Shown: positions 1 through 64,000 of the stretch, one piece after another
How the letters are laid out: the number at the start of each line of letters is the position of its first letter
Numbering within the stretch: position 1 is the first letter of the stretch
Assembly: GCF_030687835.1 (NCBI RefSeq)
Contig: NZ_CP117449.1
Location: forward strand, 4,154,001 to 4,218,000
Direction: 5' to 3'
DNA length: 64,000 nt
Source of the DNA: Pseudomonas hefeiensis
Lineage (GTDB): Bacteria > Pseudomonadota > Gammaproteobacteria > Pseudomonadales > Pseudomonadaceae
Translations under genes and position numbers: made by a program
Notes under the pieces: model-generated
The model's database searches: none
Told to the model about the DNA's origin: nothing
What the model saw: the letters and a program-made list of their open reading frames with translations, nothing else

Positions 1-155
1 AGCTCCCACCACAGTGGAATCTCGCCAGGCGTATCAAGCCAAGCCTGAGCACATTGCACGCCACGTTCGATCATTGGGGCAAATTCGTTGCCCCAAGGTG
101 TCAGAAGACTTGGGCAACCATCCGCCGCAGGAATTGAAATGTAGTTTTCGTCCAT
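1..155 (-). CDS. Hypothetical protein, N-terminal 51 codons only
   Basis: An open frame starts with ATG at 155 on the minus strand and runs off the left edge of the window. An AGGGTG-type ribosome binding site lies just upstream of the start. The visible protein begins MDENYISIPAADG and is rich in W and P near its end. I do not recognise the family. It is transcribed divergently from the HTH gene at 325, so the two may share the 156-324 control region. It is probably ICE-borne, because conjugation genes follow on the right. Confidence 0.5.
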   Translation of the reverse strand, partial: MDENYISIPAADGCPSLLTPWGNEFAPMIERGVQCAQAWLDTPGEIPLWWE

Positions 156-309
156 ACACACCCTAGATTTCTGATTTATTGTTAGACGCTGGGCCCAGCT
201 TCGAAAATCTTAACGAAACCAAATGAACGCTCGATAAGAGGCATGAGCATCAAATGGCCTAGATCAATGCCAATGTAGACTATATCCCGTGGATTGAGAG
301 TCCCTCAAG

Positions 310-322
310 GCGCAATTTGCGC
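310..322. promoter_or_regulatory. Inverted repeat just before the HTH start codon, possible operator
   Basis: GCGCAA-T-TTGCGC is a perfect 6-bp inverted repeat with a one-base centre. It ends two bases before the ATG of the small HTH regulator at 325. A palindrome that close to the start of an Xre/Cro-type gene is a plausible autoregulatory operator, and it also overlaps the place where a ribosome binding site should be. The function is inferred. Confidence 0.35.
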
Positions 323-324
323 GC

Positions 325-579
325 ATGACTCAAGACTACGAACAGCTTCGTCTTCAGCTGGCGGAAAACATCCGCTTGATGCGACGCGTGAAAAACCTTA
401 CCCAAGAGCAGCTCGCGCTCATGGCCGAGGTGGATCGCACGTACGTCAGTCAAATCGAACGATGCACGGGCAATCCGTCGCTGTTGGTCCTGTGCAAGCT
501 CGCCAATATTTTCGAAATTACCGCAGATCAGTTACTTGTGGAACCCGATATCCTGCGCAGCGCCCTTCACGTCAAATAA
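325..579 (+). CDS. Xre/Cro-type helix-turn-helix regulator
   Basis: This 84-residue protein is almost entirely one HTH_3 domain. The segment from about residue 11 to 66 (LAENIRLMRRVKNLTQEQLALMA, then VDRTYVSQIERCTGNPS) has the classic Cro/C1 pattern: QEQLA in helix 2 and YVSQIERG-like residues in the recognition helix. Proteins of this size include restriction-modification controllers and ICE or prophage regulators. It sits alone between a divergent partial gene and the conjugation operon. Ribosome binding looks weak, with no clear purine-rich site. Its target is unknown; the inverted repeat directly upstream makes self-control likely. Confidence 0.8.
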   Translation: MTQDYEQLRLQLAENIRLMRRVKNLTQEQLALMAEVDRTYVSQIERCTGNPSLLVLCKLANIFEITADQLLVEPDILRSALHVK

Positions 580-684
580 TAGTCTCACGTTTCAGAAACC
601 CGATAGATCCGCCTTCATAATTTCCACTGACAGTCTTCAGTCCGTAATCGAACCTGCCCAGGCCATACACCGAGAGCCTGGATC

Positions 685-1641
685 ATGCCTGTTGCCTGCT
701 CGTCAATCTCGCCCACAAAGCTACGGCCCCTGGCGCTGAGCGTCCTGCTGGCGTGCGGCCCAAGCGTGGCGCTGGACACCGCCAGCATCACGTCCTCCGT
801 GCTTTCGCCAAATTGCCTCGCCTACAGGGTCGTCGGCATTTGTTTCTGGCTCCTCTGCACGCCCTTCGGCTGCACAGTCAAAACCTCGACCAAGGTTCGT
901 CATTTCATTCCTGAACTGGTGGTCTCAAGCTACGCCACCACCGGCAATAACCCATGGACCGAGATGGCTACCCTCTCCTCTCCCATCAGTGGTGCGGGGG
1001 GTGGCGGCAACCTGATCACGCCAAACACCCAGCGCGACAACCTGCCCCGCTTCAAGAACGTTGATGGCATCGGCCACCCCGGAGGTTGGGCTGCCACGCA
1101 ATTGGCTTCGCAATCCGGCTATGCCTGCCCCAGCGGTGCAACTGCGTTCATGCCCTACTACCTGAGCACCCTGGACTCACTGGCCTGGCGCCATGGCATA
1201 CCGGAAAGTCTTTACCCCGAGTCGCTCATGCCGGGGATCCGTGAAATTGGTCGTCAGGCTTTGGGAAATATGTGGGGCAACGTCTATCCCCGGCAGGGCT
1301 TTCTAGTACAGCCCGACGACTTCAAGGCGGCCGCGGTCATGGCGCAACGGGCCGGTGATGTGATTACCCGCAGCTGGCAACCGCATGTGTACCTACCGCT
1401 CACGCCCGCCAAACGCGACGGCTACTGGCCGCCTGGTCCTATCGTTGAAAACGATGCATCAACCCACAAATGGCAATTGCTCTACCCCCAGGTTCAACCG
1501 ACGTGCGCCGTCTTCCCCAGCGATCCGGTGCAGAGCGCTGATGGCGGCTACGCCTGGGCGCTGTGGCGTCCTTACAGCTGCTGCAAACGTGAGGGACAGA
1601 CCTTCCTGTTCAGCATCGACTTCGAAGGTGGTGCTTCATGA
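685..1641 (+). CDS. ICE conjugation protein, TIGR03756 (PFL_4710) family, TraU-like
   Basis: This 318-residue protein starts with a signal-type segment (about residues 12-30, LRPLALSVLLACGPSVALD). It then carries the cysteine-rich body typical of the family: CLAYRVVGICFWLLCTPFGCTVKTS, then VSSYATTGNNPW, GHPGGW, YLSTLDSLAWRHG, and a C-terminal ALWRPYSCC. The family is a periplasmic/outer-membrane assembly component of type IV secretion in PFGI-1/ICEclc-like elements and is related to TraU of F. The stop overlaps the next start by 4 bp (ATGA), so the genes are translationally coupled. The gene usually just upstream (TIGR03757 family) is not present here; the HTH gene occupies that place. Confidence 0.88.
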   Translation: MPVACSSISPTKLRPLALSVLLACGPSVALDTASITSSVLSPNCLAYRVVGICFWLLCTPFGCTVKTSTKVRHFIPELVVSSYATTGNNPWTEMATLSSPISGAGGGGNLITPNTQRDNLPRFKNVDGIGHPGGWAATQLASQSGYACPSGATAFMPYYLSTLDSLAWRHGIPESLYPESLMPGIREIGRQALGNMWGNVYPRQGFLVQPDDFKAAAVMAQRAGDVITRSWQPHVYLPLTPAKRDGYWPPGPIVENDASTHKWQLLYPQVQPTCAVFPSDPVQSADGGYAWALWRPYSCCKREGQTFLFSIDFEGGAS

Positions 1642-3020
1642 GTCGGCTTCTCGCACGACCATGGTTGGGCGTGATGAGTCTGTTGCTCTATGGACTGCTT
1701 GCCATTGCCACTCATGTCCACGCCGCCGAGGGCGATTACCGCCTGGGTACTCAAGGCGAAGTGCTCGACGACCGGGTGATGTACACCATCGGTGGCGGCT
1801 CGGCAGTCGGCTCACCGAGCTCGCTCTACCGACCCAGTGGTCTCGGTGTCGGCGGGTCCTGGCAAGCGAACATGATGTGCGGAAACATGAGCCTCACCAA
1901 TACCCTGCAAAACCAGCTGAACGGTGCCACCGAAGGTTTCCAGCAGATCATGGGCAGCATCGTGCAGAACGCGACCCAAGCGGTCATGTCGCTGCCAGCA
2001 TTGATCATCCAGCGCGCCAACCCCGGACTCTATGAGTTGCTCAGTAACGGGGTGATGCAGGGGCGTATCGACTTCGATCGCTCCAAACTGACCTGCCAAG
2101 CCATGGCCGAGAAAATGGCGGACAAGGTCGGCCAAGCCGGCTGGGGTGCGCTGGCCAAGAACCAGGAGATGCAGAGTAATCTGGAGCAAACCGGCGGTGA
2201 TGCAGTGGCGACGGTGAAAAATACCGAGGCCCAAAACGGCAACAATGGGGTGTCCTGGGTCGGCGGTTCGAAGGCTGGTGGGAATGGGCAGACACCCATT
2301 CGGGTAACCTCCGACGTAGTGCGCGCGGGCTACAACTTGCTGCATAACCGGACGGTGGCTGACAGTACGTCGATCAGTAGCAGCGACTGTTTGGGAGGGG
2401 CTATTTGCCAGACATGGGCTTCGCCCCAGGAGGAATCCGAATGGGCTGTTCGCGTGTTGGGCGAGAGCGAAGTCGCGACCTGCGACAGCTGCGAAACCCT
2501 GCGTGCTACCGCTGGCAGCGGATTGACGCCGCTGATTCAGGAGGCCTACAGCGAACGCCTCAAGGCCCTGCAAGGGTTGCTGTCGGGCTCACTGCCGCCA
2601 ACCCCTGAAAATCTAACTAAAGCCTCCAGCCCGATGCTGCCGGTGACCCGTGGAGTGGTTGAAGCTCTGCGCGACGATCCCGACCAGGATCTATTGGCAC
2701 GACGCCTGGCCAGTGAGACTGCCTTGTCCAGCGTACTCGACAAGGCGCTCCTGCTACTGCGTACCCTGTTGGCAGGCAGCCACGAACCGAACATCGCCTC
2801 AGCCGAGCCGGCCCAAATCGCCTTGACGAAAAACATCGACGCCCTGGAGCGCGAAATACGCTTGCTACAAACCGAACTGCAAGTCCGGCAGATGCTGACC
2901 ACTAATACCGCCAGCCTCGTGCTTGATCGGCATGCCGGTGGTGCCGATGCTTCGCGTACCGTCGAGCAAGGCGACGCCGAACCTGGCCGACTCAACGACG
3001 CTGATGCCAGGCACAAGTGA
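1638..3020 (+). CDS. ICE conjugation protein, TIGR03755 (PFL_4711) family
   Basis: This 460-residue protein has an N-terminal signal peptide (about residues 8-30, ending HVHAAEG). Glycine- and serine-rich mid-sections and a C-terminal helical region (REIRLLQTELQVRQML) follow. Size, position immediately after the TIGR03756 gene and the 4-bp start/stop overlap match the mating-pair-formation gene of this ICE family. It is predicted to be exported and to take part in the conjugation pore; the biochemical role is not known. The reading frame is complete, which argues that this part of the transfer module is not decayed. Confidence 0.85.
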   Translation: MSRLLARPWLGVMSLLLYGLLAIATHVHAAEGDYRLGTQGEVLDDRVMYTIGGGSAVGSPSSLYRPSGLGVGGSWQANMMCGNMSLTNTLQNQLNGATEGFQQIMGSIVQNATQAVMSLPALIIQRANPGLYELLSNGVMQGRIDFDRSKLTCQAMAEKMADKVGQAGWGALAKNQEMQSNLEQTGGDAVATVKNTEAQNGNNGVSWVGGSKAGGNGQTPIRVTSDVVRAGYNLLHNRTVADSTSISSSDCLGGAICQTWASPQEESEWAVRVLGESEVATCDSCETLRATAGSGLTPLIQEAYSERLKALQGLLSGSLPPTPENLTKASSPMLPVTRGVVEALRDDPDQDLLARRLASETALSSVLDKALLLLRTLLAGSHEPNIASAEPAQIALTKNIDALEREIRLLQTELQVRQMLTTNTASLVLDRHAGGADASRTVEQGDAEPGRLNDADARHK

Positions 3021-3023
3021 GCC

Positions 3024-3332
3024 ATGAAACGCTCACTGCTATTCACTTTGCTTTCAAGTCTGGGGATTGCCGCGGTGATGATCCTGACCGCCACACTGGT
3101 CGCCTGGATCGGCCGCACTACGCTGGGTAGTTTCGAGGTCTGGCAGCACGCATTGGAATCGGTACGGCCTTATCTGCGGTGGTGGCGTGCCCTGCTCTAC
3201 GGCGCCCTCTTTGCGCTTTGGTGGGATCTGCTCCGGCGCTACCGACATCGACCACAGGATCGACTGCGCGTGAAGCGTATCGGGGCATTAGGGCTCGTGC
3301 TCTTAACCTGCGTCGAACTCAACCGATTGTGA
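3024..3332 (+). CDS. Small ICE membrane protein
   Basis: This 102-residue protein has two or three hydrophobic helices: residues 4-28 (LLFTLLSSLGIAAVMILTATLV), about 55-68 (ALLYGALFALWWDLL) and a weaker C-terminal one (ALGLVLLTCVEL). Basic stretches (RRYRHRPQDRLRVKR) separate them. It begins 3 bp after the previous stop and ends 10 bp before the TraG gene. In PFGI-1-like elements a small integral membrane protein of unknown function occupies this slot. The family is assigned by position, not by a motif. Confidence 0.75.
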   Translation: MKRSLLFTLLSSLGIAAVMILTATLVAWIGRTTLGSFEVWQHALESVRPYLRWWRALLYGALFALWWDLLRRYRHRPQDRLRVKRIGALGLVLLTCVELNRL

Positions 3333-3342
3333 GGTCACCACC

Positions 3343-4887
3343 ATGCTCATGAGCACCAACAGCTACCTGGAGTTTTACCTCTCCCTGCTGGCTTGGATCA
3401 TCAACAACGGCCTTTGGAGCGTCCTATCAGACACCGGACTGTTGGCCGCGCCCTTTGGTGCAATCATCCTGCAAGAATGGCTATCGGCCCGCCAGCAAGG
3501 CACAGATGAAGGCAACAAGGGACTCTTGTCGGTACCGCGGATCGAGAACCGGTTGTGGCTGGCTTACATCGTCGTGTTGTTCAGCTGCGCGCCGGTCTTT
3601 CCGCTGAGCCTCGCCTCAATGGTGCTCGATGATGCGGCGAGCCAGCGCTGCGGCGTGAGTGTGGCCAAGCCAGCGGAAACTGCTTGGGGGACGACCTTCA
3701 ATACCATTGGCGAACGCTCCGCCAATGTGCCGATCTGGTGGTTTCTGGTGCATGCCTTGAGCAAAGGAGTGACCGCGGCGGCCACCGCCTCCATCCCTTG
3801 CGCACCGGATATCCGGCAGATGCGCATGGAGATCGACAGTTCGCGCATCGACAGCCAGGTACTGCTGCAAGAAGTCGCCGACTTCACCCGCGACTGCTAT
3901 GGCTATTCCCGCTCTCGACTTTTCACCAACCGTCCTCAGTTGGACAAGGCACAAAGTCACGATGCGTCCTGGATCGGCTCAAGCTATTTTCTCGACACGC
4001 CCGGCTACTACGATACGGATCGCTCACGTACACCGCGAGTCAGTTGGCCGTATGACGAAAGCCGCGATATTTCCTTACCTAGGCTGGAGAATGGCGCAGG
4101 CTACCCCACCTGCACGCAGTGGTGGAGTGATAGCGGTGTTGGGTTGCGCGAACGTTTGATCGAGCAGGTCGATCCCTCGCTGCTGACTCAGCTGAAAGGT
4201 TGGTTGACTGGTCGTTCGAGCAACGAGATCGAGGATGCCACCCTGCGTGAGCTGGTCAGCCCGCGCCAGCAATCGATGTCCATGTCGCCCGGACAGGTGT
4301 ACCAGGACTATGGCTCCAGCGCTCGTGGCGGCTCGATCAATCAGGGGCTTAATAACCTGGCCACCAATACCGGCTTGGCCCTCGGCTCCTTCAGCAACTT
4401 CCCGGCGATGAATGCGCTACGCGCCGCCCTGCCGATGGTGCAGGCTTTCCTGATCATGGGCATCATCATCAGCTTGCCGCTGATCTTGCTGGTCAGTACC
4501 TACCAGTTGAAGACCGTCATGACGGTGACGTTCGCGCTGTTCACCTTACACATGCTGACCTTCTGGTGGGAACTGGCGCGTTGGGTCGACTCCAGCATGC
4601 TCGATACCCTGTACAACCAGGTTTCGGCTTCCAATCAGGTGCTGTTGTCGCTGCCTACATCCGGGTTTATGGATGGGACTGTCACCGCGCAGGTGATCGA
4701 GTATGTGATGGGGGCAATGTTCGTCGTGCTTCCGATGTTATTTTTGGCTGCGATGAGCTGGGCAGGATATAGCGTTGGCTCAATTGCCGACGGCATGCTT
4801 AGCAAAGGAGCAGCTCAAGCGCAGGACGCTGGTGCAAGGGGTGCTGGAGCTCTGATGTCTGCTGGAAAAGCCTTGAGGAAGGGGTGA
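3343..4887 (+). CDS. Conjugal transfer protein, TraG N-terminal domain
   Basis: This 514-residue inner-membrane protein carries helices near residues 10-50, about 65-90, about 365-400 (FLIMGIIISLPLILLVSTYQL, then TVTFALFTLHMLTFWWEL) and about 450-475. Between them lies a large hydrophilic, probably periplasmic loop. This matches the TraG_N family used in F-like and ICE mating-pair stabilisation. GAGGT lies 6 bases before ATG 3343, so I chose that start over the in-frame ATG six bases later. It is the last gene of the forward transfer block in this window. Confidence 0.85.
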   Translation: MLMSTNSYLEFYLSLLAWIINNGLWSVLSDTGLLAAPFGAIILQEWLSARQQGTDEGNKGLLSVPRIENRLWLAYIVVLFSCAPVFPLSLASMVLDDAASQRCGVSVAKPAETAWGTTFNTIGERSANVPIWWFLVHALSKGVTAAATASIPCAPDIRQMRMEIDSSRIDSQVLLQEVADFTRDCYGYSRSRLFTNRPQLDKAQSHDASWIGSSYFLDTPGYYDTDRSRTPRVSWPYDESRDISLPRLENGAGYPTCTQWWSDSGVGLRERLIEQVDPSLLTQLKGWLTGRSSNEIEDATLRELVSPRQQSMSMSPGQVYQDYGSSARGGSINQGLNNLATNTGLALGSFSNFPAMNALRAALPMVQAFLIMGIIISLPLILLVSTYQLKTVMTVTFALFTLHMLTFWWELARWVDSSMLDTLYNQVSASNQVLLSLPTSGFMDGTVTAQVIEYVMGAMFVVLPMLFLAAMSWAGYSVGSIADGMLSKGAAQAQDAGARGAGALMSAGKALRKG

Positions 4888-4896
4888 AAATCTCTA

Positions 4897-5280
4897 CTAC
4901 AGGTCTTTTAAATCAGGCTGACCGGGTGCGCGGCCATACTCATACTCACCATATGGGTCGTCATATGCTTTGTACCGAAGAGCATCCTTAGGTTTGATAG
5001 GCGTTCCATTGGCTATGGCCCAACACAAGACAATAAGGATCATCACCGATACGGTGAACCATAAGCTCACTAGAAGGAGTCCGGCAGCAACTGCCAACTT
5101 GATAACTAGAAAACTCCCATGAACAAGTAATTTACCTGCGGGCATACCTGCCGTCACCGCACGCTCAGCCACGTGGGACTCAAACGCTTTCAACCTACGG
5201 TAACCTCGCTTTACCGACATGCCACAGGTGTACGCCCAGCGGTGGGCACGTGAATTCTGAACAGAGTTCTGCGTCGGCAT
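4897..5280 (-). CDS. DUF3742 family ICE protein
   Basis: This 127-residue protein is encoded opposite to the transfer genes and converges on the TraG gene with a 9-bp gap. The N-terminal half is basic and amphipathic (RAHRWAYTCGMSVKRGYRRL). A long hydrophobic hairpin follows at about residues 58-90 (VIKLAVAAGLLLVSLWFTVSVMILIVL), then a short acidic and tyrosine-rich tail. Sequence style and the antisense position next to TraG match DUF3742 proteins of PFGI-1-like elements, whose function is unknown. Confidence 0.75.
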   Translation of the reverse strand: MPTQNSVQNSRAHRWAYTCGMSVKRGYRRLKAFESHVAERAVTAGMPAGKLLVHGSFLVIKLAVAAGLLLVSLWFTVSVMILIVLCWAIANGTPIKPKDALRYKAYDDPYGEYEYGRAPGQPDLKDL

Positions 5281-5736
5281 GGTCTCGCCCTCTTCTGAGC
5301 GTTTTCATGGTTGATACAGGAGTAACAGCCTACTACTGAAAACGGTCCGTGCCTGACCGTTTATCAGTTTGCCCCAGCCGAAAAATCTTCACTGGAAGAC
5401 AGAAGGCAAGCTCCGTGAAACAGCGTTTCTACAGTCATTGACCCATACAAATCGTCCGGTTAAATACAAGTTATGGATCGCTGTTATCGACAGCACTTTC
5501 CCAGGTAGCCAGAACCTTCAAGGCTACGTCACTTCGATGATGGCTCTCCCCAAGTGCGATGAGCGTTCGGTAGCTCGCACGGTGACCGTTTCTACGGTGA
5601 TGAACGCCTACTGCTCTCCTGAGCGCCTTTCGAGCTCTGCTCGTGGGGAAAACCCTCTTGATTTTCTTCAACCCACTGCGGGGAAATCTTTCCCCGCACG
5701 GGACAGGTTTCTTCGCGTTTTCAACGGAGACATACC
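5281..5736. other. Intergenic leader region between the DUF3742 gene and the next accessory gene
   Basis: These 456 bases separate the divergent DUF3742 and 5737 genes. I see no convincing gene. One frame on the plus strand is open for about 127 codons, but its composition is not protein-like and it overlaps the next start. The right end holds a strong GC-rich hairpin (5677-5698). A promoter for either neighbour may lie here; no clear -35/-10 pair stood out. Confidence 0.5.
5677..5698 (+). promoter_or_regulatory. GGGGA/TCCCC hairpin in the leader of the 5737 gene
   Basis: A perfect palindrome (TGCGGGGAAA paired with TTTCCCCGCA around TC) lies about 40 bases before the ATG at 5737. It is followed by ACGGG and then a T-rich run. 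A hairpin of the same design with the same downstream ACGGG and T-rich spacer precedes the ArdC-like gene (6139-6154), so this is a repeated leader element of the ICE. It could be an attenuator, a regulator target or a protein-binding palindrome. Confidence 0.45.
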
Positions 5737-6066
5737 ATGCCCGACTCACTGACACCGGAAACACTGAACACCCTTCGGTTGCCCATCGTGTTCACCCCTG
5801 GCGCTTGGCAACGCGCAGTACTGCTCGAGCAATCCGATCACGCTGAGAAGCTGCAGGTCGATCGGTTGAGCCACGTATTGCGCGCAGCCTTCGAAGCCCA
5901 CCTGGCCTATCCACAAAAGCCCTATGTGCTGTTCGAGGTAGTCCACATTGAACCAACCGATCACTTCGACCACGACCCGTTGCTGCAATTGAGTCTGAGC
6001 CTACTCCAAGAACCGGGTCAGCCTGGCGCCTTACTGATAGCGCTTGCAGGAGAACACCAGCGCTAA
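5737..6066 (+). CDS. Hypothetical ICE accessory protein
   Basis: This 109-residue soluble protein begins MPDSLTPETLNTLRLPIVFTPGAWQ. It is preceded by CGGAG about 6 bases from the ATG. It is acidic, with no membrane segment, no cysteine and no motif I recognise; the middle (HVLRAAFEAHLAYPQKPYVLFEVVHIEPTDHFDHDP) looks like a compact alpha/beta fold. It shares its hairpin-type leader with the ArdC-like gene that follows, which suggests co-regulated ICE accessory genes. The function is unknown. Confidence 0.6.
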   Translation: MPDSLTPETLNTLRLPIVFTPGAWQRAVLLEQSDHAEKLQVDRLSHVLRAAFEAHLAYPQKPYVLFEVVHIEPTDHFDHDPLLQLSLSLLQEPGQPGALLIALAGEHQR

Positions 6067-6138
6067 GCGCAATTGGCGGCACCCACCTCCACATTCGGGC
6101 GGCATGCAAGACCTGCATCAATCCAGCCCATCACCCAC

Positions 6139-6154
6139 CGGGGAACCCTCCCCG
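6139..6154 (+). promoter_or_regulatory. Second GGGGA/TCCCC hairpin leader, before the ArdC-like gene
   Basis: CGGGGA-ACCC-TCCCCG forms a 6-bp stem with a 4-base loop about 42 bases before the ATG at 6197. It is followed by ACGGG and a T-rich run ending in a GAGGAA ribosome binding site. It repeats the layout seen before the 5737 gene. Confidence 0.45.
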
Positions 6155-6196
6155 ACGGGCACGGCGTTCCTCCGTTTTTCTCTCGAGGAAATTGCC

Positions 6197-7156
6197 ATGC
6201 GCGATATCTACCAAGACGTAACTGACAAGATCGTTACCGCGTTAGACCAAGGCGTTGCTCCCTGGATCAAACCCTGGTCATCAAGTGGCTCAGCTTACAT
6301 CGGTCATCAACCCTACCCCATCAACGCCATCACGCGACGTCCGTATTCGGGCATCAATTTACCGCTGCTCTGGGCCGAGGCCAGGTTACAGGGGTTCACT
6401 CAAGATCGTTGGCTGACCTTCAACCAAGCTAAAAAGGCCGGTGGGCACGTCCGTAAGGGTGAGCACAGCACTCTGGCGGTGCTCTACAAGCCGATGGAGC
6501 GCGAGGAACAGACCGAGTCAGGCCAACCCGTACTCGATGAAAACGGTCAGCCCAAGTTCGCTCACTTCGGTATTCTCAGGACGCATTTTCTGTTCAACAT
6601 CGAGCAAACGGAGGGGGTCGAAATGCTCAATGAAACCCTGCTCGAGACGGAGAAGAGTGATCCCTTCCAGCCCAACAGCGCTGCGGAAAATCTACTGTTA
6701 AGTTCGGGTGCACACATCGTTCATCGATCTGCCGACGAAGCGTTTTACCATCCGATCAGGGATCTCATCCAACTGCCGACAAAAGCGCAATTTCACGATG
6801 AAGGTGGGTATTACGCGACCGCGCTGCACGAGCTGACGCACTGGACCGGGCATCACGCTCGGTTGCAGCGCGAAGGTGTGACGTCACCCTGCCCGTTCGG
6901 CTCGCCAGGCTACGCCTTTGAGGAGTTGATCGCCGAAATGGGCGCGGCGTTTTTATGTGCCTACACCGGTATACAGGGAGAGCTGAGGCACGAGGGCTAC
7001 ATCGACTCCTGGCTCAGCCTGCTCAAGGCTGACAAGCGCGCAATCTTTCGTGCCAGTGGCCAGGCCCGAAACGCCTCGGAGTATGTACTCAACCTGGAGC
7101 AGCAACTGAAGCAAGCAGTCTTGGATGACTCACTGTGCATGAACGATGGAGCTTGA
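6197..7156 (+). CDS. ArdC-like antirestriction / zincin metallopeptidase-domain protein
   Basis: This 319-residue protein has two parts. The N-terminal ArdC_N/DUF1738 domain (about residues 1-130) begins MRDIYQDVTDKIVTALDQG and contains WIKPW, the NAITRRPYSGINLPLLW block and an FNQAKKAGGHVRKGEH block. A C-terminal zincin-like domain contains HELTHWTGH (a zinc-binding HExxH-like site) and FEELIAEMGAAFLC, which can supply the third ligand. ArdC proteins bind DNA and shield incoming plasmids from restriction. ATG 6197 was chosen because GAGGAA lies 6 bases upstream; upstream in-frame codons read into the leader hairpin. The gene likely protects the ICE on entry into a new host. Confidence 0.88.
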   Translation: MRDIYQDVTDKIVTALDQGVAPWIKPWSSSGSAYIGHQPYPINAITRRPYSGINLPLLWAEARLQGFTQDRWLTFNQAKKAGGHVRKGEHSTLAVLYKPMEREEQTESGQPVLDENGQPKFAHFGILRTHFLFNIEQTEGVEMLNETLLETEKSDPFQPNSAAENLLLSSGAHIVHRSADEAFYHPIRDLIQLPTKAQFHDEGGYYATALHELTHWTGHHARLQREGVTSPCPFGSPGYAFEELIAEMGAAFLCAYTGIQGELRHEGYIDSWLSLLKADKRAIFRASGQARNASEYVLNLEQQLKQAVLDDSLCMNDGA

Positions 7157-7295
7157 TCGTTACCTCACCGCTGCAAACGCTTCACAGGGCCCAACGCGAG
7201 TTGAGCCCTTTTTTCCGTTTCCAGAAAACAGACGGAATCATACGGCGGGCCCCTCACGCAAAGAACAAGAGAGAGGCGCACACCCGCAGCTGCCG

Positions 7296-7490
7296 TTATG
7301 TATCCAGGTTCTGCGCCAGAAAATCCACCAGCTCGAGCGGACTCCGGCTATCGATCACCTTGTAGATCAGATCGCGTTTACTGCGCGGCAACTTCTTGAC
7401 CACGCTCTTCGCCGAAGCCCTGACGGCTTCGTCGGTCCCATGGATCCGTGCCGCAAGCAGCAGCACGAGCGTGGCGTCAGTGAGGTTCAT
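7296..7490 (-). CDS. Small hypothetical ICE protein
   Basis: This 64-residue protein is antisense to its neighbours, between the ArdC-like gene and the relaxase. It reads MNLTDATLVLLLAARIHG, then a basic stretch VKKLPRSKRDLIYKVID, and ends ELVDFLAQNLDT. It is helical, with no known motif. I chose the ATG at 7490; a TTG four codons upstream is possible. Its codon use and amino-acid mix look real. Small antisense genes next to the relaxase are common in this ICE family. Function unknown. Confidence 0.55.
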   Translation of the reverse strand: MNLTDATLVLLLAARIHGTDEAVRASAKSVVKKLPRSKRDLIYKVIDSRSPLELVDFLAQNLDT

Positions 7491-7712
7491 GGCAAGACCC
7501 AAAAATATGCACCGCAGTGTACCGACTCTTTTCTTTTCCGTACTAGCCCCCCAACAAAACTATGCCTAGCAGTATCCATATTCCGATTGCCGCACAAAGG
7601 GACACCAGCCAAAAGGACGGGTAAGGGTTAGAAGGGAATGGGGACTCAAGGGTAAGAGCCCTATCCGAAAAGGCTAAAAGGCCACTGACCCAGCCACTTC
7701 CCGGAGGTCACG

Positions 7713-9431
7713 ATGCTCAACCTGTTTCGCCGCAAAAGGCAGACGCCTCCTCCGCCACCGACCGTGAGCATCGCCGAAGGCTACCTACCGATCGAGTCGG
7801 CCCACAGCTTGTTAGCCGCGGAGCACCGCCGCCAGTTACTCGATCGCATCTGGCAGTACACCGCCCTCTCCCACGCCCAATTCACCCAGCTCTATTTAAA
7901 TCCGATCCATCGTTACGCCGAACGGGTCCAGCAACTGCCCGCCAGCGAGACGCACCATCATGCGTATCTCGGCGGCATGCTCGACCATGGCCTAGAACTG
8001 GTAGCCTGCAGTCTGAAACTGCGCCAATCCTATCTGCTGCCCACCGGTGCCGCACCCGAAGACCAAGCCGCCCAGACCGATGCCTGGTCGGCTGGCATCG
8101 CCTATGGCGCCCTGCTGCATGACATCGGCAAGATCGCCGTGGACCTGCTGGTCGAACGCCAGGATGGTAGTCCCTGGCATCCCTGGCAGGGTCCGCTGGA
8201 TCAACCCTACCGTTTTCGTTACCTCAAGGGTCGGGATTACCATTTGCATGGCGCCGCCGCGGGTTTGCTCTACACCCAGATTCTCGACAGGCCGATATTG
8301 GATTGGCTCAGTGGATTTCCGTCACTGTGGGCCAGCCTGCTGTATGTCCTGGCCGGCCAGTACGAACGTGCCGGCGTGCTGGGCGAGTTGGTGATTCAAT
8401 CCGACCGTGTCTCCACCGCGCAGAATATCGGAGGTAACCCAAGCAAGGCGCTGCAAGCACCGATTCATTCGTTGCAACACCACTTGATCAGCGGACTGCG
8501 TCATCTGGTTCAGCACGAGCTGAAACTCAACCAGCCAGGTGCCGCAGCATGGCTGACCCAGGACGCACTGTGGCTGGTCAGCAAAACGGTCACCGACAAG
8601 TTGCGAGCCTACTTGCTGTCGCAATCGATCGAAGGTATTCCCACGTCCAACATAGCGGTGTTCGACGAATTGCAATCGCATCGGCTGGTCGAGTCGACCC
8701 CCGAAGGCAAAGCCATCTGGACCGCACTCGTCGCCCAGGGAAACTGGCAACAAACCTTCACCTTTCTGCGACTCCAACCGGCTTTGATCTGGGGAAATGA
8801 GGACCGCCCCGAAGCTTTCAGCGGAACGGTGAGCATTGCGGCCGATGACCACCCGACTGACGTTCCGGTACCACCACCTGCGCCCGAGACAGTCAGTACA
8901 AGATCAACTCAAAGCCCATCGCAGCCCGAGCCACTGGCGATGGAAGATGCCGACTACCTCGGCACGCTGTTGGATATGTTCGAGCTGGAAGAGCCTGAGG
9001 TCAGCGACACATCGTCAGCAGGCATCCTCGAAATCTCAAATCCCTCATCGGACAACCCTGGTCAAGCATTCCTGAGTTGGGTCAAGGAAGGCATCCTGAG
9101 CCACAAGCTGGTCATCAATGACAGCAAGGCCAAAATCCACACGGTGAGTGGCAGCGTATTTCTGATCACGCCTGGTCTCTTCCAACGCTACGCGCAGGAG
9201 TTTCCTGGTATCTCTCAGGGTGCCAATCAAGAGACTGAAGAATGGCGTTGGGTGCAGAAGCAATTCGAAAAATTGAAGGTCCACAGGAAGCGTGACGATG
9301 GTCTAAACATTTGGGCTTGTCAGGTCGAAGGTCCTCGAAAAAAAGCGACACTCAAAGGCTATCTACTTGAAGAACCGATGCTATTGTTTGAGACAATGCC
9401 ATCCGACAACCCCTTTCTTAACATCGAATAG
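7713..9431 (+). CDS. MobH-type conjugative relaxase (TraI_2, TIGR03760 family)
   Basis: This 572-residue relaxase nicks the ICE transfer origin to start conjugation. The N-terminal TraI_2 domain shows the HD-like metal-binding pattern of MobH: HHHAYLGGMLDHG at about residues 81-93 and LLHDIGKIAVD at about 135-144. The middle is proline- and serine-rich (about 390-415). The C-terminal TraI_2_C part (about 450-572) holds FLSWVKEGILSHKLVINDSKAKIHTV and a DNA-binding winged-helix-like end. CGGAGGT lies 6 bases before the ATG. In relatives the integrase gene usually follows close by; here it is replaced by 21 kb of defence-like cargo. Confidence 0.92.
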   Translation: MLNLFRRKRQTPPPPPTVSIAEGYLPIESAHSLLAAEHRRQLLDRIWQYTALSHAQFTQLYLNPIHRYAERVQQLPASETHHHAYLGGMLDHGLELVACSLKLRQSYLLPTGAAPEDQAAQTDAWSAGIAYGALLHDIGKIAVDLLVERQDGSPWHPWQGPLDQPYRFRYLKGRDYHLHGAAAGLLYTQILDRPILDWLSGFPSLWASLLYVLAGQYERAGVLGELVIQSDRVSTAQNIGGNPSKALQAPIHSLQHHLISGLRHLVQHELKLNQPGAAAWLTQDALWLVSKTVTDKLRAYLLSQSIEGIPTSNIAVFDELQSHRLVESTPEGKAIWTALVAQGNWQQTFTFLRLQPALIWGNEDRPEAFSGTVSIAADDHPTDVPVPPPAPETVSTRSTQSPSQPEPLAMEDADYLGTLLDMFELEEPEVSDTSSAGILEISNPSSDNPGQAFLSWVKEGILSHKLVINDSKAKIHTVSGSVFLITPGLFQRYAQEFPGISQGANQETEEWRWVQKQFEKLKVHRKRDDGLNIWACQVEGPRKKATLKGYLLEEPMLLFETMPSDNPFLNIE

Positions 9432-10008
9432 GTGAAATATCCGAAGCATCACATGGGGGCCAAAAACGCATAGTTGGCCCTGGAGTGTACTTGGCACTTC
9501 ACCGCTCTGTCGGCGGCCTTCAGCGGTGCATTACGACCATGAATGGCCGCACTAGCTGTCTCTAGACCGTAAACAAAGGTCTTCAGAGCTGCAATCAAAC
9601 TCCCCGCACCACTTTCGTACCAACGCCATTCCCCCGTCCTACTTCATTCCGTCCGCCACTTCCCCGCAGCAAGAATTAAGCAACTTTTTTCGGTTCCCAT
9701 CACGAGCGCTATCGCTGCTATGCTCGAACGCTTTAGCTACGTTTGCTTCGAGTCGAATGCACAGATTATTCCGGACCTTTACGGATATAGCTCCTAGTCC
9801 GCGAACTACCGACGTGATACTTCGCACCTTACTAATCCTCAATCGAGGTAGTCTGCTAAGCTCTCGGATCACCCAGTGGCTTCGAAGCATCAGCCAGCTC
9901 GACCTTGGATTGCTTAACAAAGAATCAGATTTCGTTGATATTCAATTGCTGCACTTTGCTCACTGCATGAAAATCCATATAAATCACACACTAAAAATAA
10001 AATAACTC
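9432..10008. other. AT-richening intergenic junction between relaxase and the CHAT gene
   Basis: These 577 bases hold no gene I can support. The first 200 bases resemble ICE sequence in composition; the last 250 become AT-rich like the CHAT gene that follows, so the cargo boundary probably falls here. A few short frames occur, the longest 82 codons at 9757-10005, but without a ribosome binding site or protein-like composition. No integrase remnant is visible. Confidence 0.5.
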
Positions 10009-10011
10009 ATG

Positions 10012-10019
10012 AAAAAAAA
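10012..10019 (+). repeat. A8 homopolymer directly after the CHAT start codon
   Basis: Eight consecutive A follow the ATG at 10009. With eight, translation runs into a stop after about 40 codons. With seven, it enters the long CHAT frame as MKKIIEALNILHSLFDHV. Slippage at such a tract, in replication or transcription, would switch the gene. Confidence 0.6.
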
Positions 10020-11313
10020 TAATAGAAGCCCTCAATATTCTACACTCTCTTTTCGATCATGTTCACTCGTCTACTTTCAAGGCTCTAAACCACTCTCGCG
10101 AGGACACAATAAAACTGGCTGAAACCTGGGCTTCAAATCAAAAAACGTTGCCAGAAGATGAACAACTCGCTCTAAAGTTTTCTCAATTCATAGTTTCTGC
10201 ATGGGCACTGAATGCTGCCCAAGATAATGGTGAACTCAGTGAAATTGGGGACTGGATAGGCTGGTCACTGTCGGACTCAATCACTAATGAACACACGCAA
10301 ACCCTAAATATAGGTAGGCTTATTGATTTCCATACTTCACCATCCATCAACACTTGGGTAGGTTTCATGCCGACCATGGTCGTTTACTTTGCAGGGTTCT
10401 ATTACTACGCCAGAGAGCGTAGCGCCATAAAGTTGATCGCAGAAGAATTCTGGCCCCTATCGGTAAAAACATTTAAAGAAGTTATGAGTCAGCACCATGA
10501 CCTGATCGACCCTCCTGAGATATTTCTTGGTGTATGTATGCTCTGCTGGGCGGGAAAAGAATCGCCAGATCATGCCCGAGATTTTGTCCCTTACATTGAA
10601 GGCATAATAAAAAATGAGTCTCTACCCGGAAGAGTAAAGTTGTTACTTTGTCTTTCCCTTGCAACAACCGCCGGGCAATTCTCCAGCCTACAGCCACAGG
10701 TCTGGGCAGAAAGAGCATTGACTGAATTCGAAGGCTATCTTGTTGGGGAGCAAAAACTCCAAATGATGGCTTCTCTATTTCATTGGAACGAAAAATATTT
10801 GTCTGCGGAACCGATTCTAGCTGAGATGGAGCTGATGCAAGCAAAGAGCCGCAGCACATTGGGTGAGATTAGATTCCTGCGTGATGCGGCGTTGAGGATC
10901 GGCGCCGTCCAGCCTTACTTTGCGAAATGCATGGCCACTGCCGACACTAAAAATATTCTAGAAGGTCTTCAAAACTGGTATCAAATTCGTCATCCTGGCG
11001 AACAGCTCTCACCAGAGAAAATTCTTGTCACAATGCCATTCGGCGAACATAGTTACACCGCCGTTTTAAATGAGAAAAAGTACGAAATTTTACGCAACAA
11101 TCAAATTTTGCTTGAGAGAGCTGTTAATTTAACAAATGCATTTCTTGGAACGGCAAAGACTGTCGCTTACGCTGATAACGCAAAGTTAGTTATACCTGAC
11201 CGACCAGGAGTGCCGAACCAGCAGAAGCAGGAAACCTGGGAAGCTGTATTGCTAGAATCTTACTGCCCGCAGAATTTTTTACTTGATGAAGAGCCGTTGT
11301 GCCAGCTCATTTT

Positions 11314-11340
11314 TGCCACCGAATGCCACCGAATGCCACC
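11314..11340 (+). repeat. 10-bp tandem duplication inside the CHAT gene
   Basis: The unit TGCCACCGAA is present 2.7 times in tandem. One extra copy explains the frameshift exactly: with 1.7 copies the upstream frame continues as LIFATECHPIQATQLLAW into the CHAT domain. Confidence 0.85.
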
Positions 11341-12216
11341 CAATTCAAGCTACTCAGCTTTTAGCATGGGGTAAGACTTGGCCGATTGCAGCGTCCTTGT
11401 CTAACCCTCGATCAGACCGTAAACCCTTGCGGGTTGCTTTATGGAGCGGTGGTGGAAGTATGACGGAGAAGATGGAGATCGAATTGGTCAAACATATCTT
11501 TCAAAAATCAGGAGCTAGTGTGGAAGTTTTTGAACCCGCAAATTGCTCACTCGAAGACTTTATCACCGCTTATCAAGATCCAAGCTTCGATATTTTTTGG
11601 GTAATGTCACACGGCGAATTCGATCATTGGTCACCAAAGGACGTAAAATTGCAAATTTCCCATGAAGGATTGAGTGTAGCGCTAGAGGATATTTGGGGAA
11701 AAGCCCCACCAGAAAAATTTCGACGCCTACTAGCTCTAAATGTCTGCGATGGAGCCCGCTTTGAGGAAAGGGGTCTTCTCCCAAAGATAGGTCTCGCGGC
11801 AGGTCTAGCTGGTCCCGAGCAAGCTACGATTTCTCATTTGTGGCCAGTGATGGGTTTCCCATCCGCTGCATTTGGTGTTTACCTCGCGAATTTTTTAGTG
11901 ACTGACCGCCCCTACTTTGAAGCCTATCAAGAGGCAATCAAAGCACTTCAAATGTCAGCGGTAAGTGTTGCAGATGATTTACGCAATCACTACGGCAATG
12001 AGTTTGAGCTAGTACAAAAGCTAGCCAATCGTGATGAAGACTATTCGACAATGCAAGTTTTTGGTTCTGCCGCCTTCTATCAATGACTAAAAACCACAAT
12101 CGTAAAAGGTAATTGTTGACCTATCACAAACTCGAGCCCCAGATCACTTAAGCTCCCGTTGTCCATTTTGCAGGGGGCTTATAGATCGCGCCTTATACAC
12201 GACTTACTTAGGCAAG

Positions 12217-14361
12217 CTACATCTCGGCAATCGCCCACTTCATGATATTTCGCTCAAACGGGGACAGCGGCATCCTATCCAGACGGCTCGCTAAGTGCCG
12301 TAACTTGTTCAGCAGGTCATTCAGGTTGTCAGATGGAAGGATCGAACTCTTAATCCGCGTCGAGACCTGCGTAGGAATCCCATATTCGTCCAGCGCCGTC
12401 AGTAAGGGATCGTGAAAAAGGTTCTCCATCTGCTCAGAGAAGAAACTGAAGTCTCCTGGCTCAATATTGCGCTGGGTGAAAACATCCGCCTGGATCTTGC
12501 TGATGGCCATAAAATCACGAGGAAGGCGGTAGCACAGGACGTTACGGATAAACTTGAGCCGAAGGTTGATCGCTTCGCTCGCAGTGGTGCCCGCACGGTT
12601 AGTGTCGATCGCGTTCTGCAGATACGCCGAGAAGTCTTTCTCCATCCGGACAGAGTTGATATGAAAGGCGAGCTGAGGGCCTGAAATGATTCCATAGTCC
12701 ATTAGTTTGGTCTGAAGGTGATCACAGACTAGGGTGCACACGTATTCGAGCTGGTTTTGTTCGGGGTTTCCTTTCCAAGTGAGCATTCGGCGACTCACTG
12801 CAAGGTTTCTGATAATTGATTCGGCGATCTCTATCTGCCGGTCAACCGGGATATGCCGATTTTCGACGAGCGTGGCTGTGGACAGCAACAGCGTGGCATA
12901 CGCCCGATCCAGTCGTTGGCGGGAGATCTCCGTGAGGTACTCCGGCTCTAGCTTCATCAAAAGCCCCATCGGCGAGTTTTCGTTCTGCAGTCCGATCGGA
13001 TAATCTACGGTGAGATCTTTTTCTTCCGGCGGCGCCTCCAGCATGTAAACCTTGCCGATGAAGTAGCGGTTCATGCGACCCGCGCGGCCAGAAATGTTCT
13101 TGAACGTGAAGAAATCGAACGGTGTGTTACTAACCCGGCGGTCATAAATGATGACGTTTTCTGCTGAGGTATTGACCCCCTCAATCATCGTAGACGTGCA
13201 GATAATGTGCTTGATTGTCCCCTCGTTGAAGAGCTTCACAAAATACTGCTGCAGCGCCCTAGGGACGCCACCATGGTGAATGGCGATACCGAGCGATATG
13301 GCCTTGGCGACGTTCCACTGTGGGTGGTACTCCTTCGCGATCCATTGAGCAATGTCTTGTGTCTGCGCGAGCGGTGAAAACCCGCCTTTTTCGATAAGGA
13401 ACTGTGCAATCTTGTTTGCGCTTGCCGGCGACTGAGAGTAGATGAGCGTGGGGGTGGTAATTTTGCGGCAGAGTTCTAGGAGCTTGTCCTTACGCGCATC
13501 TCCGTTGGTCGGCAGATTAAAATGCTCAACATCAACGGCCACTGTGGAAAAATTGGAGGGGATGAAATTGTACTCGTAAGCGTCGAGACCGTGGATGTTT
13601 TGGATATGAGGGCCGAGTAGATAGAACTGCGCCCCCTGTTTTGCCAGCTTATGGAAAGCCAAGCTCAAATCAATCGCACGGCTGCCGGCTTCCGAGTCAC
13701 TGGACAGATCAAGTTTGTAGAATTCATCTACGACAAAAAAACCGACGTCCTGTAGATCGACACGCTGGAGGACTCTCTCCTGGGTCAGCAGGTAGACGTT
13801 TACTCGTGCGTCGTCGGCCTCCTGAGTCGGATGCGTAATAACGTTGCATCTCTGTTTGAAACGCTTGACCAAACGTCGGCGCGTTTCGTCGATGAGGGCG
13901 ATGGTTGGAACGATGACCACAATCTTGCGAAATTTTTCCTGGGCCAGAATGGCGTCGATCACCAGGCTTTTACCGACGCTTGTGGAGGCGCTCAGCACGA
14001 CGTTGCGTCCTTGCATTAGCAAGCTGAACACATGAGCCTGCAGCCGGTGAAAAACCATGCCTACTTCAACTCCGTCCACCCGATGCATCTCGTAGGCCAG
14101 ACGGTCTGAAATCGATATTTCATCGAGGTACGGAGTGATGTAAGGGAATAGCCCCACAGCGCGGATCATACTCAGCAGCAAGGATTGCTCAACTTCACCA
14201 AACAAGGCGAATTTATCGAGCGCACGGATGACGAGGTCTCGCCCTTCCCACTCTGGGTTCCCCCGGTTCACGGCAACACTGATAGCTTGGAGAAGCTCGA
14301 TCCTGGAGCTTGAATCTTCACCGAGTCGTTCGAGTCGCTCCTTAACTACTTCATATCTCAT
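12217..14361 (-). CDS. abpB: AbpB-like SF2 DEAD/DEAH helicase
   Basis: This 714-residue helicase carries STSVGKS (Walker A, residues 126-132), VVPTIALIDE (motif Ia), VVDEFYKL (motif II, DEFY at 212-215), LIYSQSPASANKIAQFL and ICTSTMIEGVN (motifs IV-V), and ISGRAGRMN (motif VI, about 423-431). The last 250 residues are helical and unassigned. It starts 6 bp after the DUF4297 nuclease gene. Size and pairing match E. coli AbpB (YfjK, 729 residues), which with AbpA blocks T4, T7 and lambda growth. The system is cytoplasmic and probably senses or unwinds phage DNA for the partner nuclease. Assignment to AbpAB rests on size, order and domains, not on alignment. Confidence 0.78.
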   Translation of the reverse strand: MRYEVVKERLERLGEDSSSRIELLQAISVAVNRGNPEWEGRDLVIRALDKFALFGEVEQSLLLSMIRAVGLFPYITPYLDEISISDRLAYEMHRVDGVEVGMVFHRLQAHVFSLLMQGRNVVLSASTSVGKSLVIDAILAQEKFRKIVVIVPTIALIDETRRRLVKRFKQRCNVITHPTQEADDARVNVYLLTQERVLQRVDLQDVGFFVVDEFYKLDLSSDSEAGSRAIDLSLAFHKLAKQGAQFYLLGPHIQNIHGLDAYEYNFIPSNFSTVAVDVEHFNLPTNGDARKDKLLELCRKITTPTLIYSQSPASANKIAQFLIEKGGFSPLAQTQDIAQWIAKEYHPQWNVAKAISLGIAIHHGGVPRALQQYFVKLFNEGTIKHIICTSTMIEGVNTSAENVIIYDRRVSNTPFDFFTFKNISGRAGRMNRYFIGKVYMLEAPPEEKDLTVDYPIGLQNENSPMGLLMKLEPEYLTEISRQRLDRAYATLLLSTATLVENRHIPVDRQIEIAESIIRNLAVSRRMLTWKGNPEQNQLEYVCTLVCDHLQTKLMDYGIISGPQLAFHINSVRMEKDFSAYLQNAIDTNRAGTTASEAINLRLKFIRNVLCYRLPRDFMAISKIQADVFTQRNIEPGDFSFFSEQMENLFHDPLLTALDEYGIPTQVSTRIKSSILPSDNLNDLLNKLRHLASRLDRMPLSPFERNIMKWAIAEM

Positions 14362-14367
14362 GTCAGC

Positions 14368-15981
14368 CTAAACCCTGCAACGTGAGTTGAACTCTTTGAT
14401 CAAGTTCTGGATGCTTTCGATAGGAACAAGAAACACTGCAATTCGGATCTGATCCATTTTCTTCGGCAGATGGACTTTCAATGAACTGTAGTGGTCGTTG
14501 ATCTCGTGCTTCAGCCGATCAATATAGTCAGAGAGGTATCCAGAGGATAAGGCATCACTGTCGTAAGCCAGTAACACAGGAAAGCACAGCACCTTCAGCA
14601 TCTCTTCGGCAGGCGTGTTTCGTTCCAATGCTTTGTTGAAATCCTCCGAATTGGAGCGAAGGTGATTCGGTTCGCGCAGTGAGATGATGATCTCGCGCTC
14701 GTTGGTCAGTGCAGCTTTGTTAATTGTAGAATCCAGAGTGCTGCAAACCTGCGCCATAGTCTGGGCCATGGTTCCCACAGTAATCATCCTCGCCAACCCC
14801 AGCCAGAGTTGATCGACCTCGCCTGAGCGCTGAACAATATGGGCGTTCCCGAACTCGGATAAGCCTGTCTTTGAGGCAAAGAACACTTTGCACGCGATCG
14901 GCTCGCTATTTTCCTTATTCCTCAAAATCACATGCAGGATCAGTTCTGCAATTAACTTATCGCGCTCCATGCCATTCTGAGTGAACGTAGCAATCGCCTT
15001 CGACAGAATCGTCTGAGCATGATGAACCTGAAAATTCACGATCTCGCTGGCTTGCAAACAGAACTCGGGGAGCCACTGAACCAGGTGCTCAGCGAGTTCC
15101 TTATGCCTCCACTCGCCAAAGTCATACTGAACGTCGTACCCGGTCAGGCTGCGTAGCAATCCCTCCTCGGTTGCGGCATGAAACTCGACCAGAAAAGGTG
15201 GAGGCTTGGATTTATAGGGCTTCGAGTAGGTGATGTTTTTGCTATCAGCCGCCGCCAGGAGTGCATCGAGGCGATCCATGGCAGCCACGCGCGTAATGAC
15301 CTTTTGTGTAGATTCGGAGATGACGTTTGCAGTTGCCGCATCATCTGCCCAACCCAGAAAGTCCGCGTAGATTGCCTGCTGTTGTTTGTGCGTAGGCCAC
15401 GAGCCTTGAAGATCGATTACTTCTGCCAGCTTGCGCAAATTCACCGACTCCAGCGCGTCCACATCGCCACATATCTGCCACACAAAATTGTCCGCCCAAT
15501 AGCAAAAGTCGCGCCCCATGGGTGAGCGTGTTTTCTTGAACTTCTTAGCAAGAGCTGTCCCACGGCTGGTCGCAAGGTCAGGCTGATTTCGCTTTTCAAG
15601 CTCCAGTTTAAAGCAACTCAAAGCTTTGGCGGTATCGCGCTTGGTGACCATTCGGAACCGAGCTTTTCCAGGACGGCAGTCACAAAGCAGTGACTTCTGC
15701 AGTAGAGAAGTGTCAGCCCGGCCGTTGTCCAGAGCGGTTGCTTCACTCTGGTTCCACTTGCTGTCACCCTCGGTAGTTTTGACCTGAATATATTCGTTAA
15801 CCGTCTCACCAGACTGGCGAGAGACCAGCACGATGTCGTCAGCAGTTTCACACTCGACCTGCTGGTAACTGCTATCGCGGAGCATCTTCAATATGAAGGA
15901 AACGGCAACGTGATCCTGATACTTGAAACCTTGCCTTGCCGCAGGCCCACCTTTGTTCGATGGGATCTTGATAAGCACCAT
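14368..15981 (-). CDS. abpA: AbpA-like protein with DUF4297/Cap4-type nuclease domain
   Basis: This 537-residue protein opens with a DUF4297-like dsDNA nuclease domain: GGPAARQGFKYQDHVAVSFILKML (residues 11-34), CETADDIVL with acidic residues 45-49, and YIQVKTT with the QxK lysine at 68. That is the E/D...QxK layout of PD-(D/E)xK enzymes. The remaining 400 residues are helical with no motif I know. E. coli AbpA (YfjL) has 538 residues and lies next to the helicase AbpB, as here. It is the first gene of the two-gene operon, and the promoter should lie in 15982-16160. The likely role is DNA cleavage or growth arrest during phage infection. Confidence 0.75.
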   Translation of the reverse strand: MVLIKIPSNKGGPAARQGFKYQDHVAVSFILKMLRDSSYQQVECETADDIVLVSRQSGETVNEYIQVKTTEGDSKWNQSEATALDNGRADTSLLQKSLLCDCRPGKARFRMVTKRDTAKALSCFKLELEKRNQPDLATSRGTALAKKFKKTRSPMGRDFCYWADNFVWQICGDVDALESVNLRKLAEVIDLQGSWPTHKQQQAIYADFLGWADDAATANVISESTQKVITRVAAMDRLDALLAAADSKNITYSKPYKSKPPPFLVEFHAATEEGLLRSLTGYDVQYDFGEWRHKELAEHLVQWLPEFCLQASEIVNFQVHHAQTILSKAIATFTQNGMERDKLIAELILHVILRNKENSEPIACKVFFASKTGLSEFGNAHIVQRSGEVDQLWLGLARMITVGTMAQTMAQVCSTLDSTINKAALTNEREIIISLREPNHLRSNSEDFNKALERNTPAEEMLKVLCFPVLLAYDSDALSSGYLSDYIDRLKHEINDHYSSLKVHLPKKMDQIRIAVFLVPIESIQNLIKEFNSRCRV

Positions 15982-16163
15982 GACGTCCCTGTATCACTTG
16001 AATCGAGCCGGTTACGTCGGCATGCTGAGCTCACTCAGGGATAGCAGACGCGCGTGTTAGTGCGAAAGCTACCACTAATGGCAATTGGCCGACCATCCCT
16101 ATTCCGTAACCCATCACCCTCGCGACGCCAGAGCCGCGACACTGAAACATTCATGGAGGAAGC

Positions 16164-16634
16164 ATGCGGATCACATTGCAAGGTGAGGACGACCTGGAAC
16201 AGGCGCTTCGCGAGATACATCTACGAGCTAGCACGTATGAGGGGCCATTGATGCACCAGTTCATGGAGCTGGCCAAGCTCAGCGCGCCAGTCGAGCCTGA
16301 CGAGCCCGTTGGGGAGGAGCTCCAAGATAAAAGGTTAAGCAGTGCCAACGCGGAACCCGCGAGGCGCAACGAGACCAAAGAGCGATTTGAAGAAGCTCTG
16401 TCGTTACTGATGGTGCTCGCTTTTCCAGTGAACAGCGGAACCGAGCAAGCAGTTCGCCGCGAACTCAACGAGGTGCTCGCGCGCGATCAGCAGGTCGAGT
16501 CAATGCAGATGCGCACCGGTAACCGAAAAACCAGTCTACGACGTAACCTTGGACGGCGCCCGACGAAGCAGCAAATTGCGTTGCGGGGAGCGTTGCTCGA
16601 ATTTCTCCCACGAGAGACCAAGGAGGATTTATGA
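16164..16634 (+). CDS. Hypothetical protein, first gene of an unknown two-gene unit
   Basis: This 156-residue protein starts at ATG 16164 with GGAGG 5 bases upstream. It is charged and largely helical (EDDLEQALREIHLRA at the start; a basic tail RKTSLRRNLGRRPTKQQIALRGALLEFL). No known domain was recognised. Its stop overlaps the start of the next gene by 4 bp, so the two products are probably made in fixed ratio. It is divergent from abpA and convergent with the STAND operon. The basic C-terminus could bind nucleic acid; that is a guess. Confidence 0.65.
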   Translation: MRITLQGEDDLEQALREIHLRASTYEGPLMHQFMELAKLSAPVEPDEPVGEELQDKRLSSANAEPARRNETKERFEEALSLLMVLAFPVNSGTEQAVRRELNEVLARDQQVESMQMRTGNRKTSLRRNLGRRPTKQQIALRGALLEFLPRETKEDL

Positions 16635-17389
16635 GTACGACTCCATCCATCGCGGCAGGCGTCAAGAAGAAAAAGAAGAACCAACCCGCACCACCGGACT
16701 TGGTCAAAGCTGTGGGCGCGCTCTTCGACATTGCCGCGAAAGCGCCTCCCCCCCTTCAGCTACAAGCGATGGCTCGCGACAAATTGTACGAAATGCTGGT
16801 TCTTGCTCGTTTGCTGCGGGTATTTCGGAGTGCGCACCCGAAAGGGTCGATCATTCATCGACCACCATCTAAGGGAGGTAAGGCGTCAGAGGTGGTAGTG
16901 GCGAGTAAACCAGCTCTGGCCGATCGCAAAAGATTCTCGCACTTTGATCTGCTCGACGCCGCTGGACAGACAATGGGGGAAGCTTGGACCTCGGTCGAGT
17001 TTGAGTCGCTGAGTTGGGCGCATAACGGCGGAGTTCCGGGCAAGGCCCCCCGCCAGGCCCGACACGAGCTTGACGTCTGTGTACTTGAGCCAGGCGCAGG
17101 AGAGCGCCCGTCCCACTCGCAGATCTTTGCGGGCATCAGTTGCAAAGACGTGCGCAGCTCCTCGAAGGAAAACGTACGTGAGGCACTGGGGCTACGCCGC
17201 GAGACAGCTTTCCTGCAGCCGCCAGTGCCAAGTCTCGCCCCTTGGTTGGTCACTGACGTCCCTGCGGAACCGAGTGCACCGATCCTTCTCATCAGCTCCG
17301 ATGTCGGGGTAAGGAAATACTCGTCACCAGTTGACGCCCTGGGCGTCTATATCCGATTCGTGCGTCGCCCCTGGGAAGCAGAGGTTTAA
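16631..17389 (+). CDS. Hypothetical protein with PD-(D/E)xK-like pattern
   Basis: This 252-residue protein has a lysine-rich N-terminus (VKKKKKNQPAPPDLVKAV). It then has a helical region and a stretch that fits a restriction-endonuclease-like core: ARHELDVCVLEPG followed by IFAGISCKDVRSS (D then CxK, roughly residues 146-178). A helix, EALGLRRE, follows. An AAGGAGGA site precedes ATG 16631, which overlaps the previous stop. The pair lies inside a block of defence genes, so a nuclease with a small partner is a reasonable reading. The family was not identified and the nuclease call is tentative. Confidence 0.6.
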   Translation: MSTTPSIAAGVKKKKKNQPAPPDLVKAVGALFDIAAKAPPPLQLQAMARDKLYEMLVLARLLRVFRSAHPKGSIIHRPPSKGGKASEVVVASKPALADRKRFSHFDLLDAAGQTMGEAWTSVEFESLSWAHNGGVPGKAPRQARHELDVCVLEPGAGERPSHSQIFAGISCKDVRSSSKENVREALGLRRETAFLQPPVPSLAPWLVTDVPAEPSAPILLISSDVGVRKYSSPVDALGVYIRFVRRPWEAEV

Positions 17390-17443
17390 GTCTGTATTGA
17401 TCAAGCAGCTAGCGGACTTGTGCTTGCCCGTTCTCTGCGCCGG

Positions 17444-20400
17444 TCAAGGAACGACAATGCGATCTCCAAGCCGCTTTCGGACAGCTTCTCTCAACTGAAC
17501 TTTGCCGAGATTGTCGAGAATGGAGGCTGAAAGAGGTTCGGAAGCCATCAACAATTGACGTCCGGGATGATCCGGTTCCAGCAGATCGAGGATTCGATCG
17601 GCAGTCGTACGATCGCGCCTGGCCATGGCGTTGGCGCCAACCAGCAGCAGAGCGCGTCGCTTGTTCGAGCTGGCGACCCGCTCAAAGAGTTTAAGGGCAT
17701 TTTCCGCGGAAGCATGGGCGCCGACGAGATGAGCCGCTGACGCCGCAAGGATTGGCGGCGAACTCAGCAGAAACGCGGATGTCAGATGCGCGACAATGCT
17801 AGGGTCTACGGAATCGGCGTCGGCCAGGGCGTCAATGGCGTCGAGGCGTATCCAGCGGGCTTCCGGAATATTGACGAGGTTCGATATTTTCTGCTGGATT
17901 CTGGCGCTACAGCAATTCGCTGCGACGATCAGGGCATTTTGGCTAAGCGCGCGGTCGACCGTTGTGGCGGCAAGATCGAGAAGAGTATTGCCGATTGCAT
18001 CGGATAAGGGACCGTTCACTGCAAGGGCAACGACCGCCTCTTGCGCAATATCAAAGCTTTCGGGCTCGTCGTAGTGCGGTTCAGCGCTCGACCAAGTGTC
18101 ATGCATCAGAAACAACAGCGTTTTGAGGTGATCCGGGTGCGGCCGTTCTGCAAGCAGGGCGACTAGGGCGCGGCGAACGCGACTGCCAGGATCGGATGCC
18201 ATTGTGAGGATTGCAGGCGGCAAGGGATCCGGGAGTGTCGGCGCAAGATGAAACAGCGCCGTACAGCGAGCATCGGCGCGCTGGTGGCGAAGCGCAGCCT
18301 CAATAAGGACGGTATCGCCAATCGCAATCGCCGCCTCGGTCGCACTGACGGCATGCTCTGTACGGCTGGCAATGGTCAGCCATTGGATGATCGCTGGCGA
18401 AGCGTCGCCACTGCTTGCGATGATGACCGGCACGACAAGGTCGAGCGCATCCGCATCGAGTTGCGAGGCACAAGCCGTCAGGAATGAGAGCGTCGGACCG
18501 TTGACCTTGCGAGCTTTCCGCTTCCTGGTCGGGAGCGCTTTGTAGATTTCCTTTAGTTCCCTTGGAAGCGCGCCTGTGATCAGCCTTAGGGTGGCCGCGT
18601 GACTGTCTTTCCCGAGTTGCCGGCGGGCGCGCTGCATGGCAGTTAGCAGGGTGACTTGTCGATCAGGCTGTCCACTATTCTCCTGGAATGCGGCGACCAG
18701 GGATTTTGGTGCGACTTTCAAAGCTGTGAGCGCAAGCTCGTCACACAGATCCACCTCAGAGGGAACTGAGCTGATCCGCGCCGTAAGCGTAGGCTCCAGC
18801 GCTGCGTTCCATTGCTCTCGCGCTGCCGCCCAGACATATGGCTCCTCATCCATACTCTTGCCCGCTACGAGAATCGCTCGAAGCTCGTCTTCACCCACCG
18901 GTCCGGGGGAGGTTAAGAGCGCCTGCGCCCAGGCACGGACCAACTCCGCTACGCGCGGATGGCTGGCAAGGACCAGCCAGCGACCCTCTACGCGAAGCTG
19001 ACGGATGTAGGCGTCGATGAAGACACCGGATGTGTACCCGTCGCCGTCATGGTTCGACTGCGCGGCCTCTTCAGCGGCATGGTCCCGTTCGCCATCCTCA
19101 ATTGCACGCCATTCCTCTCGGCCACTCTTAGCGTGTTGATGGTGGATGCTCGCGAGGTCGTCCAACGCAGCCTGCACTATCCTCTCGAACCCTGTTAGAT
19201 CGCGCATGGCGCCGGCCGCGACAGCATTGGCGTTAAGCTCGAAGCCGTGGCCGACCATCTCGTGCGCGGCGTCGAGATAGGCGGTGGTCAGGTTGGGTGC
19301 GAAGCGATCGAGCCGCTTGGCGAAGTCCACTCCGTAGTCCCCTCGGTCGAAACCAAGCTCCTCACGAATAAATCGGGCGGCGACTTCGGTCGCGATGGGG
19401 CTCGCGGACACAGAGTCATACCAGGCATCGTCAAAGACCGGCGGCTGCCAGTTATGGGTGAAGAAGGAAGCCCCCCGCTGTGTACCTTTCAACAGCCATC
19501 GCGCCACGCGGCTTGGTATCGAGGCATCGCTACCTACCTCGGACGCCAGCTCCAGCAATGGTGCGAACTTGGAGGCGGGGTCCATGAGACTTTCGTCCAG
19601 CCAGGCATCGATCGCTTCCTGGCTGTTGGAGTCAATTGCGAAGTCTTGGTCAACGTCCTGTCGGCCAGCGAACGTGCGAGCAACTTCATAAACTCTGGCT
19701 GCCGTTTCCATGCCCCAGCTGCGTTGCGTTGACGGCAGCTGAACGAGCGCGGAGATCAGGGTCTCGATCGCAAACTCGGTCTGCCCCCAGCAGCCCCTTG
19801 CGAAGGCCTCAAAGCCTTGGCGGACGCTCGGATGAGCGAAGGCGATCGTGCGGGCCGGCTGCCGCAGATGGCGGGCCGCGACCATACGGTCTACGAGGCG
19901 ATCCAAGCCATCGCCTAGCGCTCGATCAAGTCCACGTAGGGTGCGTTGAAGAGCGTGAAGTCGGGCGCGGTCGAACTGGCCCCGCGCCGCCAGCAGCGCC
20001 CAAACGATGGCTGAGGTTCCGCTAGTGTCGATAGATGATAGAGCTCTGACGACGACACCTTCCACCGCATCGCGCTGCGCCAACTCGAGCAGCCGGCGAA
20101 AGAAGACATGGTCTTCTTCCCCGGCATCCGGGCCGGTTTGCATGTGGGCGAAATACAGCTCTATCTCGAGCGGCGTCCCAAGCTTGTCTAGTACCTCATT
20201 GCGAAACGCGTACGCCTTGGTTTGCAGAGCGGCCGGTAGCTGATCCATGCGATTGTCATGAATGTCGCGGAGTTGACCATCCCGATACTGGCCGGCATCC
20301 AACTCGACCGACCACGTATTGAGACTCACCCCGACTTTGGCGCTCTGCATCATGTCGCTGCGGGACGTGATGACGAACTGGTGATCAGGCGTGGCCTTGG

Positions 20401-21496
20401 CGAGCAGGCGCGGCAGCTGCTCGGTCCATGCTTCGCTGCCCCCGCGTAGGCTAAATTGGCCCCACGGATCATCGACATAGAAGAGTGTCGATCCGTTGTT
20501 AACGACCTTACGCACGCTGGTCGGCGAATCGTCCGCGCCGATGGTAACAACTTCCAGCGCACCATCGCGCCGTCGCGCGATATCGCATAGCTTGAACGCC
20601 GCCTGCGTCTTGCCCGTACCTGAAGGGCCCATAATCACAACTGCATTCTTGTCGCTTAGGATTCTGAGCATCTCATCGAAGTTCGCAGGCGCCACGAAAT
20701 GCTCAAGGCTGGCAGAGCTGGCCAGGAACCCGCCGTGCGTCCTTACCGTCGCGAGAAGATCGTCGCTCGTCCATAGACCGGGCGTGCTGCCTCGGGTCCT
20801 CCGCTTGGCTTCGAGACGCAGCGTTGCGATCAGATTTTGCTGCTCGACCTTCGGAACATGCAGCAGGTCCGACATCAGTTCCCGGGTATCGGATGCGAGC
20901 TGCTTTTCGGTGAGCCTGCCCCAGATCGCGACGCGGCCTTCGGGCGAAGCTTTCAGTGTGGCATGAAGTCTCGGAGGGAAGCTTGCCTTGTCGGATACCT
21001 CTTCGAAGCCTTCGACCAGCAGGTTACGCGCGACTCCCTTGGCGTCGGCATTGGTCACGAGCAGATAGCGGGTGTTCGGATCGTCGAGATGATGCAGTGC
21101 TTTTCGGCGCCCACCTTTTTTGTCGGAGCCGTGCTTGAGCAGACCTTCGAAATCTACGACCGACCAGGGCTCGCCGCTGTCCATTTTGATTTGGATGACA
21201 AGCTTATATCCGCCAGAGACAGTCGCACTGGGTTGTACCCGTCCTGGCACGTTGGGCTCCAGATCTGCCTCCAGATCTTCCTCGTTTGCCGGTTCCAGCA
21301 CCAGGCGCGTAGCCGCTTTGGAAATGAGGAGGAGTTGCAGGGCTGCGAGGATCGAGACGTCTAGCTGATAGTCGAAACCGGCTTGAGCGGCGGCCGCGCC
21401 TCGCAGGGGACGCCTTGCTTCCGCGCGATCTGAGAAGGATGTGTCCGACGCGTCGGAGTGCGATTGCTTGATGTCTCGACGTTTATTTGTCGACAT
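17444..21496 (-). CDS. Large STAND ATPase with N-terminal DUF4297-like nuclease domain and C-terminal HEAT-like repeats
   Basis: This 1350-residue protein has three parts. Residues about 32-165 resemble a Cap4/DUF4297 nuclease (GAAAAQAGFDYQLDVSI, LVLEPANEEDLE, then LVIQIKMD with K at 104). Residues about 265-480 form a STAND-type P-loop NTPase, probably nSTAND3, with GPSGTGKT at 290-297, LFYVDDPWG (Walker B) at about 339-346 and FVITSRS (sensor). The C-terminal 700 residues are helical and repeat-like (for example DPGSRVRRALVALLAERPHP), consistent with HEAT/ARM ligand sensing. This is the architecture of Avs-like phage sensors: the repeats detect a phage protein, the ATPase oligomerises and the nuclease fires. 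It overlaps the upstream STAND gene by 14 bp. Confidence 0.85.
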   Translation of the reverse strand: MSTNKRRDIKQSHSDASDTSFSDRAEARRPLRGAAAAQAGFDYQLDVSILAALQLLLISKAATRLVLEPANEEDLEADLEPNVPGRVQPSATVSGGYKLVIQIKMDSGEPWSVVDFEGLLKHGSDKKGGRRKALHHLDDPNTRYLLVTNADAKGVARNLLVEGFEEVSDKASFPPRLHATLKASPEGRVAIWGRLTEKQLASDTRELMSDLLHVPKVEQQNLIATLRLEAKRRTRGSTPGLWTSDDLLATVRTHGGFLASSASLEHFVAPANFDEMLRILSDKNAVVIMGPSGTGKTQAAFKLCDIARRRDGALEVVTIGADDSPTSVRKVVNNGSTLFYVDDPWGQFSLRGGSEAWTEQLPRLLAKATPDHQFVITSRSDMMQSAKVGVSLNTWSVELDAGQYRDGQLRDIHDNRMDQLPAALQTKAYAFRNEVLDKLGTPLEIELYFAHMQTGPDAGEEDHVFFRRLLELAQRDAVEGVVVRALSSIDTSGTSAIVWALLAARGQFDRARLHALQRTLRGLDRALGDGLDRLVDRMVAARHLRQPARTIAFAHPSVRQGFEAFARGCWGQTEFAIETLISALVQLPSTQRSWGMETAARVYEVARTFAGRQDVDQDFAIDSNSQEAIDAWLDESLMDPASKFAPLLELASEVGSDASIPSRVARWLLKGTQRGASFFTHNWQPPVFDDAWYDSVSASPIATEVAARFIREELGFDRGDYGVDFAKRLDRFAPNLTTAYLDAAHEMVGHGFELNANAVAAGAMRDLTGFERIVQAALDDLASIHHQHAKSGREEWRAIEDGERDHAAEEAAQSNHDGDGYTSGVFIDAYIRQLRVEGRWLVLASHPRVAELVRAWAQALLTSPGPVGEDELRAILVAGKSMDEEPYVWAAAREQWNAALEPTLTARISSVPSEVDLCDELALTALKVAPKSLVAAFQENSGQPDRQVTLLTAMQRARRQLGKDSHAATLRLITGALPRELKEIYKALPTRKRKARKVNGPTLSFLTACASQLDADALDLVVPVIIASSGDASPAIIQWLTIASRTEHAVSATEAAIAIGDTVLIEAALRHQRADARCTALFHLAPTLPDPLPPAILTMASDPGSRVRRALVALLAERPHPDHLKTLLFLMHDTWSSAEPHYDEPESFDIAQEAVVALAVNGPLSDAIGNTLLDLAATTVDRALSQNALIVAANCCSARIQQKISNLVNIPEARWIRLDAIDALADADSVDPSIVAHLTSAFLLSSPPILAASAAHLVGAHASAENALKLFERVASSNKRRALLLVGANAMARRDRTTADRILDLLEPDHPGRQLLMASEPLSASILDNLGKVQLREAVRKRLGDRIVVP

Positions 21497-23801
21497 CGTC
21501 GAACACCGAGCGCTTTGTCACGACGGGGGTGGAAGCCGGAGCTTCCTCCTTCTTTGGCGTCACGATGTGCGTCCAATCCGCTTCGTCTTCGGAGCCTTCA
21601 TCATGCTGGCGCTTGCGCTCTTCAAGCGCCTCGACTGAGCGTTTCACGTGATCGCGCGCGTCGTCGATCAAAGCCGTGGCGTCCGCGTCGACACCAATCG
21701 TCTCAATGCAATCAAGCACGCCGAGAAGCTTTTTAAAGTGGCTGTCAGGCTCTTCGTCCAAGTCAGCGTCGGCAGCGATCTCATCGATCCTCTCTTCGAG
21801 CGACGGCAGCACAGTTGTCCGCAGCGCCAATCCCACACCGATAAGCCTTAGCGGCGGTATGACCGCTAGCATCTGTGGCTCGTCGAAGAAGGAGACGTCG
21901 AGACCGTTGAGCACGGCAGATTCCAGCCTGTCGGCTACCTCAGAGCGCAGATCGTTAGGCAAGACGCTGAGGTGATGAGCACGTGCATAGGTGGCGATCC
22001 GGGGATCGTTGCTGGTGAGGTCAGATTGCCAGCATGGCCGTCGAAGTAGATTGGGAAATTGCTCGACGGCTTTGATGAACACGGCCTCGCTTGAACGATA
22101 GGAAAGGAAGTGGAACAGCATCCAATTGCGGTGTAGTTCGTCGGGCGTGCGGCCAAGTCGTGCGACCAGAGCGTCGTCGAGCGTTGTCTGGATGACAAGC
22201 GCATCTCGAATGAGCGGCGAGCCCTCGCATGTGAAGCTACTAAGAATGGTGTCGATAGTCGCGCCTCGTATGAGCGCCGCCATCATATGGGGCTTCTGGC
22301 GCAGAATCTCCGTTAGGGCGTCGGAGATCGTCGGATGGGCGAAGGTCCATTTTGATCCCGAAAGCTTCAGGAACGAGCCTTTCAGCTCAGCGAAACAATC
22401 CTGAATCTTAGTGAGAGTGTACCCAGTCAGCTCAGCGACCGCCTGTGCGGCCGAAACGTCATGATCGTTAGGATCGAATCCGGCCTGATGGACATACACG
22501 AGGATGAGCGCGGCCTGCAGCTGATCATCTAAGGCGTTGACGGTATCAATCAGATGCTCTGTCGGCTCCTCCATAAAGCGTACGAGTGAGCTTTCGCGGG
22601 GCGCTAGGCCCTTGGTGAAGTTTGGGTCGCCGAGACGTTCGGCGATCCCAGGGAGAAAATCGCGAACCGCAGCTACAGCGGCTAGATGCGGTTTGATGCT
22701 CGATCGCCAGCTCTGGCTCTGCTCACCGAAATTTACATGATTATAGAGAATCTGCGTCTTCTCTTCGAACGTCAACTCGCCAACATCCACCACGGCGCTA
22801 CCGTCTGCGAATTGGGCAAGGTTGCGCTGCCCGAGCCGGCGCCGCGCCGCTTCATAGATATGTTTTCGGGAAGTTAGAAGAAATCGATTGCCATGCTTGA
22901 TCGCGGCCCGCAGCTTGGAGAAGGCAGACGTCCAGTCCTGCACATAGTCGTCGCGTAGCACATTGGAGCCGAAGGCATCGTCGATCCAGAAGAAGCGCCC
23001 TGGATCATTAGGATTCCAACCGGCCTCAAAGTCGCGTGGGCTGGTCAGAGCAAGTACGGTGTTGTCTGGATTTTCCGACGCTATGGTCGACACGATGGCG
23101 CCAATCGCTGATTTACCGCTAGAGGGATTACCGAGTAGCAGCACTACGCCGTGCTCAGAGATAGCGTTGACCGCATCGCGATGAGCCTGCGTAGGCACAT
23201 AGGTGCGAAGCTTTGGAATCCAGCTGTCAAGCAACGCCCGGCTCTGCTCGCTGAGCCGCTCATCTACGATCGAGGTGAGGTCGCCTAGGCCGTAGACCTG
23301 CGGAACGAGGGCCCGGAGGCGCGCGCTGCTCCTGATAACACGGACGATATACTGGCGACCGAGAATGTGCGGCTTACGCACGCCAAGCGCGCGGAGTTTG
23401 GCACGCATTGCGGCTGCGACAGGCGCATCTACGCTCATGTTCGTCATGAAGACGTAGGTTTCTGCTTGGCCGGCTTTGACCAGCTCCTCGACATGAGCGA
23501 TCTCGGCGGTGAGATCACTGAGCTTCAACGCCTTTGCGGCATCGGACGTATGCTTGCATTGCACGGTTCCGATCAACAGGGCGTCGTTTTCTGCAGAAAT
23601 GAGGAAGACCGCGTCCTGACCGCCGTCTTGAGCTTCGCGGAAGATTTCCACGGGCCGGCCGAGCACGACCTCGCATACCTGCGAGCATAGATCCTGAAAC
23701 GCGCGCCAGCCGATGGTGTGGAGCGCCAGATCGGTCCAAGGGCCGTTGGCTCTACGTTCGGGCAGCACAGAAGACTCGATTAGCACACCCTCGTCCTTCA
23801 T
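21483..23801 (-). CDS. STAND ATPase with N-terminal Mrr-like restriction endonuclease domain
   Basis: This 772-residue protein begins with an Mrr/REase-like domain: GWRAFQDLCSQVCEVVLG, then EIFREAQDGGQDAVF (D at 63) and IGTVQCKHTS (QxK at 81-83). A STAND P-loop module follows, with GNPSSGKS at 224-231, FFWIDDAFG at about 270-278 and FLLTSRKHIY. The C-terminal 400 residues are helical, and the tail is charged and probably disordered. I chose ATG 23801 because it overlaps the stop of the preceding SIR2-like frame (ATGA), which indicates translational coupling; an upstream start would run through that gene. With the next gene it forms a two-sensor operon in which each STAND carries a different nuclease type. 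Confidence 0.82.
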   Translation of the reverse strand: MKDEGVLIESSVLPERRANGPWTDLALHTIGWRAFQDLCSQVCEVVLGRPVEIFREAQDGGQDAVFLISAENDALLIGTVQCKHTSDAAKALKLSDLTAEIAHVEELVKAGQAETYVFMTNMSVDAPVAAAMRAKLRALGVRKPHILGRQYIVRVIRSSARLRALVPQVYGLGDLTSIVDERLSEQSRALLDSWIPKLRTYVPTQAHRDAVNAISEHGVVLLLGNPSSGKSAIGAIVSTIASENPDNTVLALTSPRDFEAGWNPNDPGRFFWIDDAFGSNVLRDDYVQDWTSAFSKLRAAIKHGNRFLLTSRKHIYEAARRRLGQRNLAQFADGSAVVDVGELTFEEKTQILYNHVNFGEQSQSWRSSIKPHLAAVAAVRDFLPGIAERLGDPNFTKGLAPRESSLVRFMEEPTEHLIDTVNALDDQLQAALILVYVHQAGFDPNDHDVSAAQAVAELTGYTLTKIQDCFAELKGSFLKLSGSKWTFAHPTISDALTEILRQKPHMMAALIRGATIDTILSSFTCEGSPLIRDALVIQTTLDDALVARLGRTPDELHRNWMLFHFLSYRSSEAVFIKAVEQFPNLLRRPCWQSDLTSNDPRIATYARAHHLSVLPNDLRSEVADRLESAVLNGLDVSFFDEPQMLAVIPPLRLIGVGLALRTTVLPSLEERIDEIAADADLDEEPDSHFKKLLGVLDCIETIGVDADATALIDDARDHVKRSVEALEERKRQHDEGSEDEADWTHIVTPKKEEAPASTPVVTKRSVFDDVDK

Positions 23802-24052
23802 GCAGTAGCAACAACACGTAGAACGCCGACTGGCGTAAGATGGATTTCCGCGTTTGTGGCGTCGCAATTTGCATCCGAATCAAGACAGAATTTGTCGATG
23901 CAGCGTTTTTCGACTGTTCTAGCTGACGGCAGATTATTAGGAGGATCCATGGAAAGCCCAGAGCCGCAGACCACTAGAAAGCTGGCGGCGTTCATAGAGG
24001 CTAGAAGTCGAGTGAGTGTCTCAGGCGTCAAGCGCCCCCCATGGAGAAACAT
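23798..24052 (-). CDS. SIR2-like N-terminal stub, coupled to the STAND operon
   Basis: This 84-residue frame contains LLASMNAASFLVVCGSGLS followed by MDPPNNLPSARTVEKRC. This is the Rossmann GxGxS and LPS segment that opens SIR2-domain defence proteins. The rest of a SIR2 fold, including the catalytic His region, is missing; the frame ends after about 40 further residues. Its TGA overlaps the ATG of the Mrr-STAND gene in an ATGA, so it looks like the first cistron of that operon. An in-frame internal deletion of a longer SIR2 gene would leave exactly this. Starts at 24100 or 24109 are also possible; AGGCGAG favours 24052. It may be non-functional or a small regulatory remnant. Confidence 0.5.
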   Translation of the reverse strand: MFLHGGRLTPETLTRLLASMNAASFLVVCGSGLSMDPPNNLPSARTVEKRCIDKFCLDSDANCDATNAEIHLTPVGVLRVVATA

Positions 24053-24601
24053 CTCGCCTACCTGATTCAGCTGCGATTTTATCGATCCGGTTGATCGCAT
24101 TAGTAGCACTCACCGTTGTCCCTCACTTTGGCTTTCTCAAAGCCCTTCTTGACCTGATCAGTGATCGAAAGGGTCATGCTGTGCTTCACTCCCTTATCTT
24201 CTCAAATCTATACTGTCCGACCTTGCTCGCATAGCCTGACTTCAGACGCAGCGCAACTCGAGGGGACGCACACTTTAAATTTGAGCGACAGTGTCCGATG
24301 TTATTTCTAGTTAAGCCTGCTTTTCCTGAATCCCGATCTTCCACCATGAAGACTTCCAGCACGTGCGGATTCAACGCGATGGCATCCTGGAATTCTGTTA
24401 AGAATCCCCCTTCGCTATCGCCCGCACATCGTGTGCGAACGAGGGCAAACCTGGGGGCAAAATTTACGATCCGAATGTCTGCCCCCCCAGCCAGAGCCCA
24501 GATGAAGTTTTTTTGCGACCCTGAGAGTCTTCGAAAAGCAGGGCAGACGTTTGCAGAACACCGCCATCATGAACGATACAACTACTTTGCAATTGTGGAG
24601 C
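24053..24601. other. Spacer between the STAND operon and the phosphatase unit, with a possible decayed frame
   Basis: About 550 bases without a solid gene. The STAND operon promoter should lie at the left end. On the minus strand one frame (24186 to about 24530) is open and protein-like (GGFLTEFQDAIALNPHVLEVFMVEDRDSGKAG, given here only in part) but lacks a good start; it may be the tail of a truncated gene. I could not assign it. The sequence near 24430-24450 (gtgcgaacgagggcaa) loosely resembles one near 30790, possibly a module-boundary repeat. Confidence 0.35.
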
Positions 24602-26371
24602 TCATTTCTGAGCCGGGTGCACCGCTTGCAGATGATTGGAAAACCCTACCTCATTTTCACAACGCCAAGTCGCCCACAGTTTGCATCCCGTCTCTCCGCC
24701 CATGTCCAGCTCAAACGCCAACCAGTTCCGAGCCGGCATCACATACCGATTAAAACCGGGGAACAACATCATCTCGACACAGTGCTGCACATCGATGGAT
24801 TGGACCTTGCTGGCGGTATGGTTCAGCAACTGAAGAAAAAGCCGTTCGGCCACTCCAATCAACGACGGATGCACCACACCTGACGAAGTAAATTGCTGAA
24901 TCTGCGCCCAGTTCGACGTTGGCGGAATATCCCTTCGGTAGCAACTGCCCCAGGCCGCGACATGCACGTCCCCAGAAGCAATGGATACACGCAGCATTCT
25001 CTGCTCAGCAATACGAGTCAGCGACTCCAGGAGTCGCTTACGCTCCCCCTCGTGATCCCCGTGCGACCAATGATCCTTAAGGTCATCAGCATTACTGTCG
25101 AGCACATGATCCTGCCCAAACGTATCGAGCAACCCTTCAGCCAGCGACAATTTGGGGTGCGCGACCGGAACCGAGGACAGGAAGATCAAGTGCTGACATT
25201 TGCTTCCAGGATAAGCAGGCTTACCGTCACGGAGCGTGTTGAGCCAAGCCTGCATAGCAGTCCAGGTATCGGCCCCCAGTACCTGGGTACGTGAACGCTC
25301 AGTGCGCAGATCAGCAACAAACAACGATACCGGCCCCAAGTGATAGCCGAAACTAAAGCCCGGCTGACCATCCAAGAGCGGCAAGGCCAATCGATCTCCC
25401 TTTAATCGGGCACTCCATTGCATCGGCTCATACTGTGGATCCTGCTGGGAAACGTTTGCACGCTGGAGCAATTGCAACGGCGGCAAATCATCAACGGCAT
25501 GCTGCAACTGAAACACCCAGAACGCCCTACGCGCATGACGCATCAACACCTGGAATAACTCACAGTGCTGCATAGCCGGGCTGTAGGACCCCCAACCGTC
25601 GAAGATGTCGTGGTCGTCCCACATCATCACCGTAGGGATTCTCGCCATCGCATCAGCGGCATCAAGGTTCGGTTTGGAGTGCCCCCAGTCACGCCGAGTA
25701 TCAGGCAGCCAACGATTGGCATAGAGCCCGAAATAATAGGATTCGATCTCCTTCTCCAGCGCCACGCTCACCTTGAACGCCAACTGCTCCTTGCGCGACA
25801 TTCCGACCCATTTCTTGAGAGGCTTCACATCCTCCCAGATCGAGTCAAAGTAAATCTGATCACCCCCCATCAGCAGCAAGTGGAACCGCTTCAACCCCTT
25901 GTCATGGATTCGCCCTTCGTGCCAAAGCTGCTCCTTGTCCAGCACGTAACTCGCAGCACGCAAGTCACTGTCATGGTTGCTGATCAGGTCAGCCCAGACG
26001 GCGTTTTCAGGGCGCACTAACTTGCGCATTCCACTAGGATCCGAAAAGCCATTGCAAGAGACGTAGGCCATTCTTGGGGCATAGTCTTGTCCGGGAATGG
26101 AGAACTGCCATTGCGGCCCTCCCTGCCCTAGACCAAACTGAACCGTTCGCTCCTGCGCCTGCTGATCACAGCTCAGGTCGTAACGAAGGATGGTTTCTTT
26201 CGGACGCTCCAGCAAAACCTTCGGCGCCGGACAAGACTGGCCGTCAACAGAAAGAACAGGAAATGCGGCGCCAGCTACAACTCCGACTAACGCGGTCACC
26301 TGCCACTGCCCGGTTTGGCTTACGCCTCGGAATGACAACACGGGCCCCACAGTAAAAAGTGCTTTTGACAT
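24602..26371 (-). CDS. PhoD-like metallophosphatase
   Basis: This 589-residue protein has an N-terminal beta-rich domain (about residues 1-95) and then a PhoD/metallophosphoesterase core: LLMGGDQIYFD (169-176, metal-binding D), MMWDDHDIFDGWGS (about 249-262, DDHD), and ASGDVHVAAWGS (465-476, GDVH). There is no signal peptide or Tat motif, unlike secreted PhoD enzymes, so it should act in the cytoplasm, perhaps on a nucleotide or phosphodiester. It follows the TIR-like/DUF4062 gene by 5 bp in the same direction, implying one operon. Inside a defence block such a pair may make and break, or activate and restrain, a signal. That role is inferred. Confidence 0.8.
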   Translation of the reverse strand: MSKALFTVGPVLSFRGVSQTGQWQVTALVGVVAGAAFPVLSVDGQSCPAPKVLLERPKETILRYDLSCDQQAQERTVQFGLGQGGPQWQFSIPGQDYAPRMAYVSCNGFSDPSGMRKLVRPENAVWADLISNHDSDLRAASYVLDKEQLWHEGRIHDKGLKRFHLLLMGGDQIYFDSIWEDVKPLKKWVGMSRKEQLAFKVSVALEKEIESYYFGLYANRWLPDTRRDWGHSKPNLDAADAMARIPTVMMWDDHDIFDGWGSYSPAMQHCELFQVLMRHARRAFWVFQLQHAVDDLPPLQLLQRANVSQQDPQYEPMQWSARLKGDRLALPLLDGQPGFSFGYHLGPVSLFVADLRTERSRTQVLGADTWTAMQAWLNTLRDGKPAYPGSKCQHLIFLSSVPVAHPKLSLAEGLLDTFGQDHVLDSNADDLKDHWSHGDHEGERKRLLESLTRIAEQRMLRVSIASGDVHVAAWGSCYRRDIPPTSNWAQIQQFTSSGVVHPSLIGVAERLFLQLLNHTASKVQSIDVQHCVEMMLFPGFNRYVMPARNWLAFELDMGGETGCKLWATWRCENEVGFSNHLQAVHPAQK

Positions 26372-26376
26372 CCCTG

Positions 26377-27501
26377 TTATCTCCCTTCAAGTTCGGCGGC
26401 AATAACTTTGACAATCTTGGCGCGTGAAGCGGCTCTCTTGGCCAGAATTTGCGCTTCACCTGTTTGATCCAACCATTCCCTAAAACGCTGGAGCGCATGG
26501 CGCGTTTGCGACGCATCGCGACAGTTGGCCAGGAAGGCAAACTGTACTTTCTGTACATCATCAGCGACAAAAATACCGAAGGAACCGCTTACAACCGTAG
26601 CATCAGGAAAGCCTAACAACGTAGTGGCCTGAGTCTCTGTTGCTCCACGGTGACAGGCGATTAAATGCAACGGTCCTTCTGCACCTTTCAACAGATCAGC
26701 ATGCTCATGGTCACGCAGAAAAGGCTTACCCACCAGCTCACGCGCAGCAGCAACCGTGAACGCAGCCGGGATTGCATGGACAAACACAACGACATTCACT
26801 CCAGCAATTGGAACAATGGCTAACGCTTCGCTAGCAGGGACTTTGCCACCATTGAGCGCCTGCAGTAACACCGCTTCCATCGCTCGTTTGCGCTGACGGA
26901 AGTCCATCCGTGTCCAATCCAGCGCCTGGCCCATATCGAAACGGCTCGAAGCCGCAGCGGTTACACCGCGCTGGGTCAGAACGACCAACGCATCGAGAAG
27001 CGCTTCCTGAACGCGGCTACGCAATTGCTCAACGGTTGAGACCATTCCACCCCTGAAGGGTGTCTGTTGTGCAATAAAGGCCTGGAAGCGCTGATTACGT
27101 GCTGTCTCAGCTACCTGGCCATCGCCTGTTGGGATATTTGGCATAGCGATGAAGCGCACCTTCCCCCGAGTAGTGGCTAGTCCCTCCATGTACTCCGCAT
27201 GGCAAATACCAATGTCGCCGTCACCACTGGCCCAGCCGGCATTGCCATTGGACAGCACCAGTAGCACATCGCAATCCCTCACGGCTTGCAAACAGGCATC
27301 CCAGCTGTCCTGCATTCCGTCCGCAGAAGGTGCATCTTCGTTAATCCAAACTTCAAATACCTGTTTGCCAAATAGCTTCGTGCCCTCTATCTCACGTTTG
27401 AGTTGCTCTCGGATATTGCTGAGCGTTTGATCGCTGTCCGCGGGAAAGCGATCGTTACAACGACTGGACAGCATTACTTTGATTCTCTTTGACTGGGCCA
27501 T
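26377..27501 (-). CDS. TIR-like / DUF4062 domain protein
   Basis: This 374-residue protein opens RIKVMLSSRCNDRFP and continues with VFEVWINEDAPSADGMQDSWDACLQAVRDCDVLLVLSNGNAGW and EYMEGLATTRGKVRFIAMP. That is the pattern of DUF4062, a TIR/SEFIR-like flavodoxin-type fold: beta strand with SS, a glutamate, a CDV(L) strand, and an E near the EYxxA helix. The C-terminal 200 residues carry a second alpha/beta region (LAIVPIAGVNVVVFVHAIPAAF). It is the first gene of the unit with the PhoD-like phosphatase. TIR-like domains in defence often cleave NAD or make signals; whether this one does is not shown. Confidence 0.7.
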   Translation of the reverse strand: MAQSKRIKVMLSSRCNDRFPADSDQTLSNIREQLKREIEGTKLFGKQVFEVWINEDAPSADGMQDSWDACLQAVRDCDVLLVLSNGNAGWASGDGDIGICHAEYMEGLATTRGKVRFIAMPNIPTGDGQVAETARNQRFQAFIAQQTPFRGGMVSTVEQLRSRVQEALLDALVVLTQRGVTAAASSRFDMGQALDWTRMDFRQRKRAMEAVLLQALNGGKVPASEALAIVPIAGVNVVVFVHAIPAAFTVAAARELVGKPFLRDHEHADLLKGAEGPLHLIACHRGATETQATTLLGFPDATVVSGSFGIFVADDVQKVQFAFLANCRDASQTRHALQRFREWLDQTGEAQILAKRAASRAKIVKVIAAELEGR

Positions 27502-27620
27502 CCTTGCTCCTGCCCCACTTCCGAGGCCTCAAAATTCTTTGATCAATGAATACCTTCCCGCCCTATCTCCAGATTCACCTGGCCAAGAAGCCGGAGGCAA
27601 TATGGTGCCCCCCCTTTCTG

Positions 27621-30551
27621 TTAGGCACTGGTTACGACCCGGACATCTGAACCAGATACGTTCTTAATGTAGGAGTAACTGGTGCCGAGGACAGCAAGCT
27701 GATCAGCGGAGATTTTCGCTGCCGAAATGGCAGGCTGTACGATCACGAATCTGAAAATCATCTCGTGGTCGTGGCACTTGTTGCGAAGCAGCTCCAAATC
27801 TATTGGGTCACCCTTGAGGATTCTGTCGAACCCTTTCGGCAGCGATTGCTGGTACCGCCCCATCAATCGATTGAAGAATTTTTCCTCGGTGTGCAGCCAC
27901 TTCACCGATCGTGACGCTTGGCCGCAGACCTCGTAGACATCGTTCACGCGAGCACCAGGCCGATCTTTTTGGGGGCAATACTTGCAGTGGTAAAGGTCGA
28001 CAAAGATTGCGTCCTTGCTTTCTTTGATTGCCACCAAATCCGCAATCTCACCTGCGCCATCATCGTTGAAAATGAATGCATAGTCGTCCTCGATTTGGCT
28101 GTAGGTGAACCCTTGGACGGTGTCCATGTTACGAGTTGCCCTCATGGACTCGCTGTGGATCTGGGTCGTCCCCCAGTCCCAAGCCTCAATCAGCGCTATA
28201 GGAAGCTTCAAGTCCAAACTATTGGGTGTGTAGAACCGGTAATTACCCTCGACCATTGAACCGTCTACGGCTAGCAGGACCAAAGGGTTCGCATCCAGGT
28301 ACTGCTCAAACGAGCTCTCTTCAGCGAAAATGATCTTCACCCCAGGGCAGGAGACTTTGTAGCTGTCGTTCAGTAACCGTATCGTGATGTCAGGAAGCTG
28401 ACACTCCGTGCCATCTGCTGCTATGGCGATGACGGGCACTTCTAGTGTCAGATCGTCGGTCCGCTGAGGCTTGCCAAGCTCGACATCAAGCAGGTTGAAG
28501 ATCTCACCATTGAGCGCCAGCGAAATTTTCTGCTCGTTTTCGATCGCAATGGGCTCAGGCCAATCAGCATAGAAGAGTCCAGTTGGCCAGGCTCCCTCAA
28601 TCTTCTCCGAGCGAATCACATCCTTGAGCACTTCAGAAGGGTTGATCGTGGCATCGTTGAGTTTCTGCGAGGCACGTTTGCACCACTCAATCCAGTAAAT
28701 GATGCTGGAAGAGTTCATCTCCCAGATTTTCCCCTTGTGAGAGCAGCCAACGGTGGTGCGCTGTCCATCTTCGTAGCCCGTCGCGAAGATGTTGGACTTC
28801 TTCGCCGTGCCGTTCTCGATTTCACTGATGACGGTATTGATGTCGCGCCCGACGTGCATCGTGAATCTCAGATCCTTGCGTGTCCTGGACAGCCCTACGT
28901 TCTGCAGCTTCATGAGCTTGATGTCGTGCAGAGTTCGGAATGTAGGCTCGCCGTTGATTCGCCTGGCATCTTTTGCAATCAAATTCAAAAACCGCGTCGC
29001 TTGCGACTCATCACCGGAGGAGTGAATGAATAGCGTCTTGTCGGGCGCGTGGTAGTACGCTAGGTAGAGAATCCAGTTGGTGTCAACGATCGCTGATGTC
29101 TGAGCCCATCCGACGGGAGATTCTCGTCGCGTCACCATGATGATGGTGTCTGAATCGTCGTTGATAGAAAGGAACTGCAGCGGTTCTTTCTTCTGCGAGA
29201 AGTGGTTGGCTTTCTCTGGCCGCCACTGGTCGCGCTCCACATGGTAGGCGATCGCACTGATTTTGGGGTTGGGGTTCAACCCGAAAATGTCCTCGGAGTC
29301 AGCATCATCTGGGAACTGCTCAGTGAATGTCTCCTTCTCGACCTCGCGGGCGATCTTGTCATGGCTCACGTCTCGAATCACGGCGCTCCAATCAGCACTT
29401 TCCTTGTAAAGCACCGACATCTGGTAATCGACTTTCTGGTTGGCGATGTTCGAGACGAATTTGGCATCACCTAAAGTGTCATCAACCCGGGTTAGACGAC
29501 CGATGAACTGTAAGGTGACGGCCGGACTGCGATGCTGGTCGTGAATAGCCGCGATTTTCAACTCAGGCAGGTCAAAGCCTTCGCCCAGCATGTCCACGCA
29601 GACGATGATCTTGTATTTCTTCTCGACAATTTCACCCAGCAGTTTGACCCGATTCGGCACCTTGCTGTGGATGAGAATGGGTGAAAGGTCTTCATGCTTT
29701 TTGTAGAGTTCAAACAGGGATTCAGCCCGTTTTTGAGATCGTGCACGTACCATCAGTAGGTGGTCGAAGCCTTGTTCTCGATCGCCTCGTAACAACTCTA
29801 CCGCCTTATCAGCAACCACTTGGTCAGCCAGTTCCAGGTTGTATTCGCGCACCGGGTGAAATTCGATCGCTTTGAAGTAGCCATCGATCTGCGCATCCTT
29901 CAACGGGTAGTTGTAGATAATTTTGCCTTCAAGAGGCTGGTTGTCCTCCCTGAAAGGCGTAGCAGTGAACTGCAGGCATGGCTTCTCTTTGAACGCGGTT
30001 TTCACCCTGCCCCACGTCATGGCGGCCACATGATGCGTTTCATCGATGATCAGGTGGCTGCAGAGCTCAGCTAAGGCTTGAAGGGACTCTGTGTCGAATC
30101 GCTGCAATGCTTGCGGGGTAGCGACAATTACATTCGCCTCGGCAAGCTGTTGCACATCTTCAGCCGACATTCCTGAGCCGATCGCCCTCACCACAGGGTT
30201 AAGTGCTGTGGCAGAAACAGCACCGATCTCCCGAAGTTTTTTCAGCCCGAGGCATTTTTCGACAAGCTGGGAGCGCAAGGCATCTGACGGGACGAGTACC
30301 AATGTCCTTGCCAACCGCCCTGCGATAAGCAAACCAAGCATGGTATCGGTCTTGCCGGTACCCGTTGGCATCACGATCGTTGCGGTCGTGGCCGGAGACA
30401 TCACCAGGTGGCCCAGTGAAGCGTATAGGGCGGCAAGCTGAGGCTTACGCAAGCCTGGCGTATTGGTTTCCCGGACTGCCAGGTTGAAATTGAAGAGGTG
30501 TTGCTGCCAGCTTTGATAGACGTCTAAGTACTTCCCTGTAGCATCGGCCAT
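27621..30551 (-). CDS. SF2 helicase (ResIII type) with C-terminal nuclease-like region
   Basis: This protein of about 976 residues has a helicase core in its N-terminal half: IVMPTGTGKTDTM (Walker A, about 60-72), LVLVPSDALRSQL, LIIDETHHVAAM (motif II, DETH near 170), LQFTATPFRED (motif III), VCVDMLGEGFDLPEL (motif V) and LQFIGRLTRVDD (motif VI). The C-terminal half contains EIADLVAIKESKDAIFVDLYHCKY, which fits a PD-(D/E)xK-like D...DxYxxK core, and ends VVTSA. ATG 30551 is preferred over a GTG four codons earlier. It stands alone and could be a single-gene DNA-targeting defence protein. It lacks the DUF1837 partner expected for Hachiman. Confidence 0.78.
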   Translation of the reverse strand: MADATGKYLDVYQSWQQHLFNFNLAVRETNTPGLRKPQLAALYASLGHLVMSPATTATIVMPTGTGKTDTMLGLLIAGRLARTLVLVPSDALRSQLVEKCLGLKKLREIGAVSATALNPVVRAIGSGMSAEDVQQLAEANVIVATPQALQRFDTESLQALAELCSHLIIDETHHVAAMTWGRVKTAFKEKPCLQFTATPFREDNQPLEGKIIYNYPLKDAQIDGYFKAIEFHPVREYNLELADQVVADKAVELLRGDREQGFDHLLMVRARSQKRAESLFELYKKHEDLSPILIHSKVPNRVKLLGEIVEKKYKIIVCVDMLGEGFDLPELKIAAIHDQHRSPAVTLQFIGRLTRVDDTLGDAKFVSNIANQKVDYQMSVLYKESADWSAVIRDVSHDKIAREVEKETFTEQFPDDADSEDIFGLNPNPKISAIAYHVERDQWRPEKANHFSQKKEPLQFLSINDDSDTIIMVTRRESPVGWAQTSAIVDTNWILYLAYYHAPDKTLFIHSSGDESQATRFLNLIAKDARRINGEPTFRTLHDIKLMKLQNVGLSRTRKDLRFTMHVGRDINTVISEIENGTAKKSNIFATGYEDGQRTTVGCSHKGKIWEMNSSSIIYWIEWCKRASQKLNDATINPSEVLKDVIRSEKIEGAWPTGLFYADWPEPIAIENEQKISLALNGEIFNLLDVELGKPQRTDDLTLEVPVIAIAADGTECQLPDITIRLLNDSYKVSCPGVKIIFAEESSFEQYLDANPLVLLAVDGSMVEGNYRFYTPNSLDLKLPIALIEAWDWGTTQIHSESMRATRNMDTVQGFTYSQIEDDYAFIFNDDGAGEIADLVAIKESKDAIFVDLYHCKYCPQKDRPGARVNDVYEVCGQASRSVKWLHTEEKFFNRLMGRYQQSLPKGFDRILKGDPIDLELLRNKCHDHEMIFRFVIVQPAISAAKISADQLAVLGTSYSYIKNVSGSDVRVVTSA

Positions 30552-31100
30552 TGCATTCACCACATTGAATGTGAAAATCAGCGCTGATTAGTCAGTGGCC
30601 ACATGCTATCAGTGAACATCATCTTAGGTGTACCCTGAAAAGCAGCGCTCAAACCCGCCACCCGCTCTGCCTTCATCAACCGAAGATCGAGGCCAAAAAG
30701 TCTAATCTGCGATGGAGGTACACCGAAAGCCATCCGAATCCATCCTGGTCCCTGTCAGAAATCGCCATTCGCGATCGCTCGTACACCCGGTGCGAATGGG
30801 GGCATAGCGAATTTTTTCGACCTGTAACTCCCGCTCTAGAGCCTAGTCAAAATGTTCTTTGGAGAGAACGACCTTGACTGTATTTACAGACTTCGGGATT
30901 ACCACGCTTTGCGGCGCGACTCTGCATCAACCGCAACCGCTCTCCAAATCGGCAACCCTTTAACAAGCGTCTTCGCGCCTTCAGGATCTTGTACTGATAC
31001 GACCTGCCCGGGGGAAACGAGAGTCGAACGCCTCTCAAGTGGCATATCTACCGAGATCCAAGATATCCGTGGGAGTAAATGTGGGAGTATTTTTTAGACA
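30552..31100. other. Island right end, no firm gene
   Basis: About 550 bases between the helicase and the tRNA terminator. On the minus strand 30578-30733 is a 51-codon frame (MAFGVPPSQIRLFGLDLRLM...) that reads like protein and could be a small gene or a remnant; I give it about 0.25. No integrase, transposase or long direct repeat was seen. GTGGGAGT occurs twice near 31070-31090. If the island entered at the tRNA-Pro 3' end, one attachment site should lie close to 31147. Confidence 0.4.
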
Positions 31101-31102
31101 TG

Positions 31103-31130
31103 AAAAAGCCCAACCTTTTCAGATCGGGCT
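31103..31130 (-). terminator. Rho-independent terminator of tRNA-Pro
   Basis: On the minus strand AGCCCGA and TTGGGCT form a 7-bp stem (one G-T pair) around a 10-base loop and are followed by TTTTT. It lies 17 bases beyond the tRNA CCA end, so it ends the tRNA transcript. Confidence 0.8.
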
Positions 31131-31146
31131 AAGTCATTGAAAAATA

Positions 31147-31223
31147 TGGTCGGGACGGAGTGATTCGAACACTCGACCCCTAGCACCCCATGCTAGTGCG
31201 CTACCGGACTGCGCTACGCCCCG
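31147..31223 (-). tRNA. tRNA-Pro (anticodon GGG)
   Basis: The 77-base gene folds into a full cloverleaf: acceptor CGGGGCG with CGTCCCG, anticodon arm CTAGC-ATGGGGT-GCTAG giving anticodon GGG, and T-arm GAGTG-TTCGAAT-CACTC. The ACCA end is encoded. It reads the proline codons CCC and CCU. It sits downstream of the MerR gene on the same strand. tRNA 3' ends are common integration sites, and the island described here lies on the 3' side of this gene, so it is the likely attB. Confidence 0.95.
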
Positions 31224-31314
31224 ACTAGGCGTGAATCTTGTTCCGTCTCTCAACGGAACGCTCAGGAATATATATCGCAAGCTTTTGAAAACTGGAAGAT
31301 TTAAAAGCAGAAAT

Positions 31315-31671
31315 TTATTTCTTGAGCACCACCAGCACATCTTCAAGCTCGGCGATCATCTGGCGGATCATCTGTTTGTACTGGGTTGTATCGTCTTTGG
31401 CCTCATCACCGGAGAGGCGCAAGCGCGCTCCGCCGATGGTGAACCCCTGGTCATACAGCAGCGCGCGGATCTGCCGGATCATCAGCACGTCTTGTCGCTG
31501 ATAGTACCGGCGGTTGCCGCGGCGCTTGACCGGGTTGAGTTGAGGAAACTCCTGCTCCCAATAGCGCAGCACATGCGGTTTTACCGCACACAGCTCGCTG
31601 ACTTCACCAATGGTGAAGTAGCGTTTGCCCGGGATGACGGGTAGCTCGTCGTTATGACTTGGTTCCAGCAT
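31315..31671 (-). CDS. MerR family transcriptional regulator
   Basis: This 118-residue protein has an N-terminal winged [31 protein letters not shown] (about residues 18-45) followed by the [20 protein letters not shown] wing. A C-terminal helix for dimerisation follows ([17 protein letters not shown]). There is no cysteine-based metal site in the C-terminus. ATG 31671 was chosen; it overlaps the end of ihfA by 20 bp, which points to one transcript from pheST-ihfA. The gene is a fixed neighbour of ihfA and tRNA-Pro in pseudomonads. Its regulon is unknown. Confidence 0.9.
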
Positions 31672-31954
31672 AAGCCTCAACTCGGGCCTTCAACTTCTGC
31701 CCTGGACGAAAGGTGACCACACGGCGAGCCGTGATCGGGATTTCTTCACCCGTTTTCGGATTGCGGCCAGGCCGCTGGCGCTTGTCCCGCAGGTCGAAAT
31801 TGCCGAAACCGGACAATTTGACCTGTTCGTTGTCTTCCAGAGCGTGCCTGATTTCTTCGAAAAACAGTTCGACCAATTCTTTGGCCTCCCGTTTATTCAG
31901 GCCCAGCTCCTCATACAGACGTTCCGCCATCTCAGCTTTCGTCAGAGCCCCCAT
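31652..31954 (-). CDS. ihfA: Integration host factor subunit alpha
   Basis: This 100-residue DNA-bending protein carries [34 protein letters not shown], then the beta-arm region [38 protein letters not shown] (given as landmarks), typical of IhfA. It pairs with IhfB as a nucleoid heterodimer used in recombination, transcription and phage or ICE integration. It starts 3 bp after pheT, so it is the distal gene of the thrS-infC-rpmI-rplT-pheS-pheT cluster, as in other gammaproteobacteria. Confidence 0.97.
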
Positions 31955-31957
31955 ACG

Positions 31958-34336
31958 TCACTTCCTTAACGTGGCGTTCAACCTGTTTTCGAGCGAGGTG
32001 AGGATATTCTGCGTTGCGGTATTCACCTCATCGTCATTAAGAGTGCGCGATGGATGCTGCCAGGTCAAGCCGACTGCAAGGCTTTTTCTATGCGGATCAA
32101 TGCCTTTACCCTGATACACGTCAAATAGCCTGAGGTCCGTGAGCCATTCGCCTGCATTTTCACGGATTACATCCAGTACGGCGCTGGATGCAACGTCGCG
32201 ATCGGCCAGCAGCGCAAGGTCACGCCGCACTTCAGGAAAGCGCGATAACTCCTGGAATTTCGGCATTTTCCCCAATGCAACTTCGCCCAGAACCAGCTCG
32301 AAAACGAACACAGGACGATCAAGCCCCAGGGTCTTGGACAGTTCAGGGTGAATCGCCCCGACATAGCCGACTTCACGCCCATCACGCTCAATGCGCGCTG
32401 TCTGCCCCGGATGCAACGCCGGATGCTTGCCCGGCACGAAGGTGAACGCGTCGAGCGCACCGGCGAAGCCCAGCACCGCTTCCACGTCAGCCTTGACGTC
32501 GAAGAAGTCGACGACATCGCGACCTTGCGCCCAGCCTTCCGGCAAACGACTGCCGCAAACGACACCGGCCAGCATCGGCTCTTGCTTCAACCCTTCCAAC
32601 TGACCAACGAAACGCAGGCCGCTTTCGAACAGACGTACGCGGTCCTGTTGGCGGTTCAGGTTGTGCTGGAGCGACTTGACCAGGCCTGGCCACAGGGACG
32701 AGCGCATGGCGGCCATGTCGTTGGAGATGGGGTTGGCCAGCAACAGCGGCTCGGCACCCGGGTTGAACAGTTCAAACTGACGCGGATCGATGAAGCTGTA
32801 GGTGATCGCTTCCTGATACCCACGGGCCACCAGCAGACGGCGCAGCTCCGGCAGGTCGCTACGGGCTTCGGCCTTGGCCTGTGGGGCCAGGCGCGCCTGC
32901 GGGTAGCGGACCGGCAAACGGTTGTAGCCGTACAGTCGGGCCAGTTCTTCGATCAGATCGACTTCCAGGCTGATATCGAAGCGATGGCTTGGTACTTCGA
33001 CACGCCACTGCCCTGCCCCATCGGCGCTGATGTTCAGGCCCAGGGCACTGAGCAGGCGTTCGACTTCGGCCGGCTCCATTTCCATGCCAAGCATCTGGGT
33101 GATGCGCTGAGCACGCAGGGTAACCGGTGCGATTTTGGGCAGGTGCTGTTCGCTGACGGTTTCGATGATCGGGCCGGCTTCGCCGCCAGTGATTTCCAGC
33201 AGCAGGCCAGTGGCGCGCTCCATGGCTTCACGAGCCAGTTGCCAGTCCACGCCGCGCTCGTAGCGGTGCGAGGCGTCGGTATGCAGGCCATAGGAACGGG
33301 CCTTGCCAGCCACCGCAATCTGGTCGAAGAACGCACTTTCAAGGAACACATCACGGGTCGTCGTGGACACGCCGCTGTGCTCGCCACCCATGACGCCGGC
33401 AATCGCCAACGCACGGGAGTGGTCGGCGATCACCAGCGTATCGCTGCGCAGGGCAACTTCCTGACCGTCGAGCAACACCAGCTTCTCGCCTTCCTCAGCC
33501 ATGCGCACGCGGATGCCTCCGTTGATTTCGGCAAGGTCGAACGCGTGCAGCGGCTGACCCAGTTCCAGCATCACGTAGTTGGTGATGTCGACAGCTGCGT
33601 CGATGCTACGCACGTCGGCGCGACGCAGGCGCTCGACCATCCACAGCGGGGTCGGCTTGGACAGATCGACATTACGGATGACGCGACCCAGATAACGCGG
33701 ACATGCCGCCGGCGCCAGGACTTCAACCGAACGCACTTCATCATGCACCGCCGCAACGGCCGCCACCGCTGGACGTACTACCGGGGCGGCATACAACGCG
33801 CCAACCTCACGGGCCAGACCGGCCAGGGACAGGCAGTCACCACGGTTCGGTGTCAGGTCGACCTCGATGCTCGCATCGTCCAGACCCAGGTATTCACGGA
33901 TGTCCAGGCCAACCGGCGCATCTGCCGGAAGCTCCATCAGGCCATCGTTGCCCTCGCCAACCTGCAGTTCGGCCTGGGAGCACAACATGCCGTTGGACTC
34001 GACGCCACGCAGCTTGGCTTTCTTTATCTTGAAATCACCCGGCAGTTCGGCACCGATCATGGCGAACGGGATCTTCAGGCCCGGGCGCACATTTGGCGCG
34101 CCGCAGACCACCTGGAAGGTTTCCGTGCCATTGCTGACCTGGCAAACCCGCAGCTTGTCAGCGTCCGGATGCTGCTCGGTGCTCAGCACCTCGCCCACCA
34201 CGACACCGCTGAATTCACCGGCGGCCGGCGTCACGCTATCGACCTCAAGACCGGCCATCGACAGGCGAGCAACCAGCTCGTCCCGGCTTACCTGCGGGCT
34301 TACCCAGCCGCGCAGCCATTGTTCACTGAATTTCAT
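31958..34336 (-). CDS. pheT: Phenylalanyl-tRNA synthetase beta subunit
   Basis: This 792-residue subunit of the alpha2-beta2 enzyme begins MKFSEQWLRGWVSPQVSRDELVARLSMAGLEVDSV. It has the tRNA-binding OB domain (residues about 40-150, GEVLSTEQHPDADKLRVCQV), the B3/B4 editing region, the B5 domain, and a C-terminal ferredoxin-like anticodon-binding domain (FQELSRFPEVRRDLALL, about 705-792). Length is normal for Pseudomonas. It follows pheS by 36 bp on the same strand. Confidence 0.97.
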   Translation of the reverse strand: MKFSEQWLRGWVSPQVSRDELVARLSMAGLEVDSVTPAAGEFSGVVVGEVLSTEQHPDADKLRVCQVSNGTETFQVVCGAPNVRPGLKIPFAMIGAELPGDFKIKKAKLRGVESNGMLCSQAELQVGEGNDGLMELPADAPVGLDIREYLGLDDASIEVDLTPNRGDCLSLAGLAREVGALYAAPVVRPAVAAVAAVHDEVRSVEVLAPAACPRYLGRVIRNVDLSKPTPLWMVERLRRADVRSIDAAVDITNYVMLELGQPLHAFDLAEINGGIRVRMAEEGEKLVLLDGQEVALRSDTLVIADHSRALAIAGVMGGEHSGVSTTTRDVFLESAFFDQIAVAGKARSYGLHTDASHRYERGVDWQLAREAMERATGLLLEITGGEAGPIIETVSEQHLPKIAPVTLRAQRITQMLGMEMEPAEVERLLSALGLNISADGAGQWRVEVPSHRFDISLEVDLIEELARLYGYNRLPVRYPQARLAPQAKAEARSDLPELRRLLVARGYQEAITYSFIDPRQFELFNPGAEPLLLANPISNDMAAMRSSLWPGLVKSLQHNLNRQQDRVRLFESGLRFVGQLEGLKQEPMLAGVVCGSRLPEGWAQGRDVVDFFDVKADVEAVLGFAGALDAFTFVPGKHPALHPGQTARIERDGREVGYVGAIHPELSKTLGLDRPVFVFELVLGEVALGKMPKFQELSRFPEVRRDLALLADRDVASSAVLDVIRENAGEWLTDLRLFDVYQGKGIDPHRKSLAVGLTWQHPSRTLNDDEVNTATQNILTSLENRLNATLRK

Positions 34337-34372
34337 CCTGCTCTCCTATTAGATTCGTTACGGGTCTGCGGC

Positions 34373-35443
<1,071 letters not shown>

Positions 35444-35498
35444 ATGACGTTTAACACCTGGCCCCACAGAGGTGAGACCGGGTGACTGTCGGGGGTAC

Positions 35499-35855
35499 TT
35501 AAGCCAAGGTGGCTTTAGCTTTCTCGACAATCGCAGCAAACGCCGCTTTTTCGTTCACTGCCAGATCAGCCAGAACCTTACGGTCGATCTCGATGGACGC
35601 TTTTTTCAGGCCGGCAATGAAACGGCTGTAGGACAGACCGTTAACACGAGCACCAGCGTTGATACGAGCGATCCACAGAGCGCGGAACTGACGTTTTTTC
35701 TGACGACGGTCACGGTAGGCGTATTGGCCTGCCTTGATTACCGCTTGCTTGGCAACACGGAATACGCGTGAACGCGCGCCGTAGTAGCCTTTAGCAAGTT
35801 TCAGAATTTTTTTGTGACGCTTACGGGCAATGACGCCACGCTTTACACGAGCCAT
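35499..35855 (-). CDS. rplT: 50S ribosomal protein L20
   Basis: This 118-residue basic protein ([29 protein letters not shown]...) contains the long N-terminal helix that threads into 23S rRNA and the globular C-terminal domain ([22 protein letters not shown]). It is needed early in 50S assembly. It lies 30 bp after rpmI in the standard infC-rpmI-rplT order. In enterics L20 represses this operon; no clear L20-binding leader was identified here. Confidence 0.98.
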
Positions 35856-35885
35856 GAGTTACTTCCTCTATTCTTGATCCAAAAA

Positions 35886-36080
35886 TTAACGAAGGCGCAG
35901 CATGCGCTCGACTTTTGCCACGTCAGACGGATGCAGCAAGCTGCTACCGCGTAGTTGACGCTTACGCTTGGTCGACATTTTGGTCAGGATGTGGCTCTTG
36001 AAAGCGTGCTTGTGCTTGATACCGTTAGCAGTTTTCAGAAACCGCTTAGCAGCACCACTTTTAGTTTTCATCTTTGGCAT
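35886..36080 (-). CDS. rpmI: 50S ribosomal protein L35
   Basis: This 64-residue, very basic protein reads [20 protein letters not shown] and then [24 protein letters not shown], with a C-terminal VERMLRLR. This is the normal length and sequence pattern of L35. It is placed between infC (60-bp gap) and rplT. Confidence 0.98.
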
Positions 36081-36140
36081 GTTCGGATACTCCGCATTCA
36101 GTTGATAAACATAATCGCAAGGCCTGCCGTGCCCTGTTGA

Positions 36141-36689
36141 TTACTTCTTCTTTTTCGGGGCGATGACCATGATCAGCTGGCGTCCTTCCATCTTAGGATG
36201 CTGTTCGACCGAACCGTACTCGAGCAGGTCTTGTTCAACCCGCTTGAGGAGTTCCATCCCCAGCTCCTGGTGGGCCATCTCACGGCCGCGGAATCGCAAG
36301 GATACCTTGGCCCTGTCCCCGTCACTCAGGAAACGTACCAGGTTGCGCAGTTTTACCTGGTAATCCCCTTCCTCCGTCCCTGGACGAAACTTGATTTCTT
36401 TTACCTGAATCTGCTTCTGGTTTTTCTTTGCCGCGGCAATCTGCTTCTTCTTTTCGAAGATCGATTTGCCGTAGTCCATCAGTTTGCAAACAGGGGGTAC
36501 TGCATCGGCGGAAATCTCCACCAAATCCAGTTTGGCCTCTTCAGCCTTAAGAAGCGCGTCTTCAATTGACACAATCCCAAGCTGTTCACCTTCAGCACCA
36601 ATTAACCGAACCTCGCGTGCCGAGATATTCTCGTTGATCGGGGCTTTCGGTGCAGCTCGTTTATCTTGTCTCATTTCACGCTTAATAAT
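36141..36689 (-). CDS. infC: Translation initiation factor IF-3, ATT start
   Basis: IF-3 keeps ribosomal subunits apart and checks the start codon. The protein (about 182 residues) has the N-domain ([22 protein letters not shown]), the lysine-rich linker ([24 protein letters not shown]) and the C-domain ending APKKKK. There is an in-frame ATG at 36674, but GGAG at 36698-36695 is placed for one of three consecutive ATT codons at 36692, 36689 or 36686. I chose 36689. An AUU start is the known device by which IF-3 limits its own synthesis. The start lies directly after the thrS stop. Confidence 0.93.
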
Positions 36690-36691
36690 AA

Positions 36692-38614
36692 TTACTCCAA
36701 ATCTGGGCGACCACGCCGGGAAACCGCTTGCGCGAGGAACTCAGCGAATTCGGCGACGGGCATCGAGCCCAGGTCAGCACCTTCACGAGTACGCACAGCG
36801 ACAGTCTGCATCTCGACCTCCCGATCTCCGATAACCAAGAGAAAGGGAACCTTGAGCAAAGTATGCTCGCGGATTTTAAAGCCGATCTTTTCATTTCTCA
36901 AGTCGGACTTGGCACGAAATCCGCTTTGGTTGAGAGTTTTTTCGACTTCAGCGGCAAAATCTGCCTGCTTGTCAGTGATATTCATGATCACTGCCTGGGT
37001 CGGCGCCAGCCACGCAGGGAATGCCCCTTCGTAGTGTTCGATCAGAATCCCGACGAAACGCTCGAAGGAACCGAGGATCGCGCGGTGAAGCATGACCGGG
37101 TGCTTGCGACTGTTGTCTTCGGACACGTATTCGGCGCCCAGACGGATCGGCAGGTTAAAATCGAGCTGCAGGGTACCACACTGCCAGACACGACCGAGGC
37201 AATCTTTCAGCGAGAACTCGATCTTCGGCCCGTAGAAAGCCCCTTCGCCCGGTTGCAGATCGTACGCAAGGCCCGCACTGTCGAGGGCTGCGGCCAGTGC
37301 CGCTTCAGCGCGATCCCACAATTCATCGGAGCCGACGCGTTTTTCCGGACGAGTGGACAGTTTCATCTCGACTTCGGTAAAGCCGAAGTCCCGGTAGACG
37401 TCCATGGTCAGCTTGATGAAGGCAGCGGATTCGGCCTGCATCTGCTCTTCGGTGCAGAAGATATGCGCATCGTCCTGGGTGAAAGCACGCACGCGCATGA
37501 TGCCGTGCAGCGCACCCGACGGCTCGTTACGGTGGCAGGCACCGAACTCGGCCAGGCGCATCGGCAGCTCGCGGTAGCTTTTCAGGCCCTGGTTGAACAC
37601 CTGCACGTGGCACGGGCAGTTCATCGGCTTGATGGCGTAGTCGCGGTTTTCCGACTGGGTGGTGAACATGTTGTCGGCGTAGTTGGCCCAGTGCCCGGAT
37701 TTCTCCCACAGGCTACGGTCCACCACTTGCGGCGTCTTGATCTCCAGGTAGCCGTTTTCACGCTGGACCTGGCGCATGTACTGCTCGAGCACCTGGTACA
37801 GGGTCCAGCCGTTCGGGTGCCAGAACACCATGCCCGGGGATTCTTCCTGAGTGTGAAACAGGCCCAGGCGCTTGCCGATCTTGCGATGGTCACGCTTCTC
37901 GGCTTCCTCGATACGCTGGATGTAAGCCGCCAGTTGCTTCTTGTCGGCCCAGGCCGTGCCATAGACGCGCTGCAACTGCTCGTTCTTCGCATCGCCGCGC
38001 CAATAGGCGCCGGACAGCTTGGTCAGTTTGAAAGACTTCAGGAAGCGGGTGTTCGGCACATGCGGGCCACGGCACATGTCGACGTATTCTTCGTGGTAGT
38101 ACAGGCCCATGGCCTGCTCGTCCGGCATGTCTTCCACCAGACGCAGCTTGTAATCCTCGCCACGCGCCTTGAACACCTCGATGACTTCGGCACGCGGGGT
38201 CACTTTCTTGATGACGTCGTAATCTTTCTCGATCAGCTGCTGCATGCGCTGTTCGATGGCCGCCATGTCTTCCGGCGTGAAAGGACGCTCAAAGGCGATG
38301 TCGTAATAGAAGCCTTCGTCGATGACCGGACCGATGACCATCTTCGCGCTCGGATACAACTGCTTGACCGCATGGCCAACCAGGTGCGCGCAAGAGTGGC
38401 GAATGATCTCCAGCCCCTCTTCGTCCTTGGGCGTGATGATTTGCAGCGTGGCGTCGCTGTCGATGACGTCGCTGGCATCGACCAGTTTGCCGTTGACCTT
38501 GCCAGCCAGGGTGGCCTTGGCCAGGCCCGCGCCGATGGATGCTGCGACCTCGGCTACGGAAACCGGGTGATGGAATGAACGTTGACTGCCGTCGGGAAGA
38601 GTAATAGTTGGCAT
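36692..38614 (-). CDS. thrS: Threonyl-tRNA synthetase
   Basis: This 640-residue class II synthetase has an N-terminal TGS domain ([20 protein letters not shown]) and an editing domain with the [16 protein letters not shown] metal-binding pattern. The catalytic core includes [42 protein letters not shown] (landmarks) and [11 protein letters not shown]. The C-terminal anticodon-binding domain starts near residue 535. ATG 38614 has AGGAGAGGAGG upstream and matches the standard N-terminus. It is the first gene of the translation operon. Confidence 0.97.
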
Positions 38615-38987
38615 GGCGCCTCCTCTCCTAGTGGTGACCCCTACCAAAGGTCACGTGGGTTGGGATGAGCCAGTACAAGATCCAGTCCAGGCCATTCAAT
38701 GACGAACGCCTGCCTTACAGCGGCAGGAGCCTTGCGGCCAACCGGGAAAACCGAACCAGAGTGACTGGGATTCAAATCAGGGTTAATCGAACATTTGCCG
38801 CCGCCGGGACCTGTTGTCCTCCGGAGCCTGAAAATACCCGAGCCCGGCATGCTAGCACAGATGAACGGTCATCGCCGCGCCCGGATTGAAGCGGACGTAA
38901 ATCCACGGTTTTTATGCCAGAGTGCTGAACTGAACCGTCCGCTACGCCTCAGATAACAAGACATCGACCCGAAAGGAGCATCTTCGC
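38615..38987. other. Divergent control region of thrS and the 38988 gene
   Basis: This stretch of 373 bases has no gene. The strong thrS ribosome binding site lies at its left end and the promoter of the small secreted protein at its right. The thrS leader is long and GC-rich, and could fold, but I could not define a specific control structure. Confidence 0.5.
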
Positions 38988-39290
38988 ATGCGTCTGAACA
39001 CCTTATTTGCAGTAGTCGCCCCCCTCGCCCTGCTGCTTCCACTGACCGCCCACGCCGAATGGCCTAAAGGCGAGCGTGAGAAATACATGGCCCAGTGCAC
39101 TGAGGCGGCAACGCCACAGATCGGCGCGGCAGCGGCCAAGTCTCATTGCGCCTGTGGCGCCGATGCGATCAAGTCCTACCCGGCAGCCGACATTCAGGCC
39201 TTGATGGACAACAAGGCAACCCCACAGCTGCAGCAAAAAGCACTGGGGGAGATTGCAAAATGCAAGGCCGATAACAAGGCTAAAAAGTAA
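38988..39290 (+). CDS. Small secreted protein, conserved hypothetical
   Basis: This 100-residue protein has a clear signal peptide (MRLNTLFAVVAPLALLLPLTAHA, cleavage after about residue 23). The mature part is about 77 residues with three cysteines, one in QCTEAA and two in HCACGAD, plus one near the lysine-rich end (IAKCKADNKAKK). It is probably a small periplasmic helical protein. AAAGGAGC precedes the ATG. I do not know its function. Confidence 0.85.
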   Translation: MRLNTLFAVVAPLALLLPLTAHAEWPKGEREKYMAQCTEAATPQIGAAAAKSHCACGADAIKSYPAADIQALMDNKATPQLQQKALGEIAKCKADNKAKK

Positions 39291-39579
39291 GAACACGGGT
39301 CTTTGGACAGAGCCGTGCATCGATAAAAAACGCTGATTTCAGGCCTTTTTGATCGATTTATTCAGGTTTTACAGCTTTTTTTATTGTCTTTACGTTCGGC
39401 CGAAAGCCTTTAAAACCGGGCCTTTCAGCCGGACAAGGCAGTAAAGAAAACGCGACTGATCGGCAAACAGCGCGTCCGGGGGGCTCCCAAATCGAACATT
39501 TCGACTATGATACCCCGGTGTGCCCAGTTGGCCTGAGCAGCACAGTACACTGAAAATATATGTTTCTTGGAGATACACC
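39291..39579 (+). promoter_or_regulatory. Cold-shock gene upstream region and probable long 5' leader
   Basis: These 289 bases hold no gene. The AT-rich part near 39330-39400 and the position before a csp gene suggest a promoter with a long untranslated leader, as usual for cold-shock genes. No single promoter could be fixed by eye. Confidence 0.35.
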
Positions 39580-39792
39580 ATGTCTAATCGCCAAACCGGC
39601 ACCGTTAAATGGTTCAACGATGAAAAAGGCTTCGGCTTCATCACTCCTACAGGTGGCGGTGACGACCTGTTCGTACACTTCAAAGCTATCGAAAGCGACG
39701 GTTTCAAAAGCCTGAAAGAAGGCCAGACCGTTTCCTTCGTGGCTGAGAAAGGCCAAAAGGGTATGCAAGCTGCACAGGTTCGCCCAGAGTAA
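39580..39792 (+). CDS. Cold-shock protein, CspA family
   Basis: This 70-residue single OB-fold protein has both nucleic-acid-binding motifs: [14 protein letters not shown] (RNP1 region) and [10 protein letters not shown] (RNP2). The acidic loop and the C-terminal [17 protein letters not shown] are typical. It binds single-stranded RNA/DNA and melts secondary structure in the cold. ATG 39580 has TTGGAG 7 bases upstream; the longer frame to 39520 is not supported. A strong terminator follows. Confidence 0.96.
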
Positions 39793-39810
39793 TTTCTCGA
39801 CGAGCACAAA

Positions 39811-39835
39811 AAACCCCGTCCATGTGACGGGGTTT
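39811..39835 (+). terminator. Rho-independent terminator after the cold-shock gene
   Basis: AAACCCCGTC pairs with GACGGGGTTT around CATGT, followed by further T. The flanking A and T runs make it usable in both directions, so it may also serve the convergent lipoprotein gene. Confidence 0.92.
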
Positions 39836-39858
39836 TTTATGGGCGATTGAAAAATCAA

Positions 39859-40173
39859 TCAGCCGCAGTTCACCCGGTTGATGACCAGGTTGGCATCGGT
39901 GTTGAGATTCAGGCGATCTGAGCGGTACTCAAGCGTCACCATGTCATTGGGCTTGAGGATTCGCGCATTCTGCGCACCGGCACGGGTGCGGGCTTGTTCC
40001 AGCAGTTGCGGCGAGGCCTTCTTGCCGATGGCAAACTCGGCACCTTTTGCTTCGCAGCGGCTGTAACCCGTTTCAGTTGCCACTGGGTCAGGGGTCGATT
40101 CAGAGGTGCTGCTGCAACCGCTCAAGAGTGCGACGGCCAGCAAAGTACTCAATGACGCGAGCTTCCAAGGCAT
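39859..40173 (-). CDS. Lipoprotein with peptidase inhibitor I78-like domain
   Basis: This 104-residue protein has a lipoprotein signal (MPWKLASLSTLLAVALLSGC, lipobox LLSGC). A short linker follows, then a domain with CEAKGAEFAIGKKASPQLLEQARTRAGA and RILKPNDMVTLEYRSDRLNL, ending NRVNCG. This is the pattern of the I78 (potato inhibitor-like) family, small inhibitors of serine peptidases. AAAGGAGG before ATG 40173 fixes the start; an upstream in-frame ATG lacks a site. Membrane-anchored, probably facing the periplasm. Confidence 0.85.
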   Translation of the reverse strand: MPWKLASLSTLLAVALLSGCSSTSESTPDPVATETGYSRCEAKGAEFAIGKKASPQLLEQARTRAGAQNARILKPNDMVTLEYRSDRLNLNTDANLVINRVNCG

Positions 40174-40336
40174 GAAGCCTCCTTTTCTTGATAAATAAAC
40201 AGAGAGCGTGCGACAGCCCAAACGACGCTTGGTTTCAACACCAGGGCTATCATGGTGCCCTCATCTGGAAAACAGGCAGTTTGCCTGAGCCGACTTGCCG
40301 GTTCAGGTATGAATCGTGACTGAATATGAATGGTGC

Positions 40337-40642
40337 TCAGTAAACGTCAATGTAGTCAAAGGGTGGATTCGGCCAGTTGTCTTTCAGCGCATTGTAGATC
40401 TGCATGACCCAGACCTCGTCGCTGGCGGCGACCCTTCCGACGTAGCCTGAACCTTTCGCCCACGTTTCCAGCCGAAACGATAGCCCGTCGATCTCCACAC
40501 CGCCCACCACGCCCGAAGACAAATAGGCGATACCGCCCTTGGTCACGCGCAGTTGGGTGTGCTCGTCATCACTGGCCGACGCCAGCAACTGACGAACCGC
40601 GTCAAGGGTCAACCCGTCAGGAGCGTTCAAATCGATCTGCAC
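40337..40642 (-). CDS. Conserved hypothetical protein
   Basis: This 101-residue soluble acidic protein begins MQIDLNAPDGLTLDAVRQLLASASDDEHTQLRV and ends DYIDVY. The first part looks like a helix plus strand module that recurs in immunity-like or small regulatory proteins, but no named family was recognised. It stands alone, with about 160 bp of empty sequence before the lipoprotein gene to its left. Confidence 0.7.
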   Translation of the reverse strand: MQIDLNAPDGLTLDAVRQLLASASDDEHTQLRVTKGGIAYLSSGVVGGVEIDGLSFRLETWAKGSGYVGRVAASDEVWVMQIYNALKDNWPNPPFDYIDVY

Positions 40643-40773
40643 GGCGGGGGCCTCTTCAGAAAGTCAAAAAACAAGTGTCGCACAGCCCTTCCCTGATGCC
40701 TAAGTCGCAGTGCAAAACCCCAGACAAAAATGGTTAACTCAACCTACAGACCTCCCAACTCGCGAGCCCGACC

Positions 40774-40971
40774 ATGAGCACCGTCAGCATCGAAGCCACC
40801 ATCAATGCCAAATGGTCGGAGGGTCACAGCTCCTACAGCCCTGGCAGCCCCGAAGAACTGGCAATCATCGGTATAGAACTGTTGGTGAAGGAATTGGGAA
40901 CGAAGGCCGCTCTGAACTTTATCCAGCAAGCGTTCGAACGATACCCGAGCAGCATTGAAGCGGTGGATTGA
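40774..40971 (+). CDS. Small conserved hypothetical protein
   Basis: This 65-residue protein (MSTVSIEATINAKWSEGHSSYSPGSPEELAIIG...) has a C-terminal helical half (ELLVKELGTKAALNFIQQAFERY). It is soluble with no cysteine and no recognised motif. The start has a weak ribosome binding site. It converges on the ribose operon, with a shared hairpin at its end. Confidence 0.65.
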   Translation: MSTVSIEATINAKWSEGHSSYSPGSPEELAIIGIELLVKELGTKAALNFIQQAFERYPSSIEAVD

Positions 40972-41003
40972 AACACACGCGCAGGCCATGGCCTGCGGGT
41001 GTT
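40971..41003 (-). terminator. Hairpin at the end of the ribose operon
   Basis: A GC-rich near-palindrome centred on GCAGGCCATGGCCTGC, extended by AACAC/GTGTT arms, lies 13 bases past the nucleoside hydrolase stop and is followed by TTTC on the minus strand. It also covers the end of the convergent small gene, so it may act both ways. Confidence 0.6.
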
Positions 41004-41015
41004 CGGCAAGACCGA

Positions 41016-42044
41016 TTACTTCAGGCGCGCCAGACGCTCGGTCAGCAGGTCAAAGAAACCCTGAGCATTGCCATCCTGCACCCAGTAGGCATTTTTTGGC
41101 GCCTTCAGGCCGTCGTACCAGTCAACGATGGTCTGTCCGAAAGTCGGGCCTTCACGACTGTCCACCACGACATTGACCGACCGCCCGGTAAACAACTGCG
41201 GCTTGAGCAGGTAAGCGACCACCGTAGCATCATGCACCGGCCCCCCCGTCATGCCGTAGTGCTCCATATCACCTTTGACGTATTCGTTGAGAATGTCGCC
41301 GACGATCTTGCTGGCCTTGTTGTTCACGGCAGCGATCTGCTTCAGACGTGCTTCGCTGGTGAGGATCTTGTGGGTCACGTCCAGTGGCAGATAAGTGAGC
41401 TTCACACCGCTCTTGAGCACCACTTCTGCAGCCTGTGGATCAGCGAACAGGTTGAACTCGGCCACCGGCGTGATATTGCCGCCATTGAAGTGTGCGCCGC
41501 CCATGATCACCACTTCCTTGATGCCCTGGACAATGTCGGGTTCCTGTATCAATGCCAGGGCCAGATTGGTCTGCGGGCCAAGCATGGCAATGGTGATGCT
41601 ATGGGGCTTGGCAGTCTTGAGGGTGTCGATCAGGTAATTGACGGCATTGCCCTTGGCCAGGCCCTTCTTCGGCTCATACACCTCGACACCCGACAGGCCT
41701 TCCTTGCCATGGATGTTTTCCGCGTAGATGGGCGTGCGCATCATCGGCTTCGGCGCACCGGCATACACCGGCACCTCTTCGCGCCCCGCCCATTCCCTGG
41801 CCAGGCGAGCGTTGCGCGATGTCTTGTCCAGCGTAACGTTACCGGCGACGGTGGTCAGCGCACGGATATTCAGCTCCTCGGGAGAAGCCAGGGCAAATAA
41901 CAGCGCAACCACATCATCGGCCCCCGGGTCGGTGTCGATGATCAGGTCGATTTTTTCCGCCGCCTGGGCGCTCGTAGCGGTGATCAATGACAAAAGCAGC
42001 AGACTCCGCAACAGTTGACGCATTTTCTGAGCATAGTGGTGCAT
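41016..42044 (-). CDS. Periplasmic nucleoside hydrolase
   Basis: This 342-residue enzyme has a signal peptide (LLRSLLLLSLITATSAQAA) and the nucleoside hydrolase signature DTDPGADDVVALLFAL, whose aspartates bind calcium. It also shows NVTLDKTSRNA, a catalytic-pocket HGKEGL, and a second metal-binding VHDATVVAYLL near the C-terminus. It splits nucleosides into base and ribose. As the last gene of the ribose operon it would release ribose in the periplasm for RbsB. AAGGA lies before ATG 42044, and the upstream frame is not supported. Confidence 0.92.
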   Translation of the reverse strand: MHHYAQKMRQLLRSLLLLSLITATSAQAAEKIDLIIDTDPGADDVVALLFALASPEELNIRALTTVAGNVTLDKTSRNARLAREWAGREEVPVYAGAPKPMMRTPIYAENIHGKEGLSGVEVYEPKKGLAKGNAVNYLIDTLKTAKPHSITIAMLGPQTNLALALIQEPDIVQGIKEVVIMGGAHFNGGNITPVAEFNLFADPQAAEVVLKSGVKLTYLPLDVTHKILTSEARLKQIAAVNNKASKIVGDILNEYVKGDMEHYGMTGGPVHDATVVAYLLKPQLFTGRSVNVVVDSREGPTFGQTIVDWYDGLKAPKNAYWVQDGNAQGFFDLLTERLARLK

Positions 42045-42073
42045 GGCGCATTCCTTGTGCAGGGTTGACAGGG

Positions 42074-42478
42074 TTAGAACGTTACTCCGGCAATCAATAC
42101 GATGTTGCAGTACGGGGAGCATTCTCCCGTGCGAATAATCGCCCGAGCTTGCCGGCTGACCGCCTTGAACTGTTCATGGCTGACCAGCTCTCGCGCGCCC
42201 AGCGCGCCATCAGCATGAAGTGCCTCCAGTGTCGCCAGGGCTGCCGGTTGTTTATCGAAAATTTCTTCAGCGAGCACGTGGCTCTCCACCTGCATTTCGC
42301 TGAGCACCACTTTCAGGGTGCTGACAAAATCCGGAATGCCGTGGGTCAAGGCCAGGTCGATCAACTCGACCTGGGGTGGCACCGGTAACCCCGCATCCCC
42401 AATGACCACCTTGTCGCCATGGCCAAGGGAAGCGATCAGTCGCGACAGCGCAACATTCAACAACGGCGTCTTTTTCAT
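42074..42478 (-). CDS. rbsD: D-ribose pyranase
   Basis: This 134-residue protein converts beta-pyranose to furanose ribose for phosphorylation. It opens [34 protein letters not shown] with the catalytic His in GHGD and the conserved DAGLP. The C-terminus [20 protein letters not shown] is standard for RbsD. The start overlaps the rbsK stop by 4 bp. Confidence 0.97.
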
Positions 42479-43389
42479 GATTTAAAAGCCTGTACTTCCA
42501 GCAAGGTGGGAATGGAGGGCTGTGCCCCCGCGCGGGTGACCGACAACGCGGCGGCGATCTGACCAAAACGAATCGCCTCGACCTCACTTTTGCCGTCAGC
42601 CAACGCTGCCGCGAAGCCGCCGACAAAGGTGTCTCCGGCCGCCGTGGTGTCCACCGCCTTGACCAGCGGCGCCGGGAAGTGCTCGAAGCTCGCGCCGTTG
42701 GCGAACATCAGGCCCTGGGCACCCAGGGTCACGATCACCTTGCCGGCACCGGCGGCGAGCAATTGCGTCGCGGCGGCTTCGGCGGTTTCCAGGGAGTCCA
42801 CCGCCAGCCCGCTCAGCACGGCGGCTTCGCTCTCATTGGGAATCAGATAGTCGATAGAGGCGTACCAGTCGGCCGGCAATGCACGAGAGGCCGGCGCCGG
42901 GTTCAGGATGACGGTCTTGCCCAGTTCCCGGCCCCGCTTGAGTGCATGCCCGACGGTCGCGTCCGGCACCTCCAACTGGCAGATAATGACGTCGGCGCTG
43001 CGCAGCACCTCATCGAACCGGTCCAGGACATCAGGGGTGAGCACGCCGTTGGCACCGGCAACGATAACGATCGCATTCTGGCTGTTGTCGTCGACAACGA
43101 TCAGCGCTACGCCGCTGGAGCCGGCCACGACACTGACCGACTGGCAGTCGATGCCCTCGGCCAGCAGCGCCCCGCGTAATTGCTGGCCGTAGGCATCACT
43201 GCCCACGCAACCGACCATGGACACATTCGCCCCCAGGCGCGCCGCGGCGACGGCCTGATTGGCCCCCTTCCCTCCCGGGATGGTGCAGAACGACTCACCG
43301 ATCAGCGTTTCACCCCCCTTGGGCAGACGGGGTGCACGGGTCACCAGGTCCATGTTCAGGCTGCCTATTACCACTACTTTTGCTGGCAT
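42475..43389 (-). CDS. rbsK: Ribokinase
   Basis: This 304-residue PfkB-family kinase makes ribose 5-phosphate. It begins [24 protein letters not shown], with the PfkB substrate motif [16 protein letters not shown]. The second signature [17 protein letters not shown] contains the catalytic Asp and the anion hole. Standard length. It lies 23 bp after rbsR and is coupled to rbsD. Confidence 0.97.
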
Positions 43390-43412
43390 ACATCTTCACT
43401 CATCAATTCGGT

Positions 43413-44432
43413 TCAGCGGTATTGGGCGAATGTACCTGACAGCGGTGCAGTCGACTCTCGCAAGACAATACTGGGCGTCACGATGCGCTGATCGGTGGCA
43501 AGCCCCGGCGTTGCGATCCGCCGCAACAGCACTTCAGCGGCCATCTCACCGAGCTGCAGGATCGACTGACCTACCGTGGTCAGCGCCGGATAGACATAAC
43601 GGCTCATCTGAATGTCATCGAAACCAATGACCGACAGTTCACCGGGCACGCGCACGTTGCGCTCGGCGGCAGCGCGCAGCACACCGATTCCGATCATGTC
43701 GTTGGCTGCAAAAATCGCACTGGGTGGCTGATGCTCGAGCAGCCTGGCCGCCGCCTGGTAACCACCGGTACTGGTGAAATCGCTTTCGAGCATGCGCTCG
43801 ACGGGCAGTTCGATCCCGGCCTCTTTCAGGGCGCGGCAGTAACCGGCCAGACGCATTTGCGCCACGCTGGTGTCCGCCGGGCCGCCGATAAAAGCGATAT
43901 CACGGTGACCCAGCTCCAGCAGGTGCCGGGTGGCCAGGTACGCGCCGAGCTCATGGTCGATGCGCACCAGGTCCGCGTCGACGCCGTCAAGCCCACGGTC
44001 GACGATGACCATGGGCGTACGCACGTTGGTCAGCCCTTGGGCGAGACCGACGTCACCGCCGGCGGAAGCGACGATCAAACCGTCGATGCGCTTTTCCAGC
44101 AGCACCCGTAGATAACTGCGCTGCTTGTCCGGGTTGTCGTCGGAATTGCACAGGATCACGCAATAGCCGTTGCGCTCACAATAATCTTCAATCCCCCGGG
44201 CCAGTTCGGCAAAGTAGGGATTGAGGCTGTTGGGCACCAGCAAGCCAATGGTCGCAGTGGTCTTGGCCTTGAGCGACCGGGCCACCGCGCTGGGCACGTA
44301 GTCGAGGCGCTCGATGGCAGCCTCGACCTTGAGCCGCACTTCTTCGCTGACCGGCCGCGTTTTGTTCACTACGTGGGAGACGGTCGTGTAGGAAATTCCC
44401 GCGAGCGCCGCCACATCCTTGATCGTCGCCAT
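43413..44432 (-). CDS. rbsR: LacI-family ribose operon repressor
   Basis: This 339-residue regulator has an N-terminal LacI HTH (MATIKDVAALAGISYTTVSHVVNKTRPVSEEVR), a hinge helix (VPSAVARSLK) and a periplasmic-binding-protein-like domain that would bind ribose. It lies inside the operon between rbsC and rbsK. The palindrome CGCAAACGTTTGCG upstream of rbsB is a fitting operator for this family. Confidence 0.95.
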   Translation of the reverse strand: MATIKDVAALAGISYTTVSHVVNKTRPVSEEVRLKVEAAIERLDYVPSAVARSLKAKTTATIGLLVPNSLNPYFAELARGIEDYCERNGYCVILCNSDDNPDKQRSYLRVLLEKRIDGLIVASAGGDVGLAQGLTNVRTPMVIVDRGLDGVDADLVRIDHELGAYLATRHLLELGHRDIAFIGGPADTSVAQMRLAGYCRALKEAGIELPVERMLESDFTSTGGYQAAARLLEHQPPSAIFAANDMIGIGVLRAAAERNVRVPGELSVIGFDDIQMSRYVYPALTTVGQSILQLGEMAAEVLLRRIATPGLATDQRIVTPSIVLRESTAPLSGTFAQYR

Positions 44433-44435
44433 GGT

Positions 44436-45413
44436 TCAGGCCCGCCGGCTGGCGCGCTGGCTGCGGTAGGTGTCGAGCACCACCGCAACGACGATCACCG
44501 CGCCGGTAATGATGCGCTTGGTCGGTTCGGAGGCGCCAATCTGCGCCAGGCCCGCTGCCAGCACGGAGATGATCAGCACGCCAAAGAAGGTGCTGATGAC
44601 CGAACCGCGCCCGCCCATCAGGCTGGTGCCGCCGATGACCACAGCAGCGATGACCTGCAGCTCGAGCCCTGAACCAGCGTTCGGGTCTGCCGCCTCCAGG
44701 CGCGAAATCTGGAACAGCGCGGCCAGACCGGCCAGCAAGCCCATCAGGCTGAACACCAGGATCTTGTAGGGCTTTGGATTGATGCCGGCCAGACGCACGG
44801 CTTCCTCATTGGTGCCGATGCCGATCAGGTAACGGCCAAACACGGTGCGGGTCAGCACAGCCTGGGCAATGAAAATCACCAACAAGGCAATGATGAATGA
44901 CGGGGAAATGCCGAAGGCGATCGGGTTGGACAACCAGGCGAAGGAATCCCCGATGTAGGCCGTCCGCGAGCCGGTCATCTGGTACGCCAGGCCTCGGGCC
45001 ATTTCCAGCACGCCGAGGGAAACAATGAACGACGGGATCCGCCACGCCACGGTAATCGAACCGGTGACGGTGCCAGCCAGCGCCGCCACGGCCATGCCCA
45101 ACAATGCTGCTGGCCAGACACTCCAGCCCCAACCCAGCACCGCCACGCTCACCGTCGAGGCGGCCAGGGCCAGCACCGACCCGACCGACAAATCGATACC
45201 GCCGATGATCAGGATGAAGGTCATGCCGACCGCCAGCACCATGAGGTCTGGAATCTGGTTGGCCAGGGTGCTGAAAGTGTCATACGAAAGGAAATGGCTG
45301 CTCAGGACCGAGAACAACGCGATCATCGCCAACAAGGCCCCAGCCAGTCCCAGGTAGGTACCCAGGCCATAGAAGTTGCCACTCGGCTTGCCGACGGCAG
45401 ATACGGTTTTCAT
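44436..45413 (-). CDS. rbsC: Ribose ABC transporter permease
   Basis: This 325-residue inner-membrane permease has eight or more hydrophobic helices, including FILIIGGIDLSVGSVLALAAS with the family signature GGIDLSVG, and AAVVIGGTSLMGGRGSV. It pairs with RbsA and RbsB to import ribose. The start overlaps the rbsA stop by 4 bp, and rbsR follows after 3 bp. Confidence 0.96.
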   Translation of the reverse strand: MKTVSAVGKPSGNFYGLGTYLGLAGALLAMIALFSVLSSHFLSYDTFSTLANQIPDLMVLAVGMTFILIIGGIDLSVGSVLALAASTVSVAVLGWGWSVWPAALLGMAVAALAGTVTGSITVAWRIPSFIVSLGVLEMARGLAYQMTGSRTAYIGDSFAWLSNPIAFGISPSFIIALLVIFIAQAVLTRTVFGRYLIGIGTNEEAVRLAGINPKPYKILVFSLMGLLAGLAALFQISRLEAADPNAGSGLELQVIAAVVIGGTSLMGGRGSVISTFFGVLIISVLAAGLAQIGASEPTKRIITGAVIVVAVVLDTYRSQRASRRA

Positions 45414-46963
45414 GAGAAGTCCCTAGGCGCTGCTTCGTTGAGCAACGCATCACGTTTCTGGTAGCCGGCGAATGCGGCGGCAAGCAAGTCATCCTGGGTC
45501 CAGCTGTCACGCTCGAAGGTGTCAATCAGGCGTCCGGCGGACAGCACACCGATCCGGTCACAGATCAGCATCAATTCCCGCAGGTCGCTGGACACCACGA
45601 CCAGCGCCTTGCCCTGGCGCGTCAGCTCACCGAGCAGCGCATAGATGTCGAATTTGGCGCCGACGTCGATGCCTCGGGTCGGCTCATCGAACAGCAATAC
45701 CGAGCAATCGCGTTCCAGCCAGCGACCGATCACGACCTTCTGTTGATTGCCGCCCGACAGTTCGGACACCAACTGCGTCGGGCTGGAGCTGCGGATTCGC
45801 ATGGCGTCGATCTGTCGCTGCGCCAACGAGAACTCATCGCCACCATTGACGAAGCCGGCACTGGAGATTTCCGGCATATTGCCCAGGGCAATGTTGGCGG
45901 CGATGGATTGAGTCAGCAGCAGGCCTTCGCCCTTGCGGTCCTCGGTGATCAGCGCGATGCCGTGGGCCACCGCATCGGACGGCGAGCGAATACTGACGAC
46001 ACGGGCCGGCGAACCCAGCGCCACCGTGCCGCTGTCGGCTGCATCGGCGCCGAAGATCAGCCGAAGCAGTTCGGTGCGCCCTGCCCCGATCAGCCCGGAA
46101 ATACCAAATATCTCGCCGCTGCGCACCTCGAAGGACACATCGCGGACCTTGTCCGAACGGCTCAAGCCGCTGACGGTCAATGCCGGCGCGCCGATCTGGC
46201 GCGGGCCCAGGTCGATATGCTCGCCCAGTTCCCGCCCGACCATCAGCGTCACCAGTTGCTCGCTGTTGTAGTTGGCCATCGGCTCGACGCAGACCAGGTT
46301 ACCGTCACGCAGCACCGCAATGCGCTGGGCGACCCGAGCCAGTTCTTCAAGACGATGGGAGATATAGATGATCGACACGCCCCGCGCCTGCAAACGAGTG
46401 ATCTGCTCAAAGAGCATCTCGACCTCACGCGCGGTCAGCATCGCGGTCGGCTCGTCGAGAATCAGCACATGGCAATCACCGATCAGGTTGCGGGCGATCT
46501 CGACCATCTGCTGGTGACCGATACCCAACTCACCGACCAGCGTGTCAGGGTCGATCGCATCGAGCCCCACCTGGGCCATGGCCTCGACCGCCGCTGTGCG
46601 CAACTGCTTACGGCTGATCCAGCCACCATGGCTGGGCAAGTTGTCGAGAAACAGGTTTTCGGCCACGGAAAGCGTCGGCAGCAGGTTGAGCTCCTGCATC
46701 ACCATGCGCACGCCCAGCTCTTCAGCCTGGGTGCGACTGCCGGGGCGATAATCCTGTCCCTGGAATTGCATCTGCCCGGTGGTCGGCGTCACCAGCCCGC
46801 CGATGATCTTGGACAGGGTGCTCTTACCGGCGCCATTTTCGCCGGTCAGCGCCAGCACTTCACCACGCATCAACGTCAGGTCGATGTTGGTCAGTACCGG
46901 CTGGGCATAGGTCTTGCCGATGCCGCTGACCGAAAGGACAGCGTTCGGGTCGCGAACGGACAT
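45410..46963 (-). CDS. rbsA: Ribose ABC transporter ATP-binding protein
   Basis: This 517-residue protein holds two fused ABC domains. The first has GENGAGKST (Walker A) and LILDEPTAML (Walker B). The second has a degenerate loop GLIGAGRTE, with signature LSGGNQQKV and LLFDEPTRGID. This double-domain layout is typical of RbsA/MglA sugar importers. It follows rbsB, separated by a 10-bp hairpin. Confidence 0.96.
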   Translation of the reverse strand: MSVRDPNAVLSVSGIGKTYAQPVLTNIDLTLMRGEVLALTGENGAGKSTLSKIIGGLVTPTTGQMQFQGQDYRPGSRTQAEELGVRMVMQELNLLPTLSVAENLFLDNLPSHGGWISRKQLRTAAVEAMAQVGLDAIDPDTLVGELGIGHQQMVEIARNLIGDCHVLILDEPTAMLTAREVEMLFEQITRLQARGVSIIYISHRLEELARVAQRIAVLRDGNLVCVEPMANYNSEQLVTLMVGRELGEHIDLGPRQIGAPALTVSGLSRSDKVRDVSFEVRSGEIFGISGLIGAGRTELLRLIFGADAADSGTVALGSPARVVSIRSPSDAVAHGIALITEDRKGEGLLLTQSIAANIALGNMPEISSAGFVNGGDEFSLAQRQIDAMRIRSSSPTQLVSELSGGNQQKVVIGRWLERDCSVLLFDEPTRGIDVGAKFDIYALLGELTRQGKALVVVSSDLRELMLICDRIGVLSAGRLIDTFERDSWTQDDLLAAAFAGYQKRDALLNEAAPRDFS

Positions 46964-46978
46964 AAAAAACTCTCCAAT

Positions 46979-47002
46979 ACGCTCGCCAGTAATGGCGAGC
47001 GT
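46979..47002 (-). promoter_or_regulatory. Intercistronic hairpin between rbsB and rbsA
   Basis: ACGCTCGCCA pairs perfectly with TGGCGAGCGT around GTAA, with no T run after it. Such structures protect the 3' end of a binding-protein message and let it outnumber the transporter subunits. Confidence 0.6.
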
Positions 47003-47021
47003 CGTTGTGTCGCCAGAATAA

Positions 47022-47978
47022 CTACTGGGTCACCAGCTCGACCGGAGTTTCGATAACGCCGTTGGTGCCGCTGTCGACGGCTTCGCCCTTGAGGATCTTC
47101 AGGGCCGTCTCGATACCGAAAACAGCCTGCTTGGCGGCGAACTGGTCGGCAGTCGCCAGGACGCGACCATCCTTGAGCATGGGCTTGATGGCGTTGATGT
47201 TGTCGTAACCGACCACTTGCACCTTGCCCGCCTTGCCGGCAGCCCGAATGGCCGATACCGCGCCGACCGCCATGCTGTCGTTACCGGCCAACAGCGCCTT
47301 GATGTTCGGGTATTCGCTAAGCATCGAGGCGGCAACCTGATTGCCCTTGTTGATTTCCCAGTCGCCCGATTGCAGGGAGACGACCTTGATCTGCGCCGCT
47401 TCCATTGCATCCTTGAAGCCGGCCGTGCGCGCCTGGGCATTGGTGGTGGTGGACACGCCTTCGATGATACCGACTTCATCACCGGCCTTGAGCTGCTTGG
47501 CCAGGTACTCACCTACCAGGCGCGCGCCCTTGCGGTTGTCCGGGCCTACGAACGGCACAGTGATGTTTTTGCTTTTGACCACGGCCGGATCGAGCTGGTT
47601 GTCGATGTTGATCACGGTGATGCCGGCGTCGACGGCTTTCTTGATCACCGGCACCATGGCCTTGGAATCGGCCGGCGCGATGATGAGGGCATTGACCTTG
47701 GATACGATCATCTGCTCGACAATGCGGATCTGGTTGGCGGTGTCGGTTTCATCCTTGATCCCGTTGGAGATCAGATCGAAATCGGCGGAGTGTTCCTTCT
47801 GGTAGGCCTTGGCGCCGTCTTCCATGGTCAGGAAAAACTCGTTGGCCAGGGATTTCATGACCAGGGCAACCTTGGGTTTTTCCGGGGTCTGGGCAAATGC
47901 CGAAGAGAAAGGCAGCGCAGCGGATGCGGCCGCGAGCATGGCGACGGCGAGAAGGCGTCCAGCGAATGGCAACTTCAT
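47022..47978 (-). CDS. rbsB: Ribose-binding periplasmic protein
   Basis: This 318-residue protein has a signal peptide (MKLPFAGRLLAVAMLAAASAALPFSSAFA) and a type I periplasmic-binding fold: PKVALVMKSLANEFFLTM, NALIIAPADSKAMVPVI, INIDNQLDPAVV, VGYDNINAIKPM. It delivers ribose to RbsAC. It is the first gene of the operon, with a LacI-type palindrome about 90 bases upstream. Confidence 0.95.
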   Translation of the reverse strand: MKLPFAGRLLAVAMLAAASAALPFSSAFAQTPEKPKVALVMKSLANEFFLTMEDGAKAYQKEHSADFDLISNGIKDETDTANQIRIVEQMIVSKVNALIIAPADSKAMVPVIKKAVDAGITVINIDNQLDPAVVKSKNITVPFVGPDNRKGARLVGEYLAKQLKAGDEVGIIEGVSTTTNAQARTAGFKDAMEAAQIKVVSLQSGDWEINKGNQVAASMLSEYPNIKALLAGNDSMAVGAVSAIRAAGKAGKVQVVGYDNINAIKPMLKDGRVLATADQFAAKQAVFGIETALKILKGEAVDSGTNGVIETPVELVTQ

Positions 47979-48067
47979 GGGTTCACTCCGATTTTATGAT
48001 TATTTTGAGCAAAATCGTTGCACGGGAAGTCGTTCCACAGGCCGTCGCCAAGCATCAACGAAGGCTG

Positions 48068-48081
48068 CGCAAACGTTTGCG
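48068..48081. promoter_or_regulatory. rbsR: Probable RbsR operator
   Basis: CGCAAACGTTTGCG is a perfect 14-bp palindrome with the central CG and flanking AAAC/GTTT of LacI-family operators, upstream of rbsB. It very likely binds the RbsR encoded in the same operon. Confidence 0.75.
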
Positions 48082-48147
48082 TGAAGAGAACTATGGTAAA
48101 GCTTCCAGGATTTGTCAACGTGCGGATTTCACCGCAAGGCTGCGGGC

Positions 48148-48594
48148 TCAGACCGTCGTGTTGACCAGGGCACCCGAGCCGGAGCCCTTGGCCAGCTCTG
48201 TGATCAGATGGCCGGTGACCTCCAGCAACGCTCCGCTGGTGTCGGCAATCTGACCTTGTATCGCCATGACCGTCGAGGTTTTGGCTTCGGGTGTCGGATA
48301 GGCCTGCTTCTGCGCAGCAGCCAACTGTTGTTGCTGTTCTCTGAGCTGCTGTTGAAGCTCTTGCATGCGCTTGAGCAACACCTGCACGGCAATGCTTTGG
48401 GTGCTCCCGCTCTTTTCCGCCTTGCCTTCGGACGCAGGGCTCATGCTCGTACGGACCTGGCCTGGCGCCTGCGTCTGGCCGAGGGTCTCATCGGCTGCCT
48501 CGGCGCTCGCTTGGCTCAAGGCATTGAGCGTGGCCGCGGATTTGCCGCCGATGGTGACGGCAGCGGCATTTGGAAAGCCGACGGAAAACGACAT
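48148..48594 (-). CDS. Hypothetical coiled-coil protein
   Basis: This 148-residue protein has a small alanine/serine-rich N-terminal half (MSFSVGFPNAAAVTIGG), a glutamine-rich coiled coil (LLKRMQELQQQLREQQQQLAAAQKQ, about residues 75-98) and a helical end (GALLEVTGHLITELAKGSGSG). No signal peptide. It stands alone, divergent from the LexA-controlled operon. Function unknown. Confidence 0.75.
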   Translation of the reverse strand: MSFSVGFPNAAAVTIGGKSAATLNALSQASAEAADETLGQTQAPGQVRTSMSPASEGKAEKSGSTQSIAVQVLLKRMQELQQQLREQQQQLAAAQKQAYPTPEAKTSTVMAIQGQIADTSGALLEVTGHLITELAKGSGSGALVNTTV

Positions 48595-48744
48595 AACAAA
48601 ACTCCATGAATGAGATTCCTACAAAGGCCATCGACTGCTTGAGCGGCTTCTTTAGCTTAATTTTTCCTACACCAAAACGGAAAAAGCGTTGTCAGAGGAT
48701 TTTCTTGAATTTTAAGCAGTTGCGTAAATGCCTACGGTTAAATA

Positions 48745-48760
48745 CTGTACGCACGTACAG
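48745..48760 (+). promoter_or_regulatory. LexA box
   Basis: CTGTACGCACGTACAG fits the SOS consensus CTGT-N8-ACAG as a perfect palindrome. It lies 19 bases before the GTG start at 48779, where bound LexA would block transcription of the DUF1654-endA operon. Confidence 0.85.
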
Positions 48761-48778
48761 CTCAATAAGGATAATCCT

Positions 48779-49027
48779 GTGGCAACGCCGTCCGCTGCAA
48801 CTACCCCCTTAGATTCCTATACCCGTCTTGGCCTGCGGGTCTCGAAAATCATCAACGCCCCCACCGCACAAAAAGCCAAGGCGGCCCTGATCTTCCGGCT
48901 TCCCGAGGAGCCGGTGGATGAGTGGGAGCGCCTGCTGGAAGAAATCGACGAGAACGACAATGTGACCCTCGCCTATCGCGACGATGGCGGTGTGCAGGTG
49001 TTCTGGGTTGTGCCGAAGGAAGATTGA
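48779..49027 (+). CDS. DUF1654 protein, SOS-regulated
   Basis: This 82-residue protein carries SYTRLGLRVSKIINAPTAQKAKAALIFRLPEEP and then EWERLLEEIDENDNVTLAYRDDGGVQVFWV, the pattern of Pseudomonas DUF1654. GTG 48779 was chosen because AAGGA is upstream and the longer frame would read through the LexA box. It begins an operon with endonuclease I and is likely induced by DNA damage. Function unknown. Confidence 0.85.
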   Translation: MATPSAATTPLDSYTRLGLRVSKIINAPTAQKAKAALIFRLPEEPVDEWERLLEEIDENDNVTLAYRDDGGVQVFWVVPKED

Positions 49028-49032
49028 GTCAG

Positions 49033-49731
49033 ATGAGTGTTCGTTGTTTTGCTTTATTGCTTGTGATGGTCGCCATGGGCGCGCAAGCCGATGCGCCCCG
49101 TACATTCAGCGAGGCCAAGAAAGTCGCCTGGAAACTCTATGCCCCCCAATCCACCGAGTTCTACTGTGGCTGCAAATACTCCGGCAATCGCGTGAACCTG
49201 GCAGCCTGCGGTTATGTGCCGCGCAAAAACGCCAATCGCGCCGCGCGTATCGAGTGGGAACATATCGTCCCGGCGTGGCAGATCGGTCATCAGCGTCAAT
49301 GCTGGCAACAAGGCGGGCGGAAGAATTGCACCCGCCACGACCCGGTCTATCAACGGGCCGAGGCCGACCTTCATAATCTGGTGCCCAGCATCGGGGAAGT
49401 GAACGGCGACCGCAGCAACTTCAGCTTTGGCTGGCTACCAACGCAGAAGGGCCAGTACGGCTCGTGCCTGACCCAGGTGGATTTCAAGGCCAAGAAAGTC
49501 ATGCCCCGCCCTTCCATCCGTGGAATGATCGCCCGGACGTATTTCTACATGAGCAAGCAATACGGCCTGCGCCTCTCGAAACAGGACCGGCGCCTGTATG
49601 AAGCCTGGGACAAGACCTACCCGGTACAGAGCTGGGAGCGCCAGCGCAACCAGAGCGTGGCGTGCGTGATGGGACGTGGAAACGAGTTCGTAGGCTCGGT
49701 GAATTTGAAGGCCTGCACCTCGCATTTGTGA
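49033..49731 (+). CDS. endA: Endonuclease I, periplasmic or secreted DNase
   Basis: This 232-residue protein has a signal peptide (VRCFALLLVMVAMGAQA) and the EndA/NucM core: YCGCKY, RIEWEHIVPAW (catalytic His), DLHNLVPSIGEVNGDRSN, and a C-terminal cysteine. It cuts double-stranded DNA outside the cytoplasm and matures by disulfide bonds. It begins 5 bp after the DUF1654 gene, so it shares the LexA box; a DNA-damage-induced extracellular DNase could aid nutrient or DNA scavenging. Confidence 0.95.
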   Translation: MSVRCFALLLVMVAMGAQADAPRTFSEAKKVAWKLYAPQSTEFYCGCKYSGNRVNLAACGYVPRKNANRAARIEWEHIVPAWQIGHQRQCWQQGGRKNCTRHDPVYQRAEADLHNLVPSIGEVNGDRSNFSFGWLPTQKGQYGSCLTQVDFKAKKVMPRPSIRGMIARTYFYMSKQYGLRLSKQDRRLYEAWDKTYPVQSWERQRNQSVACVMGRGNEFVGSVNLKACTSHL

Positions 49732-49745
49732 ACAACGCAAATCAA

Positions 49746-49834
49746 CTGTGGGAGCGAGCTTGCTCGCGATAGCCTGTCCGTCAACATCAACGTTGGCTGA
49801 TCCACTGCTATCGCGAGCAGGCTCGCTCCCACAG
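49746..49834. repeat. REPIN (inverted pair of Pseudomonas REP sequences)
   Basis: CTGTGGGAGCGAGCTTGCTCGCGAT and its near-complement face each other across about 40 bases, after endA. It is typical of RAYT-mobilised REPINs and may double as a terminator. Confidence 0.9.
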
Positions 49835-49871
49835 GTTTTGTGGCTTAACGGACTTTTCTATTCTGCGTGGC

Positions 49872-50228
49872 TTATTGAGCGGGCGGGTAATCCACCACCA
49901 GCGACTCGATGTTGCGCTTTTTCGCTCGAACCAGGGCGGCGTTCAATTGCTCCTGTTTCGCCTCGGCTTCAGCCTTTGAATTGAAAGGCCCGACCAGAAC
50001 CCGGTCCTTGCCATTCTCTTTCACCACGCTTGATACAAAACTGTGCTCGATGAGCCAGGCGGTCAGGTCACTGACAGCCTGCGGGATCTCGCCACGGACC
50101 TCGACCCCCCACTGCGGCGCAGCGACGGCTGGCGCGGAGGTCGCCGCCGGCTTCGGCGTTTCGACATCACGCCCTTCACCGCATCCTGCCAGCGCCAATA
50201 CCGCGATTACCCAAGCCAATTTGCGCAC
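49872..50228 (-). CDS. SPOR-domain lipoprotein
   Basis: This 118-residue protein has a lipoprotein signal (RKLAWVIAVLALAGC) and a proline/alanine linker. A C-terminal SPOR domain follows (WGVEVRGEIPQAVSDLTAWLIEHSF, DRVLVGPFNSKAEAEAKQEQL). SPOR domains bind denuded septal peptidoglycan. The GTG start at 50228 is preceded by GGGG with good spacing and gives a standard lipoprotein N-terminus; an ATG seven codons upstream lacks a site. Confidence 0.85.
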   Translation of the reverse strand: MRKLAWVIAVLALAGCGEGRDVETPKPAATSAPAVAAPQWGVEVRGEIPQAVSDLTAWLIEHSFVSSVVKENGKDRVLVGPFNSKAEAEAKQEQLNAALVRAKKRNIESLVVDYPPAQ

Positions 50229-50474
50229 AACGTTTACCCCGGAAGACATGGAGCGGGGATTTTAGCACTCAAGCCTGCCAAAACGCCGCAAACAGTGCTC
50301 AAAACACGAGAAACCTGCACGGCGTCTCTGTATAGTCGCACCCTGGGAATTAATGCTGCGTCTGCGCGTCAGAAAGAGGCACCCACATTGTGACACTTGG
50401 CACTAATCTATAAGCAGTACCGACATCTGCACTGCCTGAATCAGGTGCCCTATAAAGCAATCAAGGAGAACACC

Positions 50475-50669
50475 ATGCTGATACTCACCCGCAAAGTCGG
50501 TGAAAGCATAAACATTGGTGACGACATCACGATCACCATTCTGGGCGTTAGCGGCCAACAAGTCCGTATCGGCATCAACGCGCCAAAGAACGTTGCGGTG
50601 CACCGCGAAGAAATCTATCAGCGTATTCAGGCGGGCCTTACCGCCCCCGACAAGCCGCAAACGCCCTGA
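50475..50669 (+). CDS. rsmE: CsrA-family RNA-binding regulator, RsmE type
   Basis: This 64-residue protein ([24 protein letters not shown]) with [13 protein letters not shown] matches RsmE of P. fluorescens rather than RsmA; it has the extended TAPDKPQTP tail. It binds ANGGA motifs in leaders, represses secondary-metabolism genes and is sequestered by RsmX/Y/Z RNAs. CAAGGAGAA precedes the ATG and itself contains AGGA, which allows self-repression. Confidence 0.95.
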
Positions 50670-50869
50670 GCCCTGTAGCAGTCCGTAGCCAGCCCGTATG
50701 CATCGTCGCAAGGCTGGCTAAAGATTCATGCCGACCGTCCTCTCCCCCCTGCTCCATCCCGCCCATGATTTTTTCGTCCACCCCGTCAAACCGATACTAA
50801 TGACATTGCTCATAGCATGGCTGTCAGACGTTTCGTTTTAATGGCGACGAAGCAGGTATTCATGAAGGG

Positions 50870-51325
50870 TCAACCCAGCCTCACGCCGCGAGCCATTCCT
50901 GTGGCAGCGACCACCATCAGTACCAGCAACAAGGCTTCAATGTGGCTGATCCGCGCAAACCGGCCGGCTTTTGAAGGATCGATCGCACGCCCTTTACCCA
51001 GTGCCATCCGCCACTTTATCAAGGCGATCATCGGCGCGACTTCAAGCAACAGAATCAGCACGAACAAGGTCATCTTCAGGTGAAACAGCGGCTGGTGCAG
51101 GTAATAGTCCGTGCCTTTTTCGAAGCCGCCGAAAGCTCGCATCCCACCGGTCACCAGCAGGACCACCGCCGATAGCCCCCACAGGTTGTCCGCCATCAAG
51201 ACATTTCGAACCGCGTCCATACCGCCCGCCAGGCGTCGAAGCGCTGTGCCACGGGCAAGTACCGCCCAGAACCCCAAGGCGAACGCCAGAAGATGAATTG
51301 CCGCGAGAGACCAATGAGCCAACAT
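50870..51325 (-). CDS. DUF2214 family membrane protein
   Basis: This 151-residue protein has four hydrophobic helices (AAIHLLAFALGFWAVLA; LWGLSAVVLLVTGG; KMTLFVLILLLEVAPMIAL; ALLLVLMVVAATGMA). This is the DUF2214 pattern; its function is unknown. A GAGTCCTCC sequence precedes the ATG. It is alone between rsmE and cysS. Confidence 0.8.
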   Translation of the reverse strand: MLAHWSLAAIHLLAFALGFWAVLARGTALRRLAGGMDAVRNVLMADNLWGLSAVVLLVTGGMRAFGGFEKGTDYYLHQPLFHLKMTLFVLILLLEVAPMIALIKWRMALGKGRAIDPSKAGRFARISHIEALLLVLMVVAATGMARGVRLG

Positions 51326-51409
51326 GGAGGACTCCTGTCAGAGGATGTCGAATTGACCTGACAGTACTAGCTCATAACAGGGTGATTGCCAGGATTGGCA
51401 TGCAAAAAA

Positions 51410-51501
51410 CTGTGGGAGCGAGCCTGCTCGCGATAGCGGTGTATCAGTCGACAACAATGTTGTCTGACACTCCGTCATCGCGAGCAGGCTCGCTCCCACA
51501 G
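51410..51501. repeat. REPIN
   Basis: CTGTGGGAGCGAGCCTGCTCGCGAT and its inverse flank a spacer of about 40 bases, at the 3' end of cysS. Confidence 0.9.
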
Positions 51502-51519
51502 TGGGTATTGCGTAAGGAC

Positions 51520-52902
51520 TCAGTCAGCCAAACGCCAGGTCGTCCCGCCCTTGCCGTCTTCCAGCACCACGCCCATGGCAGTGAGCTGGTCGCGGATGCG
51601 GTCGGATTCGGCCCAGTCCTTGTTGGCGCGCGCAGTCAGGCGTGCCTGGATCAACGCCTCGACCTCGGCGGCGTCCACGCGACCTTCGGCACCGGCCTGA
51701 AGGAAATCATCCGCCTCAAGCTGCAACACACCCAGCACGTCAGCCAACTCTTTCAGACGCGCCGCCAAGCCCGCCGCCGCGTTGAGATCGCTCTCACGCA
51801 GACGATTGATCTCGCGCACCATCTCGAACAGCACCGCGCAGGCTTCCGGCGTGCCGAAGTCGTCGTTCATCACGTCGGTGAAACGCGCGACAAAGGCTTC
51901 GCCACCGGCGGCCGGCACCTTCGGCAAGCCCTTCAACGCGTGGTAGAACCGCTCCAGGGCGCCCTTGGCGTCCTTGAGATTGTCTTCCGAATAGTTGATG
52001 GCGCTGCGATAGTGACTGGACACCAGCAGGTAACGCACGACTTCCGGGTGGTACTTGTCGAGCACGTCGCGGATGGTGAAGAAGTTGTTCAAGGACTTGG
52101 ACATCTTCTCGCCGTTGATGCGGATCATGCCGCAATGCATCCACGCATTGGCGTAGGTCTTGCCGGTGGCCGCTTCGCTTTGGGCGATTTCGTTTTCGTG
52201 GTGCGGGAATTCCAGGTCGCTGCCGCCGCCATGAATGTCGAAGGTCTCGCCCAGGCAGCAGGTGGACATCACCGAGCATTCGATGTGCCAGCCCGGACGT
52301 CCGGCGCCCCACGGCGACTCCCAGCTCGGTTCGCCCGGTTTGGCGGCTTTCCACAGCACGAAGTCCAGCGGGTCCTGTTTCGACTCGTCGACTTCGATGC
52401 GCGCGCCGATCCGCAAGTCTTCGATTTTCTTGCGCGACAGTTTGCCGTAGCCCATGAACTTGGCGACGCGGTAGTACACGTCACCGTTGCCCGGTGCGTA
52501 GGCATAGCCCTTGTCGATCAAGGTCTGGATCATCGCCAGCATGCCTGGGATGTGGTCCGTGGCACGCGGCTCCAGGTCCGGCTTGAGGATATTGAGGCGC
52601 GCCTCGTCCTCGTGCATGGCCTTGATCATGCGTTCGGTCAGCGCATCGTAAGGCTCACCGTTTTCCCGGGCACGGTTGATGATCTTGTCTTCGATGTCGG
52701 TGATGTTGCGCACGTAGGTCAGGTCATAACCGCTGAAACGCAACCAGCGGGTCACCAGGTCGAAAGCGACCATGCTGCGACCATGGCCGATGTGGCAGTA
52801 GTCGTACACGGTCATGCCGCAGACGTACATGCGAACCTTGTTACCGTCCAGCGGCTTGAAAACTTCTTTGCTCTTGGTGAGCGTGTTGTAGATCGTAAGC
52901 AC
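51520..52902 (-). CDS. cysS: Cysteinyl-tRNA synthetase
   Basis: This 460-residue class I synthetase has [20 protein letters not shown] (zinc-binding Cys and HIGH), WHIECSVMS (zinc ligand Cys), [19 protein letters not shown] and a C-terminal anticodon domain. Normal length. It follows glnS by about 20 bp on the same strand. Confidence 0.97.
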
Positions 52903-52923
52903 AGGGTTTCCCTTAAGACTTGA

Positions 52924-54621
52924 TCACTGACCCCAGGAATCGCGCAAGGTCACGGTACGGTTGAATACCGGACGACCGGGTTTCGAGTCCTTGATATCCG
53001 CGCAGAAGTAACCTTCACGCTCGAACTGGAAACGGTCTTCCGGCTGTGCGTTGCCCAGCGAAGGCTCGGCACGACAACCAGTGAGTACTTGCAGGGAGTC
53101 AGGGTTGATGTTGTCCAGGAAGCTGGCGCTGTCCTCGGCCTTTTCAGGGTTCGGCGAACGGAACAGGCGATCGTACAAGCGCACTTCGCACTCGACGCTG
53201 GCAGCGGCCGGCACCCAGTGGACCACGCCCTTGACCTTGCGACCTTCCGGGTTCTTGCCCAGGGTCTCAGGATCGTACGAGCAATGCAGTTCGACGATGT
53301 TGCCATCGGCGTCCTTGATCGCTTCGTCGGCGCGGATCACGTAGCTGCCGCGCAGGCGCACTTCACCGGCCGGCTCCAGGCGTTTGTAGCCTTTTGGCGG
53401 CTCTTCCATGAAGTCTTCACGGTCGATATAGATTTCCCGAGCGAACGGCAGAACGCGCACGCCCATGTCTTCTTTCGGGTGGCAAGGCAACTCGAGGTTC
53501 TCGACTTTGTCTTGCGGGTAATTGGTGATCACCACTTTCAACGGACGCAATACGCACATGGCGCGTGGGGCGCTGTGGTCGAGGTCGTCGCGGATGCTGA
53601 ATTCGAGCATGCCGAAGTCCACCACGCCGTCGGAACGGTTGGTGCCGACCATCTCGCAGAAGTTGCGGATCGATTTTGGCGTGTAGCCACGACGACGGAA
53701 ACCCGACAGCGTCGACATGCGCGGGTCATCCCAGCCGTTGACGTGCTTTTCGTCCACCAGTTGCTTGAGCTTGCGCTTGCTGGTGATGGTGTAGTTCAGG
53801 TTCAGGCGGCTGAATTCGTACTGGCGCGGCTGAGCCGGCACCGGCAGGTGCTCCAGGAACCACTCGTATAAAGGACGGTGGCTTTCGAACTCCAGGGTGC
53901 AGATCGAGTGAGTGATGCCTTCGATGGCGTCCGACTGACCGTGGGTGAAGTCATAGTTGGGGTAGATGCACCATTTGTCGCCGGTCTGGTGGTGATGGGC
54001 ATGACGGATGCGGTACATGATCGGGTCGCGCAGGTTCATGTTCGGCGAGGCCATGTCGATCTTCGCGCGCAGCACCCGTGCGCCGTCCGCGAATTCGCCG
54101 GCGCGCATGCGGGCGAACAGGTCCAGGTTCTCCTCCACACTGCGATCACGGAACGGGCTGTCCTTGCCCGGCTCGGTCAGGCTGCCACGGTACTCCTTGG
54201 CCTGCTCGGGGGTCAGGTCGCACACGTAGGCCTTGCCGGCCTTGATCAGCTCCACCGCCCAGTCGTGCAACTGGTCGAAATATTGCGAGGCATAGCGCAC
54301 CTCACCGGCCCATTCAAAACCCAGCCATTTAACGTCGCTTTCGATCGCGTCGATGTACTCCTGGTCTTCCTTGGCCGGGTTGGTGTCGTCAAAACGCAAG
54401 TGCGTGACGCCGCCAAACTCCTGGGCCAGACCGAAGTTCACGCAAATCGACTTGGCGTGACCGATGTGCAGGTAGCCGTTGGGCTCCGGCGGAAAGCGGG
54501 TGACGATCTGCGTGTGCTTACCCGAATCCAGGTCCGCCTGGATGATCGGGCGCAGGAAATTGACCGGCACGGCCGGGCCGGTCTTGGAATTCGAGGTAGG
54601 GTCGACAGTGGGCTTGCTCAT
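52924..54621 (-). CDS. glnS: Glutaminyl-tRNA synthetase
   Basis: This 565-residue class I synthetase has [21 protein letters not shown] (HIGH), [18 protein letters not shown], and the KMSKS equivalent [11 protein letters not shown], then two beta-barrel anticodon domains. ATG 54621 gives the standard start (MSKPTVDP); the upstream frame is not supported. It is divergent from ppiB. Confidence 0.97.
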
Positions 54622-54870
54622 AGGATCCTTGAACGTACAAGTGCGCGGCCGGGTGCGGCCTGATAAATCAAAGCCCGTATCATAGCCGATGCTGTCAAGC
54701 ACCTGACAGGCCAGGCCGGCAAACGATTGAATTTAATCGACCGGCAGATGAAAAACCGCCTCGAAAAACCCGCTCGGCGCGCTAAACTGCCCAGCCTGGC
54801 CGATTACAGCCAGACCGGTTGCGGGCCACAAAGCCCCGAAACCCACGAATTCCTTGAAAGAGTAGCGATC

Positions 54871-55374
54871 ATGACTCAAGTCAAACTGACCACCAACCAC
54901 GGCGACATCGTCCTGCAACTGAACGCCGAGAAGGCACCGATCACCGTTGCCAACTTCGTTGAATACGTCAAGGCCGGCCACTACGAAAACACCGTTTTCC
55001 ACCGTGTCATCGGTAATTTCATGATCCAGGGCGGCGGTTTCGAGCCCGGCATGAAAGAAAAGAAAGACAAGCGCCCGAGCATCCAGAACGAAGCCGACAA
55101 CGGTCTGGCGAACGAGAAGTACAGCGTCGCCATGGCCCGTACCATGGAGCCGCATTCGGCTTCCGCGCAGTTCTTCATCAACGTGGCCGACAACAGCTTC
55201 CTGAACCACAGTGGCAAGACCACCCAGGGTTGGGGTTATGCGGTGTTCGGCAAAGTGGTTGAAGGCACCGACGTGGTCGACAAGATCAAAGGCGTGTCCA
55301 CCACGTCCAAGGCCGGCCACCAGGACGTGCCAGCAGAAGACGTGATCATCGAGAAAGCCGAGATCATTGAGTGA
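54871..55374 (+). CDS. ppiB: Peptidyl-prolyl cis-trans isomerase B (cyclophilin type)
   Basis: This 167-residue cytoplasmic cyclophilin reads [29 protein letters not shown]. It contains [20 protein letters not shown] (active-site Arg), [21 protein letters not shown] and [11 protein letters not shown]. It speeds proline isomerisation in protein folding. The upstream frame to 54727 is not supported. Its stop overlaps the lpxH start (GTGA). Confidence 0.96.
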
Positions 55375-56120
55375 TACTGCTGATTTCAGATTTGCATCTG
55401 GAAGAGGAGCGCCCGGACATTACCCGGGCGTTTCTGGATTTGATCGCCACACGCGCCCGCTCGGCGCAAGCGTTGTACATTCTGGGCGACTTTTTTGAAG
55501 CCTGGATCGGCGACGATGCCATGACGCCGTTCCAGCGTTCCATCTGCCAGGCCCTGCGCGAATTGAGCGACAGTGGCACGGCCATTTTCCTGATGCACGG
55601 CAATCGCGACTTCATGCTGGGGCAGGCCTTCTGCAAAGCGGCCGGCTGCACCCTGCTCAAGGACCCCAGTGTCGTGCAGTTCAACGGCGAACCGGTGCTG
55701 CTGATGCACGGCGACAGCCTCTGCACCCGCGACGAAGGTTATATGAAATTGCGGCGCTGGCTGCGCAACCCGGTCACGCTGTTCATCCTGCGCAACCTGC
55801 CATTGGCCAGCCGCCGGAAACTGGCGCGCAAACTGCGCAACGAAAGCCGCACGCAGACGCGGATGAAAGCCAACGACATCGTCGACGTCACGCCGGAGGA
55901 AATTCCGCGGATCATGCACGAGTATGGCGTGAAGACCTTGATCCACGGCCACACCCATCGCCCGGCCATCCATAAGCTGCAACTGGGCGAACATGCCGCC
56001 CGGCGCATTGTGCTGGGCGATTGGGACAAGCAAGGCTGGGCGTTGCAGGTGGATGAACAGGGGTTTGCCCTGGCGCCGTTTGGTTTTGGCAATGCGCAGT
56101 TGGCGTTGCCAAGCAACTGA
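55371..56120 (+). CDS. lpxH: UDP-2,3-diacylglucosamine hydrolase
   Basis: This 249-residue lipid A enzyme releases UMP to give lipid X. It has the metallophosphoesterase motifs [46 protein letters not shown] and [12 protein letters not shown]. It starts at GTG 55371, coupled to ppiB. Normal length and membrane-peripheral. Confidence 0.96.
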
Positions 56121-56137
56121 AGAACGCAGATACCCCT

Positions 56138-56286
56138 TGTGGGAGCGAGCTTGTGGGAGCAAAGCTTGCTCGCGATGAACGATGACACAGTCTTGTAGTG
56201 GAACCGTGTCGCCCGCATCGCGAGCAAGCTTTGCTCCCACAGGCTCTGTCCCACAGGCTCGCTCCCATAGGCTCGCTCCCATAGGG
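56138..56286. repeat. Compound REP cluster
   Basis: A REPIN-like pair is interrupted or extended by extra half-copies (TGTGGGAGCGAGCTTGTGGGAGCAAAGC on one side; several GGCTCGCTCCCATAG units on the other). It looks like a REPIN rearranged by partial duplications, between lpxH and the convergent emrB. Confidence 0.85.
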
Positions 56287-56297
56287 GTGTATTGGAT

Positions 56298-57827
56298 TCA
56301 ATGGCCGCTGGCGGCAGGCCCCGCCTTCGCCGCAAACGGTGGCTTGGCCAGCCACACCAGCACGATCAACCCCATGAACGCCCACCCCAGCAGCGTGAAG
56401 TAATCCACGGTGGAGAGCATGTACGCCTGGCTGGTGAGGATATGGTCGAGCTGGGCATAAGCCGGTGTGCTCGCGCCACCGAGCTGGTTAAGCGCCTCGC
56501 GGGTGGCCGGCTCATAGGTGCTGATGCTTTCGCTCAGGTAGGCATGGTGCTGGTCGGCCCGGCGTATCCAGATCCAGGTAGTCAGGGACGCGGCGAAGCT
56601 GCCGCCCAGGGTGCGCAGGAACGTCGCAAGCCCGGCACCGTCGGCGATCTGGTGTGGTGGCAGGTCCGACATCAGGATGCTCAAGGTCGGCATGAAGAAC
56701 AGCGCCACGCCGATACCCATGAACAATTGCACCAGGGCAATGTGCTGGAAATCCACTTCGTTGGTGAACCCGGCGCGCATGAAGCAGCTCAGGCCGATGG
56801 CCAGAAACGCCAGCCCGGCCAGCAGACGCAGGTCGAACTTGTGGGCGTATTTACCGACGAAGGGCGACATCAGCACCGGCAGGATGCCAATGGGCGCCAC
56901 CGCCAACCCGGCCCAGGTGGCGGTGTAGCCCATCTGGGTCTGCAACCACTGCGGCAAGATCAGGTTGATGCCGAAGAACCCCGCGTAGCCCCCCACTAGC
57001 ACGATGGTGCCGATGCGAAAGTTGCGATAGGCGAACAACCGCAGATTGACCACCGGATGACGGTCGGTCATTTCCCAGATCACGAACACCGCCAGGGCAA
57101 TGACCGAGATGACCGCACCCATAATGATGAAGTTCGACTCGAACCAGTCCAGGTCGTTGCCCTTGTCGAGAATCACCTGGAGCGCACCGACTCCGATGAT
57201 CAGCGTGATCAACCCCACGTAATCCATTGGCTGGTGGCTGGTGACCACCGGCCGCGCCTTCAGCTGCTGGCGCACCACCATCACCGCGAAGATCCCGATG
57301 GGCACGTTGATGAAGAAAATCCATGGCCAGCTGTAGCTGTCGGTGATCCAGCCGCCGAGGATCGGCCCGGCAATCGGCGCGACCACCGTGACCATCGCCA
57401 GTAACGCCAGGGCCATGCCGCGCCTGGCCGGCGGATACACGGCAATCAGCAAGGTCTGGGTCATCGGGTACAAAGGCCCGGCCACCAGCCCCTGAAGGAC
57501 ACGAAAGCCGATCAGCTCCGGCATCGACGTGGAGATACCGCACAGAAACGAGGCGAGCACGAACAGCAGGGTTGCCCACAAAAACAGCTTCACCTCACCA
57601 AAGCGGCGACTCAGCCAACCGGTCAGCGGCAAGGCGATGGCGTTGCTCACCGCGAACGAGGTGATCACCCAGGTGCCCTGCTCCGAACTGACACCCAGGT
57701 TGCCGGAAATGGTCGGCAAGGCGACGTTGGCAATGGTGGTGTCGAGCACTTGCATGAACGTCGCCAACGACAGCCCGATGGTGCTGAGCAACAGGCTGGG
57801 CGGCGTGAAGGACGCGTTATTGCTCAT
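56298..57827 (-). CDS. emrB: DHA2-family multidrug efflux permease (EmrB/QacA)
   Basis: This 509-residue inner-membrane protein has about 14 helices. It carries the DHA2 motifs LDTTIANVALPTI (motif D1), GWLSRRFG (motif A) and GPILGGWITDSYSWPWIFFINVP (motif C region). It exports hydrophobic drugs through the EmrA adaptor and an outer-membrane channel. It is the last gene of the marR-OMF-emrA-emrB operon; a REPIN lies between it and emrA. Confidence 0.93.
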   Translation of the reverse strand: MSNNASFTPPSLLLSTIGLSLATFMQVLDTTIANVALPTISGNLGVSSEQGTWVITSFAVSNAIALPLTGWLSRRFGEVKLFLWATLLFVLASFLCGISTSMPELIGFRVLQGLVAGPLYPMTQTLLIAVYPPARRGMALALLAMVTVVAPIAGPILGGWITDSYSWPWIFFINVPIGIFAVMVVRQQLKARPVVTSHQPMDYVGLITLIIGVGALQVILDKGNDLDWFESNFIIMGAVISVIALAVFVIWEMTDRHPVVNLRLFAYRNFRIGTIVLVGGYAGFFGINLILPQWLQTQMGYTATWAGLAVAPIGILPVLMSPFVGKYAHKFDLRLLAGLAFLAIGLSCFMRAGFTNEVDFQHIALVQLFMGIGVALFFMPTLSILMSDLPPHQIADGAGLATFLRTLGGSFAASLTTWIWIRRADQHHAYLSESISTYEPATREALNQLGGASTPAYAQLDHILTSQAYMLSTVDYFTLLGWAFMGLIVLVWLAKPPFAAKAGPAASGH

Positions 57828-57880
57828 TGCGAGATCCTATGAAGCGACGGTGGTGAAATCGTTAGGCCAAGACATTCCCC

Positions 57881-57972
57881 CTGTGGGAGCGGGCTTGCTC
57901 GCGAAGACGGTTCCACATTCAACATCTGTAGTGGCTGATACAGCGCATTCGCGAGCAAGCCCGCTCCCACAG
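57881..57972. repeat. REPIN inside the efflux operon
   Basis: CTGTGGGAGCGGGCTTGCTCGCGAA and its inverse lie between emrA and emrB, so it is transcribed within the operon and could lower emrB expression or stabilise the emrA message. Confidence 0.9.
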
Positions 57973-58018
57973 GGTTTTGCACCAACCTGCTGGTGCAAAA
58001 CCCTGGCGGAGATAGCGA

Positions 58019-59221
58019 TCAGCGCTGCGCGGTCTTGCTGGCAGCAGCACTGTTTTCGTGGATCAACCGGGTGATCATCGCGTCGGCGTCGACCAGTTGC
58101 CGGTCATAGACCTGGGTGCTGAAAGAGGCTTGTTTCGGTGGTTGCTGGGCCAGCACCGGACCACTCTGGTCCCGCAGGTTGACGTCGACCTGGGTCGACA
58201 GGCCGACCCGCAGCGGATGCTTGGCCAGTTCCTGGGCATTGATATGAATACGCACTGGCACCCGCTGCACGATCTTGATCCAGTTGCCGGTGGCGTTTTG
58301 CGCTGGCAACAAGGCAAACGCGCTGCCGGTGCCAGCACCGAGACTGTCGACGGTGCCGCTGTACTTCACGTCGCTGCCATAGAGGTCGGTTTCGATGTCC
58401 ACCGGTTGGCCGATGCGCATGTCTCGCAGTTGGGTTTCCTTGAAGTTGGCGTCAATCCATAACTGATCCAGCGGAATCACCGCCATCAGCGCCGTGCCCG
58501 GCTGCACCCGCTGGCCCAACTGCACCGTGCGCTTGGCGACGTACCCGGTAACCGGCGCGATCAAGGTGCTGCGGGCGTTGGTCAGAAAGGCTTGGCGCAA
58601 TTGCGCGGCGGCCGATTGCACGTCTGGATGGGAAGCCACTACGGTGTCATCCACCAAGGCACTGGAGGTCTTGAGTTGCTGCCTGGCGTTGGCCAACGCA
58701 TTTTGCGCCGAGGTCAAGTCGTCACGGGCGTGGGACAGTTCCTCCCGGGAAATGGCCCCGCCGGCCGCCAGATTCTTGCGTCGGTTGTAGTTCTCCTGGG
58801 CCTTCTGTACCTCGGCCTCCTGGGCTTTGACCTGGGCCCGCATGCCATCGACGTTGCTGTACAAGCCCCGCACCTGACGCACGGTACGGGCCAGGTTGGC
58901 CTGGGCACTTTGCAGCCCGACCTCGGCGTCGTTCGGGTCGAACTGCACCAGCACCTGGCCTTCACGAACCAGGTCGCCGTCGTCGGCACCGATGCTCACC
59001 ACGGTGCCGGTGACTTGCGGCGTGATTTCCACGACGTTGCCGTTCACATAGGCGTCGTCGGTGCTCTCGCTCCAGCGACCATACAGTTCGTGCCAGGCCC
59101 AGACGCCCAGCCCCCCCAGGACGACAATCAGCGCCAGCCCCAGCAGCATCAGCTTGCGCTTGCGCGGGTTGCTGCTGTCCTGGGCAGTTTCAGAGGGTTG
59201 GGTAGTTTCGGCAGTAGCCAT
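58019..59221 (-). CDS. emrA: EmrA-type membrane fusion (HlyD) efflux subunit
   Basis: This 400-residue protein has one N-terminal membrane helix (MLLGLALIVVLGGLGVWAW) and a lipoyl-like segment STDDAYVNGNVVEITPQVTGTVVSIGADDGD. A long coiled coil (about 100-200) and a beta-barrel part (TLIAPVTGYVAKRTVQLGQRV) follow. It bridges EmrB to the outer-membrane factor in the periplasm. Confidence 0.94.
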   Translation of the reverse strand: MATAETTQPSETAQDSSNPRKRKLMLLGLALIVVLGGLGVWAWHELYGRWSESTDDAYVNGNVVEITPQVTGTVVSIGADDGDLVREGQVLVQFDPNDAEVGLQSAQANLARTVRQVRGLYSNVDGMRAQVKAQEAEVQKAQENYNRRKNLAAGGAISREELSHARDDLTSAQNALANARQQLKTSSALVDDTVVASHPDVQSAAAQLRQAFLTNARSTLIAPVTGYVAKRTVQLGQRVQPGTALMAVIPLDQLWIDANFKETQLRDMRIGQPVDIETDLYGSDVKYSGTVDSLGAGTGSAFALLPAQNATGNWIKIVQRVPVRIHINAQELAKHPLRVGLSTQVDVNLRDQSGPVLAQQPPKQASFSTQVYDRQLVDADAMITRLIHENSAAASKTAQR

Positions 59222-59236
59222 GACAAGTACCTCGAA

Positions 59237-60706
59237 TCAGTTGTTCGGCGTGGTGGAGGCCGGCGCGGCCGAAGCCAGGGTGTCGGCCTCGAAGCCACCG
59301 CCCAGGGCCTGCATCAGTTGGATCGACAGGTCGATCTGCTCGGCATTCAGGTTGGCCAGTTGGCGCTGGGTCTGGAGCAATTGCTGCTCGATGCTCAGCA
59401 CGTCCAGGTAATTTCCGATGCCGGAGCCATAGCGCTGGACCACGGTGTCGTAAGAGTTCTGCGCGATATCGGTGGCGTGTTGCTGCGCGGCGATCTGCCG
59501 TGCGATGTCGCGCAACTGGTTGATGGTGTCGCTGACATCCCCAAGGGCCTTGACCAGACTCTTGTTGTACTGCGCCACCGCCAGGTCGTAATCGGCATCC
59601 CGGGCGTCCAGGTCCGCCCGCAAGCGCCCGCCGTCGAAGATCGGCAGCGACACCGTCGGCGCTACGTTGAAGAAGCGACTGGCCGAACCGAACATCGCGT
59701 CCCCCAACAACGACTGCACCCCCGCCGCCGCGCTCAGGTTGAGGTTGGGGTAGAAATTCGTCTTGCCGGCTTCAATGTTCTTGCCCGCCGCCTCAACTCG
59801 CCAGCGGCCCGCGACCAGGTCCGGACGACGGCCCAGCAATTCGGCCGGCAGGTTCGACGGCAGGGCGACGGCGCTGGCTTGCAGCACGTGGGGGCGAGCA
59901 ATTTCATTGCCGCGGTCCGGCCCCTTGCCCAACAACACCGCCAAGGCGATTTTTGCGCTTTGCAGGCGTTTTTCCGCGTCGATCCGGCTCGCATCGGCGC
60001 TGGCTTCCAGGCTTTCGGTCTGCTGGAACTGATATTCACTGTCGATCCCGGCGCTGAGGCGGCGCTTGCCCAGATCGAGCATTTGCCGGGTGCGCTTGAG
60101 GTCTTCAGAGGCCAGGTCGTAAATGATATGGGCCTGCCCCAGATCGCTGTAGGCCCGGGCCACGTCAGCAGCGAGCGTCAGGCGGGCGGCCTGCCGGTCG
60201 ATCTCGGCGGCGCGGGCCTGGCCCAGGGCCGCTTCCCAGGCGGCGCGCTGGCCGCCCCAGAGGTCGAAGTTGTAATTGAAATCCACGCCCAGCGAACGCA
60301 GCGTGCTGTATGCCCCGCCCTGCCCTTGCGGGTCCTGGTCACGGGCCAGGCGCGAACGGCTGACACTGGCGCTGGCATCCAGGGTCGGCATGCGCGCCGC
60401 ATTGGCGGCGTAGGCAGCGGCGCTGGCCTGATGCACCCGGGCGCTGGCGATCTGCATGTCCGGGCTGTCGCGCAACGCTTCGTGGATCAAGCCGTCGAGT
60501 TGTGGATCGCCGAGGCTTTTCCACCAATCGCTTTTCGGCCAGGAAGCGGGCGACAGCGTCACGCCGTTGAGAGATTGCCCGGCCTTGAGGTTTTGGGCCT
60601 CAAGGCTGACGCCTTCGGTGTCCAGGCCGCTGTAGCTGGCACAACCAGCCAGGCTCATGGCCAGCAACACCAGGCTGATTCGGCTACGCAAGGTTTTACG
60701 ACTCAT
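59237..60706 (-). CDS. NodT-family outer-membrane efflux lipoprotein
   Basis: This 489-residue protein has a lipoprotein signal (ISLVLLAMSLAGC) and two outer-membrane efflux repeats typical of RND/EmrAB outer channels: WWKSLGDPQLDGLIHEAL near the start, and LNLSAAAGVQSLLG and DLAVAQYNKSLVKALGDVSD later. It is TolC-like in role. It overlaps the marR stop by 4 bp and precedes emrA. Confidence 0.92.
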   Translation of the reverse strand: MSRKTLRSRISLVLLAMSLAGCASYSGLDTEGVSLEAQNLKAGQSLNGVTLSPASWPKSDWWKSLGDPQLDGLIHEALRDSPDMQIASARVHQASAAAYAANAARMPTLDASASVSRSRLARDQDPQGQGGAYSTLRSLGVDFNYNFDLWGGQRAAWEAALGQARAAEIDRQAARLTLAADVARAYSDLGQAHIIYDLASEDLKRTRQMLDLGKRRLSAGIDSEYQFQQTESLEASADASRIDAEKRLQSAKIALAVLLGKGPDRGNEIARPHVLQASAVALPSNLPAELLGRRPDLVAGRWRVEAAGKNIEAGKTNFYPNLNLSAAAGVQSLLGDAMFGSASRFFNVAPTVSLPIFDGGRLRADLDARDADYDLAVAQYNKSLVKALGDVSDTINQLRDIARQIAAQQHATDIAQNSYDTVVQRYGSGIGNYLDVLSIEQQLLQTQRQLANLNAEQIDLSIQLMQALGGGFEADTLASAAPASTTPNN

Positions 60707-61176
60707 TTGCCCCCCAACCGCAACACGGTGATGGGATCACCGGCGGCGAGCAGAATTTTCTTGAGAATTTGTTCGAGGATTTGCAGCTCCTCACGGCTGA
60801 TCGCACCGGCCAATTGGTTCATGGCATCGGCACCGATAACAGGCAGACGATCGGCCAGAGCCTGGCCGGCTTCGGTCAGCACCAGTCGCACCTGCCGACG
60901 GTCATCCGCCGAGCGTTGGCGGATCAAGAAACCTTTCTGCTCCAGGCGATCGACCATTCGTGTCATCGAGCCGCTGTCCAGGGACAGGTACCGACACAGC
61001 TCGACCGGCGTATCGATGCCGTGCTGGGCCATGATGATCAACACCTTGAACTGCGCGGCGGTGATGCCGACGGGTTCCATGTGGGTATCGATGATCCGGT
61101 CCTTGAGCAGCGCGGCACGGCCGAGCAGCATGCCGAGCTGGCAATTGTGGAAATCGTCCGGGGTGAAATGTTTCAT
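60703..61176 (-). CDS. MarR-family repressor of the efflux operon
   Basis: This 157-residue regulator has a winged HTH: GITAAQFKVLIIMAQHGIDTPVELCRYLSLDSGSMTRMVDRLEQKGFLIRQRSADDRRQVRLVLT (used as landmarks in part). It is the first gene of the operon, EmrR-like in position. Two identical palindromes directly upstream are its probable operators, where a drug ligand would release it. Confidence 0.94.
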   Translation of the reverse strand: MKHFTPDDFHNCQLGMLLGRAALLKDRIIDTHMEPVGITAAQFKVLIIMAQHGIDTPVELCRYLSLDSGSMTRMVDRLEQKGFLIRQRSADDRRQVRLVLTEAGQALADRLPVIGADAMNQLAGAISREELQILEQILKKILLAAGDPITVLRLGGK

Positions 61177-61189
61177 CTGACCACCTTTT

Positions 61190-61235
61190 ACTGCCTAGGC
61201 AGTGAATGTATGTCGAGATGTTACTGCCTAGGCAG
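61190..61235. promoter_or_regulatory. Two identical 12-bp palindromic operators of the MarR gene
   Basis: CTGCCTAGGCAG occurs at 61191-61202 and 61224-61235, 33 bp start to start, which is about three helical turns. They lie just upstream of the marR start at 61176. Two same-face dimer sites fit MarR autorepression. Confidence 0.8.
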
Positions 61236-61293
61236 CAAATGTCAAACAAATAGTTAGTTTACTATGCATAACCCGACAAACGCAGATAAAAAA

Positions 61294-61382
61294 TGTGGGA
61301 GCGGGCTTGCTCGCGAAAGCGCTAGTCAGTCAACGAAGATGTTGAATGTCACACCGCATTCGCGAGCAAGCCCGCTCCCACA
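61294..61382. repeat. REPIN
   Basis: TGTGGGAGCGGGCTTGCTCGCGAA and its inverse, between the efflux operon and the 3' end of tamB. Confidence 0.9.
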
Positions 61383-61399
61383 AATGATTGGGGGAAGCG

Positions 61400-64000
61400 T
61401 TAGAAATCGCGCTTGTAGAAGATATCCAGGGAACTGGCGACGCCGCTGGCGGCTTCCAGGTAAACCCGCTTGCTGAGTTTGTAGCGCAGGGCGATGGTGT
61501 TGGCCGGTTCGAACACGCCGACACCGTAACGCAGGCTGAGTTTTTCCGTCAGATTGCCGCTGGCCACCACGCTGGTGGTATCGCCGCTGCCCTGGGTATC
61601 GAGCTGAAAATCCTGGATACCCAGGTCATTGGCCAGGCTGGTGGTCACCCCCGCACTGCCCATCAGCCCCAGGCCCAGTGCCGCCTGGGCGAGCATGTTG
61701 TTGTCCTCGCCCGTGGTGCTCAGCGGCCGGCCGAGTACCAGATAGGACAACGCCTGCTCCTGGCTCATGGCCGGCTCAGAGAAGATTTGCGTGGTCGGCT
61801 GTTCGGCGCTGCCGCTCAAACGAATGCCGGCGATCACGTCATCAGTCTGGCGGATCGCTTCAATATCCAGGTAAGGCTGGTCGATGGGCCCGGCGAACAG
61901 CAGCCGCGCCCGACGCACCGTCAGCCGCTGCCCATAGGCCCGGTAGCGACCGTCGTTGAGCCAGAGTTCACCACGGGTGTCCATGTTGTCGCCAATGTGT
62001 ACCTGGCCCCGTACGTTGGCCGTGAGGCCGAAGCCTGCAAACGCGAGTTTTTCCTGGCCTACGATCACATCGATGTCCATCGCCATGGCCATCGGTGTCT
62101 TACCCTCCTCGGTCTGGTGACCGACGATTACTGTGTCATCCGACACCTTGACGGTAGACGGCGGCAGTTCGCGCACGGTAATTTCGCCTTTGGGCACCAG
62201 GACCTTGCCGGCGATGGAAAGCCGCTCGTCCTGCATCGTGATGGTCAGGTCCGGCGCCACCTCCAGCACCGCATAAGGTTCGACGGTGACCGGCAATTGC
62301 GACCCCTTGAGCGCCAGGTTCATGCTCAGGGCTTCGCCCCAGCCAATGTCCCCGGTCAGGCTGCCCCGTCCATCCTTGCCACTTTTCCAATCACCGTTCA
62401 GGCGCACCGTTTCACCGGCAATCGTTGCGCGCATCTGCAAGTCTTCGAGGCTGACCGGCAGTTCCGGGCCGGACACTTCGCCGTCGCTGATCAACAGGTT
62501 ACCGTTGACCTGGGGCGCCAACAAACCACCCGACAGCGTGCCGCTGCCGTTCAGGTGCCCGGTGAGGGTTTCCACCATCGGCAGGAATGGCCGGGCCACG
62601 GACAAGTCCAGGCCGCTCAGGCGGAACGAGCCGCTCAGCGGTTTGCTCGCCGGTAACGGGTTGATCTGCGCCTGGAGCATCAGTTCGCCAAGTTTGGCCC
62701 CGGCGAAATTCAGGTGGGTGTCGATCCGCTTGGGCGTAAGGCGACTGTCAAGGGTCAAGGTCTGGTACGGGAAGTCCAGCCATTGCTCATCGTCGCGTTC
62801 CTTGTTCCGGATCCGCAAAGTGCCACCGCTGGCATCCACCAGGATGCGTCCGTTCGGCCCGCTGGCCGGCAGGTCCAGTTGCAGGTCGGCGCTGAGCCGG
62901 CCCTGCCAGGCAAAATCCTTGGGCATCCACTGGGCTAGGCTTTCGATGGGGAATTGCTTGAGGTGATAGCGCAGCTTCGGCTCCGGCATCAGGCGCTGAT
63001 CCTCACCACACAGGCTGGCCTGGCCGGAACGCCAACAGTGGGCCCCCAGGTTGAGCGTGCCGTTGGCCAGTCGCTCCAGCTTGGCCGGGGCTTGCAGACG
63101 CCAGTCCTGGCCGCCGGCCTGCACATTGCCAGTGCTTAGACGCCCGCGCCAGTTGCCTTGGTCGAGCACGCCATCGAGCGCCAGGGTCGTTTCAAGCTGT
63201 GGCCCTTGCAGGTCGAGGGTCAGTTTTTGCTGCCTGATGTCGCCCTGCCCACTGACCGTCAGGACACCTAGCGACGTATCACCCGCCCGAATGCCGCTGG
63301 CCTTGAGGTCAACCTTGCCCCGCTGCGCGCTGTCGAGGGTCGCATCCAGGTTCAGGCTTTGCAGGCGGTTGTCCTGCAACGCCAGTTGCGTGCCTTGCAG
63401 GTCGAGCTTGCCTTGGGGGGCCTTGAGTGTCCCGGCCACGTTGAGGCGACCGATCACCTGGCCACGCAATTGCGGCCAGAGCTGGGCCAGACGCGAGAGC
63501 TTGATATCGATCTGACCGGTGAGTTTTTGTTGCAAGCTGCCCGTGCCGTTGATGCGGTTATCCCCCAGGCGAATGTCCAGCGCGCTGAGGTTCCACTGCT
63601 CGCCACCACCGTTGGCCTTGGCCTGGAACAGCGCCGGTTGGCCGCGCAACTTGCCCTTGAGGTCCAGGTCCGCATCGAGACTCAATGCATCGTTTTTCAT
63701 CGAACCCTTGCTGCGCAACGGCCCGGCCAGGGTGCCGGGCAGCTCGCCCAGCCAGTACGCCGGGTTGATGGCCGAAAGCTCCAGTGCCGTGTCCCAGGCG
63801 ATGCCGTCGGCAAATTGCAGGTTCAAATGCCCCTCGGCCTTGCCCTGCCCGGCGGCGAGTTTGAGTTCCGGCAAATGGATTTGTGTCAGATCGCCGCTGA
63901 ACGGACTGTCCAGGCTGAACGCCCCGGCGGGCCCGTCCAGCGCTGCCTGGAAATTGCCCAGGTATTGGCCATCGGTGTACGACACTTCACCGTTGAAACT
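61400..64000 (-). CDS. tamB: Translocation and assembly module protein TamB, C-terminal part
   Basis: At least 867 codons of a large periplasmic beta-rich protein are present; the 5' part lies beyond the window. The C-terminal DUF490/TamB domain is clear: GELWLNDGRYRAYGQRLTVRRARLLFAG, IAGIRLSGSAEQPTTQIFSEPAMSQEQALSYLVLGRPL (landmarks in part) and a final IALRYKLSKRVYLEAASGVASSLDIFYKRDF, a beta-barrel-type end. It works with TamA in moving outer-membrane proteins or lipids. The tamA gene should lie to the right. Confidence 0.93.
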   Translation of the reverse strand, partial: SFNGEVSYTDGQYLGNFQAALDGPAGAFSLDSPFSGDLTQIHLPELKLAAGQGKAEGHLNLQFADGIAWDTALELSAINPAYWLGELPGTLAGPLRSKGSMKNDALSLDADLDLKGKLRGQPALFQAKANGGGEQWNLSALDIRLGDNRINGTGSLQQKLTGQIDIKLSRLAQLWPQLRGQVIGRLNVAGTLKAPQGKLDLQGTQLALQDNRLQSLNLDATLDSAQRGKVDLKASGIRAGDTSLGVLTVSGQGDIRQQKLTLDLQGPQLETTLALDGVLDQGNWRGRLSTGNVQAGGQDWRLQAPAKLERLANGTLNLGAHCWRSGQASLCGEDQRLMPEPKLRYHLKQFPIESLAQWMPKDFAWQGRLSADLQLDLPASGPNGRILVDASGGTLRIRNKERDDEQWLDFPYQTLTLDSRLTPKRIDTHLNFAGAKLGELMLQAQINPLPASKPLSGSFRLSGLDLSVARPFLPMVETLTGHLNGSGTLSGGLLAPQVNGNLLISDGEVSGPELPVSLEDLQMRATIAGETVRLNGDWKSGKDGRGSLTGDIGWGEALSMNLALKGSQLPVTVEPYAVLEVAPDLTITMQDERLSIAGKVLVPKGEITVRELPPSTVKVSDDTVIVGHQTEEGKTPMAMAMDIDVIVGQEKLAFAGFGLTANVRGQVHIGDNMDTRGELWLNDGRYRAYGQRLTVRRARLLFAGPIDQPYLDIEAIRQTDDVIAGIRLSGSAEQPTTQIFSEPAMSQEQALSYLVLGRPLSTTGEDNNMLAQAALGLGLMGSAGVTTSLANDLGIQDFQLDTQGSGDTTSVVASGNLTEKLSLRYGVGVFEPANTIALRYKLSKRVYLEAASGVASSLDIFYKRDF

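Follow-up and report, generated by a model that had tools for sequence, protein, structure and literature searches.

The window, by which we mean the whole stretch of 64,000 nucleotides of Pseudomonas hefeiensis DNA that was analysed, carries on its minus strand two large overlapping genes that we refer to as small and big. Each encodes a STAND protein in which a predicted nuclease domain is followed by an nSTAND3 NTPase and a C-terminal region, and immediately upstream of small lies a short open reading frame that we call the scar ORF. The features of the locus are collected in Table 1. An earlier note on this DNA had described two STAND genes sharing 14 bp, and we find the open reading frames, their strand and their coordinates to be as it had claimed. 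The start of small is taken as the ATG at 23801, which the alignment of relatives identifies as the conserved start. Both proteins score over the curated cut-off of the nSTAND3 profile (PF20720; E 9.8e-17 for big and 5.9e-35 for small), and they are the only two to do so among the 14 matched places in this genome. A promoter search returned one match, on the plus strand, with shuffled sequences giving more, and direct repeats of at least 25 bases were absent from positions 1-31600 of the window.

Table 1. Features of the gene pair and of the ORF upstream of it, in window positions.
Feature	Position	Strand	Details
big	17444..21496	(-)	1350 aa; Cap4-like nuclease domain, nSTAND3 and long C-terminal region with HEAT-type match
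big, HEAT_2 match, residues 1063-1134	18095..18310	(-)	below Pfam cut-off
big, nSTAND3 NTPase domain	20273..20698	(-)	Walker A GPSGTGKT at residue 290
big, Cap4-like PD-(D/E)xK nuclease domain (remote), residues 33-190	20927..21400	(-)	invariant E68, D74, Q102, K104
small/big overlap	21483..21496	(-)	14 bp
small	21483..23801	(-)	772 aa; Mrr-type nuclease, nSTAND3 NTPase, C-terminal region and conserved tail
small, C-terminal tail RSVFDDVDK	21486..21512	(-)	F767, D769, D771 invariant in 12/12
small, nSTAND3 NTPase domain	22728..23201	(-)	Walker A GNPSSGKS at residue 224
small, Mrr-type nuclease domain, residues 25-170	23292..23729	(-)	D63...Q81-x-K83
scar ORF	23798..24109	(-)	103 aa; SIR2 gene start and apparent last codons of LmuB-like gene

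The two nSTAND3 proteins also appear to carry different nuclease domains, as the same note had proposed, with an Mrr-type domain predicted in small and a remote Cap4-type domain in big. For small, the Mrr_cat profile gives a match (E 5.9e-4) whose 20.4 bits fall slightly short of the cut-off of 21, and residues D59, G61, D63, Q81, C82 and K83 are invariant in 12 of 12 aligned relatives. For big, the Cap4 profile does not match the protein of the window itself; Cap4_nuclease is weakly matched by two of 14 N-terminal relatives (best E 0.0018), and an hhalign comparison of the 14-row N-terminal alignment with the Cap4 domain of HamA, which is encoded in the same window, gives a probability of 86% and an E of 4.9e-6. 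The four putative catalytic residues of big listed in Table 1 are invariant in all 14 of these relatives. Among solved structures there was no relative of small at E<=0.1, and the N-terminus of big had seven matches, all at E 0.16 or worse, which include an anti-bacteriophage protein A and also an LmuA. Viral contigs held zero pattern matches for small and six for big, none of the six being a relative, and phage records held a single match to small, at 28% identity over 22% of its length.

The last residues of small form a conserved tail. The motif F-x-D-[VI]-D is kept in 12 of 12 diverse relatives, down to roughly 30% identity, and it sits in a segment (residues 764-772) where the mean frequency of the commonest residue is 0.75, directly behind a variable linker (residues 741-763) where that frequency is 0.31. 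The motif is also found near the end of 143 of the 144 proteins that the searches returned, nearly all of them close relatives; the remaining one is a partial sequence. One full-length small locus, L044, has a different C-terminus, and in L060 the tail is lost at the point where inserted ORFs start. The tail is absent from six more distant Mrr-nSTAND3 proteins at 21-24% identity, counted after L053, L082 and L097 had been dropped from the remote list as relatives of big and L040 as a repeat of L020; of these six (L020 and L033-L037), five end instead in LF-[SQ]-R. Known clamp-binding motifs are headed by a glutamine, which the tail of small lacks, and hence we make no claim of clamp binding.

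In overall layout small and big resemble the Avs (AVAST) proteins, with which they share an N-terminal effector, a STAND NTPase and a C-terminal repeat or sensor region. Avs3 carries a Cap4 and Avs4 an Mrr nuclease domain. We nevertheless do not assign either protein to AVAST types 1-5 on the basis of PADLOC and NCBIfam models: no Avs model is among the PADLOC matches of small or big at E<=0.01, and in NCBIfam small has no match while big has two, both far below cut-off and neither of them Avs. The genes differ from Avs in further respects. They are two overlapping genes, their NTPase proteins have no SIR2 domain, and in L046 a relative of small even sits behind Avs2. The nSTAND3 domain (PF20720), on the other hand, is one that small and big have in common with Avs5 as described in PMC12931631. 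The PADLOC candidate PDC-S73 is matched by small with an E of 4.8e-26 over residues 55-392 (in a 794-aa numbering), a match that spans profile positions 12-344 of 752 and thus only the Mrr and nSTAND3 part, so that the C-terminal half of small and its F-x-D-[VI]-D tail are its own; big matches the same candidate over its NTPase (E 3e-8). Weak PADLOC matches of small are to LmuA (8.9e-4) and to an Aga fusion (1.3e-3). The suggestion that the pair might be undescribed thus stands in one sense, which is that no PADLOC protein model of a named system gives a good match to either protein. Among the literature matches listed, a search whose scope left out most subscription papers and preprints, none is recognisably on the pair or on a recurrent Mrr-nSTAND add-on, which does not prove that there is no such paper.

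Co-occurrence, a longer operon and its scar

The overlap between small and big has the same length of 14 bp in seven of eight big loci on genome contigs, the eighth locus starting inside big. Because it recurs in seven of the eight, we take the overlap not to be a product of chance, and its retention across alpha- and gammaproteobacteria could mean that joint production of the two proteins is required.

A census of 398 Pseudomonas genomes, with presence of small scored at E<=1e-10, gives a different picture of the wider families. We find small in 17 of the genomes, big in 13 and both in only four; small occurs without big in 13 and big without small in nine. The matches cover a broad range of similarity. 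For small there are six at 91-100% identity, five at 32% and six weaker or partial ones, five of which (21-23%) are the more distant Mrr-nSTAND3 proteins; for big there are four at 93-100%, one at 63%, three at 44-48%, four at 26-32% and one fragment. The two genes are adjacent in all four of the genomes that carry both. In G427, two ORFs resembling an insertion element sit between small and big, and the tail of small is lost. The nine genomes with big only have zero small matches genome-wide at the threshold given above. A small of 91% identity occurs without a whole big in G634, where a decayed start of big is kept, and in G747, and Roseibium (L043), which lacks big, has small at 80% identity after the gene of an OLD nuclease; conversely, the copies of big at 63% and at 44-48% identity are in genomes without small. 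Among plasmid records, 38 have a match to small and 20 to big; the two that have both are Methylocella records in which big is reduced to 115 residues. Nine of the 20 plasmid records with big were examined for big, and these loci, with a distant big at 26-42% identity, showed no small match; the two Methylocella records were examined for small.

The idea of a fixed pair, put forward in the earlier note, therefore survives in part: the genes are linked, with the same overlap, in seven of the eight close loci, whereas for the wider families the census of 398 genomes leads us to reject a fixed two-gene system. That note had named as the outcome that would speak against the pair that the genes occur independently in most genomes, and this is seen for the wider families and not for the close clade.

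A self-contained two-gene unit, too, is right only in part, as the two genes end a five-gene operon in three alphaproteobacterial loci. In Rhizobium deserti (L010) and Oceanicella (L012) the order is SIR2 - LmuC-like - LmuB-like ATPase - small - big, and Phenylobacterium (L015) has the same five-gene order with SIR2 and big cut by the contig ends; the three loci are close relatives, with LmuB 96% identical. The first three proteins (439, 190 and 682 aa in L010 and L012) look like a Lamassu module. The 682-aa protein of L010 matches PADLOC LmuB at E 7.6e-29, the 190-aa protein matches LmuC weakly and over only part of its length (E 9.5e-4), and the SIR2 protein comes slightly under the cut-off of SIR2_2 (E 4.6e-5; 24.0 bits against 24.5) with no match to the LmuA models. 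The likeness to Lamassu lies in the order SIR2 - 190 aa - SMC-like ATPase, and SIR2 is listed among LmuA effector domains in a part of PMC10586767; the differences are that the relatives add two STAND genes and that in the window the module is deleted.

What is left of this module in the window is the scar ORF, which was not picked up in the earlier reading of the sequence. Its first part corresponds to the first 57 residues of the Rhizobium deserti SIR2 protein at 70% identity. Its end resembles, by eye, the end of the LmuB-like ATPase gene that precedes small in L010, with a DNA identity to that gene of 0.63-0.73 in the final 60 bases and of 0.23-0.47 in the part before them, and its TGA overlaps the ATG of small by 4 bp. 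It is this ORF that links the pair to a larger operon. A complete LmuA or LmuB was not found in the window, where the SIR2 start and the LmuB end (the latter judged by eye and by DNA identity) are all that was found of them. The SIR2 scar is present in all Pseudomonas loci with both genes (the window, L009, L011, L013, L014 and L060; L058 and L059 apparently come from the genomes of L009 and L011), and beyond the SIR2 start protein comparison gives no match to the upstream module in these loci. The pair in the window thus appears to be the surviving 3' part of a five-gene operon from which the first three genes were deleted. Loss from the other end is seen in L056 (G634), where SIR2-LmuC-LmuB-small is followed by the decayed start of big, and in Methylocella L042, where small is followed by 115 residues of big.

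Both genes are under purifying selection despite the lost upstream module, and big changes faster. For small, dN/dS is 0.07-0.16 in four comparisons of the window with other Pseudomonas, and 0.32 within the close pair L013-L014, which has few changes; for big it is 0.28-0.30 between the window and four Pseudomonas loci and 0.26 against L060. Between the window and L009, L011, L013 and L014, dN is 0.024-0.036 for big and 0.008-0.014 for small, at a dS of 0.08-0.13 and 0.06-0.13, respectively. Across six Pseudomonas, big has 15-17 variable sites per 90 residues in 91-180, 541-630 and 811-990, and 4-8 over the same length in 181-540, where the NTPase lies; spread in this way, the variable sites do not single out the C-terminal region. 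Signs of decay are seen in single loci. The conserved ATG of small is missing from L009, L011 and L060, where the frame is open from residue 6 on, and in L056 small is still open beside the decayed big.

Changing partners upstream of small

We tabulated 33 small loci, some of them near-copies and thus not independent, and four of them with an incomplete small (L107, L108, L110 and L114). Of a wider set of 8000 scored candidates, 1272 are relatives of small. In 16 of the 33 loci, an ORF of 250 aa or more on the same strand ends within 250 bp of the start of small, and in 11 of these 16 within 10 bp; six loci have the Pseudomonas scar, and the other 11 have neither scar nor qualifying upstream ORF. 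L044, where a 282-aa gene ends 259 bp before the annotated start of small, is counted as having no upstream partner.

The genes upstream are of unlike kinds. Besides the Lamassu-like module, an OLD-type gene precedes small in Roseibium L043, G1244 (L094) and G1519 (L095), and in Methylocella L042 small comes after an HTH gene and the gene of a 253-aa protein that matches no family and by eye resembles AbiEii. Relatives of small at 30-36% identity lie behind AbiEi/AbiEii in Bradyrhizobium L045, behind an OLD-type gene in L039, behind PDC-S06, a type I REase-like gene and DUF2130 in L038, and, across a 141-bp gap, behind Avs2 in R. rhizogenes L046 (the Avs2 call scores 896 bits in PADLOC and 511 bits in NCBIfam, the latter under the cut-off of 1000). 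In L107, within the same range of identity, a PDC-S20-like gene is upstream of the incomplete small. The start of small overlaps the preceding gene by 4 bp when this gene is LmuB, OLD (L043 and L094) or the gene of the 253-aa protein, and the small of Streptomyces L109, at 31% identity, has a 4-bp overlap with a 289-aa gene without family match.

Upstream of small, DNA identity between L010 and the loci with other partners is at background (0.13-0.60 in 30-base bins); against L042, L043, L094 and L095 it climbs within the first 60 bases of small and stands at 0.63-0.87 in 300-base bins from base 300 to base 2100 of the gene. Such a rise may be due in part to low conservation of the N-terminus and not to a junction. 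The partners are also found without small, with OLD in Paracoccus L113 at 85% identity, SIR2-LmuC-LmuB in Methylobacterium L112 at 53-61% and the HTH/253-aa pair in Shinella L115 at 52%. In Aeromonas caviae L114, small ends after 104 residues beside transposase-like ORFs.

We built a tree of 23 small proteins and placed on it the partner classes, which are named for 14 of the proteins (L066 was left out, and L093 and L109, whose unnamed upstream genes are unlike each other, share one class). The classes require six changes, the minimum for seven classes. An OLD ancestor is possible, as OLD occurs on both main branches of the tree, and because many of the loci with the same partner are close relatives, the partner counts are not independent. 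In Pseudomonas with a relative of small at 31-32% identity (L061, L062, L064 and L066), the place behind it is taken not by big but by an exonuclease-like gene of 167 aa, together with one or two more genes of small size.

What the two genes may be doing

The observed basis for interpreting the pair is its anatomy, the intact catalytic and Walker motifs, the longer operon, the scar, the change of partners, the loss of either end and the selection on both genes; the independence of the two sensors, an anti-phage function and its trigger are what we infer. On these grounds we lean towards reading small and big as separate Avs-like STAND nuclease sensors that remain from a mobile five-gene operon, with small as a transferable add-on. 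An infection signal would bind the C-terminal region of a STAND protein, the ATP-bound NTPase would then oligomerise, and the N-terminal nucleases, once clustered, would become active, cut DNA and stop the infection. Translation of small would probably be coupled to that of whichever defence gene lies upstream, with no one partner needed. As for big, its family, mostly found without small, would have joined the operon and been lost again in some lineages. Should small be such a transferable arm, one and the same second line would serve defence systems that otherwise look unrelated, and experiments on Lamassu, OLD, AbiE or Avs2 loci confined to the annotated genes would overlook it. The question can be tested directly, since nature offers versions with small and versions lacking it for both OLD (Roseibium and Paracoccus) and the Lamassu-like module (L056 and Methylobacterium).

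A more far-reaching version, which we offer tentatively, would have small as a universal add-on STAND nuclease, coupled through its start codon to unrelated operons (Lamassu-like, OLD, AbiE, Avs2 and the type-I-REase-like set), with the tail docking all of its copies on one partner and making it a common back-up or guard arm. The conserved tail would offer a handle for finding that partner. A little more doubtful is that small serves as a shared second-stage effector or guard of the system upstream, firing when that system is triggered or when a phage inhibits it, with the tail as a docking or sensing element. That small stands last in loci with unrelated defence genes, several of which it overlaps by the 4 bp ATGA, fits such a role, as does a tail kept on a variable linker in the 12 diverse relatives, and there is an analogous module, acquired by Hachiman and AVAST. 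In the part of Tuck et al. 2025 available to us (PMC12799240), a recurrently acquired nuclease-protease module is described as having the same working in Hachiman and AVAST and as joined to Hachiman, AVAST, Lamassu and DRT. That module, as presented there, consists of an upstream MBL-fold pro-nuclease gene and a fused protease, whereas small is a stand-alone terminal Mrr-STAND gene, and the term 'Mrr' does not occur in the same part of the text. An effector or guard tied to its upstream system is also hard to reconcile with purifying selection on small that persists in Pseudomonas after the upstream module was deleted, and with the 11 of 33 loci that have no upstream partner. Moreover, a near-identical small (77-91%) serves different partners, which makes partner-specific sensing unlikely.

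We consider it unlikely that small and big form one hetero-oligomeric two-sensor machine, as the earlier note had suggested. The 14-bp overlap in seven of the eight big loci and the fact that the pair outlived the deletion of the other three genes in Pseudomonas speak for such a machine; against it, only four of the 398 genomes hold both genes, compared with 13 that hold small only and nine that hold big only. In L056, moreover, big has decayed while small is open, and big evolves faster than small as measured by dN.

Still a shade less probable, in our view, is that no functional link exists, so that defence genes would simply be shuffled in islands and the overlaps would reflect tight packing after recombination. 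The setting speaks for shuffling, in that conjugation genes flank the cluster on one side and a tRNA-Pro on the other, with the cassette near the same tRNA-Pro in other Pseudomonas, and many copies of either gene lack the other and pruning has left scars; against it, the 4-bp ATGA overlap recurs at the start of small whichever of several unlike genes precedes it, also in Streptomyces (31%), and this looks selected and not accidental. We give hardly any credence to the pair in Pseudomonas being a decaying relic of a Lamassu-like operon: three operon genes are gone, insertion-like ORFs split the pair of G427 with loss of the small tail, and three loci have no conserved small ATG, but in the window both frames are open with catalytic and Walker motifs intact, and dN/dS is far below 1.

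The surrounding region

The defence cluster that contains the pair probably travels as cargo on an integrative conjugative element sited at tRNA-Pro. Conjugation genes (TraU, TraG_N and TraI_2) and an ArdC-type anti-restriction gene are found at 685-9431 of the window, and a tRNA-Pro(ggg) next to pheT/pheS at 31147-31223; in L009, L011 and L060 this tRNA-Pro lies some 0.5 kb from the scar and some 0.8 kb from small. The pair is adjoined by the Hachiman genes HamA, with its Cap4 domain, and HamB (12217-15981). Between Hachiman and big, at 16164-17389, are two plus-strand ORFs of 156 and 252 aa that overlap by 4 bp and have zero Pfam, PADLOC or NCBIfam matches at E<=0.01. At 10148-12086, a gene for a BovA-like protein (PADLOC E 1.9e-105) overlaps an ORF with a CHAT match just under cut-off.

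A block of PhoD-like, DUF4062 and helicase genes occupies 24602-30563. The same block is found in G624 and G703 (L102 and L103) at 94-97% DNA identity over 5.2 kb, followed there by a different relative of big, of 1420 aa and 26% identical. Downstream of big in L009, L011 and L013, on the other strand, are a protein of 223-226 aa and an SMC-like ATPase with a length of about 920 aa, which by eye are possibly Septu-like.
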